From: Agrobacterium vitis
Lineage (GTDB): Bacteria > Pseudomonadota > Alphaproteobacteria > Rhizobiales > Rhizobiaceae
Direction: 5' to 3'
Assembly: GCF_013337045.2 (NCBI RefSeq)
Contig: NZ_CP118260.1
Location: 496,001 to 560,000 of the forward strand
DNA: 64,000 nt
Position 1 is the first letter of the stretch; each line of letters begins with the position of its first letter. This document shows positions 1 through 64,000 of this stretch, in pieces. The notes beneath the pieces were generated by a model. The model had not been told where the DNA came from. It saw nothing but the letters and a program-made list of their open reading frames with translations, and did not search any database. The position numbers and the translations under genes are program-made.

Positions 1-57
1 CTGGTGCTGCTGTGACGACTGTTCCTGCATCGAAAATAGCATAGGAAAAATAAGGAC

Positions 58-1470
58 ATGCGTGCAACGCTCAAGATTGCCGAACCACCCGTCGTTTCGC
101 GTTCGGAAGACGAGTTGAGAGAACTCGAGAACCTCTATTGTTCTCACGGTGATACCGTCCACTATACGGATAAGCCGAAATTCTTCGAAGGCTGCGAAGG
201 CTCCTTTGTCTACGACGCCAGCCAGACGCCATTTCTCGACCTGCAAATGTGGTATTCCGCCGTCAATTTCGGCTATCGCAACGAGCGGCTGAACAATGCG
301 GCCCATCGGCAGCTCGACCAGCTTCCGCAGGTGGCATCCCAATATCTGCACCGCGAGAAAGTCGAGCTTGCCGCGCTGATTGCCCGCGATGCCGAGCAGA
401 AGTTTGGCCATAAGGGCCGCGTCCATTTCAATGTCGGCGGCTCGCAGGCTGTCGAGGATTCGCTGAAGTTGGTGCGCAATTTCACCGGTGGCAAAAGCCT
501 GATGTTTGCCTTTGAGGGTGGCTATCATGGCCGCACGCTCGGCGCGAGTGCGATCACCTCAAGCTATCGTTATCGGCGCCGCTACGGCCATTTCAGCGAC
601 CGCGCCCAGTTTATCGAGTTTCCCTATCACTTCCGCGGCCCCAAGGGCATGTCGAAGGAAGAATATGGTGAGGTCTGCGTCCAGAAATTCGCTCGCCTGT
701 TCGAAAGCGAATATAACGGCGTCTGGGACCCCAAAGCCGGTAAATCCGAATATGCCGCTTTCTATGTCGAGCCGATCCAGGGCACGGGCGGCTATGTCAT
801 TCCGCCAATGAATTTCTTCACCGGTTTGAAGAAAGTGCTTGACGATCACGGCATCCTAATGGTTGTCGATGAGATCCAGATGGGCGTCTACCGCACCGGC
901 AAGCTGTGGTCCATCGAGCATTTTGGCGTATCACCTGATGTTCTGGTGTTCGGCAAGGCCATTACCAATGGTCTCAATCCGCTCTCCGGCATCTGGGCGC
1001 GCGAGGAGATGATCAATCCGACGATCTTCCCCCCCGGCTCGACCCATTCGACCTTCGCCAGCAATCCGATGGGGACCGCTGTTGCACTGGAAACCATGAA
1101 AATGGTCGGCGAGGGTGATTTTGGTGCCAGCGTCATGGAAAAAGGCGCCCGCTTCCTCGATGGCCTGAAGGTTCTCGAAAAACGGCATGCCATCGTCGGT
1201 GATGTCGATGGTCTCGGCCTCGCCCTGCGGATGGAAATCTGCAAGGAAGATGGGTTTACCCCTGACAAGGCAACGCTCGACTGGATGTCGGACGAAGGCA
1301 TGAAGGGTGATATGGTTGTCGATGGCAAGACCTATGGTCTGGTGCTTGATGTCGGCGGCTACCATAAGAACGTCATCACGCTGGCTCCCAACCTGATGAT
1401 CAGCAACAGCGAAATCGATCTGGCGCTCACCCTGCTTGATCAGCTGCTGACCCGCGCTGCACGGAGATAG
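58..1470 (+). CDS. Class-III PLP-dependent aminotransferase
   Basis: 470 residues, the usual length for class-III (ornithine/GABA/diaminobutyrate type) aminotransferases. The fold markers are visible in order: the substrate-entry motif WYSAVNFGY near residue 65, the PLP-phosphate region GGSQAVEDS near 128, FEGGYHGRT near 153, the PLP-ring Asp271 in VVDEIQMG, and the Schiff-base Lys300 in VFGKAITNG. It should move an amino group between an omega-amine or amino acid and a 2-oxo acid in the cytoplasm; the substrate cannot be read from sequence. It is the first complete gene of a tightly packed seven-gene set, and the next gene starts 4 bases after its stop. The ribosome site is probably AGGA at 43-46; an AAGGA ends one base before the ATG and is too close. 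Bases 1-15 read in frame as a possible 3' end of an upstream gene (stop TGA 13-15), so the cluster may begin outside the window. Confidence 0.9.
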   Translation: MRATLKIAEPPVVSRSEDELRELENLYCSHGDTVHYTDKPKFFEGCEGSFVYDASQTPFLDLQMWYSAVNFGYRNERLNNAAHRQLDQLPQVASQYLHREKVELAALIARDAEQKFGHKGRVHFNVGGSQAVEDSLKLVRNFTGGKSLMFAFEGGYHGRTLGASAITSSYRYRRRYGHFSDRAQFIEFPYHFRGPKGMSKEEYGEVCVQKFARLFESEYNGVWDPKAGKSEYAAFYVEPIQGTGGYVIPPMNFFTGLKKVLDDHGILMVVDEIQMGVYRTGKLWSIEHFGVSPDVLVFGKAITNGLNPLSGIWAREEMINPTIFPPGSTHSTFASNPMGTAVALETMKMVGEGDFGASVMEKGARFLDGLKVLEKRHAIVGDVDGLGLALRMEICKEDGFTPDKATLDWMSDEGMKGDMVVDGKTYGLVLDVGGYHKNVITLAPNLMISNSEIDLALTLLDQLLTRAARR

Positions 1471-1474
1471 AGCC

Positions 1475-2428
1475 GTGCAACTCCTGCTTCTTCATCTCGA
1501 CGACGCGCTGGAGTTGCAGCCTGAATTCATGCGCTCTTGCAAAATGGCTGGCGCGCATGAACTCAACGAACAGCAAAGCGGCAGGGCGGTGCGTCTCTGG
1601 GGTCGGCAAGCCGCGCTCGATACGCTCTGGCGGAAGATCAGGCAGGCGGGACGGCAGGGGTCTGCCGAACCGCGCCTCTGCTTCATGGGGTCGGGCGATT
1701 TTCACCATGTCACATCACTGCTGATCGATCAGGCCCTGGAAAGCCGCAGCGAGCGGGTTACCGTCATTCATATCGACAATCATCCAGACTGGGTGCATTT
1801 CGACGGTGGCATGCATTGCGGCTCCTGGGTGAACCGCACCCTTGCCAATCCGCAGGTCGATAAAGTCATCACCATCGGCGTCTGTAGCAATGATCTTGAG
1901 ACGCCAGAGCGCAAGGGCGCAAATCTCGACCTGCTCGCCAGTGGTCGGCTGGAGCTTTATCCGTACATGCATCCGCCAAGCCGGGTGAAGGCCAGTTACG
2001 GTTCCGGGCAATCCTACAGGCAGCATGCCCGCGATCTCTATTGGCAAACCATCGCCGAGATCGGCGAGATGAATTTTATCGACCGATTGCTGGCCAGCAT
2101 TCAGACCGACTGCGTCTACATCACTCTGGACAAGGACGTTCTGGTTCAAGGCGATGCAGTAACCAATTGGGACCAGGGGCAAATGCAGATGCCCTATGTC
2201 CTGTCGATCATCAGTGCGATCGGTGAGCGTCATCGGATCATCGGCGCCGATGTGACGGGGGATTATTCCCGTCCTGACTATAGCGGCACTCTCTGGACCC
2301 GGATGTTGAAAAAGGGTGAGATCCTCATCGATCAACCCCGCCATACATGTCCCAGTCCGCAAATCTGCACCATCAACAGTTCCGCAAACCTCGCGCTGCT
2401 GGATGTCTTCGGGGAGCACATGCGATGA
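1475..2428 (+). CDS. Arginase/ureohydrolase-fold protein with divergent metal motifs
   Basis: 317 residues, typical of the arginase/agmatinase/formimidoylglutamase superfamily, which hydrolyses guanidino or formimino groups with a two-Mn centre. The three metal motifs are present but altered: GSGDFHH (near residue 70) sits where GGDHS is expected, IDNHPDW (near 105) replaces DAHxD, and TLDKDVL (near 215) replaces SxDxDxxDP. Several carboxylate and His ligands survive, so it may still bind metal, but the substrate is probably not simple arginine. The start is a GTG with GGAG 8 bases upstream (1463-1466), 4 bases after the aminotransferase stop. Its stop overlaps the next start (ATGA). In this operon it could process or remove a guanidino/amidino group on the amine made by the aminotransferase; that role is inference. 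Confidence 0.75.
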   Translation: MQLLLLHLDDALELQPEFMRSCKMAGAHELNEQQSGRAVRLWGRQAALDTLWRKIRQAGRQGSAEPRLCFMGSGDFHHVTSLLIDQALESRSERVTVIHIDNHPDWVHFDGGMHCGSWVNRTLANPQVDKVITIGVCSNDLETPERKGANLDLLASGRLELYPYMHPPSRVKASYGSGQSYRQHARDLYWQTIAEIGEMNFIDRLLASIQTDCVYITLDKDVLVQGDAVTNWDQGQMQMPYVLSIISAIGERHRIIGADVTGDYSRPDYSGTLWTRMLKKGEILIDQPRHTCPSPQICTINSSANLALLDVFGEHMR

Positions 2429-2778
2429 AGCAAGGGCTCGACCTGTCAATGCTGGCGCTGATCCTGTTTTGTATCCTGACGGAGACAGGCCGCGAAATCT
2501 GCTTCAAAAAAGGCGCAGGTGAGGGGGATGCCAGACATATGGTCCTGCGGCCTGTCGTCTGGGCCGGGATCTGCTTCTGGCTCATCGAACTCCTGGCCTG
2601 GAGCCGGGTGCTTGCCAGTGTCTCGCTGTCCATCGCCTTTCCGATCATGGCGATGAGCTATGCCACCATCACGATTGCCGGTGCGGTGATCTTCAAGGAA
2701 TCCATCAACCTTCGCCATGCCGTCGGGGTCGCGCTTGTGACCGCCGGTGTGGTCTGTGTCGGAGCAACAGGACTATGA
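2425..2778 (+). CDS. EmrE/SMR-like four-helix membrane protein (first of two)
   Basis: 117 residues with four hydrophobic helices, the size and pattern of small multidrug resistance proteins and of the ArnE/ArnF lipid-flippase subunits. Helix 1 keeps an acidic residue in LTETGREICFKKG, where EmrE has its essential Glu14. The chosen ATG overlaps the stop of the arginase-like gene (ATGA at 2425-2428) and has GGGGAG about 8 bases upstream; a longer in-frame reading from 2347 lies wholly inside the preceding gene. SMR proteins work as dimers, and a second, different SMR gene closes the same operon, so a heterodimer is likely. The role may be export or flipping of the pathway product (inference). 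Confidence 0.8.
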   Translation: MKQGLDLSMLALILFCILTETGREICFKKGAGEGDARHMVLRPVVWAGICFWLIELLAWSRVLASVSLSIAFPIMAMSYATITIAGAVIFKESINLRHAVGVALVTAGVVCVGATGL

Positions 2779-3656
2779 AACTCTTTGCCTATTCAAAATG
2801 GGATAGCGTGTCTGTCGCAGCAGCATTGCTGCATCTGGCCTTCAACATCTATCTGATCGCCGGGTTCGAGAGCCGACCGTTGTGGCTCTCCTTCGTGCTT
2901 GCCTGCATCTATGCGCTGTCAATTTCCTGGAACATCAACAGCATTTCTCATAACTTCATTCACACGCCCTATTTCAAGCCGCGCTGGATGAATTATGCCT
3001 TCAGCCTGCTGGAATCGATCACCATCGGCTTTTCCCAGACCTATTATCACTGGGTCCATATGCGCCATCATTCCGGCAATAGCGACCGCCCGGATGAGAG
3101 CGGCAAGACCGTCGATTTGCTGTCGATCTACAAGCATGGCAAGAATGGCGAGCCGGAAAATGTGTTTTCCTACACGTTTCTGAGCTTCTTCCGGGACGAT
3201 CTGGGCGAAATCCATCGGGCCATCGCGGCAAAGCGGCCATTTGAAGCCAAGTGGGGCCGGATCGAACTGATCGCCTTCATCGTCGTCGCGCTGGCGGCCC
3301 TGGCCTATGACTGGAAGGCGACGCTATTCCTCGTGCCGTTCTATTATCTCGGCAATTGCCTGTCGTCTCTCAATGGTTACTACGAGCATCTGCATGGCGA
3401 TCCAGACGAGCCGATTGCCTGGGGCGTCAGCAGCTACAAGAGCTTCTACAATTGGCTGTGGTTCGGCAACGGCTATCACGCCGAACACCATTACCGGCCC
3501 AAAACCCATTGGACGCAATTGCCGCTGCTGCATGACCGGATCAAGGATGAACAGGAAAAAGCTGGCACCCATGTGATCAGCACCTGCCACGCGCTCGGCT
3601 TCATTGCCAAGGAAAATCTGGCCAAAGAGACCTTGTCGGGGGAGGGGACCCGATGA
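2775..3656 (+). CDS. Membrane fatty-acid desaturase family protein
   Basis: 293 residues, with paired transmembrane hairpins and the three histidine boxes of di-iron membrane desaturases/hydroxylases: HNFIH near residue 56, HMRHH near 95, and HAEHH near 237 followed by RPKTHW. Such enzymes use O2 and electrons to desaturate or hydroxylate an acyl chain, at the lipid, ACP or CoA level. The ATG overlaps the SMR stop (ATGA), and its own stop overlaps the next start, so translation is coupled on both sides. In the operon it suggests that the product contains an acyl or other hydrocarbon chain. Membrane hydroxylases of small molecules share these boxes, so the reaction type (desaturation or hydroxylation) is not settled. 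Confidence 0.85.
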   Translation: MKLFAYSKWDSVSVAAALLHLAFNIYLIAGFESRPLWLSFVLACIYALSISWNINSISHNFIHTPYFKPRWMNYAFSLLESITIGFSQTYYHWVHMRHHSGNSDRPDESGKTVDLLSIYKHGKNGEPENVFSYTFLSFFRDDLGEIHRAIAAKRPFEAKWGRIELIAFIVVALAALAYDWKATLFLVPFYYLGNCLSSLNGYYEHLHGDPDEPIAWGVSSYKSFYNWLWFGNGYHAEHHYRPKTHWTQLPLLHDRIKDEQEKAGTHVISTCHALGFIAKENLAKETLSGEGTR

Positions 3657-4468
3657 GCACTGATGCGCTCTCGTTTTTTCAGGAAGGCAGCAATGGCAGT
3701 GGCATCCTACTTGTCCACGGTCTGACAGGGGCACCTGCGGAAATGCGGCTGGTCGCCCGGCAATTGCACCGGCGCGGATATTCGGTCTATGCCCCGCTTT
3801 TGGCAGGCCATGGAAAGGACGAAGCAGCCTTGCGCAAGACGCGCTGGCAGGATTGGCTTGAGAGCGTCGAGGAAGCCGGACAGGTTCTGGCATCACGGGT
3901 CGATGCGGCCTTTGCCGCAGGCATTTGCGCCGGGGGAAAGCTGGCGCTGATGGCGGCGGATCGCCAGCCATTGACGCTGCGGGCGGCGGCCATCTATTCG
4001 CCCTGCTTCCATTATGATGGCTGGGACATTCCCCGCCATTACAATTTCATGGCGCGCAATATCCGCTGGCTGGCGAAGATTCCTTTCCTGGACCGGCTGA
4101 GGTTTCACGAAACCCGCTCGCTCGGCATCAAGGACGACCGGCTGCGCAACAAGATTGCCGCCATGAATGGCGACGGCGTGCTGGAGAGCTTTCCTGGCAG
4201 GGGATTGGTGGAAATGGACAAGCTCGGGCGGGTGCTGAAAGCCCGGCTGCCATCCATGGAGACACCAACGCTGATCGTTCATTCGCTTGAGGATGATGTC
4301 AGCAGCCCAAGCCATGCCCAATATATCTCGTCCCATCTCGGCGGGCCGCGAGAACTGCATTGGCTGCGGGACAGCTATCACATGATCCATATGGACCGAC
4401 AACATCGGCACGTCGCCGATCTGACAGCGGATTTTTTCGAGGCTCATTATGTACCGGACCGAGCATAA
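3653..4468 (+). CDS. Alpha/beta hydrolase (carboxylesterase-like) with a Cys nucleophile
   Basis: 271 residues. The N-terminus has the oxyanion motif LLVHGLTGAP near residue 22, as in Est30-type carboxylesterases and monoacylglycerol lipases. The nucleophile elbow reads GICAGG (near residue 88), so Cys replaces the usual Ser, as in dienelactone hydrolases. The expected acid is in HSLEDDVSS (near 206) and the base His in DSYHMIH (near 245). Cys in this position can support acyl transfer or thioester/lactone chemistry as well as hydrolysis. There is no signal peptide, so it should be cytoplasmic. The start overlaps the desaturase stop (ATGA); the next gene begins 2 bases after its stop. It probably releases or transfers an acyl group in the cluster's pathway (inference). 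Confidence 0.8.
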   Translation: MSTDALSFFQEGSNGSGILLVHGLTGAPAEMRLVARQLHRRGYSVYAPLLAGHGKDEAALRKTRWQDWLESVEEAGQVLASRVDAAFAAGICAGGKLALMAADRQPLTLRAAAIYSPCFHYDGWDIPRHYNFMARNIRWLAKIPFLDRLRFHETRSLGIKDDRLRNKIAAMNGDGVLESFPGRGLVEMDKLGRVLKARLPSMETPTLIVHSLEDDVSSPSHAQYISSHLGGPRELHWLRDSYHMIHMDRQHRHVADLTADFFEAHYVPDRA

Positions 4469-4469
4469 C

Positions 4470-5678
4470 ATGTCCGAAAACAGAGCGGTGAAATCTGCGG
4501 CCCCAGACGATGTCATGCAGAAGCGTGTCATGCTTGGTGTGGTGAGCAGTTTGGATGCCCGCATTGCAACCTCGATTGCCGATATTGATCGTGATGAGTG
4601 GGACCAGTGTTTTCCCGGCGAACCGGAGGCCTACGACTATCTGCTGACCGTGGAAACCGCGGGGATATCAGGCTTTGAATGGTGCTATGCCACGGTCTAT
4701 GAAGGCGGCTACCTTGTTGCGGCCATGCCAGCCTTCATCACACGCTATGCCTTGGACACCACGCTTGAGGCGGGCGGCGTCCGTGACGCGATCGCTAGGT
4801 TGCGCCGCATCTTTCCAAGATTCCTGACCTTGCCACTGGCCTGCCTGGGCTCGCCTTGCACGGAGACCGGCAATCTCGGTTTTCACCCATCGGTCAGGCC
4901 GGAACGTCATGAAATGCTGTTTGAGGCCATGCTGAGCAGTTTTGAGGATTATGCCAGGACACGAAAATGCGTGCTGGGTGCGCTGAAGGATATTCCGCAG
5001 CCGTTGGATGCCGGGATTGACCGCGTGATCAAGGACCATGGCTATGCGCCGCTGGGCGGCATGCCGACCGCCTGGCTCACCATCGATTTCAACGATATGG
5101 ACAGTTATTTTGCTCGACTGTCATCATCGACACGCAAGGACATGCGCCGCAAATTGCGGGCGCGCGAAAAGGTCAGGGTCGAATACCACACGCAATTCGG
5201 TGACTATCTGCCGCGGATCATGCAGCTTTATAACGAAACGCGCACGCGTAGCGAATGGCAGTTCGAAGAGCTGACACCGGCCTATTTCGAAGGCATCCTG
5301 AAGACTATGCCCGGCCGGTCTTTCTGCACCCTGTATTTTGTTGGCGACGAATTGCTGGCGGCCAACCTGATGGTTCATAACGATCACACCCTGATCGACA
5401 AATTTTTCTGCATGGATGAAAAGGCGGGTCGCCCCTACAATCTCTATTATCTCAGCTGGTTCGAGAATATCGGCTATTGCCTGAAGAACGGCTTGACGCG
5501 CTATCAGAGCGGCCAGGCCTATTATAGCAACAAGGTGCGGCTGGGCAGCAGGCTAACGCCGAATGAAATGTATTTCCGTCATCGTAATCCTGTCGTTCAA
5601 CGTCTGTTGCGCCTGGTTGCGCCCTATTTCGCCGCAGATGAAGCGAGCGCAGTTCAACCGAGCGAGGGCGACGCATGA
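4470..5678 (+). CDS. GNAT/FemAB-like acyltransferase (BioF2/Acetyltransf_6 type)
   Basis: About 402 residues in a two-lobed FemAB/GNAT-like arrangement. The C-terminal half carries the recognisable core: SSSTRKDMRRKLR near residue 228, YNETRTRSEWQFEEL, then a strand-rich section with LLAANLMVHN and YYSNKVRLGSR typical of the Acetyltransf_6 family. These enzymes transfer an acyl or aminoacyl group to an amine. An in-frame ATG at 4449 lies inside the hydrolase gene; the ATG at 4470 (MSENRAV) is preferred because it follows the hydrolase stop. Its stop overlaps the last gene of the operon (ATGA at 5675). It probably joins an acyl group to the amine formed by the aminotransferase; this is inferred from context only. 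Confidence 0.75.
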   Translation: MSENRAVKSAAPDDVMQKRVMLGVVSSLDARIATSIADIDRDEWDQCFPGEPEAYDYLLTVETAGISGFEWCYATVYEGGYLVAAMPAFITRYALDTTLEAGGVRDAIARLRRIFPRFLTLPLACLGSPCTETGNLGFHPSVRPERHEMLFEAMLSSFEDYARTRKCVLGALKDIPQPLDAGIDRVIKDHGYAPLGGMPTAWLTIDFNDMDSYFARLSSSTRKDMRRKLRAREKVRVEYHTQFGDYLPRIMQLYNETRTRSEWQFEELTPAYFEGILKTMPGRSFCTLYFVGDELLAANLMVHNDHTLIDKFFCMDEKAGRPYNLYYLSWFENIGYCLKNGLTRYQSGQAYYSNKVRLGSRLTPNEMYFRHRNPVVQRLLRLVAPYFAADEASAVQPSEGDA

Positions 5679-6043
5679 AACTGCTTCGCCTGTCATGGCT
5701 GGCCGTGCCGGTACTCAATACGGCTCAGCAGATGTTTTTGAAACTTGGCGCAGATCAGGCCGATACCGCGCATGGATCGGCGTTTTTCGAACATGTCTTC
5801 CTGTCACACTGGTTTCTAGCCGCTGTCATCGCGGAAATTGTCTGTTTTATCGTCTGGATGTCGGTGCTGGCCGATCTGCCGCTCAGCAAGGCATTTCCAT
5901 TATCCGCTGTCAGCTATGTGCTGATCATGGCAATGGCCTGGTTCATGTTTGACGAGCCGGTCAGGCTTTTGACGCTGATTGGCACGGCGACAATCCTGGC
6001 TGGCGCCTGGTGCATTGCGACGGCGTCAAAGTCTGGGGCCTGA
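5675..6043 (+). CDS. EmrE/SMR-like four-helix membrane protein (second of two)
   Basis: 122 residues, four predicted helices, EamA/SMR type. Helix 1 reads VPVLNTAQQMFLKLGAD: the position of EmrE's proton-binding Glu is Asn/Gln here, as in ArnE/ArnF-type flippase subunits, whereas the first SMR gene of the operon keeps an acidic residue. The pair therefore looks like an asymmetric heterodimer. The ATG overlaps the acyltransferase stop (ATGA), so it is translationally coupled and ends the operon; the convergent mipA-like gene stops 15 bases further on. A charged drug-exporter role is less likely than lipid or lipid-linked substrate movement, given the missing Glu (inference). Confidence 0.8.
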   Translation: MKLLRLSWLAVPVLNTAQQMFLKLGADQADTAHGSAFFEHVFLSHWFLAAVIAEIVCFIVWMSVLADLPLSKAFPLSAVSYVLIMAMAWFMFDEPVRLLTLIGTATILAGAWCIATASKSGA

Positions 6044-6058
6044 GGCCTGAGGCCGCGT

Positions 6059-6892
6059 TCAGAATGAAATATCGAAGGATTTATTGAAGGCAATTCCAAC
6101 GACGTTCTGGTTTTTCGTCCCGAGCTCAGAGGAAACAGGAGAATCGGCGGCATCGCCCACCAGCCGCTCGAAGCGATCATAGAGTTGCACCGACATGTCG
6201 GGCGATATCGTATAGGTGGCCGAGACGGTAAAGCCGACGGATTTGATCCCGGCGCTCGCATCGAAAGCATTGATGCGGCCATTGCGGCTGGCCTCGGCAG
6301 CGGAGACGCCGAAATATTTGTTCATATAGGATGTGTCGCCAAAAGTGGCCCTCGGTCCTGCGGACAGCAGCCATTTTTCGGAAAGCGGTTGAAACCAGTC
6401 TGAGCCGACATCAACCACCAATCCACTGCCATTTGACAGCGCCTGACGGATTTCCGAGCGGACGCGCCAGACATCGGGCTTGATCCAGTATTGGACGAAT
6501 ACACCCGCATCGATATCGAATTCGACGTTTTTCAGCCCGTCGAGATTGGTCGATTTGGAGGAGCGGCTGTCACGAAAGCCAACGACCGGCCCCACTTCAA
6601 ACCCATGCCCACTGAACACCGTATAATCCAGATTGTCATCAGGCGCTGAATTTTCCTCAGCCTCTCCGAACCGCCGGATATCGAAGGAGGGAATGACCCC
6701 GAACGTATATTGCTTGGAACCGGGATAGCTGGGCGCCAGTTCGACAGCCCCTCCGAGCGTGACCGTCCAGCGACTGTCCGTATTATCGGCACTCGCGTCG
6801 GCGGCATGGCTGCTACAGGCAGAAAACAGCAGGGATGACAGGCAGCCCGCCGCGATCGCACCTCTAGGATTTATCACTCGATACAAAACCAT
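6059..6892 (-). CDS. MipA/OmpV-family outer-membrane protein
   Basis: 277 residues with an N-terminal signal peptide (hydrophobic segment to about residue 30, ending SSHAADA). The rest alternates short polar and aromatic strands, including GGAVELAPSYPGSK and VGPVVGFRDSR, as in the MipA/OmpV beta-barrel family. The last residue is Phe (KSFDISF), the usual barrel-assembly signal. In E. coli MipA bridges murein hydrolase MltA and PBP1B; other family members act as porins or are induced by stress or antibiotics. It is transcribed alone, convergent with the seven-gene operon. GGACGG lies just upstream of the ATG. The 211 bases between it and bcsB contain no other gene that I can support. Confidence 0.85.
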   Translation of the reverse strand: MVLYRVINPRGAIAAGCLSSLLFSACSSHAADASADNTDSRWTVTLGGAVELAPSYPGSKQYTFGVIPSFDIRRFGEAEENSAPDDNLDYTVFSGHGFEVGPVVGFRDSRSSKSTNLDGLKNVEFDIDAGVFVQYWIKPDVWRVRSEIRQALSNGSGLVVDVGSDWFQPLSEKWLLSAGPRATFGDTSYMNKYFGVSAAEASRNGRINAFDASAGIKSVGFTVSATYTISPDMSVQLYDRFERLVGDAADSPVSSELGTKNQNVVGIAFNKSFDISF

Positions 6893-7103
6893 CCGTCCAG
6901 AAATGCCCTCTGTTAAACCGCAGCGGCAAAGTTACAGATCGGTCATGTTATTGAACTGTCAGGCCGACATGGTCAAGGATATTGCGTGATCCTCACCGAT
7001 TCTGCTCGGTTTCCTCAAGTCGAAGTGGATTTAAAGTGACAGTTCTGTTGGTTAAATCAAGCGTTGCTGTGGCAATGGCTTTTGCAACCAATCGCGTAAA
7101 TGA

Positions 7104-9458
7104 TTAATGTCTGTCTGGCCCATGGCCGCGCCCCAGCAGCGCCATCAACGCATTGGTGGCAAGTCCAAGCAGGATCGCGCACAGGACGAGCCCGCCTGCA
7201 TAGATCACAAAATTGCCTGAGAGCCAGTTTGCCGCGACCAGTCGCATATTGCTGATGCTCAAGGGCTGCATCGACAACAGGCTGACGTTGCTTGGCTCAT
7301 TGACGACGATCTGCTGTTTCCTGGCATCATAAACGCTGACACGGCCAGAGATCGCGGTCCAATTGCGAAGATCGGCGATATCAATGGCGCCGGTTTGCAA
7401 CAATGCAAGATCAGGGGCGCTGAATGTCGTCAGGATGGCACCGTCGGCATCGACGGATTGAGACAGAAATGCACTGGATGCCTGCGGCAATGTATAGGAG
7501 GCCTCGGCGCTCGGCCAAAGACTGACGGTCGCCAGGTTGAGATCGAAGGTTTCTTTCATCCAGGTATCGACGCTGGAAAAAAATTCCATCACCGTGCCGG
7601 AATCAATTTTGTCGCGCCAGGATTTGAGCTTTACGTCAGTGCTGAGATCGCCATCTCCGGCGCCCTTGGTGTTCAGCTGCACATTGGCAAGTGCCTGGGG
7701 TGGAAGGTCCGGTGCCGCTCCGATGAAAATCGCATTGCGACCGGCAAAACGCGGGGGCGATGACGCCATTTCGAGAGCAAGGGTTTGGCGGGCCGATGCG
7801 GCAAATTTGCCGAGCACGGTTGCGGCTGCGGCCAGCGTCACATCGTCATTCCGGCCGAGAACAACCATTGTCGGGGTCTTTGCCGCCGCAAAGGGAAAGC
7901 CGAGAGCCGCTGTTGCGGCGAGGTCGGGGGCCTGGGTCAGATGCGCGATCGGCGGCATGACGAATTGCGAAGAGCCGAACAAGGCAAACCGCGCCGTTTT
8001 GTCCGCTGTCTCACCAGGTGCGCAGACGCTGTCCTCCTGGGTCATCATCACGGCTTCCAGCCCGATGACATTCACGCCCGGATGAAAATGGCGCAGGGTA
8101 ACGCGGATCGGATAGTGCCGGAGAACCGCGCCTCCCTTGGACGTGATCGGAACGGTGGTCGCCAGATGACCGTTGACCGATACCACGATCTGGCTGCCCG
8201 GCAAGACCTTGCTCGAATAGGCAGCGTCCAGCAATATGGTCGCGGTCCCATAATGGTTGGCGTAGAAATCGGCGGGCATGCCGACCGTGAAATCTGTGGA
8301 AAAACGCCGACCTGAAAATTCCTGGTCGGGAAGACCGAGTGCGGCAAAGGACAGCGTGCCAGCTTTGTCGAGAATAGGCGTATCGATGCCGCGCCAGGCC
8401 GAGGTTTTCAACATCCGCCGCTCGCCGTCTTGCGCGAACTGGACAAAGTTATCGGCAATCGCTTTGATGTCGCGCCAATCCGGGCCGCTGAAGGCGAGCA
8501 CCGACACGCCTGGCCGGGCAGGAAGCGCCATGAAGCCAGCCATCGTGCCGTTCAGCTTTCTGGTGTCAGCGTTTACGGCATTGTTGATGCCGATCAGGCC
8601 CGCCATTTGCGATGTGGTGGCTGCCACGACCACAAGCTCCCCGGGGGCCGGTCGTGCTGGCATGGCTTTCGTGAAGCTGAAGGAGCCATTGGCCACGCCG
8701 CTCAGCAGTGAAAGGCCTTGGGCCAACTGGAGCAAAGCGGGTGTGGCGGATGGCTTTTCGAAATCCGGTGAAACAATGGTGAAATGGCTGCGGCCTTTTT
8801 CATCGACCCCAAGCGCACGCACATCGTCGAGACGTTTCATGCCGTTGGCATTAGGGTCTGCAAATGTCAGATAGGTTTTTGCCGCATCGAGCTGCGTCCA
8901 CAATTCATAGGTGGATTGGATGGTGCAGTCGGTGCGGTGCCGTTGCTCCGCGGCAAACCCTATCCGGTTGAAGCCCGGAACAAGAACGCCTCGCGGCACG
9001 GAAATCGTGTTTTGCTGCGCAGACTGGCCGCCTCTGATCGGCAGGTTTAGAACCGGCGTGTCATTGATGGTGATAAGAAGGTTAGAGGCTTCCGGCGCAA
9101 CCACGAGCGCGTTGCTATAGCTCAGCACCAGCTTTGCATCGGCTGAGGCTTGTTCCGGTGTCAGGTAAATCGACATCGCCTGCCGGGCCAGTTCGCCTTG
9201 CAGCTTGAGAGCCGGCGTCGTCAGCAGGTAACGGCGTGACAGGCTCTCGCTTTGCTGTTGTGCCGGGCGGTTGGAAAGGGGAATGCCAGGGATCGGCGTA
9301 GTGGGGACGGGGACAGGCGCCTTGGTCGCGGGCAGGCCGGGTATCGGCGCGCCCGGCGTTGTATTGCTTTCGGGGCTCATGTCGAAAGGCGCCATCTGGG
9401 CAAGTGCTGACCCAGCGCCTGCCACAAGCATCAAAATCAGGGCAAAAGCTGTTTTCAC
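7104..9458 (-). CDS. bcsB: Cellulose synthase periplasmic subunit BcsB
   Basis: About 784 residues. The protein has a Sec signal peptide, a proline-rich stretch (residues 30-70, PIPGLPATK and repeats), the paired carbohydrate-binding/flavodoxin-like modules of BcsB, and a C-terminal membrane anchor (NFVIYAGGLVLCAILLG) that packs against BcsA. It guides the nascent glucan across the periplasm. The start chosen is GTG at 9458: GGAGGG lies 7 bases upstream, it overlaps the bcsA stop as GTGA, and it directly precedes the signal peptide. A longer in-frame reading to 9620 would put 54 non-signal residues before it, inside bcsA. Unlike many rhizobial cellulose operons, no endoglucanase gene (bcsZ) follows; the next gene is an unrelated outer-membrane protein. 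Confidence 0.92.
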   Translation of the reverse strand: MKTAFALILMLVAGAGSALAQMAPFDMSPESNTTPGAPIPGLPATKAPVPVPTTPIPGIPLSNRPAQQQSESLSRRYLLTTPALKLQGELARQAMSIYLTPEQASADAKLVLSYSNALVVAPEASNLLITINDTPVLNLPIRGGQSAQQNTISVPRGVLVPGFNRIGFAAEQRHRTDCTIQSTYELWTQLDAAKTYLTFADPNANGMKRLDDVRALGVDEKGRSHFTIVSPDFEKPSATPALLQLAQGLSLLSGVANGSFSFTKAMPARPAPGELVVVAATTSQMAGLIGINNAVNADTRKLNGTMAGFMALPARPGVSVLAFSGPDWRDIKAIADNFVQFAQDGERRMLKTSAWRGIDTPILDKAGTLSFAALGLPDQEFSGRRFSTDFTVGMPADFYANHYGTATILLDAAYSSKVLPGSQIVVSVNGHLATTVPITSKGGAVLRHYPIRVTLRHFHPGVNVIGLEAVMMTQEDSVCAPGETADKTARFALFGSSQFVMPPIAHLTQAPDLAATAALGFPFAAAKTPTMVVLGRNDDVTLAAAATVLGKFAASARQTLALEMASSPPRFAGRNAIFIGAAPDLPPQALANVQLNTKGAGDGDLSTDVKLKSWRDKIDSGTVMEFFSSVDTWMKETFDLNLATVSLWPSAEASYTLPQASSAFLSQSVDADGAILTTFSAPDLALLQTGAIDIADLRNWTAISGRVSVYDARKQQIVVNEPSNVSLLSMQPLSISNMRLVAANWLSGNFVIYAGGLVLCAILLGLATNALMALLGRGHGPDRH

Positions 9459-11644
9459 TGTTCGCCCTCCTGCTTTGCATCGGTTTTGGCTTTCGAAGAA
9501 AGCAGCAGAAGCAGATAATGCAAGCCACGCAGTGTCTGCGTCAGGGACAGGCGCAGGAACATCCAGGCTCCACCCAAAAGGCCTGGATTGTGACGACGCG
9601 ACTGTTGAAACAGGCTCCACTGCTGGGCATTGGCAAAGATCAGATCGGCGATGAATTCATGGTGGCGCACGGTTTCCGGCAGATAGCGGCAGCCGATTGA
9701 GACGATATCGCCATTGAACTGGAAATGGCGGATATTGACAGGCAGTTCGGCCCATCCCGTTGTGCCATGCGGTTGAAAGGTTACCGCGCCCAAGATGTCC
9801 CGTTTGAAGATTTCGCGGTCGCGGGTGAAAATTTGCAGGCTGGCACCGTTGACCGACACATCGTCGATCATTGCCGGATAGGTTTTTCCACCCACGGAAA
9901 ACTCGCAGCGCCGGCTGACCTGGACACGACGCGACGACTGTCGCTCTCCCCGCTCCGAGACGACGCCCAGTGCGCATCCGGCCATGATCAGATTGACCAG
10001 GTTCCAGCCACCGACCACCAGTGTCACGTCAAACCGATAGGGATCGCTGTAGAGCCTGTAGACAGTCACAGCAAAGGCAAGCAGCAGGATAAAGAAGATC
10101 AGGAAAAACGGCCGGCTGATTTCCGAAAGACGGCTTTCCGTCACGCTTTCATCCTTGGCGGTGACCTTGAAAGTCGGTCGCCGTGGGTCCCACATCACCG
10201 ACAGGATCGCTGGCAGCAGATGTATTGATTGCACATATTCGTAAAGCTCCGAAATCCATGGCCAGCGGAAGGAACCATAGAGGTAGTTCTGAACCATCAG
10301 GTTCACGAGCATATAGGACAGCGTATAGGCCATGAACTCGCCACCCGAGCCCATGAAAATCTGTAGATCGAAAAACAGATAGAACAGCGGCGCCATCAGG
10401 AAGATCGCCCGGGGAAAGGGAAACAGCCAGAACATCGTTGATGACATGTAGCAGAGCCGCTGCGGCAAGGTCAGGCCGCGCTTGAGTGGCGGAAAACGGA
10501 ACCGCATGATCTGCATCATGCCCTGAGCCCAGCGGCTGCGCTGGCCGATAAAGCTGGCAAAGGTGGCCGGTTGCAGCCCGGCGATCAGTGGCATGTCGAC
10601 GAAAACACTGTTCCAGCCGCGTGAATGCAGCTCAAGCGCGGTTTCGCAATCCTCGGTAATGGAAAGGCCGCTGAAGCCCTTGGTTTCAAGCAGCGCTTCG
10701 CGGCGCAGCACGGCGGCTGATCCGCAGAAAAATGCCGCGTTCCATTTGTCGAGGCCGCGCTGGATAATGCCGTAGAACATTTCGTTCTCGCTCGGCATCT
10801 TGTTGAACGTGTTGAGGTTGCGCTCGACCGGGTCCGGGTTGATGAAGAAATGCGGCGTCTGGACCAGGAAAAGACGCGGGTCATCCCCGAAATAGCCGAC
10901 GGTTTCCTTCAGAAAGCTGCGGGCCGGAGCGTGGTCGGCGTCGAAGACGGCGATCAGTTCTCCGCTGGAATGGTCAAGACCATTGTTGAGATTGCCGGCC
11001 TTCGCATGTTCGTTACGCTCGCGGGTCAGATAGCGCACGCCAAGCTGGCTACAGAGCGCCTGAAGCGCATGATAACGTTGCTCGGCGAATTTTGCTGCCA
11101 GCAGGTCGGTCGACTGACGCTTCTGCTCTGTGGAGCCGTCGTCCAGCAGCCAGACGGTGAATTTTTCAGTCGGATAATCGAGATTGCGGGCCGCAGCCAG
11201 CGTATTGGCCAGCAAGGCTTCGTCTTCGTTATAGCTTGGTACGAAGATATCGACGATTGGCAGTTCTTCAGCGGCAAGGGTGCGAAAAGGCTTGCGCGGC
11301 GGTAGCGGCATGGACACCACGAACAGGCTGAGAAACAGCATCAGGACGCTGTACATCTCGGCCAGATAGACAAGCAGGCCGGGGATGAAATTTTCAAGCT
11401 GGTTGACCGGCGGCAAGGTACTGCTGGTGCGCCAATAGACATAGCGCAGAACAATGGCTGTCGAGAGCGACAGAAAAACAATGCGGCCGCGTCCTTCGAT
11501 CCGCATCATTCTCATCACCGAAACGATGATGAGAATGATGAATGTCGTCACCAGCTGTGTCCGGGTGTCGATGGGCAGAAATGTCAGGGCCAGCATCGCC
11601 GCCGCGCAGATCAGCCAGAGCAGGAAGCGGACCAAAAACACCAT
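9455..11644 (-). CDS. bcsA: Cellulose synthase catalytic subunit BcsA (UDP-forming)
   Basis: 729 residues. N-terminal helices are followed by a family-2 glycosyltransferase domain with the signature residues LLDDGSTE, VFDADHAP, TEDCETA and QRSRW (the QxxRW motif), then further membrane helices. A C-terminal PilZ domain follows, with an Arg-rich loop (SSRRVQVSRR) and DVSVNGAS matching D/NxSxxG. It polymerises UDP-glucose into beta-1,4-glucan and secretes it, and the PilZ domain makes it c-di-GMP dependent. It is translationally coupled to bcsB and lies 101 bases after bcsN. A GAGGA ribosome site is about 8 bases before the ATG. In rhizobia and agrobacteria cellulose supports root attachment and biofilm. 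Confidence 0.95.
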   Translation of the reverse strand: MVFLVRFLLWLICAAAMLALTFLPIDTRTQLVTTFIILIIVSVMRMMRIEGRGRIVFLSLSTAIVLRYVYWRTSSTLPPVNQLENFIPGLLVYLAEMYSVLMLFLSLFVVSMPLPPRKPFRTLAAEELPIVDIFVPSYNEDEALLANTLAAARNLDYPTEKFTVWLLDDGSTEQKRQSTDLLAAKFAEQRYHALQALCSQLGVRYLTRERNEHAKAGNLNNGLDHSSGELIAVFDADHAPARSFLKETVGYFGDDPRLFLVQTPHFFINPDPVERNLNTFNKMPSENEMFYGIIQRGLDKWNAAFFCGSAAVLRREALLETKGFSGLSITEDCETALELHSRGWNSVFVDMPLIAGLQPATFASFIGQRSRWAQGMMQIMRFRFPPLKRGLTLPQRLCYMSSTMFWLFPFPRAIFLMAPLFYLFFDLQIFMGSGGEFMAYTLSYMLVNLMVQNYLYGSFRWPWISELYEYVQSIHLLPAILSVMWDPRRPTFKVTAKDESVTESRLSEISRPFFLIFFILLLAFAVTVYRLYSDPYRFDVTLVVGGWNLVNLIMAGCALGVVSERGERQSSRRVQVSRRCEFSVGGKTYPAMIDDVSVNGASLQIFTRDREIFKRDILGAVTFQPHGTTGWAELPVNIRHFQFNGDIVSIGCRYLPETVRHHEFIADLIFANAQQWSLFQQSRRHNPGLLGGAWMFLRLSLTQTLRGLHYLLLLLSSKAKTDAKQEGEQ

Positions 11645-11745
11645 TGTCTAATCCTCGAAATCCCGGTCATGGGGGACGCGTTGCGGCCAAAGCGATGCAG
11701 CGGATTTTTTGCCTGTGGCCACCAAGCTCATGGGTGCCATCCATC

Positions 11746-12816
11746 TCATGGGCATTGTCCAGCTTGGGTCGCCCCAGATTGGGCCGAAGTTGCGCCAATG
11801 CAGGCGGGCGATGGTACGACAGAACCCGATCTTGTGGTCTGTGAGGACGGCGACGGGCTTGTCGCGCCCGATCGGGTTGGCGAAGGCACCGCTGCATGGG
11901 CGCCACCGATCTGGCTGGGTGACGGAACGATCGTGCCTTGCGCACCTGCCGGCAATGGCCGAGGATTGGATGTCACCGAACCAGGAGAGGCAGACTGTGA
12001 TATCGCCGCATTTGTCTGGGCCGGACGCGGGGCTCGGCGCTCGGTCGGATATTGAGGCTGAGTGGCAATTGGGGCCGAAGGGACCGGCAGAATGGGCGTT
12101 GCCGGAGGATAGATCGGCGCGCTGCTACCGCCCAGGCGCGCGTCGAGCGGCGGCGGGCCACCGTAAGGGTTCCAGCCGGGGCTATCGACGGTGCCGGCAA
12201 GGGTAAAGCCATACATCAGCGATAGAAGCTGCTGTTCGCTTGCCAGCCTGTCGCAAAGGCGCATGCGGATCTGAACAGTTCCGCCATCGACAAAGGGACC
12301 ACGCTGGCCTTGCCGGGCGCGCAATTGCTGCCAGGCATAAAGGCAGAGATCGTTGCCGCTGGAGCGGCCCACCGCATAGCCGAAAGGTCCAAAATCATTC
12401 TGCACCACGTAAGGCGCTCGGGTCATGGCGAGGCCCGGCAGGGTGCCGCGCATTTCCGAATTGATCCGGGCATCGGTCAATGAGGCCGAGGAGAGGGCGT
12501 TGTCGCCGTAGCGATTGGGATTTTCCGTTCCGTAAAACCGCACCTGCACGACATTTTGTCCCGGAACCGTCGAATTGGTCGACAGGGCAATTTCCTGCTG
12601 CACCGCATTGCTGAAGCGCTTTTGCGTGACGCCGACGATGGAGAAGTCGCCAGGCGGTGGTAAAAGCATGGCTTGGTCTGCGGAGAGCGCCCGCGTTTCG
12701 TCGTTCAGCCGCACCGGATTGCCGGCACAGGCAGACAAAAGGGCCACAAGAACAAAAGCGGGTGAGCAGAGTGTGCCCCGCAACAGTCCCGCTAGAATCG
12801 GTCGGTCTAGAATCAT
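11746..12816 (-). CDS. bcsN: Cellulose biosynthesis protein BcsN (lipoprotein)
   Basis: 356 residues. The N-terminus has a lipoprotein signal with lipobox LLSACAGN, so it should be lipid-anchored. The conserved middle part (about residues 40-215: NDETRALSADQAMLLPPPG, a short QNVVQVRFYG strand, then RIRMRLCDRL-like residues) matches the BcsN family found next to bcsA in Rhizobiales; its molecular role is not established. The C-terminal 100 residues are low-complexity Pro/Ser/Thr with several spaced PSP units (VPSPSQIG, VPSPTRSG, SPSPSS, VPSPACIG), probably a disordered spacer in the periplasm. It is the first gene of the bcsN-bcsA-bcsB operon, divergent from the TPR gene with a 163-base shared promoter region. 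Confidence 0.85.
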   Translation of the reverse strand: MILDRPILAGLLRGTLCSPAFVLVALLSACAGNPVRLNDETRALSADQAMLLPPPGDFSIVGVTQKRFSNAVQQEIALSTNSTVPGQNVVQVRFYGTENPNRYGDNALSSASLTDARINSEMRGTLPGLAMTRAPYVVQNDFGPFGYAVGRSSGNDLCLYAWQQLRARQGQRGPFVDGGTVQIRMRLCDRLASEQQLLSLMYGFTLAGTVDSPGWNPYGGPPPLDARLGGSSAPIYPPATPILPVPSAPIATQPQYPTERRAPRPAQTNAAISQSASPGSVTSNPRPLPAGAQGTIVPSPSQIGGAHAAVPSPTRSGATSPSPSSQTTRSGSVVPSPACIGATSAQSGATQAGQCP

Positions 12817-12979
12817 GGACTCGTCTTACGCCAGAAATTGCACTGACGAAATTTAAAACCTTTCAAAGTGCAAGACTTCCCTGCCGATCCGAACAAAATA
12901 AACCATTTCTTTACCCTAACGGTTAAAAGTCAGATCTTATTGGCTTTGCATTTCGGCCGATAATGCGGACGGAGTTCTC

Positions 12980-15271
12980 ATGCGTACATCACTCATAGCG
13001 CTTATAGCGATTGCGGCCGGAGCCGTGGGTGCCGTGGGGGTTTTTCCGGGCCATGAGGATCTTGCGACTGTTTCGAAAAATTCGCAGGTCTCTGGCCAGG
13101 ATGGCAGTGAGGGCGAGGTGGCTGGCGAGCAGGTGCAGGCTGGAAAGTCCGAGCGTCTGCCCGCGCCGCGGACCATGCCCGTGCAATTGCTGGCAGAGGC
13201 GCCCGCGCCCGACCAGTCAGCTCCCACCCGCGCCAACTCGCCGCTTGTCCCTGTTGCCGGGGAACAGTCTGCCGCACCGGTAAAGCCCAACGAGGGTGGA
13301 GGGTCTGGAGAAACCAGCCGCCCGTCGGTCGATGCCAGCGGCCCATCGGTTGATGAAAGCGCGTTGCGTTATTTTGCGGCCCGTGGTGATACGGTTCGGT
13401 TGCAGGCTGAGATTTCTCGCCTGCGCATGCTTTATCCCGGCTGGCAGCCGCCGGAAAATCCGATGTCCATCACAACCGGGGTGGATAGTTTCGTCCAGTC
13501 TCTCTGGCAGACCTATGCCGACGGTCGCTATGAGGAAGTGCGCAAAGCCATTGCCGGGCGCCAGCAAAGTGAACCCGGTTGGATGCCACCGGAGGAATTG
13601 CAGGGAAGCCTGAGGCTTGCCGAGGCCCGCCAAAGCCTGGTCAAGGCATCCGATGATAAGCGTTACGACAGTGTTATTTCACTGGCCTCGGGCGCGCCGG
13701 AACTGCTGACCTGTACGGAGGTCGATGTTTTGTGGCGTGTTGCCGAGGCTTTCGCCAGGACGAGCAAGCCGGAACGCGCCCGCGATGTCTATGCCTATGT
13801 GCTGAAAACCTGCCGGACCCCACAATTGCGGCTGGCATCCATGCAGAAGGCAAGCACTCTGTTGCAGCCCGCTCTGCTCGAAGACCTCCTGAAGCTGGAA
13901 CAGCCCAGTGCTGACGGACATCCGGAATTTGACGGCATTCGTGACGATATTGCCCGCCAGATCGTGGCGCGCGCCGGGCAGGATGCCGGGATTGCCGTGC
14001 AGGGCGTTGAGCTGGAGCGGTTGGAAAAGGCTGCCGAACGCGAAGGCAAGGCCAGCGATGCCCTGCTGCTCGGCTGGTATCATTACCGCCGCAACGATAT
14101 GGCCACTGCGAAGGAATGGTTTAACCGTTCCTACGCAAAAGAGCCGATTGCCTCTGCCGCCCAGGGATTGGCCCTGACGCAGGTGGCGCTTGGCACACCG
14201 GGCGAGGCGGAAAACACCATGTTCCGCTTTTACGGCGCCGATCAGCAGGCGCGGGCTGTCTATCTCTCGGCGGTTGCCGCATTGCTGTCGCAGGAGCCGC
14301 CAAAGGTCATCGACAATGGCGTGCTGTCCCGCATGGCGCCGGTGGTCATTGCAGCCCGCAATTCAGCGGCAGCCGAGCAGTTCGGCTGGTATGCGAGAGC
14401 GCTGCAACAGATGTCGACGGCGGCGGACTGGTTTCGGCTGGTTTTGTCCTGGGATGCCACCTATGAACCCGCGGCCTACGGGCTGGCCCTGTCGCTCGAC
14501 ACTCTGGGCGACAAGACCGGCGTAGCGCAGATCAAGGCGAAATGGGCCAGCCAGTCCGACCGGATCGCCGCAGTCGGCGAAATCAGGCCATCCCGAGACC
14601 GGCTTGCGGAAAAACAAGCCGTGCGGTCTCCCGATCGCCCGGCTGTTGCCGAAACGGGAAGTTCCACGTCCGAGGCTGTCAGCCGGACACGCTCAAGGCC
14701 GACCATGGTTGCCTTGCAGCAAAATACCGGGGCAGCAGCGGCCAGGCGGCCTGGCTGCTCTTCGACCCTTCCTGCCGGGCAATTGTCGCCGCCGGAAGCT
14801 TTGATGCGCGGCTGGTGCCTGATGGATCTCAAGCGTCCGATGGAGGCGGTCGAGGCGTTCGACCGGGCATTCAGCGGCGGCGACCTGCCGCTTCGCCAGG
14901 ATGCTGCCTATGGCAAGAGCCTGGCGCTGCTGCGGTTGAAACTGACCGATAAAGCCGCCGCCGCCGCCGCGTCCGTGCCGCTTGGCAAGGAGCGGGCGCG
15001 TGAACTGCAATTGGCGATCCTGGCCGACAGGGCTGTGGGCGCGTTCCAGCTTGGTCGTGCCCGTGAGGCGCTGATTGCGCTCGACCAGCGCGCACGCCTG
15101 ATGGCGGAACCACAGGATCTGCTTTTGCTGCGGGGCTATGCCTATCAGAAACTCGGTTATGTCGGTGAGGCGCGCCAGATTTTCGAAACGCTATCGGATA
15201 TCGGTAATACATCCGCTCTCAAGGCCTTGGCCGATATCCGCGCCAACGATCCCGGCGAACCGCATGGCTGA
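12980..15271 (+). CDS. TPR-rich periplasmic/membrane-anchored protein linked to cellulose synthesis
   Basis: 763 residues. A signal or signal-anchor helix (residues 1-22) is followed by a disordered Pro/Ser/Glu-rich section to about 120. From about 125 to the end there are helical repeat pairs of TPR/Sel1 type; examples are ALLLGWYHYRRNDMATAKEW near 355 and LLLLRGYAYQKLGYVGEARQ near 715. There is no C-terminal beta-barrel, so it is not a full BcsC. It is divergent from bcsN, which places it in the cellulose locus; in rhizobia a TPR protein at this place is thought to serve as periplasmic scaffold for the export machinery. GGAG lies near 12970, about 8 bases before the ATG. No symbol is given because the name varies between species. 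Confidence 0.75.
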   Translation: MRTSLIALIAIAAGAVGAVGVFPGHEDLATVSKNSQVSGQDGSEGEVAGEQVQAGKSERLPAPRTMPVQLLAEAPAPDQSAPTRANSPLVPVAGEQSAAPVKPNEGGGSGETSRPSVDASGPSVDESALRYFAARGDTVRLQAEISRLRMLYPGWQPPENPMSITTGVDSFVQSLWQTYADGRYEEVRKAIAGRQQSEPGWMPPEELQGSLRLAEARQSLVKASDDKRYDSVISLASGAPELLTCTEVDVLWRVAEAFARTSKPERARDVYAYVLKTCRTPQLRLASMQKASTLLQPALLEDLLKLEQPSADGHPEFDGIRDDIARQIVARAGQDAGIAVQGVELERLEKAAEREGKASDALLLGWYHYRRNDMATAKEWFNRSYAKEPIASAAQGLALTQVALGTPGEAENTMFRFYGADQQARAVYLSAVAALLSQEPPKVIDNGVLSRMAPVVIAARNSAAAEQFGWYARALQQMSTAADWFRLVLSWDATYEPAAYGLALSLDTLGDKTGVAQIKAKWASQSDRIAAVGEIRPSRDRLAEKQAVRSPDRPAVAETGSSTSEAVSRTRSRPTMVALQQNTGAAAARRPGCSSTLPAGQLSPPEALMRGWCLMDLKRPMEAVEAFDRAFSGGDLPLRQDAAYGKSLALLRLKLTDKAAAAAASVPLGKERARELQLAILADRAVGAFQLGRAREALIALDQRARLMAEPQDLLLLRGYAYQKLGYVGEARQIFETLSDIGNTSALKALADIRANDPGEPHG

Positions 15272-15320
15272 TATCAGGATTGGGTAAACCACGCCTGAAA
15301 ACGCTTATGTCCAATACCTT

Positions 15321-15337
15321 AGGTTCAATCTGAACCT
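15321..15337. repeat. 17-bp inverted repeat AGGTTCAATCTGAACCT
   Basis: A perfect 7-bp inverted repeat around ATC in the 73-base gap between two convergent genes (TPR protein and HWE kinase). No T-run follows on either strand, so it is a weak terminator at best. The same 17-mer with a single change occurs at 17838-17854, upstream of the LOV kinase. Confidence 0.6.
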
Positions 15338-15344
15338 GATAAAT

Positions 15345-17378
15345 TTAGTCTCCGGTTTCCTGGATTGTGGTGAGCGGAGCATGGAAGGTTGCCGTCAGGC
15401 CGGAGGGCCGATAGTCCTTATGGGCATTGCCTGTTCCAGCCAGTCCCATGCGGATCAGGCGGGAGCCGAAGCCCTTGCGGGTCGGTTCGCTCACGGTCGG
15501 CCCGCCGCTTTCCGTCCATGTCATCGACAGGGTCGGAATGGCGTCGTTGTCGGCGATCCACCATTTGATGGAGACACGACCGCTATTATTGGAAAGCGCA
15601 CCATATTTGAGGGCGTTGGTTGCCAGTTCGTGCAGCAGCAGAGATAGCGACAGACCGGCCTTCGGGCCAAGCGCCAGATCGGGACCATCCACGTAAATAC
15701 GGTCGCCATCGGCATGCAATGCCAGCACCTTCTCGATCACATCGCGCATTTTCGCCGCCGACCAGTTTTGCCGCAGAAGAACGTCATGGGCGGCGCCGAG
15801 GGCATGCAGGCGGGCCAGGAAAGCGTTGACGGCTTCCTTTTCCGTAACGTCCTTCAATGTCTGCCCGGCAATGGCCTGTACCATGGCCAGCGTATTTTTC
15901 AGCCGGTGGCTCAGTTCGTGGTTGAGAAGTTCCTGTTCTTCCTCGGCCTGAACTTTGGCAAGGGCTGCATAGGTTCGGTCGGCAATGCCGCGTGTAAAGT
16001 CCAGTTCGTCCTGGCTCCATGTACGGGGTTTGTCGTCATGGGCAAAGAGAATGCCGACCAGGTTTCCGCCTTTGAGGATCGGGACCTTGATCAGCGACGA
16101 AACCCCGATGGAGGCATAGGCGTCCTTTTCTGTGATCAGCCGTTTGCTTGAAGCGACGTTGGGAATCGACAATGTCTCTCCCTTGCACAGGTGCTCAATC
16201 GTTTCTGAAAACCTTTGGAGAGAATGGCGCCCTGCCAGCGAGACCGTGCCAGTGGATGTCCAGTCGAAGGCGACGGCAAAACTGTTGTCCGTCCTGTCCA
16301 ACACGGCGTAGCCTGCGCGGGCAACACCGAGACCGTCCGACAGGATGGCGGCGGCGCTTTGGGTGATCTCTTCCACGGTGCTGGCGGCGCGAAGTTCGTC
16401 TCCCAGCTTTAACAATGCGGCCTTTTTCGCTTCTTTCAGCTTGGCATCGGTGGTGTCGAAGACCACGCCGACCATGCGGGTGATCTCGCCTGCCTCGTTG
16501 TGAACGAAGCGGGCTCGCCGCGAAATCCAGCGCAACTCATCATCGTCGGCGCGGATGATCCGATAATCCACGTCAGGACTGGCTGACCCTTCTCGCCGGG
16601 TAACCGGGTTCGAACGTAGGCCACGATCGTCCTCATGCACCAGAGCCTCAATCTCCGAAGCGGGATAGGACGTCTGCACCGGAATGCCGAAGACCCGGCA
16701 GAACTCGCTGGAAACTGTCATCGTATTGGTGGCGATGTCCAATTCGAACGTGCCGACCCGACCGGCGGCTTGAGCGCTTCGCGAGCGCTCGTCCTGTTGT
16801 TCCATGGCCGTGACGCGCGCCAGCCTGCGCTCGCTCAACCGGCGCTGCACCTCTGCTTCACGCGCTTTTTCCTTGAGCGCCTTGCGTAACTCCAGCTGTA
16901 CCATCACCTGTCGGGCAAGAAGCTTCAACGTGTCCTGCTGAAGTTCGTTCAGTTGCTTGGGTTCGAAACCCAGCACGCAGACCGTGCCGATCGGTAGATT
17001 ATCAGCGGTTTTCAGGACGGCTCCCGCATAAAACCGCAGATGCGGTTCGCCGGTGACCAGCGGATTGCGATTGAACCGGCTGTCCTGGCTTGCATCCGGT
17101 ATCATCAGGAAATCGTCTTCCAGGATCGCCTTGGCGCAGAATGAACTGTCGAACGGTGTCTCGCGCACGCCAAGACCGACTTCTGCCTTGAAGAATTGCC
17201 TGCTGTCATCGATCAGATTGACGACGGCGATCGGCGTTGCGCAGATCCGAGAGGCGAGGGCGGCAATATCGTCAAAATCCTTCTCGCGCGGCGTGTCAAG
17301 CACGTCATAGGCCCTGAGCGCCTCAATGCGCCGTCTCTCGCGCAGCTCGGCTTGGTCGTCGTGTAATGAGTGGCGCAT
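15345..17378 (-). CDS. HWE-family sensor histidine kinase (GAF-PAS-GAF-HWE)
   Basis: About 677 residues. In order: a GAF domain (residues about 35-170, with SRQFFKAEVGLGVRETP and FDSSFCAKAI typical of redox/bilin-type GAFs), a linker helix, a PAS domain (about 205-320), a second GAF (about 325-475) and an HWE kinase core. The phospho-acceptor is in ELSHRLKNTLAM; the core also has GAAHDVL, the ATP-binding LLLHELATNALKYGAL and the Trp-Glu of the MTWTES box that names the family. No membrane segments, so it is cytosolic. HWE kinases in this order commonly feed the PhyR/EcfG general stress pathway. ATG at 17378 is used; an in-frame TTG at 17405 would add 9 residues. No response regulator is fused or directly downstream. 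Confidence 0.88.
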   Translation of the reverse strand: MRHSLHDDQAELRERRRIEALRAYDVLDTPREKDFDDIAALASRICATPIAVVNLIDDSRQFFKAEVGLGVRETPFDSSFCAKAILEDDFLMIPDASQDSRFNRNPLVTGEPHLRFYAGAVLKTADNLPIGTVCVLGFEPKQLNELQQDTLKLLARQVMVQLELRKALKEKAREAEVQRRLSERRLARVTAMEQQDERSRSAQAAGRVGTFELDIATNTMTVSSEFCRVFGIPVQTSYPASEIEALVHEDDRGLRSNPVTRREGSASPDVDYRIIRADDDELRWISRRARFVHNEAGEITRMVGVVFDTTDAKLKEAKKAALLKLGDELRAASTVEEITQSAAAILSDGLGVARAGYAVLDRTDNSFAVAFDWTSTGTVSLAGRHSLQRFSETIEHLCKGETLSIPNVASSKRLITEKDAYASIGVSSLIKVPILKGGNLVGILFAHDDKPRTWSQDELDFTRGIADRTYAALAKVQAEEEQELLNHELSHRLKNTLAMVQAIAGQTLKDVTEKEAVNAFLARLHALGAAHDVLLRQNWSAAKMRDVIEKVLALHADGDRIYVDGPDLALGPKAGLSLSLLLHELATNALKYGALSNNSGRVSIKWWIADNDAIPTLSMTWTESGGPTVSEPTRKGFGSRLIRMGLAGTGNAHKDYRPSGLTATFHAPLTTIQETGD

Positions 17379-17728
17379 GGATCTTGTTCTGTCGTGCCGG
17401 TTCAAATTCTGGACCGGGGGGGATTTGCCGAGTGGGTTTCATTCTTTAAGTTGAAGATGGGCTCACATCTTCGACGCACTGTTTGTCGCGAAATTCTTGT
17501 CCATGCCGTCCGAGGGGCCCATCCTGGTGGCGCCATCCGCGGGGACAAAGCAGGACGTGAATATGCGGAGAGGGTAAACTTTCCATGACGCTTGCCCGTT
17601 GCCCTGGCGATTCATTGCTTGTCGGGACTTTATCTGGGCATATTTCCCAGCATTTGCAAGATTGGAAATGCAGGTCCTATTGTGATGCTTTGCGCTGCAT
17701 CATGACGGAAATTTTATTTTTAGCCGGT

Positions 17729-17753
17729 GGAACATATAGGATTTCTTGTCGTT
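17729..17753 (+). promoter_or_regulatory. EcfG-type general-stress promoter for the LOV kinase
   Basis: GGAAC at 17729-17733 and CGTT at 17750-17753 are separated by exactly 16 bases, the published consensus of alphaproteobacterial sigma-EcfG promoters (GGAAC-N16/17-CGTT). Transcription would start near 17760 and run into the LOV kinase gene at 17884, leaving a leader of about 120 bases that contains the 17825-17867 hairpin. It is a sequence match only. Confidence 0.65.
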
Positions 17754-17824
17754 TCGCGTTCCTGGAGTTTGTAAGGGAAAAGTGGAATCCGGTTTCCCCG
17801 AAAAGACAAGCGAATACAAAAGAA

Positions 17825-17867
17825 GTTAGAGACTGTCAGGTTCAATCTGAGCCTCACAGTCTCTAAC
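17825..17867 (+). promoter_or_regulatory. Long hairpin in the LOV-kinase leader
   Basis: GTTAGAGACTGT (17825-17836) pairs with ACAGTCTCTAAC (17856-17867). The inner part, AGGTTCAATCTGAGCCT (17838-17854), is itself a near-perfect inverted repeat and differs by one base from the repeat at 15321-15337. It ends 16 bases before the LOV kinase ATG, next to the AGGAAG ribosome site, so it could act as an RNA structure controlling translation, as a repressor site, or as a transposed palindromic repeat. Confidence 0.6.
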
Positions 17868-17883
17868 GATAACAGGAAGTTTT

Positions 17884-18990
17884 ATGACGGACAGCTCAGC
17901 TAGACGCGGTGCCGAAGCAGCCGGGCGCAGACTTCTGGCAGAGCATGCATCGGAAGATCCATTTGCTGCCGCCTTCAAGGCGACCCGGATGCCGATGATC
18001 ATCACCGATCCCAGGCAGGACGATAATCCGATCATTTTTGCCAACAATGCTTTTTGCGAGCTGACGGGCTATGGGTCCGATGATCTGGTCGGCAGAAATT
18101 GCCGCTTCCTGCAAGGCCCTGAGAGCGACCCGAAAGCTGTGTCGCAGATCCGCAAGGCGATCGAGGCCGAGCGGGACGTCTCGGTCAATATTCTGAATTA
18201 CCGTAAGGACGGCACGACGTTCTGGAACGCATTGTTCATCAGCCCGGTACGCGATAGCCAGGGAGAGGTGATCTATTTCTTTGCCTCGCAACTCGATTTT
18301 ACCGATGTCAAAAGCAAGGAAGTGCAACTAGCCTCGGCAAAATCGCAGGCAGAAGCAGCCGTTGCCCAGCGCACGCAGGATCTTGTCGATGCGCTGGAAG
18401 CGAAAACCACGCTCGTCCATGAGGTCGATCATCGCGTCAAGAACAATCTCCTGACGATTGCCTCGATCGTCAAGTTGCAGGCGAGGATGACCAGGGACGA
18501 TACGGTGCGCCATACCCTGCGCTCGGTGCTTAACCGTGTCGAAGCGCTGAGCACCGTACAGCGAAAGCTGTTTACCTCCAGCGATGTCGGGCGTTTTGAT
18601 GTTGCGGATTTTGCCCGCGAACTGGTGATTGACATTGTCAACGCACTGAAGCGGGACGACATCCATATTACCATGGATCTTTCTCCGGTGTTCGTTCCTG
18701 CCGTGAAAGCGTCGCCGCTAGCGTTGATCGTCAATGAGCTGATCGGCGACGCGGTTCGTCGTGGCTTGAGCGATGGCGGCGGCGAGATCCACCTGACCGT
18801 CAACCGGCCAAACGGCCATTTCGTTATTGAAGTGCGCGATACCGCTGACCCGGTGCCGGTCAATAGCGAGGATGACGATTTCGGTCGCCTGATGCTGGAA
18901 ACCTGTATCCGGCAGGTCGATGCCAAAATTGAACGGAAGACTGAGGGCCGCCAGACCATCGTGCGGGTCACCCTGATGGTTGATAGCTGA
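17884..18990 (+). CDS. LOV-domain blue-light sensor histidine kinase
   Basis: 368 residues. The N-terminal LOV (PAS) domain spans about 33-145 and has the flavin signature GRNCRFLQG, with Cys73 as the adduct-forming cysteine; it ends in the usual GEVIYFFASQLDFTD. A short coiled coil (about 148-172) leads to a HisKA_2-type dimerisation domain with His183 in VHEVDHRVKNNLL, then an ATPase domain (LIVNELIGDAVRRGL N-box; the G-boxes are weak). It should sense blue light through FMN in the cytoplasm and phosphorylate the single-domain regulator 14 bases downstream. AGGAAG precedes the ATG. In Rhizobium and Caulobacter such LOV kinases affect attachment, polysaccharide and general stress output, which fits the EcfG-type promoter here and the cellulose genes nearby. 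Confidence 0.92.
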   Translation: MTDSSARRGAEAAGRRLLAEHASEDPFAAAFKATRMPMIITDPRQDDNPIIFANNAFCELTGYGSDDLVGRNCRFLQGPESDPKAVSQIRKAIEAERDVSVNILNYRKDGTTFWNALFISPVRDSQGEVIYFFASQLDFTDVKSKEVQLASAKSQAEAAVAQRTQDLVDALEAKTTLVHEVDHRVKNNLLTIASIVKLQARMTRDDTVRHTLRSVLNRVEALSTVQRKLFTSSDVGRFDVADFARELVIDIVNALKRDDIHITMDLSPVFVPAVKASPLALIVNELIGDAVRRGLSDGGGEIHLTVNRPNGHFVIEVRDTADPVPVNSEDDDFGRLMLETCIRQVDAKIERKTEGRQTIVRVTLMVDS

Positions 18991-19004
18991 TCTGGAGCAT
19001 AAAA

Positions 19005-19418
19005 TTGGAAATCATGATCGTCGAAGACGAGGCCCTGCTTGCGCTCGAACTTGAGGCGGAAGTGGAGGCAGCTGGCCACACTGTCGTGGGACAGGCGATG
19101 AGCCGTGCCGAGGCCATTGAAATCATCGACCGGGAAAAGCCGGAATTCGCCTTTGTCGACGTTCATCTTCTCGATGGACCGACCGGGATCGAGGTTGGGC
19201 GGCATCTGACTGAGCGCGGTATTCCCTATGTTTTCGTCACGGGCAATCTTAGGCGGATACCGTCGGATTTTGTCGGTGCGGTGGGCGCTATTGAAAAGCC
19301 CTATACCATGAATGGCTTGCAGAATGCCCTTGACTATATCGGCAAGCGGCTGCGGGGCGAGGCTAATGTGCAGGCCCCGCCGAGCCTGGTGATGGCGCCA
19401 GAAACCCAGCACGGGTGA
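19005..19418 (+). CDS. Single-domain response regulator, partner of the LOV kinase
   Basis: 137 residues: one receiver domain with the acidic pocket in IVEDEALLA (residues 5-13), phospho-acceptor Asp52 in FVDVHLLDG, the switch Thr in VFVTGN near 80 and Lys in AIEKPYT near 100. No output domain, so it must pass the signal on by protein contact or act as a phosphate sink. The start is TTG at 19005, supported by GGAG at 18994-18997 (7-base spacing); an in-frame ATG at 19014 would have poor spacing. It lies 14 bases after the LOV kinase stop, so the two are cotranscribed. Rhizobial LOV kinase genes commonly have such a partner. Confidence 0.88.
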   Translation: MEIMIVEDEALLALELEAEVEAAGHTVVGQAMSRAEAIEIIDREKPEFAFVDVHLLDGPTGIEVGRHLTERGIPYVFVTGNLRRIPSDFVGAVGAIEKPYTMNGLQNALDYIGKRLRGEANVQAPPSLVMAPETQHG

Positions 19419-19497
19419 TGGCATCGACCTCAAATCTGCGTTGCGGGTTTGAGGTCGCCAGACCAAATGCCAATGTCATTGTGACACGTGGCTCGTA

Positions 19498-19662
19498 TCA
19501 GACGCTGACGCGACGGCCTTCCTTGTCGGCATTCTTGCGGTCGGCGCCGTGTTTTTCGATGATGGTGCGGGCATCCTCGACCGATATCCGGTGTTTCTTG
19601 GCAAAGGAAATGGGCTCGTAAGGTTGTTGCGCGCTCGTATCGTTGGTTTTCTTCTCAGCCAT
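19498..19662 (-). CDS. Small DUF3606-like protein
   Basis: 54 residues, MAEKKTND onwards, ending RKNADKEGRRVSV. The centre (PISFAKKHRISVEDARTIIEKHGADR) has the helix-turn-helix-like pattern of DUF3606 and related small rhizobial proteins of unknown function. The ATG at 19662 is preferred; a longer in-frame reading to 19779 adds a Ser/Arg-rich stretch with no family match. It sits alone between the response regulator and rsgA. Members of this family are often stress-induced in Rhizobiales, but I see no EcfG-type promoter in front of this one. Confidence 0.6.
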   Translation of the reverse strand: MAEKKTNDTSAQQPYEPISFAKKHRISVEDARTIIEKHGADRKNADKEGRRVSV

Positions 19663-19932
19663 GATGGGTCCGATCTTGCTTGCTCCGGCGCAGCGCCAGA
19701 GTGTGGGTTGAAATCTGTGACATTCTGAAGAGGGAGAATGTGGGCGTCTGGACCGAGAGACCGGCAGTGGAGCGGTCATGGTCGGTATTTTGCCCGGATG
19801 GTTTTTATATGGCGATGAATGGCGCGAATTTCAATGCGTATACCAAGGGTCATCGAAAATGGCAGTTGGTATTAGATGCGTCTAAGCGGGCCAATAGACC
19901 ATTTCCGCCTGTCGCGGACATGCGGAAATGGC

Positions 19933-20940
19933 TTATTTTCCTTTGCGCGGGATTTTATTGCCACGTGGCCCGGTTGTCACCGGCGTCCTCTTGCGGCTCT
20001 CTGTCAGCAGGATACGCCAGCGCTCCAGGCGTTCCGGTGCCAGTTCGCCCTTGGCAATGGCCGCCTGCACGGCGCAGCCGGGTTCATGGGCATGGGTGCA
20101 GTCGCGAAACCGGCATTGCGGCGCAAGATCGGTAATTTCGCTGAACAAGGTATCGAGCCCATCCGTTACATCGCTGACGTAGAGCGTGCGAATTCCCGGC
20201 GTGTCGATGACCCAGCCGCCACCGCTGATGGCATGCAGGGATCGTGCCGTTGTCGTGTGACGTCCCTTGGCATCATGCTCGCGGATGCCGCCAGTTTTCT
20301 GGGGAAGGCTATTTTCCAAACCAGCCAAAGTGTTGACCAGGGTTGATTTCCCGACCCCTGACGAGCCGACAAGGGCAACTGTCTGGCCGATGCCGCACCA
20401 GGGGGCAAGCGCTGCTGCGGCATCCGGAGCGCGGGCATTGACCGTGATCACGGGCAGGTCGCGTTGCAGGCCTGCTGCCTCATCGACGAATCTTTGAGCA
20501 TCGTCAATCGTATCGCCCTTGGTCAGAACCAGCACCGGATTGGCGCCGGACTGGTTGGCCATGACAAGATAGCGTTCCAGCCGGGCCGGATTGAAATCGG
20601 CATTGCAGGAGGTGACGATAAACAGCGTATCGACATTGGCAGCAGCAAGCTGTTGGCCGTTTCGACCCTCCGTGCGCCGCTGCAAGACGGTCTTGCGCTC
20701 CAGCCTGCGGACGAATTCCCCCGTTGCAGGATTGGCAAGCACCCAGTCTCCTACCGCGAAATCGGCGGTATTGCTGTGGTGAGGCAGTCCGAGATCACCG
20801 TGTCCGCGAGCATGGATCGCCTCGATACGGGCTCGGTGAACGGAGGCAATACGCCAGGGCGTCAGGGCCGTTTCATCTGGGCCGATCTGGTCTGCAAAAA
20901 ACTCCGACCAGCCGAGCGTTGCCAGCAAAGGGGCGGTCAA
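19933..20940 (-). CDS. rsgA: Ribosome small-subunit-dependent GTPase RsgA (YjeQ)
   Basis: About 335 residues. An N-terminal OB-fold region (VGDWVLANPATGEFVRRLERKTVLQRR) is followed by the circularly permuted GTPase order: the N/TKxD equivalent LVLTKGD first, then the P-loop GSSGVGKST, the DTPG box VIDTPGIRTL, and the C-terminal zinc knuckle CRFRDCTHAHEPGC. It matures the 30S subunit by checking the decoding site. The frame is open upstream to 21285, but those codons look non-coding and overlap the divergent kinase gene. TTG at 20940 (reading MTAPLLATLGW) fits family N-termini; TTG at 20991 is an alternative. No candidate start has a good ribosome site, so the 5' end is uncertain. Confidence 0.88.
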   Translation of the reverse strand: MTAPLLATLGWSEFFADQIGPDETALTPWRIASVHRARIEAIHARGHGDLGLPHHSNTADFAVGDWVLANPATGEFVRRLERKTVLQRRTEGRNGQQLAAANVDTLFIVTSCNADFNPARLERYLVMANQSGANPVLVLTKGDTIDDAQRFVDEAAGLQRDLPVITVNARAPDAAAALAPWCGIGQTVALVGSSGVGKSTLVNTLAGLENSLPQKTGGIREHDAKGRHTTTARSLHAISGGGWVIDTPGIRTLYVSDVTDGLDTLFSEITDLAPQCRFRDCTHAHEPGCAVQAAIAKGELAPERLERWRILLTESRKRTPVTTGPRGNKIPRKGK

Positions 20941-21214
20941 AATGCGATACCGCAGCGGGCTGGAGCGATCATCTTGCTTGCTTTCTATCAACGAGTGCCG
21001 GGCTATCAACGCTGTCTGACGACTACATAAGGCGATGTCGGACGCGGGGGAAGGGAAAATAAATCCAGGAGAATGCTCACGCGAAAAATCCACGAAACAG
21101 GATCGGATTCTACGATAATATCCGATGTTTGAAAGCGCAATTTCCACCTCCTTTACGACAGGTGAGGAAAGCCTGAGCAGACCGGACGACATTGATTGAC
21201 AGAGGTAGTTTAGC

Positions 21215-24200
21215 ATGTCACGAAATCCTATGATCAGTCGCCCCCTGCGTAACGTTTCGCTCACCCCCGAACTCGAGGGTTTCATTCATGCCAGTCTTGC
21301 GTCCGGCGACTATGCCAACGCAAACGACATGGTATGCGCAGCCCTTGACGGGCTGCGCAACGCGGTCTCGCCCATAGGCGTGCAAGATATGGGTATGCAA
21401 GACGTGGAATGGCCAAAAGGTGGCGGTGATTGTGGCGATCTTATCCGGGGCCGTGATTGGCGCAATTCCAGCCTCGGGCCGGTGTGTTCGTGGTCGGGAG
21501 AATTGCGGGGGACGGTCGCCAATGTGGTCAATTCACCGGTTGCGACCGTATTGATGTGGGGAAAAGACCACATCATGATTTATAACGATGCCTATCGTGA
21601 CATTGCCGCGGATCGGCACCCGATGGCGCTCGGCATGTCTGTTGCCACCGCCTTCCCGGAAGTGTGGGATTGGAACCGTCCTATCCTGGACGCTGGTTTC
21701 AGGGGTGAAACGGTGGTGCATCGGGATCAGCCGATCATTCTGAACCGCCCGGCAGGACCGGAAAAGCTGTTTCTCGATCTTTTCTATACGCCGGTTTACG
21801 ATGCCGACGCCAAGGTCGGTGGCGTGATGTGTACGATTGTCGATAACAGCGCCCGTCTGTCGGTGGAGAGGCGGCTGGCCGAGCGCGAGACGGAGTTGAG
21901 GCGGGTTACGGATGCCGTGCCCATGCTGATTTCCTATGTTGATCGGGATCACATCTATCGTTTCGTCAATGCCACCTATCAAGACTGGTTCGGTATTGCG
22001 CCTGAGCGAGTGGTTGGGCGGCATGTGCGCGAACTGCTTGGCGATTTGTCCTATACCAACCGCCGGTCTTCCATTGAGCGTGGCCTTGCGGGTGAAAGCT
22101 TCACCTCGCAAGCTACCATTCTGCGCAACGGGGCAGAGCATCGGCTGGAAATCCGCTATATCCCGCATGTCGAGGCGGATGGTTCTATCCCGGGGGTTCA
22201 TATCCTGTGCATCGATATGCAGGACCATGCACGGCGCGAAGCGGCCCTGATCATCAGCAATCGCCGGTTCCGCACCGCCATGGATGCGGTTCACGGGGTG
22301 TTGTGGACCAATGGCCGCGATGGCAGGATGGAGGGAGAGCAGGCCGGCTGGTCGGCGCTGACCGGCCAGTCCATGGACGAATACCAGGGCTATGGCTGGT
22401 CCGATGCCGTTCATCCGGATGATGTTACCGACACCATCGGTGCCTGGCGGGCCGCGGTCGACAGTAAAAGCATGTTTATCCATGAGCACCGTGTCCGGCG
22501 GGCCGATGGCGTCTGGCGCCAGTTTGCTATCCGGGCGCTGCCGCTGCTGGACAATGCAGGTGAAATCATCGAATGGGTTGGTGTTCATACCGATATCACC
22601 CACCAGCGGGCTGCTGAAGCGACCTTGCGTCAGCAGGCAGAGACCCTGGCGCGGCAGGTGCGCTACCGCGAGTTGGCGGAAGAGCAATTGCGCAATCTGA
22701 ATGAGACGCTGGAAGCCCGCGTCGTTGCGGAAATCGGCGAAAGGCGTCAGGCCGAAGCCAAGCTGGCGCAGGCGCAGAAAATGGAAACGGTCGGCAAGCT
22801 GACTGGCGGCGTCGCCCATGATTTCAACAACCTGTTGCAGGTGATTTCCGGTAATCTTCAGCTATTGTCGAAAGATGTGGCGGGCAATGAGCGCGCTGAA
22901 GTCAGGGTTGCCAATGCGATGGCGGGTGTGTCGCGCGGCTCAAAGCTTGCCAGCCAATTGCTGGCCTTTGGCCGGCGTCAGGCACTGGAGCCGAAGGTGG
23001 TCAATATCAGCCGGTTCATCCAGGCGATGGATGACATGCTGCGGCGTGCCGTTGGTGAGGCGATCAAGCTCGAAACGGTGTTTCCAGGAGAGCTGTGGAA
23101 TACATTCATCGATCCGTCACAGATTGAAAACGCCCTTCTCAATCTGGCCATCAATGCCCGCGATGCCATGGACAGGGTCGGCATGTTGACCATCGAGCTT
23201 GCCAATGCCCATCTGGATGATGACTACGCAAGGGACCATGATGAGGTCGCCGCCGGTCAATATGTTATGCTGGCCGTCAGCGATACCGGGTGTGGGATCG
23301 CACCTGACCTTATCGAAAAGGTGTTCGAGCCGTTTTTCTCCACCAAGGCGGAAGGCAAGGGCTCCGGCCTCGGCCTGTCCATGGTCTATGGCTTTGTCAA
23401 ACAGTCGGGCGGTCATGTGAAAATCTATTCGGAGGTCGGGCAAGGTACGACGATCCGGCTTTATCTGCCACGCGCCATGCAGGCTGAAGACGTGGAAATC
23501 GCCGTTGATACCGGGCCGATTACCGGCGGCAGCGAGACGGTGCTGGTGGTGGAGGACGACGAGGCTGTTCGAGAAACGGTCGTGGCGCTTCTGGCCGATC
23601 TCGGTTATCGTGTGTTGAAGGCTGTCGATGCCTCCAGCGCCTTGAGCGTGATTGAAAGCGGCATCCCCATCGATATCCTGTTTACCGATGTCATCATGCC
23701 GGGTACCCTAAAAAGTCCGGAACTGGCCCGCAAAGCCCGCGAGCGCCTGCCCAATATCGCCGTGCTGTTCACATCAGGCTATACCGAGAATTCCATCGTG
23801 CATGGCGGCAAGCTGGATGCGGGCGTTGAGCTGTTGTCCAAGCCCTATACGAAAGAGGCGTTGGCGCGAAAATTCCGGCACGTTCTGGCCAATCAACGTC
23901 AACGGTTGACGGGCAGGGTAGCTGATCCGAAACCGGCTGTGGCAGTGGCCCAACCAGATATAGCCGGGCCGCTGACCGTTCTTCTGGTCGAGGATGACGC
24001 GCTGATCCGGATGGATACGGCGGAAATTCTTCAGGATGCCGGTTTCGTGGTGATCGATGTCGGCAGCGCAGAACAGGCGATGGCCGCGCTCGAAACCCTG
24101 GCAATCGACGTGCTGGTGACGGATGTCAACCTTCCGGGCATGTCGGGTCGGGATCTTGCTGCAAGAACAAGGCAGATCCGGCCGGCGGCAGGCATTGTCT

Positions 24201-24331
24201 TTGCCACGGGCGATGCGTCTTGCGTGCGCGACGAAGCGGACGCGCGTGTGCTCACCAAGCCCTATGGGGCCGAGCAACTGGTCTCCACGGTTCGTCTGGC
24301 CTGCATTGCCGCGCCCGCGCCGAGCGCATAA
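21215..24331 (+). CDS. Hybrid sensor kinase with ParD-like N-terminus (ParD-PAS-PAS-PAS-HisKA-HATPase-REC-REC)
   Basis: 1038 residues. Residues 12-48 ([17 protein letters not shown], then [15 protein letters not shown]) match the ribbon-helix-helix region of ParD-type antitoxins. Three PAS-type modules follow (about 60-225, 225-335, 345-465), then a coiled coil, a HisKA domain with His535 in [11 protein letters not shown], an ATPase domain ([33 protein letters not shown]) and two receiver domains ([10 protein letters not shown] near 825 and [10 protein letters not shown] near 970). No membrane segments, so it is a soluble multi-input phosphorelay kinase. The ParD-like part could bind DNA or act as a dimerisation module. 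No ParE-like toxin gene is adjacent. It is divergent from rsgA and monocistronic; the regulated genes are unknown. Confidence 0.88.
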
Positions 24332-24417
24332 ACATGTGCGCCAAAAACGCCGGGAGATCGTTGTCCTGACACATCTGTGTGGGACACATCCGCGTCCGAA
24401 AATAAGGGAGAGAGATT

Positions 24418-25311
24418 ATGAACAAGCGTATCGTCTTTACGGGCGGCACCGGCAAGGCTGGACGCCATGCCGTTGCGCATCTGCAAGCCAAGGGATATTC
24501 GATCCTCAACCTTGATCTGAAGCCGCTCGACTGCCCTGGCGTCAATACGCTGATCACCGATATCACTGATAGTGGCCAGGTGTTCAACGCGCTGACGACG
24601 CATTTCGGTTTTGATGGATACGATCACGGCGCCCCGCCATCTGCGCCCGATGCCGTCGTGCATTTCGCCGCCATTCCCAGGGTGATGATCGAGCCTGATA
24701 ATTGCACCTTTTCGGCCAATGTCGTCGGCACCTATAATGTCATCGAGGCGGCCATGAAGCTTGGCGTGCGCAAGGTGATCATCGCCTCGAGTGAGACCAC
24801 CTATGGCGTCTGTTTTGCCGAAGGCGACAAGGATTTCCATAGTTTTCCGCTTGAAGAAGACTATGACAGCGACCCGATGGACAGCTACGGCCTGTCCAAG
24901 GTGGTCAATGAAAAGACCGCCCGGGCTTTTGCCATGCGTTACAGTGCCGATATCTATGCGCTTCGGATTGGCAATGTGATCGAGCCGCATGACTACGCCA
25001 ATTTCCCTGGCTATCTCGACAACCCGATGTCGCGCAAGCGCAATGCCTGGAGCTATATCGACGCCCGCGATCTCGGTGAAATCGTCCATTTGTGCATCGA
25101 AAAAGACGGCCTCGGCTTCCAGGTGTTCAATGCCGTCAACGACACGATCACCGCCGATCTGCCGACAGGTGAATTTCTTGCCAAATACTGCCCTGACACG
25201 CCGGTTCTACGGGAGATGGGGGAGAATGAAGCGCCAATTTCCAACCGGAAGGCTCGCGAGGTGCTTGGCTTCAAGGAAGAACATCCGTGGCGTAAATATG
25301 TGACGCGCTGA
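24418..25311 (+). CDS. NAD(P)-dependent epimerase/dehydratase (extended SDR)
   Basis: 297 residues. The N-terminal nucleotide-binding motif is TGGTGKAG (GxxGxxG), followed by HFAAIP, the catalytic Ser in IIASSETTYG and the YxxxK pair in YGLSK near residue 159. It belongs to the extended short-chain dehydrogenases that act on nucleotide sugars or sugar acids; FPGYLDNPMSRKRNAW is like that of sugar-acid/uronate dehydrogenases. AAGGGAGAGAG gives a strong ribosome site 4-5 bases before the ATG. It is monocistronic, convergent with the FAD oxidoreductase and separated from it by a GC-rich hairpin. The substrate is not determinable from sequence. Confidence 0.85.
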   Translation: MNKRIVFTGGTGKAGRHAVAHLQAKGYSILNLDLKPLDCPGVNTLITDITDSGQVFNALTTHFGFDGYDHGAPPSAPDAVVHFAAIPRVMIEPDNCTFSANVVGTYNVIEAAMKLGVRKVIIASSETTYGVCFAEGDKDFHSFPLEEDYDSDPMDSYGLSKVVNEKTARAFAMRYSADIYALRIGNVIEPHDYANFPGYLDNPMSRKRNAWSYIDARDLGEIVHLCIEKDGLGFQVFNAVNDTITADLPTGEFLAKYCPDTPVLREMGENEAPISNRKAREVLGFKEEHPWRKYVTR

Positions 25312-25331
25312 TACTCTCAGCCAAAGGCATC

Positions 25332-25355
25332 CGCCGCCGGTTTGGACCGGCGGCG
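25332..25355. terminator. Bidirectional hairpin between convergent genes
   Basis: CGCCGCCGGT (25332-25341) and ACCGGCGGCG (25346-25355) form a perfect 10-bp stem with a TTGG loop in the 55-base gap between the SDR gene and the FAD oxidoreductase gene. There is no T-run, so it may rely on Rho or protect 3' ends. Confidence 0.6.
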
Positions 25356-25366
25356 TGACGTTCGGG

Positions 25367-26488
25367 TCAGGCGAAGCGCTCAGGCCTGAACGTGGCCAGC
25401 ATCGGATGGCGTTCACCACTGGCGATTTCATAGGCGAGAAGTTCGCCGACAATCAGGCCCAGCGTTGCACCGCTATGGCTGAAGGCAACAAAATAGCCGG
25501 GGATGGCTTTGAGTTCGCCCAGAACCGGTTCACCGTCGCCGGGAATGGGTTTGCGGCCAACGCCATAGCTCGCAAGTTCCAGCTTCGGATTGCCTTCCAG
25601 CACTTTGGAGGCTTCCGCCAGCAGGCCATCCAGGGTTTCCTGCTTCACCTGATAGCTGCCATCCGCCGAAGTGCCGACTTCTTCCTCAGACCATGCCGAA
25701 TCCAATGCAAAGCTGTTGTCTGGGCCGGGGCGGATCGCGATGCGGGGAGTGTTCAGCACGGCTTTCAGGGCCAGATCGACGGGCTTGGTGGTGACCAACA
25801 GCGAGATGGGCGTGCCGTCGTCAATTTTCTGGCCCGCATCGGCGGCCATTTTGGGAACGGAGGGTCCGGTTGCGACCAGGACTGCATCGGCAGGGAAAAC
25901 CGTACCATTGGCTGTACGGGCCCCAACGGCGCGACCGTTTTCAATCATCACGCTGGCCGCTCCGGCATCGGTCACCAGCGTGCCGCCGCGCTCCCTAAAT
26001 TCCTCGATGAGAATTTTGATCAGGGCTGGCAAATCCACCCAACCCTCGGCTGCGTTGAAAATAGCCCCCTGTGGCGTGACAGCGCCCGCATCGACGCCTG
26101 GCGTCACAGCCTTGACCTCGTCTGCGGCCAGATGAAGGGCATCATAGGCCAGCTTGACCTCATGGTCATAGGCGGCATCAATCTCGTTGGTGGCGTCATC
26201 GGCATCCCAGGTCAGTCCACCCTTGAAGGACAGCCAATCAGCCCCCGGGAAGCGCTCCGCCAGTGTGCGGTAACGATCGATGCCTGCCATACGCAGGCGA
26301 TGGTAAGCATCAGAGCGCATCCGCGATGAGTTAAGCCATGACAAGGACCGCCCGGACGCCCCATTGGCAACAGGTCCGTCATTGATCAGGGTGACATTGA
26401 TGCCCTTGCGGACAAGCTGCACCGCCGTGGACGTTCCAAAAATGCCGCCGCCGATAATGACAGCGCTTGATATCTTGTTTTTCGACAT
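25367..26488 (-). CDS. FAD-dependent amine oxidoreductase (DadA/amadoriase-like)
   Basis: 373 residues. The N-terminus has the Rossmann FAD motif VIIGGGIFGTSTA (GxGxxG with a trailing helix), followed by NGASGRSLSW, typical of the D-amino-acid dehydrogenase/sarcosine oxidase/amadoriase group; the C-terminal GYFVAFSHSGATLGLIVGELLA closes the FAD site. It oxidises a C-N bond of a secondary or primary amine. It is the last gene of the minus-strand operon of binding protein, permease-ATPase and Gfo/Idh enzyme. That gene order parallels the agrobacterial soc locus for deoxyfructosyl-glutamine (Amadori) use, in which the last gene encodes an amadoriase, so that function is proposed. The exact substrate is not proven. 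Confidence 0.82.
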   Translation of the reverse strand: MSKNKISSAVIIGGGIFGTSTAVQLVRKGINVTLINDGPVANGASGRSLSWLNSSRMRSDAYHRLRMAGIDRYRTLAERFPGADWLSFKGGLTWDADDATNEIDAAYDHEVKLAYDALHLAADEVKAVTPGVDAGAVTPQGAIFNAAEGWVDLPALIKILIEEFRERGGTLVTDAGAASVMIENGRAVGARTANGTVFPADAVLVATGPSVPKMAADAGQKIDDGTPISLLVTTKPVDLALKAVLNTPRIAIRPGPDNSFALDSAWSEEEVGTSADGSYQVKQETLDGLLAEASKVLEGNPKLELASYGVGRKPIPGDGEPVLGELKAIPGYFVAFSHSGATLGLIVGELLAYEIASGERHPMLATFRPERFA

Positions 26489-26528
26489 GTTTTTCTCTCA
26501 GTCTTCAATCATGATGATGTGAATTGGT

Positions 26529-27533
26529 TCAGGGCTGTTCCCAGCCATTGCTCTTGGCGGAGCGGAAAAACGCATCGATGACCTTCATATTGGCCACCGC
26601 ATCGCCCGGTCCTGATAACAAAACCTCGCCCGCCAGCACGGCACGGGCAAAGGCATCGCATTGCAGGCCATATTGATTGGCGGCGCTGATCTCGATCACC
26701 TCGTACCCGCCGCCCGTCAGGTCGCGGCCATCATCAATGGTGATGGTGGTGGGCGCATCCACTGGGGCGTTGAAGGGTATAGCAATCTCAATGCGGCCTT
26801 TGGTGCCGAGTAGCGTGACCTTCTGGCATAAGGACAACTGCGTGGCGCAAGTAAACGTCAGGTGGCGATTGGCGGAAAATTCCGCGAGACCACTCATCAT
26901 CCTGTCCGTCTGGAATGTCTCATCCTGATCAAACAGGCCAATCACCCGCTCCGGCTCACCATCAAACACAAAACGGGCGGTGTTGATGGCATAGCAGCCA
27001 ACATCGTAAAGCCCGCCGCCGCCAATATCTTTCTGGTTTCGCACATTGGCTGGGTCATCGAGATAATAGGAGAAGATGGTCTGGATGGCGCGCACCTCGC
27101 CAATCCGCCCGGCTTTCACCAAATCCCGCACCTTCAGCCATTGCGGATGATGGCGCACCATGAAGGCCTCTGCCACCAGCACACCGGATGTGCTGGAAGC
27201 TGAAGCAATCTGCTCTGCTTCCTCCGCTGTCAGCGCAATAGGCTTTTCGCACAGCACCGGCTTACCATGCCGGATGGCTTCCAGCGTCATCGGCATATGC
27301 AGGTGGTTGGGCAGCGGATTATAGATGGCATCGATATCGGGATCATCAAGCAATTCCTCATAGCTGCCATAGGCTTTGGCAATGCCAAGGTCTGCCGCCA
27401 CACTCTGCGCTTTCGCTAGAGCGCGCGACGCAATTGCTGCGACAACCCCCGTTTCGCCCGCCTGAATGGCCGGGATAACGGCCTTGATGGCAATATTGGC
27501 GGCTCCCAGCACGCCCCATCTGAGCTTTTTCAT
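26529..27533 (-). CDS. Gfo/Idh/MocA-family NAD(P)-dependent sugar oxidoreductase
   Basis: 334 residues. Rossmann start WGVLGAANIA (GxGxxA-type), ALAKAQSVAADLG, the YNPLPNHLH strand, the conserved EKPIAL motif near residue 95 whose Lys is catalytic in this family, and the GGGGLYDVGCYAI section near 175 that lines the active site. These enzymes oxidise or reduce a hydroxyl of a sugar, inositol or sugar-amine. It sits 26 bases downstream of the permease-ATPase gene and 40 bases before the FAD oxidoreductase, so it belongs to that operon. In an Amadori-type pathway it could work on the sugar part before or after C-N cleavage (inference). Confidence 0.85.
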   Translation of the reverse strand: MKKLRWGVLGAANIAIKAVIPAIQAGETGVVAAIASRALAKAQSVAADLGIAKAYGSYEELLDDPDIDAIYNPLPNHLHMPMTLEAIRHGKPVLCEKPIALTAEEAEQIASASSTSGVLVAEAFMVRHHPQWLKVRDLVKAGRIGEVRAIQTIFSYYLDDPANVRNQKDIGGGGLYDVGCYAINTARFVFDGEPERVIGLFDQDETFQTDRMMSGLAEFSANRHLTFTCATQLSLCQKVTLLGTKGRIEIAIPFNAPVDAPTTITIDDGRDLTGGGYEVIEISAANQYGLQCDAFARAVLAGEVLLSGPGDAVANMKVIDAFFRSAKSNGWEQP

Positions 27534-27559
27534 AACTGTTTCTGCCTTTTATTTATCAC

Positions 27560-29083
27560 TTACAAAACCTCCGCCAAAAAGTGCTTCAACCGCGCACTTT
27601 GGGGATGGTCAAAAATCGCTTCGGGTGAGCCGGCTTCCACCACCTTGCCCTCGTCCATGAAGATCACCTGATCGGCGACGCGGCGGGCAAAGCCCATTTC
27701 GTGGGTGACCACCACCATGGTCATGCCCCGTTCACCCAGATCGGCCATCAGGTTGAGCACGCCCTTGACCAGTTCGGGATCAAGCGCTGAGGTGACTTCA
27801 TCAAACAGGATGACTTCCGGCTCCATGGCCAAGGCTCGGGCAATGGCCACGCGCTGCTGTTGGCCGCCAGACAAACCACCGGGACGATGATGTTTGCGGC
27901 TTTCCAGCCCGACATCGCGCAATCTCGCCAGCGCGATCCGCTCGGCCTCCTGCCGCGACATTCCTTTGATCTTGGTCAGCGACAGCATGACATTGTCGAG
28001 CGCCGAGTGATCGGGAAACAGGTTGAAATGCTGGAACACCATGCCGACTTTGCGGCGCAGTTTTTCGGGCTTCATAGCCAGAATACTGCTTCCATCCAGC
28101 AGGACATCGCCGCCTTTTGGTTCCACCAACCGGTTGAGGCAACGCAGCAGCGTCGATTTGCCAGAGCCGGATGGACCAATGATGCAGGTGACCGTGCCGG
28201 GTTTAACGGTAAGATTAACGCCCTTCAACACATCCAGCGTGCCATAGGCCATGGTCAGCCCACGCACATCCAGACTGCCGCCGGTAAAGGTGATTTCTTT
28301 CGTCGGCGCATTCGTGCCATCCACAGCCTTTGCCAACTCGCTCACCTCGGCAAGCCCACTCACGGTTTCGCTCGCGGGCTTTTTGCCAAGCCGCAGACGA
28401 GTATCGATGGTGTTGACCAGATGGGTCAGCGGCACGGTAATCACCAGATAGAACATGCCCGCCAGCAACAGCGGCGAGAGATTGCCTGTCACAACAGCCT
28501 GATCCTGCCCAACGCGGAAAATTTCGCGCTCGGATGCCAAGAGGCCGAGAAAATACACAAGGCTGGAATCCTTCACATTGCCGATGAACTGATTGACCAG
28601 CGCTGGCAACACGCGGCGCACGCCTTGCGGCACAATGATCAGCCGCATGCCCTGGCCATAGCTCATGCTCAGCGCCCGGCAGGCTTCCAATTGGCCGCGA
28701 TCCACACTCTGAATGCCAGAGCGAAAGATTTCGCCGATATAGGCCCCGGCAATCAGGCTGAGCGCCAGAATACCGAGCGGATAAGGCGACGGGCCCCAGA
28801 TTTCACGGGCGATGCGGGCAAAGCCCTGACCGATCAGCAAAATCGTCACAATCGCAGGCAGGCCGCGAAAGATGTCGGTATAAAGCCGTGCCGGAATGCG
28901 CAGCCACGGCGAGCGCGAAATACCCATAATGGCGAGGATCATGCCAATCACTACGCCAATCACGGTGGAGGCGAAGGCGAGGATAAGCGTATTCTTCAAG
29001 CCGACCGTAATCATGGCAGGCAAGACCTCGGCCATCGCGTCCCAGTCGAGAAAACTGCGACGCAGTGTTTCAAGCCATTCCAT
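27560..29083 (-). CDS. Fused amino-acid-type ABC transporter permease/ATP-binding protein
   Basis: 507 residues. The N-terminal half (about 15-235) is a HisM/GlnP-type permease with five helices and the EAA loop ESCRAL-like segment [17 protein letters not shown]. After a linker, the C-terminal half (about 268-507) is a complete ATPase: Walker [11 protein letters not shown]-loop [10 protein letters not shown], signature [15 protein letters not shown], Walker [13 protein letters not shown], and the H-loop VVTHEMG. The fusion means one gene supplies both subunits of a polar-amino-acid importer, working as a homodimer with the binding protein encoded just upstream. Fused proteins of this order are known from opine and Amadori-compound importers (SocB type). 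Confidence 0.9.
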
Positions 29084-29122
29084 TCAAAAACCCTTCCCAG
29101 TTATGATCATGTGCCCGAAAGC

Positions 29123-29153
29123 CACCCGGTTGGCGCTCATGGCCAACCGGGTG
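29123..29153 (-). promoter_or_regulatory. Intercistronic stem-loop after the binding-protein gene
   Basis: CACCCGGTTGGC (29123-29134) and GCCAACCGGGTG (29142-29153) form a perfect 12-bp stem with a 7-base loop, in the 79-base gap between the binding-protein stop and the permease-ATPase start. Such hairpins usually stabilise the upstream mRNA or partly stop transcription, so that binding protein is made in excess. There is no T-run, so full termination is unlikely. Confidence 0.7.
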
Positions 29154-29162
29154 AAGCCGCAA

Positions 29163-29990
29163 TCAGGGCTTGGGAAGATAGTCGGCAGGCATCGGTGAGC
29201 CGGGGAACCATTTTTCGTAGAGCTTCTTCCAGGTGCCATCCTGCATGGCGGCGTGAAGGCCCTTGTTGAAGGCCTCGCGCAGCCCATCATTGCCCTTGCG
29301 GATCACGAAACCGGCAGGCGCATCGAAGCTTGGAATATTGACGGCAATTTTCAGCGCCTTGAAACGATCCGTATAGTCCTTGGCGGCCTCATAATCGAGG
29401 AAATGCGCATCAACCGTGCCATTGTTCAGGGCCGAGACGGCGGAGTTGTTGTCGGGGAATTTGACGAGATCGGTGTCCTTGAAATTCTTGGTCGCATAGA
29501 TTTCCTGCAACGTGCCCTGCACCACGCCCAGGCGCTTGCCCTTCAGGCCGGCGGCATCGGTGATTTTCGCATCCGGCGTCAGCACTGAGAGATAACCGGC
29601 TAGATAGCCATCGGAGAAATCAACGGTTTTCTTTCGTGCGTCTGTCGTGCCAATGGCCGCCACAGCCACATCAAACCGGCCATTGGCAACAGACGGCATC
29701 AGGGCCGAAAATTCCTGACCGGTAAAGACAACCTGATCTTTCTTGAAGCCCATGCGCTCGGCAACATTGAGAAAGAGTTCAATGTCAAAGCCGGTAAACT
29801 GGCCATCGGAGGTGATGAATGTATAGGGCTTGGAATCGCCCATGGTGCCGACACTGATGACCTTCGGGTCTATCAACCCGTAGGGATTGTCGGCTGCAAC
29901 GGCCTGCTGCGCCATCAATCCGGCACAGGCAAGAGCCGCCGCGATGACCGCGCCGCGCGCCTTCTGTGAAATTGCTCTGGTTATACTCAT
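29163..29990 (-). CDS. Periplasmic solute-binding protein, family 3 (amino-acid type)
   Basis: 275 residues. A Sec signal peptide (residues 1-31, ending QQAVAADN) is followed by the family-3 binding fold: [15 protein letters not shown], the signature [15 protein letters not shown] near 68, then [25 protein letters not shown] near 105. The ATG at 29990 is chosen because the signal peptide begins there and GGAG lies 10 bases upstream; the frame is open to 30086. It delivers substrate to the fused permease-ATPase encoded next. The amino-acid-type fold together with a LacI-type regulator and sugar oxidoreductase hints at a sugar-amino-acid conjugate as ligand. Confidence 0.88.
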
Positions 29991-30133
29991 TGTCGTTGTT
30001 CTCCGCTCTGGTGATTGTTTTTCTTTCCCGTGCTGGCCTTGTGATGACGCGCGCGGTTTCCCATCCGAATGAATGGCGGCAACCATTCATTCGGCAAATG
30101 CTTGTCGCATGCCGTTTTCTTGTTATTGGATAT

Positions 30134-30169
30134 GAGACCGGTCTCTACATTAAAGAGACCGGTCTCTTT
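30134..30169. promoter_or_regulatory. Tandem LacI-type operators in the divergent promoter region
   Basis: GAGACCGGTCTC occurs twice, at 30134-30145 and 30155-30166. The second copy extends to an 18-bp perfect palindrome AAAGAGACCGGTCTCTTT (30152-30169). Centres are 21 bp apart, two helical turns, so two dimers would bind on the same DNA face. A central CG is typical of LacI/GalR-family operators. TTGACA at 30174-30179 adjoins the second copy and could be a -35 element toward the regulator. The site lies between the binding-protein gene (minus) and the LacI-type regulator (plus), fitting repression and autoregulation. Confidence 0.75.
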
Positions 30170-30231
30170 CGGTTTGACAATTGTTATATTCGCATTGACC
30201 GTCCGTCAATATCCCTTATAGAGCTAATGTC

Positions 30232-31302
30232 ATGGAACAACCCGCGAACAGGAAATCATCCGCCACCGTTGCCGATGTGGCCAGAGCCGCAGGCGTTTCC
30301 AAGGCCACGGCCGCGCGCGTGCTGGGCGGCTATGGCACCGTCAGCGATAAGGTGCGGACGCTGGTTCTGGAGGCTGCGGCCACATTGGACTACCGGCCCA
30401 ATGAACTGGCCCGCAGCATGACAACGGGCCGATCCGGCACCATTGGTGTTGTGGTGGGGGATATTGAAAATCCATTTTTCAGCTCAGCCGTACGCGGCAT
30501 TGCCGATGTCGCCCGCATGGCAGGCTATACTGTCATCCTCACCAATTCCGGCGAAGACGTTGCGGCGGAGAAGGCGGCGGTCAGGGCGTTGCTGGCAAAA
30601 CGGGTCGATGGGCTGATTATCTCTGCTGCAAGCACACTGGACTTCGAGCACCTGCAGGAGATCCGGCAATCGGGATGTCCCCTCGTGCTGCTTGACCGCG
30701 CCCTTCCGGCCCTGGGTGTCGACACGGTGACGACGGATGACCGCGAGGCGGCCCAACAGGCCACGGAAATCCTCATTCGCAATGGTCATCGTGATATCGC
30801 CTATATCACCGCCTGCGATACGGCTGATCATCGGATGAAAAGTCTCGACGATCTTCATACCGCATCGGTCCGGCATCGTGTTGAAGGTTTTATCGCTGTG
30901 TGCAGTGCCGCAGGCCTACCTGCGCCTTTTGAGGCCGTGCGTCTCGGGGCAAATGGCCGGGAAAAATGCGAGGCGCTGGCGCTTGATCTGCTGCAATCGG
31001 CGCACCGGCCAAGTGCCATCATCGCCTCGGATAGCCTTATTGCTCTGGAGGTATTCAAAGTCGCCCGGCATCTCGGCCTGACGATCCCGCAGGATCTTTC
31101 GCTGATCGCCTTTCATGATGCCGACTGGACGGCTGTGACCTCTCCCCCGATCACCGTTATCCGCCAGCCGGTCTATCATATGGGAAAAACCGTGGCGGCC
31201 CATTTGATGGAAAGAATAAAAGGCGCCAGCCACCCGGCTCGGCATGTCATCCTGACGACGGAGCTTATCGAGCGCAGTTCCATTGCATCAAGGCTGGCTT
31301 GA
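30232..31302 (+). CDS. LacI/GalR-family transcriptional regulator
   Basis: 356 residues. The N-terminal helix-turn-helix is ATVADVARAAGVSKATAARVL (residues about 10-30), then the hinge LDYRPNELARSM, followed by a periplasmic-binding-protein-like effector domain (GTIGVVVGDIENPFFSS, LLDRALPALGVDTVTTDDREA, PSAIIASDS). It should repress the divergent uptake/oxidation operon through the palindromes at 30134-30169 until a sugar-like effector binds. The ATG is used; no strong ribosome site is visible, and the putative promoter elements lie close to the start. Confidence 0.9.
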   Translation: MEQPANRKSSATVADVARAAGVSKATAARVLGGYGTVSDKVRTLVLEAAATLDYRPNELARSMTTGRSGTIGVVVGDIENPFFSSAVRGIADVARMAGYTVILTNSGEDVAAEKAAVRALLAKRVDGLIISAASTLDFEHLQEIRQSGCPLVLLDRALPALGVDTVTTDDREAAQQATEILIRNGHRDIAYITACDTADHRMKSLDDLHTASVRHRVEGFIAVCSAAGLPAPFEAVRLGANGREKCEALALDLLQSAHRPSAIIASDSLIALEVFKVARHLGLTIPQDLSLIAFHDADWTAVTSPPITVIRQPVYHMGKTVAAHLMERIKGASHPARHVILTTELIERSSIASRLA

Positions 31303-31587
31303 TTGTTTGACTTATATTTCTGAGATTCGCTCTTTTTGGATTTTTTTCGCCAATTTTCTGAAAAATCAGGGCGAAATGCATTTTATTCTCGGTTTTTTCT
31401 GCCTTTGAAAATTTCGGAATCCATGTATTTCCCGATCAACGCGTGAAAATAATGGAGTACACTATTTCAATAAAATCGATGTCTCAATTTTATACATAAA
31501 TCATTAAGTATAGGCGCAACTGTGCAGGAACCAGATCGGTCATGGTGAATTATCGCGCCAGAAACGAAACAAAACTGGATTTCTGCG
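31303..31587. other. AT-rich intergenic region before the chemoreceptor gene
   Basis: 285 bases, clearly richer in A+T than the neighbours, with several T-runs after the regulator stop (31336-31350) that could terminate it, and presumably the chemoreceptor promoter. No coding sequence or strong palindrome is seen. Confidence 0.5.
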
Positions 31588-33549
31588 ATGAAAAACCTGC
31601 CAATCATTGGTAAATTCTTAACTATAATGGCGCTGTTCGGTGTGTTTGCACTGGGCGTTGCGGGCTATGCTGGAACGCGCATTATGGATATCGACACATC
31701 CTATAGCGACCTCATCTCTCAGGATACTGCCGCTGCAACAGCGATATCGCGCGCCAACCGGGCCTTGCAGGGTGCACGCTCGGCAATCGCGGAACTGACG
31801 ATCGCTCGCTCCGACAAAGAGAAAGCCGCGTCTCAGCAGGACCTTCAGTCGTCGCGGGCCGCTTTCGTAAAATTCATCGACATTGCCATTGCCGCGGTTC
31901 CCCAGCGCCGTGATGTCGCCGATGCCAAGACGGAAAGTCTGCGCATCATCGACAATACCTGTGCCAATACCATTGCTCTTGGCAATGCCAGTAATTCGCC
32001 AGAGGGCGTGGCGCTCGCGCAGGCCGCCTTTATCAATGAATGTCAGTCGGCGTTTCGCGTTATTACGCCAAAAAACGTGCAATTGGTGGATGATTTGAAC
32101 AATTCCACCGATCAGAAAAGCGATGCATTATCCGTGAGCTCAAGCCATGCCGCTATGGTCACGGTGGTCAGCATCGTAGCCGGTCTGGCAATCGTCCTGA
32201 CCATCGGCTTCTTTGCAATTCGCTCCTGGCTTGTCCTGCCGATCCGCAAGGTCGCGGCGACGATGGAAACTCTGGCCGATGGCGATCTCTCTGTGGATGT
32301 TGCGGGAACCGAACGTCGTGACGAAGTCGGCGGAATGGCCAAGGCCGTGCAAGTGTTCAAGGACAACGGCCTGCGTGCCCGGGAACTGGAACGGGAAGCA
32401 GAAAGCGTGCGCAATTCCAGCGAGGCGGAACGGGCTCGTGTTGCAGAAATGGACCGCAAGCGCGCGGAAGAAATGGCAGAGGCGACGTCTGGTCTCGCCG
32501 ATGGCTTGAAGCGTCTGTCGAATGGCGATCTCGGCTTCCGTTTGAGCCAGCCGTTCGCCACCGAGTTCGAAGCGCTTCGCAATGACTTCAATGCCGCCGT
32601 TGCGCAATTGTCCGATACGCTGGGCGCTGTCGCCAATGCGACCAGCTCTATCGACAGCGGTTCGCGGGAAATCAGCCAGGCTGCCGAAGATCTGTCGAAG
32701 CGCACCGAACAGCAGGCCGCATCGCTGGAAGAAACCGCCGCCGCCCTCGACCAGATCACCACCAATGTCGCCAACTCGTCCAAGCGCGCCGAAGAAGCCC
32801 GGCATGTAGCGATCGAGGCCAACCAGTCGGCCCGCGAATCCGGCATTGTCGTCTCCAATGCTGTCGATGCCATGCAGCGGATCGAGCAATCGTCCAACCA
32901 GATCTCCAATATCATTGGCGTCATCGACGAAATTGCTTTCCAAACCAACCTTCTCGCTTTGAATGCTGGCGTGGAAGCGGCGCGTGCCGGCGAAGCGGGC
33001 AAAGGCTTTGCGGTCGTTGCCCAGGAAGTGCGTGAATTGGCGCAGCGCTCTGCCGGTGCTGCCAAGGAAATCAAGGAGTTGATCCGCAATTCCGCTGGCG
33101 AAGTCAGCAATGGCGTGACACTGGTGCGGGCAACCGGCGAGGCGCTCAAGGCCATCGAAGCGCATGTCGTTACCATCAATAGCCAGCTCGACGCCATTGC
33201 CCTGTCGTCACGCGAACAATCGGTCGGCCTTGCCGAAGTCAACACCGCGGTCAACCAGATGGACCAGGTGACCCAGCAGAATGCCGCCATGGTCGAGCAA
33301 TCGACGGCAGCCAGCTCTTCGCTGGCATCGGAAGCGGGCCGGTTGCGTCAATTGATTTCGCAGTTCCATCTCGAAGGCACCCAGACCATGCCGGCCTCTT
33401 CGGCTGCTGGCTGGACATCGAAAAAGCCAGCTGCTGCGCATGAACAGCACCGCCCGGTTGCGTCTCCGGCCCGGCGGATGGTGGGGCAGGTGGCCCGCGC
33501 CATGGGTCTCCAGACGGCGGCCAAGGCCGATAACTGGGAGGAGTTTTGA
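31588..33549 (+). CDS. Methyl-accepting chemotaxis protein with C-terminal CheR-docking peptide
   Basis: 653 residues. Transmembrane helix 1 is at about 8-30, a four-helix-bundle-like sensor region at 31-187, helix 2 at about 188-212 and HAMP at 213-267. A second HAMP-like or helical linker to about 345 leads to the signalling hairpin, with its tip at [22 protein letters not shown] near residue 450. The last five residues are NWEEF, matching the NWETF-type pentapeptide that tethers methyltransferase CheR and methylesterase CheB in high-abundance receptors. The ligand is unknown. The downstream CheW start overlaps the stop by one base. No cheA, cheR or cheB is in view, so it must feed a pathway encoded elsewhere. 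Confidence 0.93.
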
Positions 33550-34022
33550 TGCTGATGGCCTCGACCAGCCAGGCGGATGCGCTGGAAATCCTGGCCTTCA
33601 GGCTGCATGGACAGGAATTCTGCGTCAAGACCACGTCCATCCGCGAAATTCGCGGCTGGGCACCGGCCACATCCTTGCCGCATGCCCCTGCTGAGGTTGT
33701 CGGGGTGATCAACCTGCGCGGCACGGTCATTCCCATCGTCGATCTCGCGGTTAAATTGGGAATGCAGGGCATGGTGGCCAATGAGCGCAGCGCCATCATC
33801 GTTGCGGAAGTGGACAGCGCGGTCGTCGGCCTGCTTGTCGATGCGGTGTCCGACATATTGACGGTTCCCGCTGACAGCCTACAACCCGTGCCGCAAGCCA
33901 CCAGCACCGGCACGGATTTTTCCGATGGCATCATTGTCCAGGGGGCGAGCATGATCTGTTTTCTCAATCTCGAACGGATGTTTGCCCACAGCAATTGCAG
34001 CGATTGGGGGATTGCGGCCTGA
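33549..34022 (+). CDS. cheW: Chemotaxis adaptor protein CheW
   Basis: 157 residues forming one CheW/SH3-like domain: ILAFRLHGQEFCVKTTSIREI, the central AEVVGVINLRGTVIPIVDLA (the family signature) and VGLLVDAVSDILTVP. It couples receptors to kinase CheA. The ATG shares one base with the receptor stop (TGATG), and GGGAGGAG lies 5 bases upstream inside the receptor's last codons, so the two proteins are translationally coupled and probably made for each other; an in-frame TTG one codon earlier is possible. A strong hairpin terminator follows. Confidence 0.92.
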   Translation: MLMASTSQADALEILAFRLHGQEFCVKTTSIREIRGWAPATSLPHAPAEVVGVINLRGTVIPIVDLAVKLGMQGMVANERSAIIVAEVDSAVVGLLVDAVSDILTVPADSLQPVPQATSTGTDFSDGIIVQGASMICFLNLERMFAHSNCSDWGIAA

Positions 34023-34046
34023 TCGCCTGAAATTTGCAGCAAGTTC

Positions 34047-34073
34047 AAAGCCCGGAAGTTTCTTCCGGGCTTT
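34047..34073 (+). terminator. Intrinsic terminator after cheW
   Basis: AAAGCCCGGAAG (34047-34058) pairs perfectly with CTTCCGGGCTTT (34062-34073) around a TTT loop, 25 bases after the cheW stop; GGCGTTTT follows. A 12-bp stem with a T-rich tail is a good Rho-independent terminator. Confidence 0.8.
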
Positions 34074-34299
34074 GGCGTTTTCACCCCCTTGTCGCCTTCG
34101 CAACATTTGGAATGCGGTTCTCGATAACCCGGTGTTTTCAAAGATGTGATTGGCTTGTCTTTATCCTGTAGGACAGTTTGATGAGCGAGTGCTATGAAGC
34201 CGGGCCTGTTCTTCTGTGGGGAAGGCAGGATTGCTCCCGGATGGGCTATCCCCTCCGGACAATCCCTGACGGGCCATGAACAATGCGTGAGCGAAGCTT

Positions 34300-35682
34300 A
34301 TGAAGAGAATGACGAAGATCGTCCTGGTCGGCCTTGTGGTTGTGGGTGCGGGCCTCGCTTATGCCGCCCGCCCGCCGCAGGTTGCCGCGCTCACCGCGGG
34401 CTGGTTGGGGAAACCGCAAGGCGACCGGCAGCGGGGCCGGGATATGGCCATTCCAGTCGTGGCAGCTCCGGTGATCCAGGCCGACGTGCCCGTCTATGTG
34501 ACCGGCGTCGGCAGCGTCAAGCCGTTGAACACTGTTGTTATCCAGCCGCAGGTCAGCGGGCGGATCACGAAGATCGGCTTTCAGGAGGGCCAGGACCTGA
34601 AGAAAGGCGACCTGATCGCCACGCTGGACGACGCACTTTACAAGGCGCAGCTGGATGAAGCGATTGGCAAGAAGGCTCAGGACTCGGCCCAACTGACCTA
34701 TGCCATTCTGGAAATGGAGCGTTTGCAGCGCCTGATCGGCAATTCCGCCACCACCCAGCAGCAACTGGACAATCAGGTGGCGCTGGTGGCGCAATACAAG
34801 GCGCAGGTCCAATCCGACCAGGCAGCCATCGAGGCGGCCCAGGCCCAGCTGGATTACACCGTGATCAAGGCGCCGATGGATGGACGCACGGGCATTCGCA
34901 ATGTCGATGTCGGCAATATCGTCTCGACCGGTGATACGACCGGCATCGTCACCCTGTCGCAGATCAAGCCGATCACCATCCTGTTTTCCATTCCGCAGCA
35001 GGATCTGGCCCGGGTCAATACCGCCAATGCCAAGGGCGCTCTTTCGGTCGATGCCCTCGGCGATGACGGCAAGGCGGTCGTTGCCAATGGTACGCTGACC
35101 GTGGTCGATAACCAGGTTGATACCACCACCGGTACTGTCCGCTTGCGGGCTGAATTTCCCAACGAAGATCTGCGGCTGTGGCCCGGCGCTTTCGTCAATG
35201 CCCGGCTTCTCGTCGAGACAAAGAAAGATGTGCTGACGGTTCCATCTTCAGCCATCCAGCGCGGTCCTGCGGGGACTTACGCCTATATTGTCCAGCCGGA
35301 CCAGACGGTGAAGATCCAGGCGGTGACAGTCGAGATGCAGGACGACCAGACGGCGGTGATCGCCAAAGGGGTCGGAGCCGGTGAAACTGTCGTGACGACC
35401 GGTTTCGCCCGGCTACAGGATGGCGCGCAGGTGCGGGTTTCGACGCCGCAGGAGGCCGATCCGGCCCACATGGCCGTGCCGCTGGATGATAACAAGCCGC
35501 GTCAACGCCATGGCGGCAACCGCAACAATGGCCAGGCTCGGCCAAACGCTCATGACCCCGCCTCGCGGAAAGAGGGCGCTGAAAAGCCTCCAGCTGGACC
35601 GGACGGCAAACCGGCTCCCGCCGCAGGAGACCAAAACGGCACCGGCGCACCTGCAACCCCACCGGCTGACGCAGCGAAATGA
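34300..35682 (+). CDS. mdtA: RND efflux periplasmic adaptor (MdtA-like membrane-fusion protein)
   Basis: 460 residues. An uncleaved or cleaved N-terminal hydrophobic segment (residues 5-24) is followed by the split biotinyl-lipoyl domain (VYVTGVGSVKPLNTVVIQPQ and FQEGQDLKKGDLIATLDD), a helical hairpin, the barrel domain and the membrane-proximal domain typical of HlyD/AcrA-type adaptors. The C-terminal 75 residues are Pro/Gly/Asn-rich and low in complexity. It links the inner-membrane pump to an outer-membrane channel. Its stop overlaps the first pump gene (ATGA at 35679). An ATG three codons in (34309) is an alternative start. No TolC-like gene is in the cluster. Confidence 0.88.
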   Translation: MKRMTKIVLVGLVVVGAGLAYAARPPQVAALTAGWLGKPQGDRQRGRDMAIPVVAAPVIQADVPVYVTGVGSVKPLNTVVIQPQVSGRITKIGFQEGQDLKKGDLIATLDDALYKAQLDEAIGKKAQDSAQLTYAILEMERLQRLIGNSATTQQQLDNQVALVAQYKAQVQSDQAAIEAAQAQLDYTVIKAPMDGRTGIRNVDVGNIVSTGDTTGIVTLSQIKPITILFSIPQQDLARVNTANAKGALSVDALGDDGKAVVANGTLTVVDNQVDTTTGTVRLRAEFPNEDLRLWPGAFVNARLLVETKKDVLTVPSSAIQRGPAGTYAYIVQPDQTVKIQAVTVEMQDDQTAVIAKGVGAGETVVTTGFARLQDGAQVRVSTPQEADPAHMAVPLDDNKPRQRHGGNRNNGQARPNAHDPASRKEGAEKPPAGPDGKPAPAAGDQNGTGAPATPPADAAK

Positions 35683-38600
35683 GTATTTCGACGCCCTTCA
35701 TTGCGCGCCCCGTCGCCACCTCGCTGCTGGGGATCGCCATCTTGCTGGGGGGATTGCTGGGGTATGTGTCGCTGCCGGTTGCGCCGCTGCCGCAGGTGGA
35801 TTTTCCGACGATCCGCGTCACCACGCAATTGCCGGGCGCCGACCCCGAGACCATGGCAGCCCTGGTGACCGCGCCGCTGGAGAGGCCGTTGGGGCAGATC
35901 CCGGCGCTGGCCTCGATGACCTCTTCCAGCGCCTTCGGCATCAGCCAGGTGACGCTGCAATTCAACCTGGACCGCGATATCGATGGTGCTGCGCAGGACG
36001 TGCAGGCGGCGATCAATTCGGCCAGCGGCAGCCTGCCGAAAACGCTGCCTTATCCGCCAACCTATGCGAAAGTGAACCCGGCGGATACGCCGACCATCAC
36101 GCTGGCGCTGCATTCCGAGACCTATCCCATTCGTGATCTGAGCGATTTTGCCGATACGATCATGGCGCAGCGGCTGAGCGAGGTTTCCGGCGTCGGCGAT
36201 GTGCGCGTCCAGGGTGGCGTGCGGCCCGCCATCCGCATCCAGGCCGATTTGACCCGGCTTGCCTCCTACGGACTGTCGCTGGAGGATCTGCGCACCGCGA
36301 TTACCAATGCCAATGTCTCCGGTGCCAAGGGGGCGGTGGACGGCACTTCCCAATCCTTCACGCTCTCGGCCAATGACCAGATCCAGGACCCGGAAATCTA
36401 CCGCGACACCATCGTCACCTATAGCAACAGCGCGCCTGTCCGGCTGCGGGATGTCGCCGATGTCGTCGAAGGGCTGGAAAACAGCCGTGTCGGTGCCTGG
36501 TATCAAGGCCATCCGGCGGTCATTGTCGATATCATGCGCCAGCCAGGGGCCAATGTTATCCAGACTGTCGAGGATGTCCGAAAACAGCTACCGCGCCTGA
36601 AACAGGCGCTTCCCGCCGGGGTCTCGCTCGATATCGTCAATGACAGGACGGACACCATCCGCGCCTCCATTCACGATGTGCAATGGACGCTGGCGCTCAG
36701 CGTCGGGCTGGTCATTCTCGTGGTGTTTCTGTTTCTGCGCACGCTGACCGCGACGATCATCGCCGCCGTCGCCTTGCCGCTGTCGCTGATCGCCACCTTC
36801 GGTATCATGTATTTTGCCGGCTTCAGCCTCGACAACCTGTCGCTGATGGCATTGACCATCGGCACTGGCTTTGTGGTGGACGACGCCATCGTGATGATTG
36901 AAAATATCGCCCGTCACATAGAGGAAGGTGAACATCCGATGCAGGCTGCCCTGAAGGGGGCGGGTGAAATCGGCTTCACCATCATTTCGCTGACGGCCTC
37001 GCTGATCGCGGTCTTCATCCCGCTGCTGTTCATGACCGGCATTGTCGGGCGGATGTTCCGCGAATTTGCCCTGACACTGACCATCGCCGTCGTGGTATCG
37101 GCGGTGATTTCGCTGACGCTGACACCGATGATGTGCGCGCGCATTCTGCGAGCCCCCAAGGAGCGCAATTCCGGCGTGCTCGGCATGGTGGACCGGGGCA
37201 TGGACTGGATGAACGAAGGCTACCACCGCAGCGTCGTCTGGGCTGTCAATCGCGGCTGGCTGATGCTGGTGCTGACGGGGATCACACTTGTGATCACCGG
37301 CCTGCTTTACGTCACCATCCCCAAGGGCTTCCTACCGGTGCAGGATACCGGGCTGATTTCCGCCGTGGTGGAAACAGAGCCAACCAGCTCGTTCGACGCG
37401 ATGAAGCAGACCCAGGCTCTTGTCGGCAACCGACTGCGCGCCGATCCGGCGGTGCAGAGCGTCATTGCAGTGATCGGCACCAGCGCCTCCAACCTGACAC
37501 TGAACACGGCAAGCTACAGTATCGTGTTGAAGCCGCTCGACCAGCGCGATATCTCGGCGACGGATTTGATCGACCGGCTGCGGGCGTCCGTTGCCGATAT
37601 TCCCGGCATCCATCCGACATTCCAGAGCATTCGTGATATTTCCATCAGCACGCGGGCCAGCCGTGCGCCCTATCAATATACGCTGACGGGCAACAATACC
37701 GCGACCGTCGCCGATTGGGCCGACCGGCTGGCCCGGCGGCTACAGCAGAACCCGCTGCTGATCGATGTGACATCCGAAGTGGAAATGGGCGGCGGGCGGT
37801 TGGCGATCACCGTCAATCGTGAGACCGCAGCCCGCCTTGGCGTCTCCATGCAGGCGATCAACGATACGCTCTACGATGCCTTCGGCCAGCGCCAGATCAG
37901 CACTATCTACGGACAGGCGAACCAGTACCGGGTCATTCTTGAGGCCGCGCAGCGGTTTCAGGGCGATCCGAAATCTCTGGAACAGCTCTATGTCAAAGGC
38001 ACGAGCGGTGCCATCGTGCGGCTGAATGCGGTTGCGTCGGTTAAGTTTACCACGGCACCGCTGGTGATCAGCCGGGACGATCAATTCCCCGCCGTCACCA
38101 TCAGCTTCGATCTGGCCAGAAACGCATCGCTGAGCGAGGCGATTGCCGCCATCAAGACCGCGGAGCGAGAAATCGGCATGCCCGCCTCGATCCAACGGCA
38201 TTATAGCGGCGATACCGAGGAATTCGACCGCTCGCTGGCGGGAGAGCCCTGGCTGATCCTGGCGGCGATCATCACCATCTATATCGTGCTCGGTCTGCTG
38301 TATGAAAGCACCATCCACCCGATCACCATTCTGTCCACACTGCCTTCGGCGGGGGTCGGGGCGCTGGTGGCGCTGATGCTGTTTGGTCAGGATCTGTCGA
38401 TCATCGCCTTGATTGGCATTGTTCTTTTGATGGGGATCGTCAAGAAAAATGCGATCATGATGATCGATTTCGCACTGGACGCGGAGCGCAAGGAGGGACT
38501 TTGCGCCCGCGATGCCATCATCAAGGCCGCCGTCATGCGCTTTCGGCCCATCATGATGACCACGCTGGCGGCCCTGTTCGGGGCGCTGCCGCTGGCGCTT

Positions 38601-38777
38601 GCCCAGGGAACCGGCGCGGAACTGCGCATCCCGCTCGGCATCTCGATCATCGGCGGTCTGCTGCTCAGCCAGTTGCTGACGCTCTATACCACGCCGGTCA
38701 TCTATCTGGCGCTGGATGGAGTGCGCGCCAGGATGCAGGGAAAGCGTGCTGCGTCCGAGAGCGGAGGCCCGGTATGA
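35679..38777 (+). CDS. mdtB: RND multidrug efflux permease (MdtB-like)
   Basis: 1032 residues, standard for HAE1-RND pumps: 12 helices and two large periplasmic loops. Helix 4 has the proton-relay Asp pair in GFVVDDAIVMIEN, and repeated motifs include LPGADPETMAA, DVQAAINSASG and MRFRPIMMTTLAALFGALPLAL near the C-terminus. It exports amphiphilic compounds, bile salts or drugs using the proton gradient. The start and stop both overlap neighbouring genes by ATGA. A second, distinct permease follows, as in MdtBC, where the two subunits form a mixed trimer. Confidence 0.9.
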   Translation: MSISTPFIARPVATSLLGIAILLGGLLGYVSLPVAPLPQVDFPTIRVTTQLPGADPETMAALVTAPLERPLGQIPALASMTSSSAFGISQVTLQFNLDRDIDGAAQDVQAAINSASGSLPKTLPYPPTYAKVNPADTPTITLALHSETYPIRDLSDFADTIMAQRLSEVSGVGDVRVQGGVRPAIRIQADLTRLASYGLSLEDLRTAITNANVSGAKGAVDGTSQSFTLSANDQIQDPEIYRDTIVTYSNSAPVRLRDVADVVEGLENSRVGAWYQGHPAVIVDIMRQPGANVIQTVEDVRKQLPRLKQALPAGVSLDIVNDRTDTIRASIHDVQWTLALSVGLVILVVFLFLRTLTATIIAAVALPLSLIATFGIMYFAGFSLDNLSLMALTIGTGFVVDDAIVMIENIARHIEEGEHPMQAALKGAGEIGFTIISLTASLIAVFIPLLFMTGIVGRMFREFALTLTIAVVVSAVISLTLTPMMCARILRAPKERNSGVLGMVDRGMDWMNEGYHRSVVWAVNRGWLMLVLTGITLVITGLLYVTIPKGFLPVQDTGLISAVVETEPTSSFDAMKQTQALVGNRLRADPAVQSVIAVIGTSASNLTLNTASYSIVLKPLDQRDISATDLIDRLRASVADIPGIHPTFQSIRDISISTRASRAPYQYTLTGNNTATVADWADRLARRLQQNPLLIDVTSEVEMGGGRLAITVNRETAARLGVSMQAINDTLYDAFGQRQISTIYGQANQYRVILEAAQRFQGDPKSLEQLYVKGTSGAIVRLNAVASVKFTTAPLVISRDDQFPAVTISFDLARNASLSEAIAAIKTAEREIGMPASIQRHYSGDTEEFDRSLAGEPWLILAAIITIYIVLGLLYESTIHPITILSTLPSAGVGALVALMLFGQDLSIIALIGIVLLMGIVKKNAIMMIDFALDAERKEGLCARDAIIKAAVMRFRPIMMTTLAALFGALPLALAQGTGAELRIPLGISIIGGLLLSQLLTLYTTPVIYLALDGVRARMQGKRAASESGGPV

Positions 38778-41700
38778 ATATCTCAAGCCTGTTCATCAGC
38801 CGTCCGGTCGGCACTACCTTGCTGGCCATCGGCCTGATGATGCTTGGGCTGGTCGCCTACCGGTTCCTGCCGGTCGCAAGCCTGCCTGCCGTCGATCTTC
38901 CGACTATCCGGGTCACGGCCAGCCGTCCCGGCGCCGATCCGGAAAGCATGGCGTCCAGCGTTGCCGCGCCACTGGAGCGCCATCTCGGCGCGATTGCCGG
39001 TGTCACCGAAATGACCTCGACCAGCGGGCTTGGCACGACCAATATTTTTTTACAATTTGACCTTTCCCGCAATGTCGATAGTGCCGCCCAGGATGTCCAG
39101 GCCGCAATCAATGCCGCCGTTGGCGATCTGCCGAGTGACCTGCCGTCGCTTCCGTCCATGCGCAAGGCCAATCCTGCCGCATCGCCAATCCTGACGCTGG
39201 CACTGACCTCCGATACCATTCCCGCCAGTGCCATATACGATGCCGCCGATAGCGTCGTCGTGCAGCGGATTTCGCAGGTGGAAGGGGTTGGCGATGTCTC
39301 GGTCAGCGGTGCCGACCAGCCCGCCGTTCGCGTCCGGCTCAACCCGGACCGGCTGGCGGCCATCGGGCTTTCGGCGGATGACGTGCGCACCGCCATCGTC
39401 AACGGCAATGCGCTTGCGCCGATTGGTGCCATTGACGGAAGTCAGGCTTTTTATGCGCTGTCGGTCAATGCGCAATTGATTACGCCTGAAGATTACGGCC
39501 AGCTTATCATTCATGCCGCCGACGGCATTGCCGTCCGGCTGGCCGATATCGCCACCGTGGAGCCCGGCGTGCGCAATCGCCGTTCCGATGCCTGGTTCAA
39601 TGGCAAGCCCGCCGTTCTTCTCAACATTACCAAGGCGGCGGATGCCAATGTGATGTCGACGGTCGATGCGGTGAAGGCGCTCATTCCCGAAGTCAAACAA
39701 CTCATTCCCGCCGGTATCGAAGTCGATATTCTCAACGACCGCACCAAGACCATTCATGCCAGCGTTGAGGATATGCAGTTTACCCTGCTGGCGACGGTGG
39801 CGCTGGTCATGGCCGTGGTCTTTGTGTTCCTGCGCCGGTTGGTGCCGACGCTGGCTGCCGGTTTGACGGTGCCGCTATCGTTTGCAGGCGCGTTTGCCGC
39901 CATGTGGCTGACGGGATTGTCCATCGACAATCTGTCACTGATGGCGCTGGCGGTGGCCAGCGGTTTCGTGGTGGACGATGCGATCGTGATGATCGAGACG
40001 ATTTACGCCAATATTGAAAAAGGCATGAAGCCGCTTGAGGCTGCCCACGCGGGTGCCCGGCAGATCGGCTTTACGGTGATCGCCATCAGCATTTCCCTGA
40101 TGGCCGCCTTCATTCCCTTGTTTTTCATGGGCGGCATCGTCGGCAAATTCTTCCTGACCTTTTCCCTGACGCTCGCCTTCACCATCGCTGTATCGACCGT
40201 GGTTTCCCTGACCCTGACGCCGATGATCTGCGGCCACCGGATCAAGGCTCGAGATCTCGACGCTCGACAGGGCCGCGTTGATCGCGCCATCGAACACGGC
40301 CTGGAGCGGACCGTTGCCTTTTACGACCGCACACTGAAGGGCGTCCTGCATCACCGTGTCCTTGCGGTGGTCATCACCATCGCCTGCATCGTGCTGACCG
40401 GTTTTCTCTACGCCAAGGTGCCAAAGGGCTTCATGCCGCGCGACGATACCGGCTTTGTGATGGGCAATAGCCAGGCGGCCAGCGACATTTCCTATCCGGC
40501 CATGCTGGCATTGCAAAAACGGGCCTTGGCCATCGTCGAGCGCGATCCGGCGGTGCAGAGCATCGGTGCCTCCGTTGGCGGCGGGTTTTTGGGAACAGCC
40601 AATCGCGGCCAGATGCTGATCGCGTTGAAAGCGCCAGATGAAAGGGAGGCAACCGACGTGGTGATCGAGCGGCTGCGCCGTGCGGTTGCCGTCATTCCCG
40701 GTCTCGATACATCGTTCTTTTCGCCAAGCGATATCCGGGTCGGGGCGCGGACATCGGATTCGGAATTTCAATTCACGCTTTGGGATGCCGATTATGACGA
40801 ACTGGTGGCCTGGGCACCGCGCATTCTCGCACGGTTGCGCCAAGAACCCTTGCTGACCGATGTCAACAGCGACCGCCAGCCGAGCGGTCTTCAGGCCAAT
40901 GTCGTCGTTGACCGGACCGCCGCGTCTCGTCTCGGCGTTAAGATGACGGCGGTCGATGCGGCGCTCAACAATGCCTTTGCCCAGCGACAGGTGACCATCG
41001 TCTATGGGGACCGTAACCAATACCGGGTTATCCTTGAAACCTATCTGGATTTCGCCAAGGACCCGGAACATGTGTTGAAGATCTATGTGCCTGGAAATAG
41101 CGGTACGCAGGTGCCGCTCAGCGCTTTTGCCAGGATTGAGCGGACATTGGCGCCGATCGGGGTCAACCATCAGGGACAATTTCCGGCAGTCACGATTTCC
41201 TACAATATAGGGCCGGACACCACGCTGTCTGAGGCCAATGATGCGGTCAAGGCCGCCGTGGCCGGCATGCATCTGCCCGATACGCTGCATGCCGAATTTG
41301 CCGGTGACGCTGCCAATGCATCGAGTTCCTCAGGCGGCCAGCCGCTGCTCATTCTCGCGGCTCTGGTGGCCGTCTATATCGTGCTCGGCATTCTCTATGA
41401 GAGCCTCATTCATCCCCTGACGATCATTTCCACGCTTCCTTCGGCGGGACTTGGCGCGTTGTTGGCACTGTGGATCAGCGGCACGGAACTGACCATCGTC
41501 GCTTTTATCGGCATTATTCTGTTGATCGGCATCGTCAAGAAAAACGGGATCATGCTGGTGGATTTCGCGCTGGAAGCCGAACGCCAGCATGGCATGTCGC
41601 CCCAGGATGCCATTCACGAAGCCTGCCTGCGGCGGTTCCGGCCGATCATGATGACGACGCTCGCCGCCTTCATGGGCGCGCTGCCGCTTGTGCTGGCGAC

Positions 41701-41881
41701 CGGTCCTGGTGCCGATCTCCACCGTCCACTCGGCGTGACGATCATCGGCGGCCTCATCGTTTCGCAGGCACTAACCCTTTACACCACGCCAATCATCTAC
41801 CTGATCTTTGCCCGCCTGTCGGCGCGCTTGAGCGCGCAAACCACCGCCGGGAAGAATCTGGAGCACCGTCCGGCTGTTTAG
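38774..41881 (+). CDS. mdtC: RND multidrug efflux permease (MdtC-like)
   Basis: 1035 residues, HAE1-RND family, with GFVVDDAIVMIETIYANIEKG around helix 4, SRPGADPESMASSVAAPLE, and FRPIMMTTLAAFMGALPLVLATG near the end. The ATG at 38774 overlaps the mdtB stop as ATGA; the longer in-frame reading from 38501 lies within mdtB and is not used. Partner of the MdtB-like protein in a heterotrimeric pump with the MdtA-like adaptor. No local regulator is apparent: the GntR gene downstream has its own operator and faces a different target. Confidence 0.9.
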   Translation: MNISSLFISRPVGTTLLAIGLMMLGLVAYRFLPVASLPAVDLPTIRVTASRPGADPESMASSVAAPLERHLGAIAGVTEMTSTSGLGTTNIFLQFDLSRNVDSAAQDVQAAINAAVGDLPSDLPSLPSMRKANPAASPILTLALTSDTIPASAIYDAADSVVVQRISQVEGVGDVSVSGADQPAVRVRLNPDRLAAIGLSADDVRTAIVNGNALAPIGAIDGSQAFYALSVNAQLITPEDYGQLIIHAADGIAVRLADIATVEPGVRNRRSDAWFNGKPAVLLNITKAADANVMSTVDAVKALIPEVKQLIPAGIEVDILNDRTKTIHASVEDMQFTLLATVALVMAVVFVFLRRLVPTLAAGLTVPLSFAGAFAAMWLTGLSIDNLSLMALAVASGFVVDDAIVMIETIYANIEKGMKPLEAAHAGARQIGFTVIAISISLMAAFIPLFFMGGIVGKFFLTFSLTLAFTIAVSTVVSLTLTPMICGHRIKARDLDARQGRVDRAIEHGLERTVAFYDRTLKGVLHHRVLAVVITIACIVLTGFLYAKVPKGFMPRDDTGFVMGNSQAASDISYPAMLALQKRALAIVERDPAVQSIGASVGGGFLGTANRGQMLIALKAPDEREATDVVIERLRRAVAVIPGLDTSFFSPSDIRVGARTSDSEFQFTLWDADYDELVAWAPRILARLRQEPLLTDVNSDRQPSGLQANVVVDRTAASRLGVKMTAVDAALNNAFAQRQVTIVYGDRNQYRVILETYLDFAKDPEHVLKIYVPGNSGTQVPLSAFARIERTLAPIGVNHQGQFPAVTISYNIGPDTTLSEANDAVKAAVAGMHLPDTLHAEFAGDAANASSSSGGQPLLILAALVAVYIVLGILYESLIHPLTIISTLPSAGLGALLALWISGTELTIVAFIGIILLIGIVKKNGIMLVDFALEAERQHGMSPQDAIHEACLRRFRPIMMTTLAAFMGALPLVLATGPGADLHRPLGVTIIGGLIVSQALTLYTTPIIYLIFARLSARLSAQTTAGKNLEHRPAV

Positions 41882-41926
41882 ACATCTCCCGTTGCGAACA
41901 GATATGATCGTCATTGCAGCTTTTCC

Positions 41927-41936
41927 ATGTATACAT
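41927..41936. promoter_or_regulatory. GntR-type operator ATGTATACAT before the regulator gene
   Basis: A perfect 10-bp palindrome 87 bases before the regulator start (42023). The same core, TGTATACA, recurs at 42869-42876 in front of the O-demethylase gene. It resembles operators of FCD-type GntR regulators (short AT-centred palindromes of the TnGTATACnA kind). Confidence 0.6.
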
Positions 41937-42022
41937 TAAATTAGAAAAATTGCGTCTGCTGCTTGCCGCTGCGCGGCAGCGGGTCGGGGGAAGTGATTGG
42001 TTTGGAAAGGGGCTTTATCAGG

Positions 42023-42781
42023 ATGCAGAAGGACAATAAGGCCTCGGTAAAACTGGTGGACGCGGCCACCCATGGTCGCCGCGCCGTGATTGAATTGCGC
42101 GAGAAAATCATCAGCGGACATCTCGCTGGCGGGACGCGGTTGTTCGAGGTGTCGCTGGCGGAGGCGCTCGACATTTCCCGCACGCCGGTGCGCGAGGCCT
42201 TGTCACGGCTAGCCGAAGAAGGACTGCTTGATCGCTTGCCGAGCGGCGGGTTCACAGTGCGCCGGTTTGGCTATGACGATGTCATCGATGCGATTGAATT
42301 GCGCGGTGTTCTTGAGGGAACAGCGGCAAGGCTGGCCGCAGAGCGTGGGGCCGATGCGAAGGCGCTCTCTGAAATATGGGAGACAATATTCAAGCTGGAT
42401 CAATGCTTTGGACCCTATGTCGATGATGTGGAATTCGACGCCTATGCCGATCTCAATGAGATATTCCATCGCCAGCTGGCGGCCCTTTGTGGAAGCGAAG
42501 TGATGCGCCGTGAGGTGGAGCGGGCAAGTGCTTTGCCTTTTGCCTCGCCCTCCGCCTTCCTGCCCAACAGGTTGGATATTGCTGCATTTCGCCGGTCCCT
42601 GCGCTCAGCGCAGGAGCAGCATCGCGCCCTTGTGGAGGCTATTGCTGCGCGCGAAGGGGCCCGCGCTGAAGCCATGGCTCGTGAACATGCCAGAACGGCG
42701 CGGCGAAACCTTGACTATATTTTCAAAGAGGACCCGGAGCTGATCAACAAGATTCCCGGCATGGCGCTGATCCATCGTTGA
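42023..42781 (+). CDS. GntR-family (FCD) transcriptional regulator
   Basis: 252 residues. The winged helix is at about 20-75 (GRRAVIELREKIISGHLAGG, then EALDISRTPVREALSRLAEEGLL), and the all-helical FCD effector domain covers 95-225, with the metal/ligand His residues in NEIFHRQLAAL and AQEQHRALVEAI. FCD regulators usually respond to a carboxylic acid. The ATG at 42023 has GGAAAGGGG about 10 bases upstream; the in-frame TTG at 41963 is less likely. The adjacent O-demethylase gene, 122 bases downstream, and the matching palindromes before both genes suggest it controls itself and that gene, probably in response to vanillate or another methoxylated aromatic acid (inference). Confidence 0.88.
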   Translation: MQKDNKASVKLVDAATHGRRAVIELREKIISGHLAGGTRLFEVSLAEALDISRTPVREALSRLAEEGLLDRLPSGGFTVRRFGYDDVIDAIELRGVLEGTAARLAAERGADAKALSEIWETIFKLDQCFGPYVDDVEFDAYADLNEIFHRQLAALCGSEVMRREVERASALPFASPSAFLPNRLDIAAFRRSLRSAQEQHRALVEAIAAREGARAEAMAREHARTARRNLDYIFKEDPELINKIPGMALIHR

Positions 42782-42868
42782 ATTTTCTCCATGATTTCTG
42801 TGGTCTTGTTCATGGCCACAAAAAAGCTTCAGAAACGGGCTTGCATTCTGCTCACGGGCTGGCATCAA

Positions 42869-42876
42869 TGTATACA
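42869..42876. promoter_or_regulatory. Second GntR-type operator TGTATACA before the O-demethylase gene
   Basis: An 8-bp palindrome with ATGTATACAC context, 27 bases before the O-demethylase start and just upstream of its GGGAGGA ribosome site. It shares the core with 41927-41936. A site at or after the transcription start would suit repression. Confidence 0.55.
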
Positions 42877-42903
42877 CACTGAACACCGCCTTGGGAGGAA
42901 ACG

Positions 42904-44322
42904 ATGGCAGCGAGCAGTCTCCACGATATTTTGCAGGCTAATCCCGACATTGTCGGCCGGCTGCGCAATTCGCCGGTCGGCATGTATGTATACCCGGTTG
43001 TGACACCCGAATTCAGCAATTGGCGCTCCGAACAAGTGGCTTGGCGCAATTCCGCCGTGCTGTTCGATCAATCCCACCACATGGACGAATTGATCGTCGA
43101 GGGACCGGACGCAGAGAAATTTCTGAGCCATCACGGCATCAATTCGTTTGCAAATTTTGATCTCAACCGCGCCAAGCATTTCGTTCCGGTCACGCCGAAC
43201 GGCCATGTGATCGGCGATCACATCATCTTCCGCGAACGGCAGGACAAGTTCATCCTGGTGGGCCGCGCCCCGACCTCGAACTGGCTGATGTTCTGCGCCG
43301 CCTATGGCAAATGGAACGTCCGTCTCAAGCACGACCCGCGCTCTCCGTCCCGCCCGGAAGGCGAGCGCGTGTTGCGCACCCATTATCGCTATCAGATCCA
43401 AGGGCCGGAAGCTCCGAAGATCTTTGAGAAGATCAATGGCGGGCCGGTTCCGGAGATCAAGTTTTTCCATGTCGACTGGATCAATGTCGGCTCCAAGAAG
43501 GTGCAGGCGCTTCGCCATGGCATGTCCGGCGCGCCAGGTCTGGAGATCTGGGGGCCTTACGAGGACAAGAATTACATCCTGTCGTGTATTCTCGAAGCGG
43601 CAAAGGATGCCAATGTCGATCTGGTACGGTGCGGCAGTCGCGCTTATTCCACCAACACGCTGGAGAGCGGCTGGATTCCCTCGCCGCTTCCCGGCATCTA
43701 TACCGGTGACGGCATGCTCGCCGAGTATCGTCAATGGCTGGGCGCTGACAGCTATGAGGCCAATGGTCCGATTGGCGGCAGTTTCGTTTCCAGCAATATC
43801 GAGGATTATTACGTCAATCCATTCGAGCTTGGCTATGATTTCTACATCGGCTGGAAGAAGGAAGATTTCATCGGCAAGGCAGCGCTTGAAAAGTTCAAGG
43901 GCCAGACCAACCGCAAGAAAGTCACCTTCGAATGGAACGCCGAGGATGTGGTCGAGGTGATCGCCTCGGCTTTCCGTCCCGGTGAAGACAGCTACAAGTG
44001 GATCGATTTCCCCGTGCTGAACTACGCATCGACCAGCGCCGACATGATCGTCAACGACGAAGGCAAGACGGTGGGCCTATCGATGTTTGGCGGTTATTCC
44101 TACAATGAGCGCTGCATCCTGTCGCTTGGCATTGTCGATGCCAATGTCAAGGAAGGCGACGTGCTGACATTGATCTGGGGCGAGCCGGACGGCGGCAGCG
44201 GCAAGACCTCCACCGAGCGCCCGCACAAGCAGGCGAAAATCCGCGTGCGGATCTCGCCTACGCCTTACGCGCGTCAGGCCCGCGAGACCTATGCCGAAAG
44301 CTGGCGCACGAAGAGGAAATGA
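42904..44322 (+). CDS. LigM/DesA-like tetrahydrofolate-dependent aryl-ether O-demethylase
   Basis: 472 residues, the length of vanillate/3-O-methylgallate O-demethylase LigM and syringate demethylase DesA. It has the GcvT (aminomethyltransferase) fold without glycine-cleavage partners: HMDELIVEGPDAEKFL, LKHDPRSPSRPEGE, YRYQIQGPEAPKIFE, then GFIGKAALE-like KEDFIGKAALEKFKGQ near 320 and a C-terminal barrel ending in QAKIRVRISPTPYAR. Such enzymes move the methyl of a methoxy-aromatic acid to tetrahydrofolate, an early step in lignin-monomer use. GGGAGGAAACG gives a strong ribosome site. The GntR gene upstream is the likely regulator. Related dimethylglycine/sarcosine-type methyltransferases share the fold, so the exact substrate is open; no folate-recycling or ring-cleavage gene is adjacent. 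Confidence 0.78.
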   Translation: MAASSLHDILQANPDIVGRLRNSPVGMYVYPVVTPEFSNWRSEQVAWRNSAVLFDQSHHMDELIVEGPDAEKFLSHHGINSFANFDLNRAKHFVPVTPNGHVIGDHIIFRERQDKFILVGRAPTSNWLMFCAAYGKWNVRLKHDPRSPSRPEGERVLRTHYRYQIQGPEAPKIFEKINGGPVPEIKFFHVDWINVGSKKVQALRHGMSGAPGLEIWGPYEDKNYILSCILEAAKDANVDLVRCGSRAYSTNTLESGWIPSPLPGIYTGDGMLAEYRQWLGADSYEANGPIGGSFVSSNIEDYYVNPFELGYDFYIGWKKEDFIGKAALEKFKGQTNRKKVTFEWNAEDVVEVIASAFRPGEDSYKWIDFPVLNYASTSADMIVNDEGKTVGLSMFGGYSYNERCILSLGIVDANVKEGDVLTLIWGEPDGGSGKTSTERPHKQAKIRVRISPTPYARQARETYAESWRTKRK

Positions 44323-44348
44323 TCTGCCTGATATCACCAACTGATCAC

Positions 44349-44389
44349 ATCAATGCCCCGACAGATTATTGACCTGTTGGGGCATTGAT
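44349..44389. terminator. Bidirectional terminator hairpin
   Basis: ATCAATGCCCCGACAG (44349-44364) pairs with CTGTTGGGGCATTGAT (44374-44389), a 16-bp stem with one G-T wobble and a 9-base loop, between the convergent O-demethylase and P-type ATPase genes. A T-run is absent on both sides. Confidence 0.7.
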
Positions 44390-44417
44390 CTAGCAGACCG
44401 GTATTTGGTGTTTTCAG

Positions 44418-46691
44418 TCAGGCGGCCTTAGCGCTGCCGCGCCAGCGCAACATGCGCATGGCATTGGCGGTGACGAGAACGGTGGCGCCGGTGTCTGCCA
44501 GGATTGCCGGCCAGAGACCGGTAACGCCGATGATTGTCGTTACCAGGAAGACGGCTTTCAGCCCGATGGCAATGGTGATATTTTCACGGATATTGCCCAT
44601 CACCTGCCGCGACAGCATGACCATGTCGGCGATATCCATCACCCTTCCATGCAGAATGGCCGCGTCGGCGGTTTCCAGTGCCACATCCGTTCCGCCGCCC
44701 ATGGCAATGCCGATATCGGCGGCGGCCAGAGCCGGGGCGTCGTTGATACCGTCACCGACCTTGGCGACCCGCTCGCCTTTCGCCTGCATATCGCGCACGA
44801 TGGCCTGTTTGTCCTGCGGCAGCAGATCGGCACGCGGCTCGATGTCGAGCAGGGTTGCAATGGCCCGGGCCGTGGCGGCATTGTCGCCGGTCAGCATGAT
44901 CGGGCGAATACCGGCCGCTTTCAGCGCGTCCAACCCTTGGCGGGCATCGGGGCGCGGTTCGTCGCGCAGCGCGATCAGCCCTGTTACAGCCCCGTGCTTC
45001 ACCAACAGCGAGACGGATTTTCCTTCCGCACTCAGCATTTCGATCCGGGTGCTGACCTCGGCGGAAACCGGGGCCAGTTCGGCGGCGGCACTGGCCGATC
45101 CGAGGAAAAGGCTGATGCCGTCCACCGTGCCGCGCACGCCCTTACCAGCGATAGCGCCAGTCTCGTTTGCCGTTGGTACGGAAATGGCGCGGACGGTGGA
45201 CGCCTCGATAATCGCCCGGGCCAGCGGATGGCTCGACCCCATTTCAAGGGCTGCCGCATCGGCCAGCACGGTCTCTTCAGCGTCACCGCCAAAAGCGACG
45301 ATATCCGTCAGCTTCGGCTTACCCTCTGTTAGCGTTCCCGTCTTGTCGAGCGCGATGGCGGTGATCCGCCCGACATTTTCGAGAACCGCGCCGCCCTTCA
45401 TCAGCAGGCCGCGACGCGCCCCGGCGGACAGACCGGCGGCAATGGCGGCGGGTGTCGAGATCACCAGCGCGCAAGGGCAGCCGATCAGCAGGATCGCCAG
45501 ACCCTTGTAGAGCCAGAGGCTCCAGTCCCCATCCCAGAACAGCGGCGGCAGAATTGCCACCAGCGCGGCCAACAGCGTTACAGCGGGTGTGTAGTATCGC
45601 GAAAACCTGTCGATGAAGCGCTCGGTCGGTGCTTTGCTTTCCTGGGCTTCCTCGACCAGACGGACAACGCGAGCAATGGTGTTGTCGGCTGCGGTTGCCG
45701 TTACCTTGACCCGGAGTGTTCCTTCGCCATTCACCGTTCCGGCAAAAACAGCGTCTCCGACACCCTTGGTTTTCGGCAGGCTTTCTCCCGTGACAGGGGC
45801 TTCATTAATCGCGCTGGTGCCATCGATAATTTCTCCATCGGCAGGAACCCGGTCGCCGGGCCGCACGATAACGATGGTGCCGAGTGTCAGGCTGGCGGCG
45901 ACCACGTCTTCAATGCGGCCATTCCGCTCGATCCGCGCCGTATCGGGAACCAGCTTGGTCAGGCCTTGAATACTGGCCCGCGCCCGCCCAGCCGCAAAGC
46001 CTTCGAGCAGTTCACCGACCAGAAACAGGAAGACGACGGTGGCTGCTTCCTCGGTCGCGCCGATGACGATGGCGCCGATCGAGGCGATGGTCATCAGCAT
46101 TTCAATGGAAAACGGCGTCCCGGCGAGGGCGGCCATCACAGCACGGCGGGCAATCGGCACGATACCGATGGCGATGGCGACCAGAAACGCCCAGAAGGAG
46201 AGGGACGGCACGACATGGCCGATGAGCATGGCAAGAACGAGAGCAATGCCGCTCGTTGCGACCAGCCGAGCTTTTTGCGTGCGCCACCAAGGGCCTGTTG
46301 TGGGGCCGGCATCATGCTGATGGCTGTGCAGGCCGTCGCCATGCGGGGCGTGATCATGTCCTTCGTGACTATGCCCTTCATGATTATGGTCATGCGCCTC
46401 GCCATCATGATGGCCCGTGCAGGTGGAGCCATGCACGTGATCATGCGGATGATCGTGTTGCGGAACGGACGCGGCGAGGCGGGTGGTCTTGTAGCCAAGG
46501 CCGGTCACCTTATCGGCAAGCCTTATCAGATCGGCCTCGCCATTATGAACGACCGCCATGGTCTGCGCCGTTACCGAAACCCGGACATCGGTAATACCGG
46601 CCACACGGCGTGCGGCGGTGTCGATCTTTGTCGCGCAGGAGGCGCAATCCATGCCCTCGACGCGGAAGCGGGTGGTCTGTTCGGTTGCCAT
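44418..46691 (-). CDS. Zn/Cd/Pb-translocating P1B-type ATPase (ZntA/CadA-like)
   Basis: 757 residues. An HMA metal-binding domain (GMDCASCATKI, residues 14-24) is followed by an approximately 50-residue His/Asp-rich stretch (about 98-150), eight helices, the CPC ion-path motif in IGCPCALVIST, the phosphorylation motif DKTGTLTEG, and GDGINDAPAL. The last helix has ADTGATVLV, whose Asp matches the ligand of group P1B-2 (Zn, Cd, Pb) pumps. It exports the metal from the cytoplasm; the His-rich stretch probably buffers or senses Zn. Transcribed from the 19-bp-spacer promoter at 46721-46751 and divergent from its MerR regulator. Confidence 0.93.
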   Translation of the reverse strand: MATEQTTRFRVEGMDCASCATKIDTAARRVAGITDVRVSVTAQTMAVVHNGEADLIRLADKVTGLGYKTTRLAASVPQHDHPHDHVHGSTCTGHHDGEAHDHNHEGHSHEGHDHAPHGDGLHSHQHDAGPTTGPWWRTQKARLVATSGIALVLAMLIGHVVPSLSFWAFLVAIAIGIVPIARRAVMAALAGTPFSIEMLMTIASIGAIVIGATEEAATVVFLFLVGELLEGFAAGRARASIQGLTKLVPDTARIERNGRIEDVVAASLTLGTIVIVRPGDRVPADGEIIDGTSAINEAPVTGESLPKTKGVGDAVFAGTVNGEGTLRVKVTATAADNTIARVVRLVEEAQESKAPTERFIDRFSRYYTPAVTLLAALVAILPPLFWDGDWSLWLYKGLAILLIGCPCALVISTPAAIAAGLSAGARRGLLMKGGAVLENVGRITAIALDKTGTLTEGKPKLTDIVAFGGDAEETVLADAAALEMGSSHPLARAIIEASTVRAISVPTANETGAIAGKGVRGTVDGISLFLGSASAAAELAPVSAEVSTRIEMLSAEGKSVSLLVKHGAVTGLIALRDEPRPDARQGLDALKAAGIRPIMLTGDNAATARAIATLLDIEPRADLLPQDKQAIVRDMQAKGERVAKVGDGINDAPALAAADIGIAMGGGTDVALETADAAILHGRVMDIADMVMLSRQVMGNIRENITIAIGLKAVFLVTTIIGVTGLWPAILADTGATVLVTANAMRMLRWRGSAKAA

Positions 46692-46720
46692 CGGTTCGTC
46701 CTTGTCATTGTATCGAACCG

Positions 46721-46751
46721 ATCCTACATTCTCTAGTGACTAGAGGAGCAA
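46721..46751 (-). promoter_or_regulatory. MerR-type promoter/operator of the metal ATPase
   Basis: On the minus strand, TTGCTC (46751-46746) and TAGGAT (46726-46721) are separated by exactly 19 bases, the over-long spacer typical of MerR-controlled promoters. The spacer contains the 15-bp perfect palindrome CTCTAGTCACTAGAG (46745-46731) to which the regulator should bind and untwist the DNA. Transcription would start near 46714, about 23 bases before the ATPase ATG. Confidence 0.8.
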
Positions 46752-46762
46752 GGGCAAAATTG

Positions 46763-47182
46763 ATGAATATTGCAATTGGCGAGGCGGCGCGGATCAGTGG
46801 CGTCAAGGTTGCGACGATCCGGTATTACGAACAGGTCGGCCTTGTGCCGCAGCCGCCGCGCACCGATGGAAACCGCAGGCTTTACAGCGCTGCCCATTTG
46901 CAGCGACTGACCTTCATCCGCCATGCCCGCGAGCTTGGCTTTGAGGTCGATGCCATTCGCACCCTGCTCGATCTTCAGGATAAGCCTGGCCAGTCCTGTT
47001 CACCCGCCGATTCAATCGCAAGACAGCGGCTTGCCGATGTCGAGGAGCGGATCGACCGGCTCAGGGCGTTGAAAACCGAGTTGGAGCGGATGATTACCGG
47101 CTGTTCGCACGGGACGATCGCCGAATGCCGGGTCATCGAGGTTCTAGCCGATCACGACCAATGCCGCCATGACCGGCATTGA
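46763..47182 (+). CDS. MerR-family metal-responsive regulator (ZntR/CadR-like)
   Basis: 139 residues. The winged HTH is IGEAARISGVKVATIRYYEQ (residues 5-24), then GLVPQPPRTDGNRRLY, a long dimerisation helix (about 82-113) and a metal-binding C-terminus. Cys79 and Cys114 fall at the positions that bind metal in ZntR and CadR, with further Cys122 and Cys134 and a His-rich tail (HDQCRHDRH). The ATG at 46763 is 18 bases past the operator palindrome; the longer in-frame reading from 46610 overlaps the divergent ATPase gene and is not used. It should hold the ATPase promoter silent until Zn, Cd or Pb binds. Confidence 0.92.
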   Translation: MNIAIGEAARISGVKVATIRYYEQVGLVPQPPRTDGNRRLYSAAHLQRLTFIRHARELGFEVDAIRTLLDLQDKPGQSCSPADSIARQRLADVEERIDRLRALKTELERMITGCSHGTIAECRVIEVLADHDQCRHDRH

Positions 47183-47192
47183 TGTCACTACT

Positions 47193-47240
47193 GCATAATT
47201 TTCTCTTTAAACCGGAATCGGTTTAAAGAGAGAATTATGC
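47193..47240. repeat. Long palindrome after the MerR gene
   Basis: Two 22-base arms with one mismatch around a GAAT loop (arms begin GCATAATT and end AATTATGC). It starts 10 bases after the MerR stop and could terminate it, but without a T-run; its form matches the palindromic intergenic elements common in Rhizobiaceae. Confidence 0.65.
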
Positions 47241-47255
47241 TTTAGATATAAAGGG

Positions 47256-47300
47256 CTACAGCGAACCTTTGTGCGCCATATATGGCGCACGGCGCTGTAG
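47256..47300. repeat. Nested palindrome with a perfect 20-bp core
   Basis: The core GTGCGCCATATATGGCGCAC (47271-47290) is a perfect 20-bp palindrome, enclosed by CTACAGCG (47256-47263) and CGCTGTAG (47293-47300). The second palindromic unit of the block. Confidence 0.65.
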
Positions 47301-47382
47301 AGCATCTGTCCGATGCTTTCAGTTTTTGTTTGCGCATCGGATTTATCCGAAAACCGGTTCTTAACTTTCGGTCCGATGCTCT
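47299..47382. repeat. Rhizobial mosaic-type palindromic element
   Basis: Bounded by AGAGCATC (47299-47306) and GATGCTCT (47375-47382), with internal CCGATGC/GCATCGG and CCGAAAACCGGTTC segments that resemble the widespread rhizobial intergenic mosaic repeats. Confidence 0.55.
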
Positions 47383-47459
47383 AGTGGAATGAATTTGACA
47401 TTTGATACCCCCTTGCCGCACCCTCGAGGATCAAATGTCAAATTCTTAAATTCCACTAG
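47381..47459. repeat. Palindromic element A with CTAGTGG ends
   Basis: Outer arms CTAGTGGAA (47381-47389) and TTCCACTAG (47451-47459); inner 16-bp arms 47391-47406 and 47430-47445, perfectly complementary (GAATTTGACATTTGAT / its complement). The loop carries GCACCCTCGAG. Related to the next element. Confidence 0.7.
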
Positions 47460-47473
47460 AAAACATAGGCTTG

Positions 47474-47550
47474 CTAGTGGTCCTGGAGATTCCGACATTT
47501 GCTCTCGAGGGTGCTGCAAACGGAGGCAAATGTCGGAATCGGACCACTAG
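47474..47550. repeat. Palindromic element B with CTAGTGG ends
   Basis: Outer arms CTAGTGGTCC (47474-47483) and GGACCACTAG (47541-47550); inner 15-bp arms 47488-47502 and 47526-47540 (GATTCCGACATTTGC / its complement). The loop carries CTCGAGGGTGC, the reverse complement of the loop core of element A. It overlaps the last codon and stop of glgB on the minus strand (47547-47550) and may serve as its 3' end structure. Confidence 0.7.
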
Positions 47551-49754
47551 GCCACCCATTTCAGATAGAGTGTCGCCAGCGGTGGCAGGGCGAGGTTTAT
47601 CGAAAATTCCCTGCCATTGGCCGGGATCTGCTCCGCTGAAACGTCACCCTTGCCTTGCCCCGATCCTCCAAATTCACTGGCATCGCTGTTGAGGATTTCC
47701 GTCCAGCGACCCTGCCTCGGCACGCCAACGCGGTAGTCATGGCGCAACATCGGGGTGAAATTTGAGATCGCCAGAATGCAGCTCTCATGGTTTTCGTCAT
47801 AGCGCAGCATGGCGATGACCGAGTTTTCGGCATCGTCGGCAATCGCCCATTCAAAACCGGCAGGGTCGAGATCACTGAATTGCAGAGCTTTTTCCTGCTG
47901 ATACAGCCCGTTCAGCTTGGCGACCAAAGTCTGGATACCAGCATGACCCGGTCGGTCCATCAAATCCCAGGAGATCGATTGATCATGGTTCCACTCGATG
48001 TCCTGGCCGATCTCGCAGCCCATAAACACCAGTTTCTTGCCGGGATGCGCCCACATGAACCCATAATAGGCCCGCAGATTCGCTAGCTTCTGCCAGTGAT
48101 CGCCGGGCATTTTACCCAGCAACGAGCCTTTGCCATGCACAACTTCATCATGGGAAAGCGGCAGCACAAACCGCTCGGAATATTGATAGACCATGCTGAA
48201 GGTCATCGTGCCGTGATGATATTTGCGATAGACCGGATCTTCTTCAATATAGGACAGGCTGTCATGCATCCAACCCATGTTCCATTTGAAATCGAAGCCC
48301 AGGCCGCCGTCTTCCGGGGATTTGGTCACGCCCGGCCAGGCGGTTGATTCCTCGGCAATCATTAGTGCATGCGGGCAGCGGCTGTGAACAACGCTGTTCA
48401 GATGCTTGAAGAACTCGACGGATTCGAGGTTTTCCCGGCCGCCGAATTGGTTGGGAATCCATTCGCCGTCATTGCGGCTATAGTCGCGGTAGAGCATCGA
48501 GGCGACGGCATCGACCCGCAGCCCGTCGATATGGAAATGCTCGAGCCACTCGAAGGCGCTGGCAATCAGAAAGCCCTTCACCTCCTTGCGACCGAGATTG
48601 TAGATCAGCGTGTTCCAATCCCGATGAAAGCCTTCGCGCGGATCTTCATGCTCATAAAGCGCACTACCATCAAAGCGCGCCAGACCCCAGACATCAGTCG
48701 GAAAATGGGCAGGCACCCAATCGAGAAGGACGCCGACACCGCTGGCGTGGCAACGGTCGATGAAATAGGCCAAATCCTCTGGAGTGCCGTAGCGTCCCGT
48801 AGGTGAAAACAGTCCGAGCGGCTGATAACCCCAGGAGCCGCCAAACGGATGTTCGGTGATCGGCAGCAATTCGATATGGGTGAAATTCATGGATTTGACG
48901 TAAGGCACCAGCCTCTGGCTCAGTTCCACCCAGTCGAGCCAGCGATTGCCATCTTCGGCGATCCGCAGCCACGAGCCGAGATGCACTTCATAGATCGAGA
49001 TCGGCTCGCGCGCGGCAGAATCGGCGTTCTGCCGTGTCATCCAGGCCTGGTCCGTCCAGGCAAACGGCGTGTTTGACGCGACGATGGAGGCCGTTCCCGG
49101 TGCCGCTTCGCTGGCCTTGGCGACCGGGTCGGCCTTTTGCGGCAGCACATTGCCTTGCGCGTCGATCAATTCATATTTGTAGCGCTCGCCGGGGCTGAGA
49201 CCCGGAACGAACAATTCCCAGATACCACCGGCTTGGCGCAGGCGCATCGGGTTGCGTCGCCCATCCCAGGAATTGAAGTCACCCACCACCGAGACGCGCT
49301 GTGCGGTTGGCGCCCAGACGGCAAAGCCAACCCCTGATACCCCATCCATCTCTCTCGGGTTGGCGCCCAATGTGCGGGCGAGATCATAATGGGTGGCCTC
49401 GGCGATCAGATGCAGGTCCATATCGCCCAGCAGCAGGCCGAAGGCATAGGGGTCTTCGGCAATCTGCACCGCATCAGGCCATTCGATCCGAAACCGGTAG
49501 TGTGAGGAGGAGCGAAGCTCTCCCGCAAACAAGCCGCCCGGATGCACCAGATTCAGCCGGCCCACCGGGGCACTGCTGTTTCTGTCGAGCATTTCCACGC
49601 CGAGCGCACCCGGAAAGATTGCCCGGACCACCGTTTCCCCATCCGCCCGATGTGGTCCAAGGATGGAAAAGGGATCGCCGTGCCTGCCGTCGATCAGGGC
49701 TTGAATCGCCTGGGCATCGATGCCGGATAGCAAGTCGCTCGTGGCAATCGTCAT
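47547..49754 (-). CDS. glgB: 1,4-alpha-glucan branching enzyme GlgB
   Basis: 735 residues, standard length. An N-terminal CBM48-type module (about 10-220, [12 protein letters not shown] and [14 protein letters not shown]) precedes the GH13 barrel, with the nucleophile Asp in [17 protein letters not shown], the acid/base Glu in [10 protein letters not shown] and [13 protein letters not shown]. It cuts alpha-1,4 chains and re-attaches them as alpha-1,6 branches. The ATG overlaps the upstream TreS-kinase stop (ATGA at 49754-49751) with GGAGA 7 bases before it. It is the last gene of the glgE-treS/mak-glgB operon. Confidence 0.95.
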
Positions 49755-52700
49755 AGGGAAGTCTCCGTCAGCCGTTCGGCAATGTCGGCAAAGCCAGCGA
49801 GTGGAATGGCGATCCAGCCTGGCCGGTTGCTGGCTTCATAGCCGATTTCATAGGCGGCCTTTTCCAGCAGGAACAGGTCGAGAATCCTGCGGCGCTGTTC
49901 GGGGTCCATCGCCAGTGTGGGCTCTCCGTCCACTGCCGCGAAATAGCTTTCGAGGAAGTGCGTCTCGGCCTTCTTGCGAAAGGCTTCGATCAGCGCGGCT
50001 CTTGCTGCACTGTCGCCCTGGACGACGATCTCGCGGCCCGTATCGGCGGAAGCAGCAAGATAGCTCAGCGAGCGGATCAGTCCTGCCACGTCGCGCAGCG
50101 GATTGGTCTTTGCCCGCCGTTCGGCGAGCGGGCGGGCCGGTTCACCTTCGAAATCGATGATATAGACATCGTCTTCGGCAATCAGGATCTGGCCGAGATG
50201 GAAATCGCCGTGGTTGCGGATCATCAGCGTGTCCTTGGCAACGCTGGCCAGCGTACCGACCGCGCTCAAGATCTGCTCCCGGCGGTCCGCCAGCATGGTG
50301 CTGACCCTGTTGGTTTCAGTGTCGAGACCATCACTGTCGCTGCCACGAGCAATCGCAGACACTCTGTCCAGGCAGTCGGCAACGCGGGCCATGACCGAGC
50401 GCGCCCAAACGGACACGTCCTCATCACGCATTGCGACTGGCGCGAACGCCGGGTCGTCTGTTGGCTTGGCCAGTGCCACATGCAGTTCACCAAGCCGTTT
50501 GCCGATCACAGCGGCTTGATTGAACAGCGGGTTGAACCGCTCTTGCTCGGCATCGTCATCCTGACCGGCAACCATGCTCTGTTCGAGCGTCTGTCTGAGC
50601 GTGTCGAGCATCCAGGTCCAGGCATCGCCCTGGTTGCGGATGGCGCCCTGGATGATGATCAATGTCGAGCGCTCATCTTCAGGTGAAACCCTGACGACCT
50701 CTCCCAGCAGCGGGGCCGTGTTGGCATAGCCAAGCCGCGTCAGGTGGCGGGTCATTTCCACTTCCGGGTGGATGCCCTGATGGATGTGACGAATGAGTTT
50801 GATCATCGCCATGTCGCCGATGATCAACGAGCTGTTGGATTGTTCAGCCGAGAGCCATTTGACCTGCATGTCTTCAGACAGGTCCATGCCGTCGAGCTGC
50901 TCGGTGCCGATGAAATCGATGGAACCGCTCTTGCTGGAAATGCTGGAGCGTTCGCACAACGCCTTGATGACGCCACGCGCCATGCTTTGCATGGCAAAGC
51001 CATCCGTCAGGAAGCCAACCCGGCGTCCTTTACGCACTCTTGCAAAGGCCAGCTGCTGGGCAAGCGCATGGGGTGTCTCATCGTCCCAGGCGATGGCGAA
51101 CGGTAGAAAATACCGTTCAACACGATCTTCCAGCTCGGTTTCCAACTCACCCAGCAGCAGGTCATTGCCGAAGGGCATTGGAATGGTCGAGATCAGCGAG
51201 GCGCGTTTCACCCTTTCGCCCTTGGAGGCAAACCAGCGGCGCTTGGCAAGATAGGAAGGCAGGATTTCACGCGAAATCGTGTCTTGAATATTAGGCTCGT
51301 CCAGCAATTGGGCAAGTTCGCGCCGCATGACGATGGTGACGAAATCCGGCAATTGCTCCGGTGGCTCGGTGCGCCAGACCGGCCCATCCGCATCCGTCTC
51401 GCCTGAGAGCTTGAACCAGAAGAAACCATAGGGGGGCAGGGTCAGGAGGTAGGTCAGCTGGCCGATCGGGGGAAAGGCCGACATGCCGGTCAGCTCAATG
51501 GGAATACGCTTTTCGAATTCGGCCAGATCCAGCTCGACCGCCTGCGGCAGACGCGACAGATTGGCGACGCACAGCAGCACTTCGCCCTCATATTCGCGCA
51601 GATAGGCGATGATCTTGCGGTTGGCCGGTGACAGGAACCGCAATGTACCACGTCCGAACGCCGTAAATTTGCGCCGAAGCGCCAGCATGTGACGGCTCCA
51701 GTTCAGCAGCGAATGGGCGTCAGCCGACTGTGCCTCGACATTGACCGCTTCATAGCCATAGAGAGGGTCCATCAGCGGCGGCAGCACCAAGCGGGCCGGG
51801 TCGGCGCGGGAAAATCCGCCATTGCGATCCGGCGACCATTGCATCGGTGTGCGCACCCCGTCACGGTCGCCGAGATAGATGTTGTCGCCCATGCCGATCT
51901 CGTCGCCGTAATAGATCACCGGCGTGCCGCGCATTGACAGAAGCAGCGCGTTCATCAGCTCGATGCGGCGGCGGTCACGCTCCATCAGCGGTGCGAGGCG
52001 CCTGCGGATGCCGAGATTGATCCGCGCCCGACGGTCAGCGGCATAGGTGTTCCACAAATAGTCCCGCTCGGCGTCGGTGACCATTTCCAACGTCAGTTCG
52101 TCGTGATTGCGCAGGAAAATCGCCCATTGGCAATTATCGGGAATCTCCGGTGTCTGGCGCATGATGTCGGTGATCGGAAAACGATCCTCCTTGGCAATCG
52201 CCATATACATGCGCGGCATCAGCGGGAAGTGGAAGGCCATATGGCATTCGTCACCCTCGCCGAAATATTCCTGGGTATCTTCAGGCCATTGATTGGCCTC
52301 GGCGAGCAGCATCTTACCAGGATGGCCTTCGTCCATTGCCGCCCGGATCTTCTTCAGGATCGCATGGGTTTCCGGCAGGTTTTCGTTATTGGTGCCTTCG
52401 CGCTCAACCAGATAGGGAATGGCGTCGAGCCGGAAGGCATCGATGCCGGTATCGAGCCAGAACCGCATGACCGTGATCAACTCGTCCAGCACAGCCGGAT
52501 TGTCGAAGTTGAGGTCCGGCTGGTGGGAGTAGAAGCGGTGCCAGTAATAGGCGCCAGCCACCGGGTCCCAGGTCCAGTTGGACTTTTCCGTATCGAGAAA
52601 GATGATCCGGGTTTCCGGAAACTTCTGGTCGGTCTCCGACCAGACATAGAAATCCCGTTCCGGCGAACCAGCGGGCGCATTGCGGGCTCGCTCAAACCAG

Positions 52701-53056
52701 GGATGCTGATCGGATGTATGGTTGATCACCAATTCGATGATGACGCGCATGTCACGGGCATGGGCGGCATCCACGAAGGCGCGGAAATCGTCCATCGTGC
52801 CATAGTCCGGGCTGACATTGCCGTAATCGGCAATGTCATAGCCATCATCGCGCCGGGGCGAGGGAAAGAACGGCAAAACCCAGATGGCGGTAATGCCAAG
52901 CGAGGCGATATGGTCGAGCTTTTCCGTCAAACCCTTGAAGTCGCCGATCCCATCGCCATTGCCATCGTAAAAGGACTTGATGTGCAATTGATAGATAATT
53001 GCATCCTTATACCAAAGCGGGTCCGTCTCGGCCTGCTGCTGCTGTTGTTGTTCCAT
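49751..53056 (-). CDS. treS: Trehalose synthase-maltokinase fusion (TreS-Mak/Pep2)
   Basis: About 1101 residues. The N-terminal part (about 1-550) is a GH13 trehalose synthase: [27 protein letters not shown], nucleophile Asp in FRLDAIPYL, acid/base Glu in [11 protein letters not shown] and [11 protein letters not shown]. The C-terminal half (about 575-1101) is a maltokinase with the kinase-like loop HGDFHLGQ and the metal Asp in IIDFEGEP. One polypeptide thus interconverts trehalose and maltose, then phosphorylates maltose to maltose-1-phosphate. ATG at 53056 (MEQQQQ) is preferred, with AGGAGA 7-8 bases upstream; an in-frame GTG at 53071 would overlap the glgE stop. The fusion occurs in several alpha- and other proteobacteria. 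Confidence 0.93.
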
Positions 53057-53067
53057 CGGAAATCTCC

Positions 53068-56000
53068 TCACCTGACGCGGTAAATGCTGAACGGCAGGAC
53101 ATGCGGGTTAAAACCGACCGTCTGCCATTTGCCTGTCCACGTGAATTTTCTCATTGTCACCAGATCCTCGAGCGCGAGACTGCCGCTATCGGGCAGGCCC
53201 CAGCGCCACAAAGGCAGCTCGACTGTGCTGGTCTGGTCGCTGTGCGGGTCGAGGCTGACTGCCACGAGCAGAACGTTTTCGCGGCCCGGACTGGCCTTTT
53301 CGAAAAACATCACCTGGTCGTTGGAAGAGGGCAGCAGCGTCAGGCCGAGATGGGAGTGAAGCGCCGCATTTTCGGTGCGAATGCGGTTCAGCATGGTAAT
53401 CTCGGCAATGATATTGCCGGGCCGGTCCCAGTCCCAGGCGGTAATCTCGTATTTTTCGCTGTCGGCATATTCCTTGCGCTTGGCGTCGGGCCTGCCTTCG
53501 CACAGTTCAAAACCGTTATAGACGCCCCAAAGCCCGGAAAGCGTCGCAGCCAGACCCGCCCGGATCAGATAGGCCGAGCGCGGCGCGTTTTGCAGAAAAT
53601 CCGGGTTGATGTCATGGGTGTTGACGAAGAAATGTGGCCTGAAGAATTCCTTCGGTGCCTGGGTCGTCAGTTCGAGCATATATTGCTCAAGCTCCCAACG
53701 CAGATTGCGCCAGGTGAAATAGGTATAGGATTGCGAAAAGCCGATCTTGGCCAGCCTGTACATCACCTTCGGCTTGGTAAAGGCTTCCGACAGGAAGACC
53801 ACCTCCGGGTGACGGGCGCGGATATCGCCGATCAGCCACTCCCAAAACGGAAATGGCTTGGTGTGCGGGTTATCGACACGAAACAGTTTGACCCCTTCGC
53901 CTACCCACATCTCGACAATGTCGCGCAAGGCCTGCCAAAGCGCGGGAACAGCGTCCTTGGCGTAGAAATCGACGTTGACGATATCCTCGTATTTTTTCGG
54001 TGGATTTTCCGCATAGCGGATCGTGCCATCCGGGCGCCAGTCGAACCAGCCGGGATGCTGCGTCAGCCATGGGTGATCGGGTGAGGCCTGGATGGCGAGA
54101 TCAAGCGCGATTTCCAGCCCCTCATCGCGGGCCGCAGCGACCAGAGTTCTGAAATCCTCGAATGTGCCGAGCTGTGGATGGATGGCATCATGGCCGCCAT
54201 CGGGAGAGCCAATGGCGTAGGGGCTACCGGGATCGTTCGGCCCTGCCTTCAGGCTATTGTTGCGGCCCTTGCGGTTGGTCGTGCCAATGGGATGGATCGG
54301 CGGGAAATAGACCACATCGAAACCCATGGCACGAATGGCGGGCAAGCGCTTGACGACATCGGCGAATGTGCCGTGACGGTCTGGATCGCCGCTTTGGGAG
54401 CGGGGGAAAATCTGGTACCAGCTGGCAAAACCCGCCTCCAACCGTTCCGCATCGACGGGAAGGGGCTGCGAGCGCAAGCGGAAGGGCCTCGCATCGGCAC
54501 GGTCCATCAATGCAAACGTATCGGCTTGCAGCAACAGATCGGCGCGTTGCTGTTCCGGGGTCTGTTCCAGGCGGGCGATCAACTGTTCGAGGTCTGAAGC
54601 CAGTTGGCTATCGGCTCTTGCCAAAGCCTGGCGCACAAGGGCGATGCCCTCCTGCAATTCCAGCTTCAGATCCAGCCTTGCCTCGTGTTTCTTGGAAAGC
54701 TCGTAATGAAAAATCGCAAATGGATTGCGCCAGGCCTCGACGATAAATTCATGCCGTCCGAGCCGTGACACTGAAAATTCACCCCGCCACCGGTCGTTTT
54801 CGATCAGTTCCATGCGGACTTCGCTCCAGTCATCCCTATCGCAGGGCCGCCAGAGCACGGCGGCAGAAAGCGGGTCATGACCATCCCCAAAAATATCGGC
54901 CTCAACCGTGATCCGGTCGCCGACAACGCGCTTGATGGGGAAACGCCCTTCATCCACGCAAGGCTGGATATTTTCAATCGCCAGACGGGCTGAGGCCGCG
55001 GCATCGCTTGCCGTTGTTTTGGGCTCAAACACGATGGCATCGGCCCGTGCGCCGGTGAGCAAGCAAAGCCCGCCCGGGCCGATTTTCCCTGTCTCCAGAA
55101 TCGCGGACGGCGCTTGGCCCGGGTCGAGCGTCAGCGGCAGGAAGCCCGAGGCGAGTTCGTGAAGCGCATGGAGCGGTAGGGTCGCTGATGTGCGCAGATC
55201 GCGATTGAAGGCGACGATCCGAATGCCCTGCGACGACCGAAGGTCTTCCCGGTCGGATTGCACCAGGGCGCAGGCTGGTGAGCCGGCTTTGGCGACGATC
55301 CGCAAGGGTTTTCCGAGAAAAACCTGCCGTTGTCCGGCTTGATCGTTGAGGGCGCGAATGTTGGCGGAAAGATCGAAGCTGCCCTGATCCTTCAGGCCCC
55401 TGATACCTTGACCATCGCCATGCGTCGGATCGAGCGGGGTGCTCACCCCGAATTCGAAACCCATCGGCACCATCAATGGACCGAAGGCGGCGGCAAGGTG
55501 AAGGGCGCGGATAGCCTTTCGCTCCGTGATCTCACGGCTTTCCATGCCATGGGCGATCCGACGGGCAAAAGGGGCTTCGGGAAAGGCAATCTGAATGCCG
55601 AGGGCGCGTTGCAGCGCGTATTCCTCGGCAAACCACGGTTCATCGAGATTCCACCAGGCAAAGGATGAGAAACAGCCGTCAAAGCCTGTGCCTTGCAAGG
55701 CGCGCCGCGCCTCAAAACTCGTCCCCGGCGTCCAGGCGAAGAACCGTGCCGATGGACCGGCTGTGATCAGGTCTCGCCAGAAGGATGAAGGTGCGGCATC
55801 GATGCCAATACAGCGGAAACCAGCCACGCCCGCAGCGGTAAACTGTGCAATACGCGCACGCCATTCACCCAGCAGATGGGTTGTTTCATCGCTGCTGGTG
55901 AAATCGACGGGGCGGCTGCCGGAATGAAAGGGCGAAATCCTTGGATCGGCAATCTGTCCAGGTGGCGTTTCTGTCGCAACCCGGTCAATCACCAGATCCA

Positions 56001-56316
56001 GCATAAAGTCCAGGCCATGCGCCCGGGCAGCCTTGGTCAGCTCTCCCAGGCACTCATCGCTGCTGCCTGGGAGATCAAGGGCCGGGTCGAATGTGTCGAA
56101 GGATTTGGATATGAACAGGCTCGCACCCGCTGCACGCGCAAATGGCGGCGCACTGAGGACTGTATCGAAGCCCAGTCCACGCACATGCTCAAACAGGGTG
56201 TTCCAGTCCGCCATGCCTTTCAGCAGCAGCGGATGGATATAATAGATCTTTGGCGCGCTGGACGAGACCGTTTCCCTGATGATGTCTTGTTGTTCGGCAG
56301 CATGTGATTGCGTCAT
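53068..56316 (-). CDS. glgE: Alpha-1,4-glucan:maltose-1-phosphate maltosyltransferase GlgE with an extra N-terminal amylase-like domain
   Basis: About 1082 residues, against roughly 660 for actinobacterial GlgE. The C-terminal 660 residues are the enzyme: ASWYQIFPRSQSGDP, the maltose-1-phosphate region NNSLKAGPNDPGSPYAIG, nucleophile Asp in FRVDNPHTKPFPFW, Glu in LSEAFTKP and NTHDINPD. The first 400 residues resemble a second GH13 barrel (IHPLLLKGMADWNTLF, AAGVAGFRCIGIDAAPS) in which the catalytic set is not intact, so it is probably structural or glucan-binding. ATG at 56316 is used, preceded by GGTGGACG; the open frame runs on to 56718 but overlaps malQ. First gene of the operon. It adds maltosyl units to alpha-glucan. 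Confidence 0.92.
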   Translation of the reverse strand: MTQSHAAEQQDIIRETVSSSAPKIYYIHPLLLKGMADWNTLFEHVRGLGFDTVLSAPPFARAAGASLFISKSFDTFDPALDLPGSSDECLGELTKAARAHGLDFMLDLVIDRVATETPPGQIADPRISPFHSGSRPVDFTSSDETTHLLGEWRARIAQFTAAGVAGFRCIGIDAAPSSFWRDLITAGPSARFFAWTPGTSFEARRALQGTGFDGCFSSFAWWNLDEPWFAEEYALQRALGIQIAFPEAPFARRIAHGMESREITERKAIRALHLAAAFGPLMVPMGFEFGVSTPLDPTHGDGQGIRGLKDQGSFDLSANIRALNDQAGQRQVFLGKPLRIVAKAGSPACALVQSDREDLRSSQGIRIVAFNRDLRTSATLPLHALHELASGFLPLTLDPGQAPSAILETGKIGPGGLCLLTGARADAIVFEPKTTASDAAASARLAIENIQPCVDEGRFPIKRVVGDRITVEADIFGDGHDPLSAAVLWRPCDRDDWSEVRMELIENDRWRGEFSVSRLGRHEFIVEAWRNPFAIFHYELSKKHEARLDLKLELQEGIALVRQALARADSQLASDLEQLIARLEQTPEQQRADLLLQADTFALMDRADARPFRLRSQPLPVDAERLEAGFASWYQIFPRSQSGDPDRHGTFADVVKRLPAIRAMGFDVVYFPPIHPIGTTNRKGRNNSLKAGPNDPGSPYAIGSPDGGHDAIHPQLGTFEDFRTLVAAARDEGLEIALDLAIQASPDHPWLTQHPGWFDWRPDGTIRYAENPPKKYEDIVNVDFYAKDAVPALWQALRDIVEMWVGEGVKLFRVDNPHTKPFPFWEWLIGDIRARHPEVVFLSEAFTKPKVMYRLAKIGFSQSYTYFTWRNLRWELEQYMLELTTQAPKEFFRPHFFVNTHDINPDFLQNAPRSAYLIRAGLAATLSGLWGVYNGFELCEGRPDAKRKEYADSEKYEITAWDWDRPGNIIAEITMLNRIRTENAALHSHLGLTLLPSSNDQVMFFEKASPGRENVLLVAVSLDPHSDQTSTVELPLWRWGLPDSGSLALEDLVTMRKFTWTGKWQTVGFNPHVLPFSIYRVR

Positions 56317-56596
56317 CGTCCACCCGCATAATTTGTTTACCAAGGCCAAACACCTCACGCGGCAGGTGGTTCCATTCAATAAAACATATGCCGTTGAGAG
56401 TGCAGGCGAAGGGCGGGGGGAAGCCCTTTGCAGGCGTTGGTTGAAACGCTTTGCTGCTCCGGCAATGACAATCGTTGCCGATGGATGGAACCGTACCCTT
56501 GAGGATGGGTTGGTGGTGTGACTGCCCACATCGCGACGCTGTCTGCGGCACGGCCTCTGCCGCAGACAGCGTCTATCGCTCAGGATGGACCCGATC

Positions 56597-58429
56597 ATGA
56601 CGTCAATAATCAGCAGACTTGCCAAGAGACATGGGATCAACCTCGCCAGACCGGGAATAGAACAGGCGGAAGTTCCAATTTCAGACGCCACAAAACGTCG
56701 GCTGTTGGCGGCTCTCAACGTGGAGGCGGGTGAGCCTGGCCGCAGCTATCTGCCCGATTGCCTTGCTCGGGATCGTGTTTGGGGCTTCAGCCTGCAACTT
56801 TATGAACTGCGATCAGTGCGCAATTGGGGGATCGGCGATTTTGCCGATTTGCAGAGCATGGTGATGCTTGCCGCCAATCAGGGGGCCGATTTTATCGGGC
56901 TTAACCCGTTGCACGCGCCTTTTCTGGCGGACCCTGCCCGGTGCAGTCCTTATGAGCCATCCAACCGGCGCTTTCTCAACCCGCTTTACATCGCCGTCGA
57001 TCTGGTGCCGGGTTTTCACCCGGATATGGCCGACAGCGAGACGCTAGAGGCTTTGCGGCGATCCAAACTCGTTGATTACAAGGCGGTTGCCGGTGTGAAG
57101 CTTGAGGTGCTGCGGCGGATCTGGGACGGTTCGAGACGGTTGGAGCGAAATGACGATCAGGACAGAGCCGATTTCAGGCGGTTCTGCGATGAAAGCGGTG
57201 ATGCTTTGCAAAATCATGCTCTCTTTGAGGCTTTATCCCGATTCATGAGCGGAGGTGGGCATGGGGCGGGCTGGATGGCCTGGCCTGCGGAGTATCAGGA
57301 TATCGATCATCCCTCCGTTCGGGCCTTCCGTAGCCAGAATGCCGAAGAGATCGCGTTTCATGTCTGGCTTCAATGGGTCGCGCACCGACAGCTTGAGACG
57401 GTTGCAGCGCAAGCGCACAAAGCGGGCTTGAGGATCGGTCTTTACCTCGACCTTGCGGTCGGCGAAGCGTTGGATGGCTCGGCGACCTGGAGCGAACCGG
57501 ACATCTATCTGCGCGGCGCCAGCATTGGCAGCCCGCCCGATCCCTGGGCGGTGAATGGCCAGGATTGGCGGCTGGCCGCCTTGCAGCCGGCCTTGATCGC
57601 CTTTTCCCGCCGGTCGCCCTATCGTCAGATGATCGATGTAGCGATGCGCTATGCGGGTGCAGTGCGGATCGATCATGCCGCCGCTATTCAGCGATTGTTC
57701 CTGGTGCCAGCCGATAGGGGGCCGGAGGAGGGGGCCTATGTCGATTATCCCGCCCGCGAGATCCAGGGCGTGATTGCTGAAGCCTCCTTGCGCAACCAAT
57801 GCCTGGTCATCGGCGAGGATCTCGGTCTGGTGCCATCGGGACTACGCCAGCAGATGGCGGATGCCAATCTCCTGTCCTATCGCATCCTGTCTTATGAAAG
57901 AGACAAACGCGGTTTTATCGCGCCGGATAAATATCCGGCTATGGCGCTTGCCTGCGTCTCGACCCACGACCACCAGACGCTGGCGGGATGGTGGCGCGGT
58001 GCCGATATAGAAGCGCGCGCGGCACATGGTCTGGTGCCGGAAGCGGCAAGCGAGCAAGAGCAAACCTCCCGCATACAGGAACGTGCCGACCTGCTGCGGG
58101 CCTTTAAGTCGGCAGGGATAGAGTTGCACGATCATGGTGTCGAACAGCCGGATCTGCATGAGCGCGTCGTGGCCGCCTATCGGTTTATGGCGAAAACAGC
58201 CTCCATGCTGGTCTCTGTCCGGCTTGCCGATCTCACTGACGAGGAAAGCCCGACCAATATTCCGGGAACCAGCAGCAGTTATCCGAACTGGCAGCCGAAG
58301 CTTTCGGTCTCCTGTGAAGACCTCACCCGGTTCAGCCTTTTTAATCGGATTGTTGAAGCGATGAGGCAGGAAAGACCCAAATCAAAATTCGGCAGCAAGA
58401 ATTTGGCTGGAGAAGAAAGTGGCCAATGA
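56597..58429 (+). CDS. malQ: 4-alpha-glucanotransferase MalQ
   Basis: About 610 residues, GH77. Key motifs in order: the N-terminal VWGFSLQLYELRSVRNWGIGDFADL, substrate-channel ADFIGLNPLHAPF and PSNRRFLNPLYI, nucleophile Asp in GAVRIDHAAAI, acid/base Glu in VIGEDLGLVPSGL, and the third carboxylate in STHDHQTLAGWW. It transfers glucan segments between maltodextrins. It is divergent from glgE with a 280-base gap, so the pathway has a shared control region. ATG at 56597 has AGGATGG 8 bases upstream; an in-frame ATG at 56585 has none. It can supply or trim acceptor chains for GlgE and reuse glucan breakdown products. Confidence 0.92.
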   Translation: MTSIISRLAKRHGINLARPGIEQAEVPISDATKRRLLAALNVEAGEPGRSYLPDCLARDRVWGFSLQLYELRSVRNWGIGDFADLQSMVMLAANQGADFIGLNPLHAPFLADPARCSPYEPSNRRFLNPLYIAVDLVPGFHPDMADSETLEALRRSKLVDYKAVAGVKLEVLRRIWDGSRRLERNDDQDRADFRRFCDESGDALQNHALFEALSRFMSGGGHGAGWMAWPAEYQDIDHPSVRAFRSQNAEEIAFHVWLQWVAHRQLETVAAQAHKAGLRIGLYLDLAVGEALDGSATWSEPDIYLRGASIGSPPDPWAVNGQDWRLAALQPALIAFSRRSPYRQMIDVAMRYAGAVRIDHAAAIQRLFLVPADRGPEEGAYVDYPAREIQGVIAEASLRNQCLVIGEDLGLVPSGLRQQMADANLLSYRILSYERDKRGFIAPDKYPAMALACVSTHDHQTLAGWWRGADIEARAAHGLVPEAASEQEQTSRIQERADLLRAFKSAGIELHDHGVEQPDLHERVVAAYRFMAKTASMLVSVRLADLTDEESPTNIPGTSSSYPNWQPKLSVSCEDLTRFSLFNRIVEAMRQERPKSKFGSKNLAGEESGQ

Positions 58430-58853
58430 CTTTCCCGAAAACAAAGATTCTCGGACCAGTCGACATTTATCAGCAGGAGCCCGGATTTGACTTGAATTTA
58501 TGCCCCTAGATTTTGAGGGATTAATCCTTCGGTGCCGAATGTGACACCGATGAAAACCGCTATTCCCGAGGGTATTTAAGCAGAAAAAACGCATAAATGC
58601 TTGCCGCTTTGGCCGCTTTCCTGTAGATAATTCCCCGTTCGGGTATTTATGATCCCGGAGACTGGACTGATTGTATCTCCGCGCTTAATCTTCTGGATTG
58701 CTCGGCTTTGGGGGCTTAACCTCCGCTGGTAGACGTCTTTTCCCCGTTATCGCGACTTACCGACCTGTCTCTTCGCGAAGGGACGATGCATGCTTCGTCC
58801 GGCCGCCGCCGGGCGTGGCGAAACTAAAAACTCAAGGGATAAGGACTTCTCCC
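58430..58853. other. Intergenic region and cold-shock leader
   Basis: 424 bases between malQ and the cold-shock gene. No protein-coding sequence is credible here. It contains a sigma-70-like promoter (58601-58629), and the rest downstream (about 58636-58853) is probably the long 5' leader of the cold-shock mRNA, with short self-complementary runs such as CTTCGCGAAG and a GC-rich patch at 58800-58815. Confidence 0.6.
58601..58629 (+). promoter_or_regulatory. Sigma-70-type promoter of the cold-shock gene
   Basis: TTGCCG (58601-58606) and TAGATA (58624-58629) with an exact 17-base spacer. Transcription starting near 58636 would give a leader of about 218 bases before the ATG at 58854, a length typical of cspA-type mRNAs that fold differently at low temperature. 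Confidence 0.6.
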
Positions 58854-59066
58854 ATGGCCATCAAGGGCACCGTAAAATTCTTCAATCAGGACAAGGGCTT
58901 CGGCTTCATCACCCCAGAAGGCGGCGCGAAGGACGTTTTCGTTCACATTTCCGCTCTCCAGGCTGCTGGCATCCAGACGCTTCGTGATGGCCAGGAAGTT
59001 ACCTTCGACACCGAAGCTGACCGCATGGGCAAGGGCCCGAAGGCTGTAAACATCCGCGCTGCGTGA
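58854..59066 (+). CDS. CspA-family cold-shock protein
   Basis: 70 residues forming one cold-shock (OB) domain: [20 protein letters not shown] carries RNP1 (KGFGFI), and DVFVHISAL is RNP2. It binds single-stranded nucleic acid and acts as an RNA chaperone and anti-terminator. ATG at 58854 has AAGGA 8 bases upstream; the frame is open to 58698, but those residues are not part of the family. It has its own promoter and a good terminator at 59103-59131. Confidence 0.95.
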
Positions 59067-59102
59067 TTGTTTCGCCTCCGTCCTTCACGGCGGATGACTT
59101 TG

Positions 59103-59131
59103 AACGGCGTTCCGCAAGGAGCGCCGTTTTT
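59103..59131 (+). terminator. Intrinsic terminator of the cold-shock gene
   Basis: AACGGCGTTCC (59103-59113) pairs with GGAGCGCCGTT (59118-59128) around a GCAA tetraloop, followed by TTTTCGTTT. A compact GC stem plus T-run 37 bases after the stop. The minus-strand dusA gene ends 64 bases further on. Confidence 0.88.
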
Positions 59132-59194
59132 CGTTTATTGCGTCTGGTTTTCATTCCTTCGATGAGGCCTGTGTAAAAAATCCGAGGTGAGACT

Positions 59195-60220
59195 TCAAGC
59201 GGCTCGCACAGGACCGGCATCGATATCCACGGCTGCAAAGGCGGCCGCGATGACATCGGGGCCAGCACCCGGTTTGGGTGCGTCTGCCGAAAGGATCTGG
59301 CGAAAGCGCCGCGCTCCGGCATAGCCCTGAAACAGCCCGACCATATGGCGGGTCAGATGCACCAGACGTCCTCCCTCGGCGATATGGCGGGCGGCATAGT
59401 CCATCATCGCATCGCGAACGAGGTCCATGCTGAAAGTCTTGACGGGTTCGCCATAAATGCGTGTGTCGACTTCGGTCAGCATCGTGGCATTGTTATAGGC
59501 GGCTCGTCCGACCATGACGCCATCCATGACCTGCAAATGCGCGCTGGCCTGATCCAGATCGGTAATACCACCATTAATCCCAAGAAACAGATCCGGGTTT
59601 TCCTGCTTCATCAGGTGAACCAGTGGATAATCCAGTGGCGGAATGTCCCTGTTTTCCTTCGGGCTAAGTCCTTGAAGCCAGGCCTTGCGTGCATGAATCC
59701 ACAGGGCGTCCGCACCCGCGCCGATCATCCGCTTGATGAAATCCGGCAGAACGTCACCCGGCTCCTGGTCGTCGACGCCGATCCGGCATTTGACGGTGAC
59801 GGGAACGGTGGAAACGGCCTTCATTGCCTGGATGCAGGCCTCGACGGTTTGCGGTTCGCGCATCAGGCAGGCGCCGAAGGTTCCGGCCTGGACCCTGTCC
59901 GATGGACAGCCGACATTTAGGTTGATTTCGTCATAGCCCCAGTCATTGGCAATCCGCACGGCTTCCGCCAGCTTATGCGGATCGGAGCCACCAAGTTGCA
60001 ATGCCAGCGGGTGTTCGCTGGCGTCAAAAGCCAGCAGGCGATCCCGCTTGCCATGCAGAATGGCATCAGCGACGATCATTTCCGTATAAAGCAGCGCATG
60101 GCGGGTCAGCAAACGGTGGAACCGTCGGCAGAATGTATCCGTCCAGTCGATCATCGGGGCAACAGCGAAGACTTTACGGGATTGATAGCCGAGTTTCAGC
60201 GGCTCAAGCGGCTGTTGCAT
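59195..60220 (-). CDS. dusA: tRNA-dihydrouridine synthase A (DusA)
   Basis: 341 residues. FMN-barrel motifs: VAPMIDWTDTFCRRFHR at the N-terminus, LQLGGSDPHKLAEA, INLNVGCPSDRVQAGTFGACLM (with the catalytic Cys in GCP), VKCRIGVDD, and INGGITDLDQA; the C-terminal helical domain with HMVGLFQGYAGARRFRQ contacts tRNA. It reduces uridine 20/20a of tRNA. The ATG overlaps the tail of the broken gene upstream (60204-60609) by 17 bases. Otherwise it is a solitary housekeeping gene. Confidence 0.95.
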   Translation of the reverse strand: MQQPLEPLKLGYQSRKVFAVAPMIDWTDTFCRRFHRLLTRHALLYTEMIVADAILHGKRDRLLAFDASEHPLALQLGGSDPHKLAEAVRIANDWGYDEINLNVGCPSDRVQAGTFGACLMREPQTVEACIQAMKAVSTVPVTVKCRIGVDDQEPGDVLPDFIKRMIGAGADALWIHARKAWLQGLSPKENRDIPPLDYPLVHLMKQENPDLFLGINGGITDLDQASAHLQVMDGVMVGRAAYNNATMLTEVDTRIYGEPVKTFSMDLVRDAMMDYAARHIAEGGRLVHLTRHMVGLFQGYAGARRFRQILSADAPKPGAGPDVIAAAFAAVDIDAGPVRAA

Positions 60221-60609
60221 CTTTACACGCTCTCTGTATGAAGTGGTAAAGCAGAAGATCGACTTCCAGAAGATGCTGAACGCGGCTGATTTTTCTCAGC
60301 ACATCGGCCAGTTGATGGATGGTCTCCACGGGTGGCTTCATCTGCACCACATTTTCCGGCACGCCCAGGCTGGCCGCAATCAATTTGGGGTAGCTGGTAT
60401 CGTCCTGACCGGGGTCGAAAACTGTAAATTGCGACAGAGAATCGAGGGCCTAGAGCCCGAGCGCCATCAACGTAAACCCACGGCAAGATTTCGGTTTCCC
60501 TGTCCTCGTCATTTATCCGGACGCGAATGCAGGGTTTCGTGGAAAAGCCGTCAGGGACTATATAGCCCTGTATCTCCGCTCCAGTATCTTGGTAAACGCA
60601 GAAATTCAT
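60204..60609 (-). pseudogene. Frameshifted remnant of an uncharacterised rhizobial gene
   Basis: Reading from ATG at 60609, about 50 residues look like a real N-terminus (MNFCVYQDTGAEIQGYIVPD onwards, to WVYVDGAR). Then the frame becomes Arg/Ser-rich and nonsensical. In another frame, directly after an in-frame TAG near 60440, a coherent C-terminal part appears: SLSQFTVFDPGQDDTSYPKL, then LIAASLGVPENVV and ISRVQHLLEVDLLLYHFIQ, ending at TGA 60206-60204 inside dusA. The two pieces together total only about 130 residues, so there is a frameshift and probably also an internal deletion. The function is unknown. Confidence 0.6.
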
Positions 60610-60664
60610 TTATCTACGGGCATCTCTCGTTGTGACGACACTCTATAAGAGCCAATTTTAATTC

Positions 60665-60692
60665 CGTCCAGCCTTACTCGGCAGGCTGGACG
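60665..60692 (-). terminator. Hairpin after the ThuA-operon oxidoreductase
   Basis: CGTCCAGCCT (60665-60674) and AGGCTGGACG (60683-60692) form a perfect 10-bp stem with an 8-base loop, 47 bases after the oxidoreductase stop on the minus strand. On that strand an A/T-rich run follows, but no clean T-run. Confidence 0.6.
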
Positions 60693-60738
60693 TGAGGATC
60701 GGCGTGACGTCGTCATAAAAGCAAGGCAGTCATGCCGG

Positions 60739-61839
60739 TCAACCCGATGATACCGCAGCCAGCGACGGTGCCGCTTCGAAACGGCGAACGGAATGCTCGC
60801 GCCGCTCCAACTCGGTCACCATGGCCAGATCCAGCACTTTTTGCAGGTCTGCCGCATGTCGGAAGTCCGGTTCGCGGGTTTTACCTTCCAGTACTGCGGC
60901 AACGAAGCGTTGGTAATTGGTGGCAACGGTGCCGGCATCCAGTTCCGTCCAGATGCCTTTTTCCACATCGTCGCCCATGCAGGCGCGCAATGTATTGCCG
61001 GTCGGGGTGTGGGTCACCTCCAAGGCTCCCTTGTCGCCATGCATGCGCAGGCGCAATTCGTTGAGATGGCCAGTTGCCCAGCGCGAGGCATGCACAACAC
61101 CAATGGCGCCATTGCTGAATTCCGCCGTCATGGTGAAACTGTCATTGGCATCGAGATCGTAATCGCCAATCCGGTTGCCCGGCGCTTTCTCGAATGTCTT
61201 CAACCGGGCGAAAATATGCTCGACATCGGTTGCCGCGCCATAGCTGGCGAAATCGAGAATGTGGATACCGACATCGCCGAGCACCCCGTTCGAACCGTGC
61301 TTGGTGGACAGCCGCCAGAGCCATTGATCCTCGGTGGCCCAGTCGCCCCAGGCCTTGGAGACCAGCCAGCTTTGCAGATAGGAAGCCTCGATATGGCGGA
61401 CCTTGCCAATCTCTCCAGCCTGAACAAGCTGTCGGGCCTTCTGCACTGGCGCGACATTGCGATAGGTCAGGTTGACCATGTTGACCAGCCCGGCTGCATT
61501 GGCCTTTCGGGCCATCTCGTCGGCTTTTTCAAAGCTTTCCGCCAGCGGCTTTTCGCAGAATACATGCTTGCCCGCCGCGATCAATTGCAATGTCGTCGGG
61601 TAATGTACCCGGTCGGGCGTAACATTGGCGACGGCATCAAACTCACCCCAGGCAAGCGCGTCGTCCAGCGAGGTGAATGTATTGGCGATATCATGGCGCA
61701 GCGCAAAGCCACGCACCTTGGCGATATCGACATCGACGGCGCCGACCAGTTGCGCATCGCTATTGGTGGCGAACTCGATGGCATGACGGTTCGCCATGCC
61801 GCCGGTGCCGAGAATGAGAATACGGACGGGTTTGTTCAT
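60739..61839 (-). CDS. Gfo/Idh/MocA-family oxidoreductase (ThuB-like)
   Basis: 366 residues. Rossmann motif [11 protein letters not shown], then the catalytic EKPLAES near residue 97, and an active-site section with [20 protein letters not shown] and the His typical of the family. The ATG overlaps the stop of the ThuA-like gene (61839-61836), so the pair is translationally coupled. In Sinorhizobium the ThuA/ThuB pair converts trehalose to 3-ketotrehalose; this pair has the same composition, which suggests oxidation of a disaccharide or related sugar. There is no neighbouring sugar transporter as in the thu locus, so it may be a paralogue with another substrate. Confidence 0.82.
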
Positions 61840-62621
61840 CGATATCCGGCCTCCCCGGCCTTATGCAATTTCGGACCCCGTTCCTGGATCGGCTCGAGAG
61901 CCTGATCGACCGACACATTCGGGGCGTCATGAATGGATTTCAGCGCCGGGCGGGGATTATACGCCCATTTCACCGCGTTGGAGATCACCTGTTGTATCGT
62001 TTCGTTATGGTAGGTCGGGTAGGTTTCGTGGCCGGGACGGAAGTAGAAAATGTTGCCGGCACCGCGCCGCCAGGTCAGGCCGGAGCGAAAAATCTCTCCG
62101 CCGGAAAACCAGGAGATGAACACGGTTTCCAGTGGCTCTGGTACGGAAAAGAACTCGCCGTACATTTCCTCATTTTCCAGCACGAATTGTTCGGGTATGC
62201 CCGCCGCGATCGGATGGCCGGGATTGACGGTCCAGACCCGCTCGCGTTCACCGGCTTCACGCCATTTCAAGGCGCAGGGCGTGCCCATCAGCCGTTTGAA
62301 CGGCTTGGCGAAATGGCCGGAATGCAGGACGATCAGGCCCATGCCTTCTTGGACGCGGGCGACAACCCGCTCGACGATCTCATCACGGACGCTGCCGTGA
62401 TCCTTGTGGCCCCACCAGATCAGCACGTCGGTCTGCTCCAGGCGCTCGGCGCTCAGGCCATGCTCGGGCTCCTGCAAGGTTGCGGTCGTGGCCTCGATGT
62501 CACTATCCCGGTTCAAAGCCTTGGCGATGGCTGTATGCATGCCTTCAGGATAAAGATTTCCCACCACTTCATTGAGGTGCTCATGAATATTCTCACCCCA
62601 GACAACCGTCTTGATCGTCAC
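61836..62621 (-). CDS. ThuA-domain protein (trehalose-utilisation type)
   Basis: 261 residues with the glutamine-amidotransferase-like ThuA fold: [15 protein letters not shown] at the N-terminus, [12 protein letters not shown] near 88, [20 protein letters not shown] near 116, [12 protein letters not shown] near 140 and [14 protein letters not shown] near 205. The His-rich, conserved stretches match rhizobial ThuA closely. The usual Cys nucleophile of amidotransferases is absent here: the strand-turn reads LHSGHF. It works with the Gfo/Idh partner encoded directly downstream. A 288-base gap separates it from the divergent GntR gene; I see no clear operator there. Confidence 0.85.
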
Positions 62622-62909
62622 GCGCTTCTCCTATCGGTTGAAATTTCCATCCGTGAAAAATCCGCAGCCTGATGGCTGCAAGCCCCCGTTTATCCGTCGC
62701 CGGCTTCCCTTGGTGCCGTTTCCCCCTGTGACACCTCATCCAAGCCCAAATCATCAACGATAAGGCACCGAATATATTGACGCATCTTAGTGCGAAGCTT
62801 GGCAATTTCGAGACGATGAGATGTCCCGTTCCTCCAGAAAGTTGGATGCCAGATCGTCAAATCAAGTGGGACAAATGCAATTCGGGCTTTTTTCGGCGAA
62901 AATGATAGA

Positions 62910-63656
62910 TTGAGTGAATCAGCAGCAATCGGGAACAGGCTCTTGGACGATAAAACGGTCGACGCGGAAAAACCAATCCACAGGCGTGGCTATGGGGTCT
63001 CGACAGTCTATGAGACCTTGCGCAACGAGATCATCGAACTGACGCTGGCGCCCGGCAGTCCTGTCGATGAGCAGCAATTGTCCGACCGCTTTTCCCTGTC
63101 GCGCACGCCGATCCGCGAAGCCCTGGTGCGGCTTGCCGCCGAAGGCCTGATCACCACGCTGACCAACCGCGCCACCATCGTCTCTTCCATCGACTTTCTG
63201 GGCCTTTCGGAATTTTTCGATGCACTGACCTTGATGTACCGGGTAACGACACGGCTTGCCGCGCTCAATCACACGCCTGATCATATCGAACAGATCCGCC
63301 GGTTTCAGGAGGTTTTCGCGCAGGCGGTCGAAAGGCGCGATGTGCTGGCGATGATCGCCAGCAATCGGGATTTCCACGTTGCCATCGCACGAGCGGGCAA
63401 GAACCGTTATTATGAGGATCTGTTCACGCGATTGCTGGATGAGGGGCGCCGGATTCTCCGGCTCTATTATTCCTCCTTCAACGATGTGCTGCCACGGCAA
63501 TATGTCACCGAGCATGAAGATATGATCCAGGCAATCATCGAGCGCGATGCCGAGCGCTCCGATGCACTGGCCACCGCCCATGCGGACCAGATCGTGCGGC
63601 AGATCCGCTCCTATATCACCGCCGATGGCCGCCAGACCGCAAATCTCAAGCTTTGA
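62910..63656 (+). CDS. GntR-family (FCD) transcriptional regulator
   Basis: 248 residues. The winged helix is at about 30-95 (TVYETLRNEIIELTLAPGSP, FSLSRTPIREALVRLAAEGLI), followed by an FCD domain at about 105-225 with NRDFHVAIARAGKN and the late VTEHEDMIQAI supplying the His ligands. There is no ATG near the start: TTG at 62910 lacks a ribosome site, TTG at 62943 has only AGG close by, so the 5' end is uncertain by about 11 codons. It lies between the ThuA pair (divergent) and a DapA-family gene (same direction, 144 bases on) and may control either. Confidence 0.87.
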   Translation: MSESAAIGNRLLDDKTVDAEKPIHRRGYGVSTVYETLRNEIIELTLAPGSPVDEQQLSDRFSLSRTPIREALVRLAAEGLITTLTNRATIVSSIDFLGLSEFFDALTLMYRVTTRLAALNHTPDHIEQIRRFQEVFAQAVERRDVLAMIASNRDFHVAIARAGKNRYYEDLFTRLLDEGRRILRLYYSSFNDVLPRQYVTEHEDMIQAIIERDAERSDALATAHADQIVRQIRSYITADGRQTANLKL

Positions 63657-63800
63657 TCCGAAGCCGATATCAAGACGAGAAGGGTTTTTACGGGCTCGTA
63701 CTTTGTATTTTATTTGTCGACAGGACGTCATGAAAATGGTAGTTCGCTTCCATTGGCTATGGACCGCGCCCTTTGCCTGCGGTCAATCTGGGAGAGTTCA

Positions 63801-64000
63801 ATGACCCAACTGGTTTTCAAGGGATGCATTCCCGCTTTGATGACGCCTTGCAAGGCGGACCGAACCCCCGATTTCGACGGGCTGGTTCGCAAGGGCAAAG
63901 AGCTTGTCGGTCTCGGCATGTCGGGCGTGGTCTATTGCGGATCGATGGGGGACTGGCCGCTGCTGAGCGATGACGAGCGCCAGGAAGGCGTGCGCCGGCT
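63801..64000 (+). CDS. DapA-family (N-acetylneuraminate lyase/dihydrodipicolinate synthase type) enzyme, 5' part only
   Basis: The first 66 codons are present and the gene is cut by the window end. The protein begins MTQLVFKGCIPALMTPCKAD and continues with VGLGMSGVVYCGSMGDWPLLS, the strand-loop that holds the carboxylate-binding Ser/Thr pair in this family (GTTGE in DapA; here CGSMGDW, which suggests a non-DapA member such as a keto-sugar-acid or hydroxyproline-pathway dehydratase/deaminase). GGGAGAG lies 4-5 bases before the ATG. The GntR gene upstream is the likely regulator. Confidence 0.8.
   Translation, partial: MTQLVFKGCIPALMTPCKADRTPDFDGLVRKGKELVGLGMSGVVYCGSMGDWPLLSDDERQEGVRR

Follow-up and report, generated by a model that had tools for sequence, protein, structure and literature searches.

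What single product could call for an aminotransferase, a protein of the arginase fold, two SMR proteins, a desaturase, a hydrolase and an acyltransferase-like protein encoded one after another in Agrobacterium vitis? The question is raised by the left edge of the window, the 64,000-nucleotide stretch of contig NZ_CP118260.1 (positions 496,001 to 560,000) analysed here as a whole, in which seven same-strand genes at 58-6043 are joined by four ATGA overlaps and by gaps of 4 and 1 bases. An earlier note had read this packing (one direction, four ATGA overlaps, gaps of at most 4 bases) as a seven-gene operon serving one pathway, with an aminolipid, a lipid-linked decoration or a small acylated metabolite as its product. 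The packing matches the coordinates and junctions, and Pfam agrees with the family labels given to the seven genes, SMR1 lying slightly below the cut-off; the seven genes stand as an operon, but its start at base 58 does not, as an eighth gene, encoding an HAD-IB phosphatase, precedes them and stops 13 bases 5' of the aminotransferase gene AT3. It was reached by extending the sequence left of base 1, as the note had advised, and the genes of a response regulator and a histidine kinase lie further upstream. The features are the following (window coordinates unless stated otherwise):

1..44, plus strand: 3' end of the eighth gene, HAD-IB phosphatase, MtnX-like (TIGR01489); whole gene G000:C2:495340-496044, equal to L009:15340-16044
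58..1470, plus strand: AT3, class III PLP aminotransferase (PF00202 Aminotran_3, E 7.4e-72)
1475..2428, plus strand, GTG start: ureohydrolase (arginase/agmatinase) fold protein (PF00491 Arginase, E 2.3e-9)
2425..2778, plus strand: SMR1, SMR/EamA half-transporter 1, ArnE-like (Pfam EamA-type SMR 24.7 bits, slightly below the cut-off of 28.2)
2775..3656, plus strand: membrane di-iron desaturase with three His boxes (PF00487 FA_desaturase, E 4.2e-32)
3653..4468, plus strand: alpha/beta-hydrolase with Cys at the nucleophile position, GxCxG (PF12146 Hydrolase_4, E 1.9e-18)
4470..5678, plus strand: FemAB-like tandem-GNAT transferase, 402 aa (PF04339 FemAB_like/Acetyltransf_6, E 2.6e-14)
5675..6043, plus strand: SMR2, SMR/EamA half-transporter 2, ArnF-like (PF00892, 33.1 bits, above the cut-off of 28.2)
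6059..6892, minus strand: MipA/OmpV outer-membrane protein, convergent and outside the operon (PF06629, E 9.9e-46)

The gene set is found in several Pseudomonadota families, in other gene orders too, and such recurrence indicates a grouping beyond chance. Loci were collected in a 108-locus table (the best 80 of 578 related loci, 24 from sampled genomes and 4 plasmid loci) that is skewed to Rhizobiaceae; the related loci and plasmid matches include records of R. tropici, R. leguminosarum and R. phaseoli. For unannotated loci genes were called with a codon-usage script, and orthology was assigned by BLAST. After 22 of the 108 had been left out for flanks that were too short, the partners found near AT3 orthologs in the remaining 86 loci were the HAD phosphatase (84), the hydrolase (84), the FemAB-like transferase (78), the two-gene SMR pair (77, with none nearby in the other 9), the arginase-fold protein (76) and the desaturase (53). 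The scattering of homologues that the earlier note had held against its own proposal was not encountered, core partners lying nearby in 76-84 of the 86 loci, with some genomes dividing the set between two loci; nor did the searches made return a match to a characterised cluster, and the literature searched (titles and the beginnings of abstracts) contained no description of the gene set or of its likely product. The best conserved of these genes, AT3, was detected at E<=1e-120 in 25 of 398 Pseudomonadota genomes and is present wherever a strong arginase-fold match was found (11 genomes). Its distribution is patchy (3/17 genomes of the same family, the window's own included), and plasmids also carry the set (34 of 72,556 plasmid records). 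Among the AT3-positive genomes, three of 25 lack a FemAB-like match altogether and six have one away from the AT3 locus; three of these six have an SMR pair immediately next to the unlinked gene, and the other three have none beside it.

The adjacent two-component system is QseBC/PmrAB-like by curated profile scores. The best matches of the regulator are QseB (203.7 bits against a cut-off of 345) and PmrA (201.8 against 330), and those of the kinase are QseC (180.2 against 475), a CzcS-type kinase and PmrB (148 against 314), all below their cut-offs; by these scores both proteins belong to the right superfamily and fall outside curated PmrAB or QseBC membership. Between the two-component system and the HAD-IB phosphatase gene lie four 11-bp direct repeats. 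The array is present in 65 of 68 promoters of such loci, four of these 68 belonging to the genome of the window and to three A. vitis genomes almost identical to it, and in none of 200 shuffles; the three promoters without the full array (L042, L043 and L052) each have one deviating repeat. The array is missing in 17 of 17 tested loci with a regulator of another or unrecognised type, and a profile search found one strong site in the genome (150 of 1,902 first-look candidates scored). The window itself holds no repeat-profile site at E<=10, and thus no copy in front of MipA. These sequence comparisons support a tie between the promoter element and the adjacent regulator, which may bind the four repeats and so switch the operon. 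Control by PmrA through a PmrA-box-like match was considered and set aside: the relaxed pattern occurs in only 4 of the 68 promoters (shuffled mean 0.57), all four in A. vitis-type genomes, where it forms part of the 11-bp array. Together with the conserved linkage in the 86-locus sample, the regulator-linked promoter element supports the view that the genes serve one pathway.

Three proteins would prepare the amine. AT3 retains the Lys300 motif in 33/33 aligned sequences, and it lacks the Glu/Arg pair of ornithine, GABA and acetylornithine aminotransferases; that the missing pair might point to an unusual substrate was considered and rejected, as five of six further class III proteins encoded in the genome are also without both residues. 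Likewise, nothing in the analysis supports serinol phosphate as the AT3 product, by analogy with rhizobitoxine biosynthesis, or a hopanoid amination of the HpnO type. The HAD-IB phosphatase exceeds the TIGR01489 cut-off (100.5 against 81.55 bits) and matches an MtnX structure in a PDB sequence search (E 1.6e-16). In the arginase-fold protein, the metal ligands D75/H77/H78, D101-x-H103-x-D105 and D219-x-D221 are invariant in 25/25 sequences. Its model (pLDDT 93.5) has Foldseek and VIA matches that support the ureohydrolase fold, and its family profile matches arginases and agmatinases with E values near 1e-4, with no PDB match by single-sequence search; the fold and the binuclear-metal ligand motifs place it in the ureohydrolase superfamily.

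For the joining step, the predicted model of the FemAB-like protein (pLDDT 88.3) has the tandem GNAT fold of FemAB/MprF-type transferases, with FemX, Sbb17 and MprF among its best fold matches, while a single-sequence PDB search gave chance-level matches and the family profile no sensible match. The modelled fold is compatible with aminoacyl-tRNA, acyl-CoA and acyl-ACP alike as donor; since the best fold matches are aminoacyl-tRNA-dependent enzymes, the donor may not be fatty acyl. A hydropathy scan found no hydrophobic stretch of the membrane-helix type over threshold in this protein. At the nucleophile position of the hydrolase, 14 of 30 aligned orthologues have Cys and 16 have Ser; the label "Cys-hydrolase" used in the earlier note thus fits the window's protein and fails as a general one.

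Evidence for an acyl chain comes from the tailoring genes. The desaturase, with the His boxes HNFIH, HMRHH and HAEHH and its FA_desaturase profile match, is assigned to the membrane di-iron fatty acid desaturases (single-sequence PDB matches being at chance level only) and is optional at the sampled loci. Of 61 loci with the desaturase, 40 also encode a cyclopropane synthase after the final SMR gene, one example having been confirmed as PF02353, and its position beside the optional desaturase suggests a fatty-acyl product. The window's operon has no cyclopropane synthase, and four full-length copies lie elsewhere in the genome. The link between the two genes is clumped by descent, the AT3 tree giving 4 and 6 changes and no significant sign test; the same tree shows few independent events and no significant sign test for desaturase/CMAS, MipA/DevC and two other pairs. 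KAS and ACP genes occur in the Xanthomonas sacchari cluster and in other loci. The acylated product or acyl lipid proposed earlier is supported indirectly by the desaturase with its adjacent cyclopropane synthase, by these KAS and ACP genes, and by the three genomes in which the FemAB-like gene stands beside an SMR pair away from AT3.

The best curated NCBIfam matches of the transporters are ArnE for SMR1 (46.4 bits, below the cut-off of 92) and ArnF for SMR2 (52.1 bits, below 99), and 86 of 93 loci have one gene of each type. It is this distant similarity and this pairing that agree with the earlier suggestion that the pair might flip the product; against such a function, the profile scores come to roughly 50% of the ArnE and ArnF cut-offs, and proteins of the SMR family are also exporters of small cations.

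Taken together, the chances appear about even that the HAD phosphatase gene and the seven genes that follow form a unit dedicated to making an amine-bearing acyl lipid of the envelope and flipping it. AT3 would aminate a small keto or aldehyde precursor, the HAD phosphatase may take off a phosphate, and the FemAB-like transferase would couple the amine with a fatty-acyl (or aminoacyl) group; the alpha/beta-hydrolase might supply, move or trim an acyl group. The chain would be modified by the desaturase in many rhizobia, and by the cyclopropane synthase as well in many of those; the ureohydrolase could release another amine by acting on a guanidino group. SMR1 and SMR2 may form one heterodimer flipping the product to the outer leaflet, onward carriage perhaps falling to MipA/OmpV or, in other loci, to an ABC-TolC exporter. 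It counts against a lipid that none of the eight operon proteins was recognised as a glycosyltransferase, an acyl-ACP ligase or a lipid-headgroup enzyme of known type. The wider claim is put forward tentatively: Pseudomonadota might possess a widespread class of cationic aminolipid that has so far gone unrecognised, with a desaturated and cyclopropanated chain in many rhizobia, made by a class III aminotransferase and HAD route with FemAB-type joining, carried to the outer leaflet by an SMR heterodimer and governed by a dedicated two-component switch, parallel to PmrAB-arn and MprF.

The genes around other loci bear on whether the product stays in the membrane. A secreted small acylated metabolite (a signal, or a siderophore-like or antimicrobial compound), leaving the cell through the SMR pair and also, in certain clades, through ABC-TolC export, is rather unlikely as an alternative. 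In its favour are the DevC-type permease matches in 10 and TolC-type matches in 9 of the 86 loci, the TolC, ABC and HlyD/adaptor genes annotated at the loci of Xanthomonas sacchari and Agrobacterium salinitolerans, the patchy spread and plasmid carriage, and the KAS and ACP genes. Against it, the operon contains no recognised NRPS, large PKS, receptor or uptake gene, cyclopropane synthases act on membrane phospholipid chains, and 57 of the 86 loci have a MipA match in place of an exporter. MipA and DevC matches never occur together (57 and 10 loci with one alone, 19 with neither), a weak pattern with few independent events on the AT3 tree. The neighbours in one cluster (L152), namely EF-P, a class II tRNA synthetase-like protein and an FAD oxidase, were scanned and judged ordinary.

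The best curated matches of the SMR proteins and the PmrA/QseB-like regulator would also suit a functional analogue of PmrAB-arn, in which the pair flips an undecaprenyl-phosphate-linked aminosugar or aminoalcohol for transfer onto lipid A or a polysaccharide. Seven of the 86 loci have a DegT-type aminotransferase (one confirmed as PF01041), which, like the MBOAT and AlgX-like genes of the Bartonella variant, points the same way. This remains unlikely, the operon proteins including no recognised glycosyltransferase, polysaccharide deacetylase or ArnT-like transferase, and the desaturase and cyclopropane synthase being unexpected. Quite improbable is a multi-gene system resembling MprF, in which the FemAB-like protein would move an aminoacyl group from tRNA to a lipid, the ureohydrolase trim an arginyl headgroup and the SMR pair flip the result. 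Class III aminotransferases, arginase folds and HAD phosphatases are each common in catabolism, but neighbours without a common function, or an operon that breaks down a guanidino or amino compound, can hardly be credited given that several families conserve the set under varying gene orders and that the promoter element is conserved as well.

Should the envelope aminolipid reading hold, a family of membrane lipids with its flippase would have been overlooked in plant-associated and environmental bacteria, on chromosomes and plasmids; a further SMR heterodimer would work as a lipid flippase, after ArnEF; and the stimulus of the two-component system, the promoter element and the product could be linked. 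The optional genes (desaturase, cyclopropane synthase, KAS/ACP, DegT, MipA or ABC-TolC) would then predict defined mass differences between strains.

Known systems offer partial parallels. Ornithine lipids (OlsBA) are amide-linked amino lipids without phosphate; the transferase here is FemAB_like/Acetyltransf_6, and no OlsA-like gene was recognised in the operon. Sphingolipid synthesis in Caulobacter (Spt, bCerS, CerR), as described in two papers (PMC11324152, PMC11087976), resembles the proposed route in that an amine-containing lipid is made with an N-acyltransferase. The operon proteins, unlike that system, include no serine palmitoyltransferase. DevBCA-TolC, the glycolipid exporter of heterocysts, is echoed by one locus (L158) with an FtsX-type permease, an HlyD-type adaptor and an OEP/TolC gene (Pfam), and by the DevC-type permeases in 10 of 86 loci, but is absent from the window's operon, and none of the 86 loci has both DevC-type and MipA matches. 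With MprF, the lysyl/alanyl-phosphatidylglycerol synthase-flippase, the FemAB-like model shares the tandem-GNAT fold of the synthase domain and the logic of synthase plus flippase; it has no fused integral membrane flippase domain, and the flippase role would pass to the SMR pair. PmrAB with arnBCADTEF modifies lipid A with 4-amino-4-deoxy-L-arabinose. ArnA, ArnC, ArnD and ArnT were unrecognised among the eight operon proteins, and the operon adds the HAD, AT3, ureohydrolase, hydrolase, FemAB-like and desaturase genes and, in many loci, the cyclopropane synthase; shared with PmrAB-arn are a PmrA/QseB-like regulator adjoining the operon, two SMR proteins whose best matches, below cut-off, are ArnE and ArnF, and amine-forming enzymes.

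The earlier note had placed seven genes on one strand, and both their coordinates and their family labels were borne out, the latter by Pfam; four of the junctions are ATGA overlaps and the remaining two are gaps of 4 and 1 bases. The window (G000:C2:496001-560000) belongs to a 6.08-Mb genome of five contigs, and the note's advice to look left of base 1 for missing partners proved productive: in L009, the stretch of the same genome that reaches beyond that end, an MtnX-like HAD-IB phosphatase (HAD) gene ends 13 bases upstream of the class III aminotransferase (AT3) gene, and is itself preceded by response regulator and histidine kinase genes. The unit is therefore an at least eight-gene operon beside its own two-component system. 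A MipA/OmpV gene converges on the operon from the right, its end lying 15 bases from that of the second SMR gene.

Operon and other genes noted
G000:C2:495340-496044, HAD
window 58-6043 (+), AT3, arginase-fold protein, SMR1, desaturase, alpha/beta-hydrolase, FemAB-like protein, SMR2
window 6059-6892 (-), MipA/OmpV
window 7104-11644 (-), directly beyond MipA, cellulose synthase genes (BcsB; GT2 plus PilZ BcsA-type protein)
window 47547-53071 (-), glycogen branching enzyme; alpha-amylase/maltokinase-cap fusion protein

A scan of genome contigs gave 578 AT3 relatives, the best 80 of which were used with flanks of up to 10 kb; among these 80, the named relatives nearest to the window's genome are Agrobacterium (Allorhizobium) vitis strains, and the AT3 protein is 99-100% identical in three of them. 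Of 398 evenly sampled Pseudomonadota genomes, 25 (the window's own counted) carry AT3 at E<=1e-120; they belong to 13 of the 213 genera and to nine family codes. The arginase-fold protein was matched in 12 of 299 sampled genomes: each of the 11 with a strong match carries AT3, and the twelfth match (E about 1e-3) comes from a genome outside the AT3-positive set. The 80 contig loci, 24 from sampled genomes and four from plasmids make up 108 AT3-ortholog loci, 86 of which have flanks no shorter than 6 kb (low side) and 6.5 kb (high side). The neighbourhood conservation that the note had proposed checking is evident there, the core partners being kept near AT3 in most loci.

Matches at most 11 kb from AT3 (loci of 86)
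HAD, 84
hydrolase, 84
FemAB-like, 78
SMR pair, 77 (always as two genes; the remaining 9 loci have no SMR gene)
arginase-fold, 76
response regulator, 75
histidine kinase, 71
MipA, 57
desaturase, 53
cyclopropane synthase (CMAS), 44
DevC-type permease, 10
DegT aminotransferase, 7
KAS, 3
ACP, 3

Linkage also extends beyond operon position. In some genomes the AT3 locus holds HAD, AT3 and hydrolase only. A search with a FemAB-like alignment found matches in 22 of the 25 AT3-positive genomes and none in the other three; for six of these 22 genomes the top match scores lower (168-193 bits) and lies away from AT3, although AT3 contigs of just 4-8 kb in two of the six may hide a second copy near AT3. 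An SMR pair stands immediately beside the unlinked FemAB-like gene in three of these six (L162, L163, L165), and none was called there in L160, L161 and L164. At two loci the hydrolase frame extends into a FemAB-like N-terminal stretch, possibly as a fusion of two pathway enzymes:

L147:7666-9264, 533 aa
L150:2598-4049, 484 aa, the frame reaching the contig end

The unlinked pairs and these joint frames thus tie FemAB-like, SMR and hydrolase genes to AT3 and HAD.

Distant genomes carry the set in different gene orders, some adding KAS and ACP, DegT or an ABC-TolC exporter. At L022, which we guess from its neighbour genes to be from Pseudomonas, a sigma-54 activator replaces the two-component type. 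A DevC-type permease adjoins the cluster in L025, L037, L048, L068, L077, L083, L142, L143, L155 and L158, several of which also have adaptor, ABC ATPase and TolC genes and none a MipA match. On a plasmid of Bartonella sp. HY406 (L156:11956-17959), AT3, FemAB-like and arginase-fold genes adjoin MBOAT and AlgX-like ones, and the annotation of the 25-kb stretch shows no HAD, hydrolase or SMR pair. At L153:9311-11628, a more distant AT3 relative (54-55% identity) lies next to a gene that looks sulfotransferase-like by eye; HAD and the other partners are absent beside it, and it perhaps serves a different pathway.

The top NCBIfam matches are QseB and PmrA for the response regulator and QseC, a CzcS-type kinase and PmrB for the kinase, all below curated cut-offs. 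Promoters were compared in 68 regions (the window's genome and 67 loci) where HAD has, at most 500 bases upstream, a kinase that shares at least 45% identity with this operon's own. Between kinase and HAD, 65 of them have four T[CA]A[GT] cores at 11-base spacing; the other three have one deviating repeat, and mononucleotide shuffles yielded no four-core array in 200 rounds. A TA is invariant at columns 50-51, 12 columns past the last TCA, and could belong to a -10 element. In the window's genome the element is:

G000:C2:495260-495312 (L009:15260-15312), quadruple 11-bp direct repeat and invariant TA

Such 11-bp arrays are typical of OmpR-family binding sites, and the repeat is likely an operator for an OmpR-type regulator. 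A sequence-only profile trained on 36 sites found one strong site genome-wide (48.6 bits; runner-up 8.7 bits; 150 of 1,902 first-look candidates scored); this site was in the training set, so only the absence of rivals is informative, and there was none among the candidates scored or in the 64-kb window. Five loci outside the training set scored 46-50 bits, and all 17 loci with a regulator of other or unrecognised type lacked a match at E<=1. On this evidence the operon looks like the main target of the adjoining sensor pair.

As to the acyl chain, the desaturase has three His boxes, and no other relative was found in the genome at E<=1e-3 (3 candidates scored). Desaturase and CMAS occur together at 45 of 108 loci, desaturase alone at 16, CMAS alone at 7 and neither at 40; the counts cluster by descent (the AT3 tree has 4 changes of desaturase and 6 of CMAS), and sign tests were not significant. 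The CMAS match starts at most 400 bases past the last SMR match on the same strand in 40 of the 61 loci with a desaturase, and lies elsewhere in 5; one example was confirmed as PF02353 (E 1.3e-89). The window's operon is without CMAS, its genome holding four full-length ones elsewhere. Desaturation with subsequent cyclopropanation is the pattern expected of a fatty-acyl chain.

The earlier note had left the product as an aminolipid, a lipid-linked decoration or a small acylated metabolite. The set combines amine-making or amine-unmasking enzymes (AT3, arginase-fold and, at some loci, DegT) with acyl-chain enzymes (desaturase, CMAS and, at some loci, KAS/ACP), a transferase, a hydrolase, a two-part flippase-like transporter and an adjoining PmrA/QseB-like switch, and on gene content an envelope aminolipid would be the most economical reading. 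The note's other two options stand as main rivals, as a secreted acylated metabolite and a carrier-linked decoration resembling that of arn, the ArnE/ArnF-containing lipid A modification system, and are joined by a split version of MprF, the aminoacyl-lipid synthase-flippase.

No description of this gene set or its product was found in the literature searched, most subscription journals lying outside it, so that absence from print is not proven. We read the operon as a putative regulated system for making and flipping an envelope lipid, encoded by a gene set unmatched to any described one found. Membership tests on its own proteins place it outside bacterial sphingolipid loci; by the same tests it is neither an arn nor an MprF locus, although some of its parts may act like those of either system.
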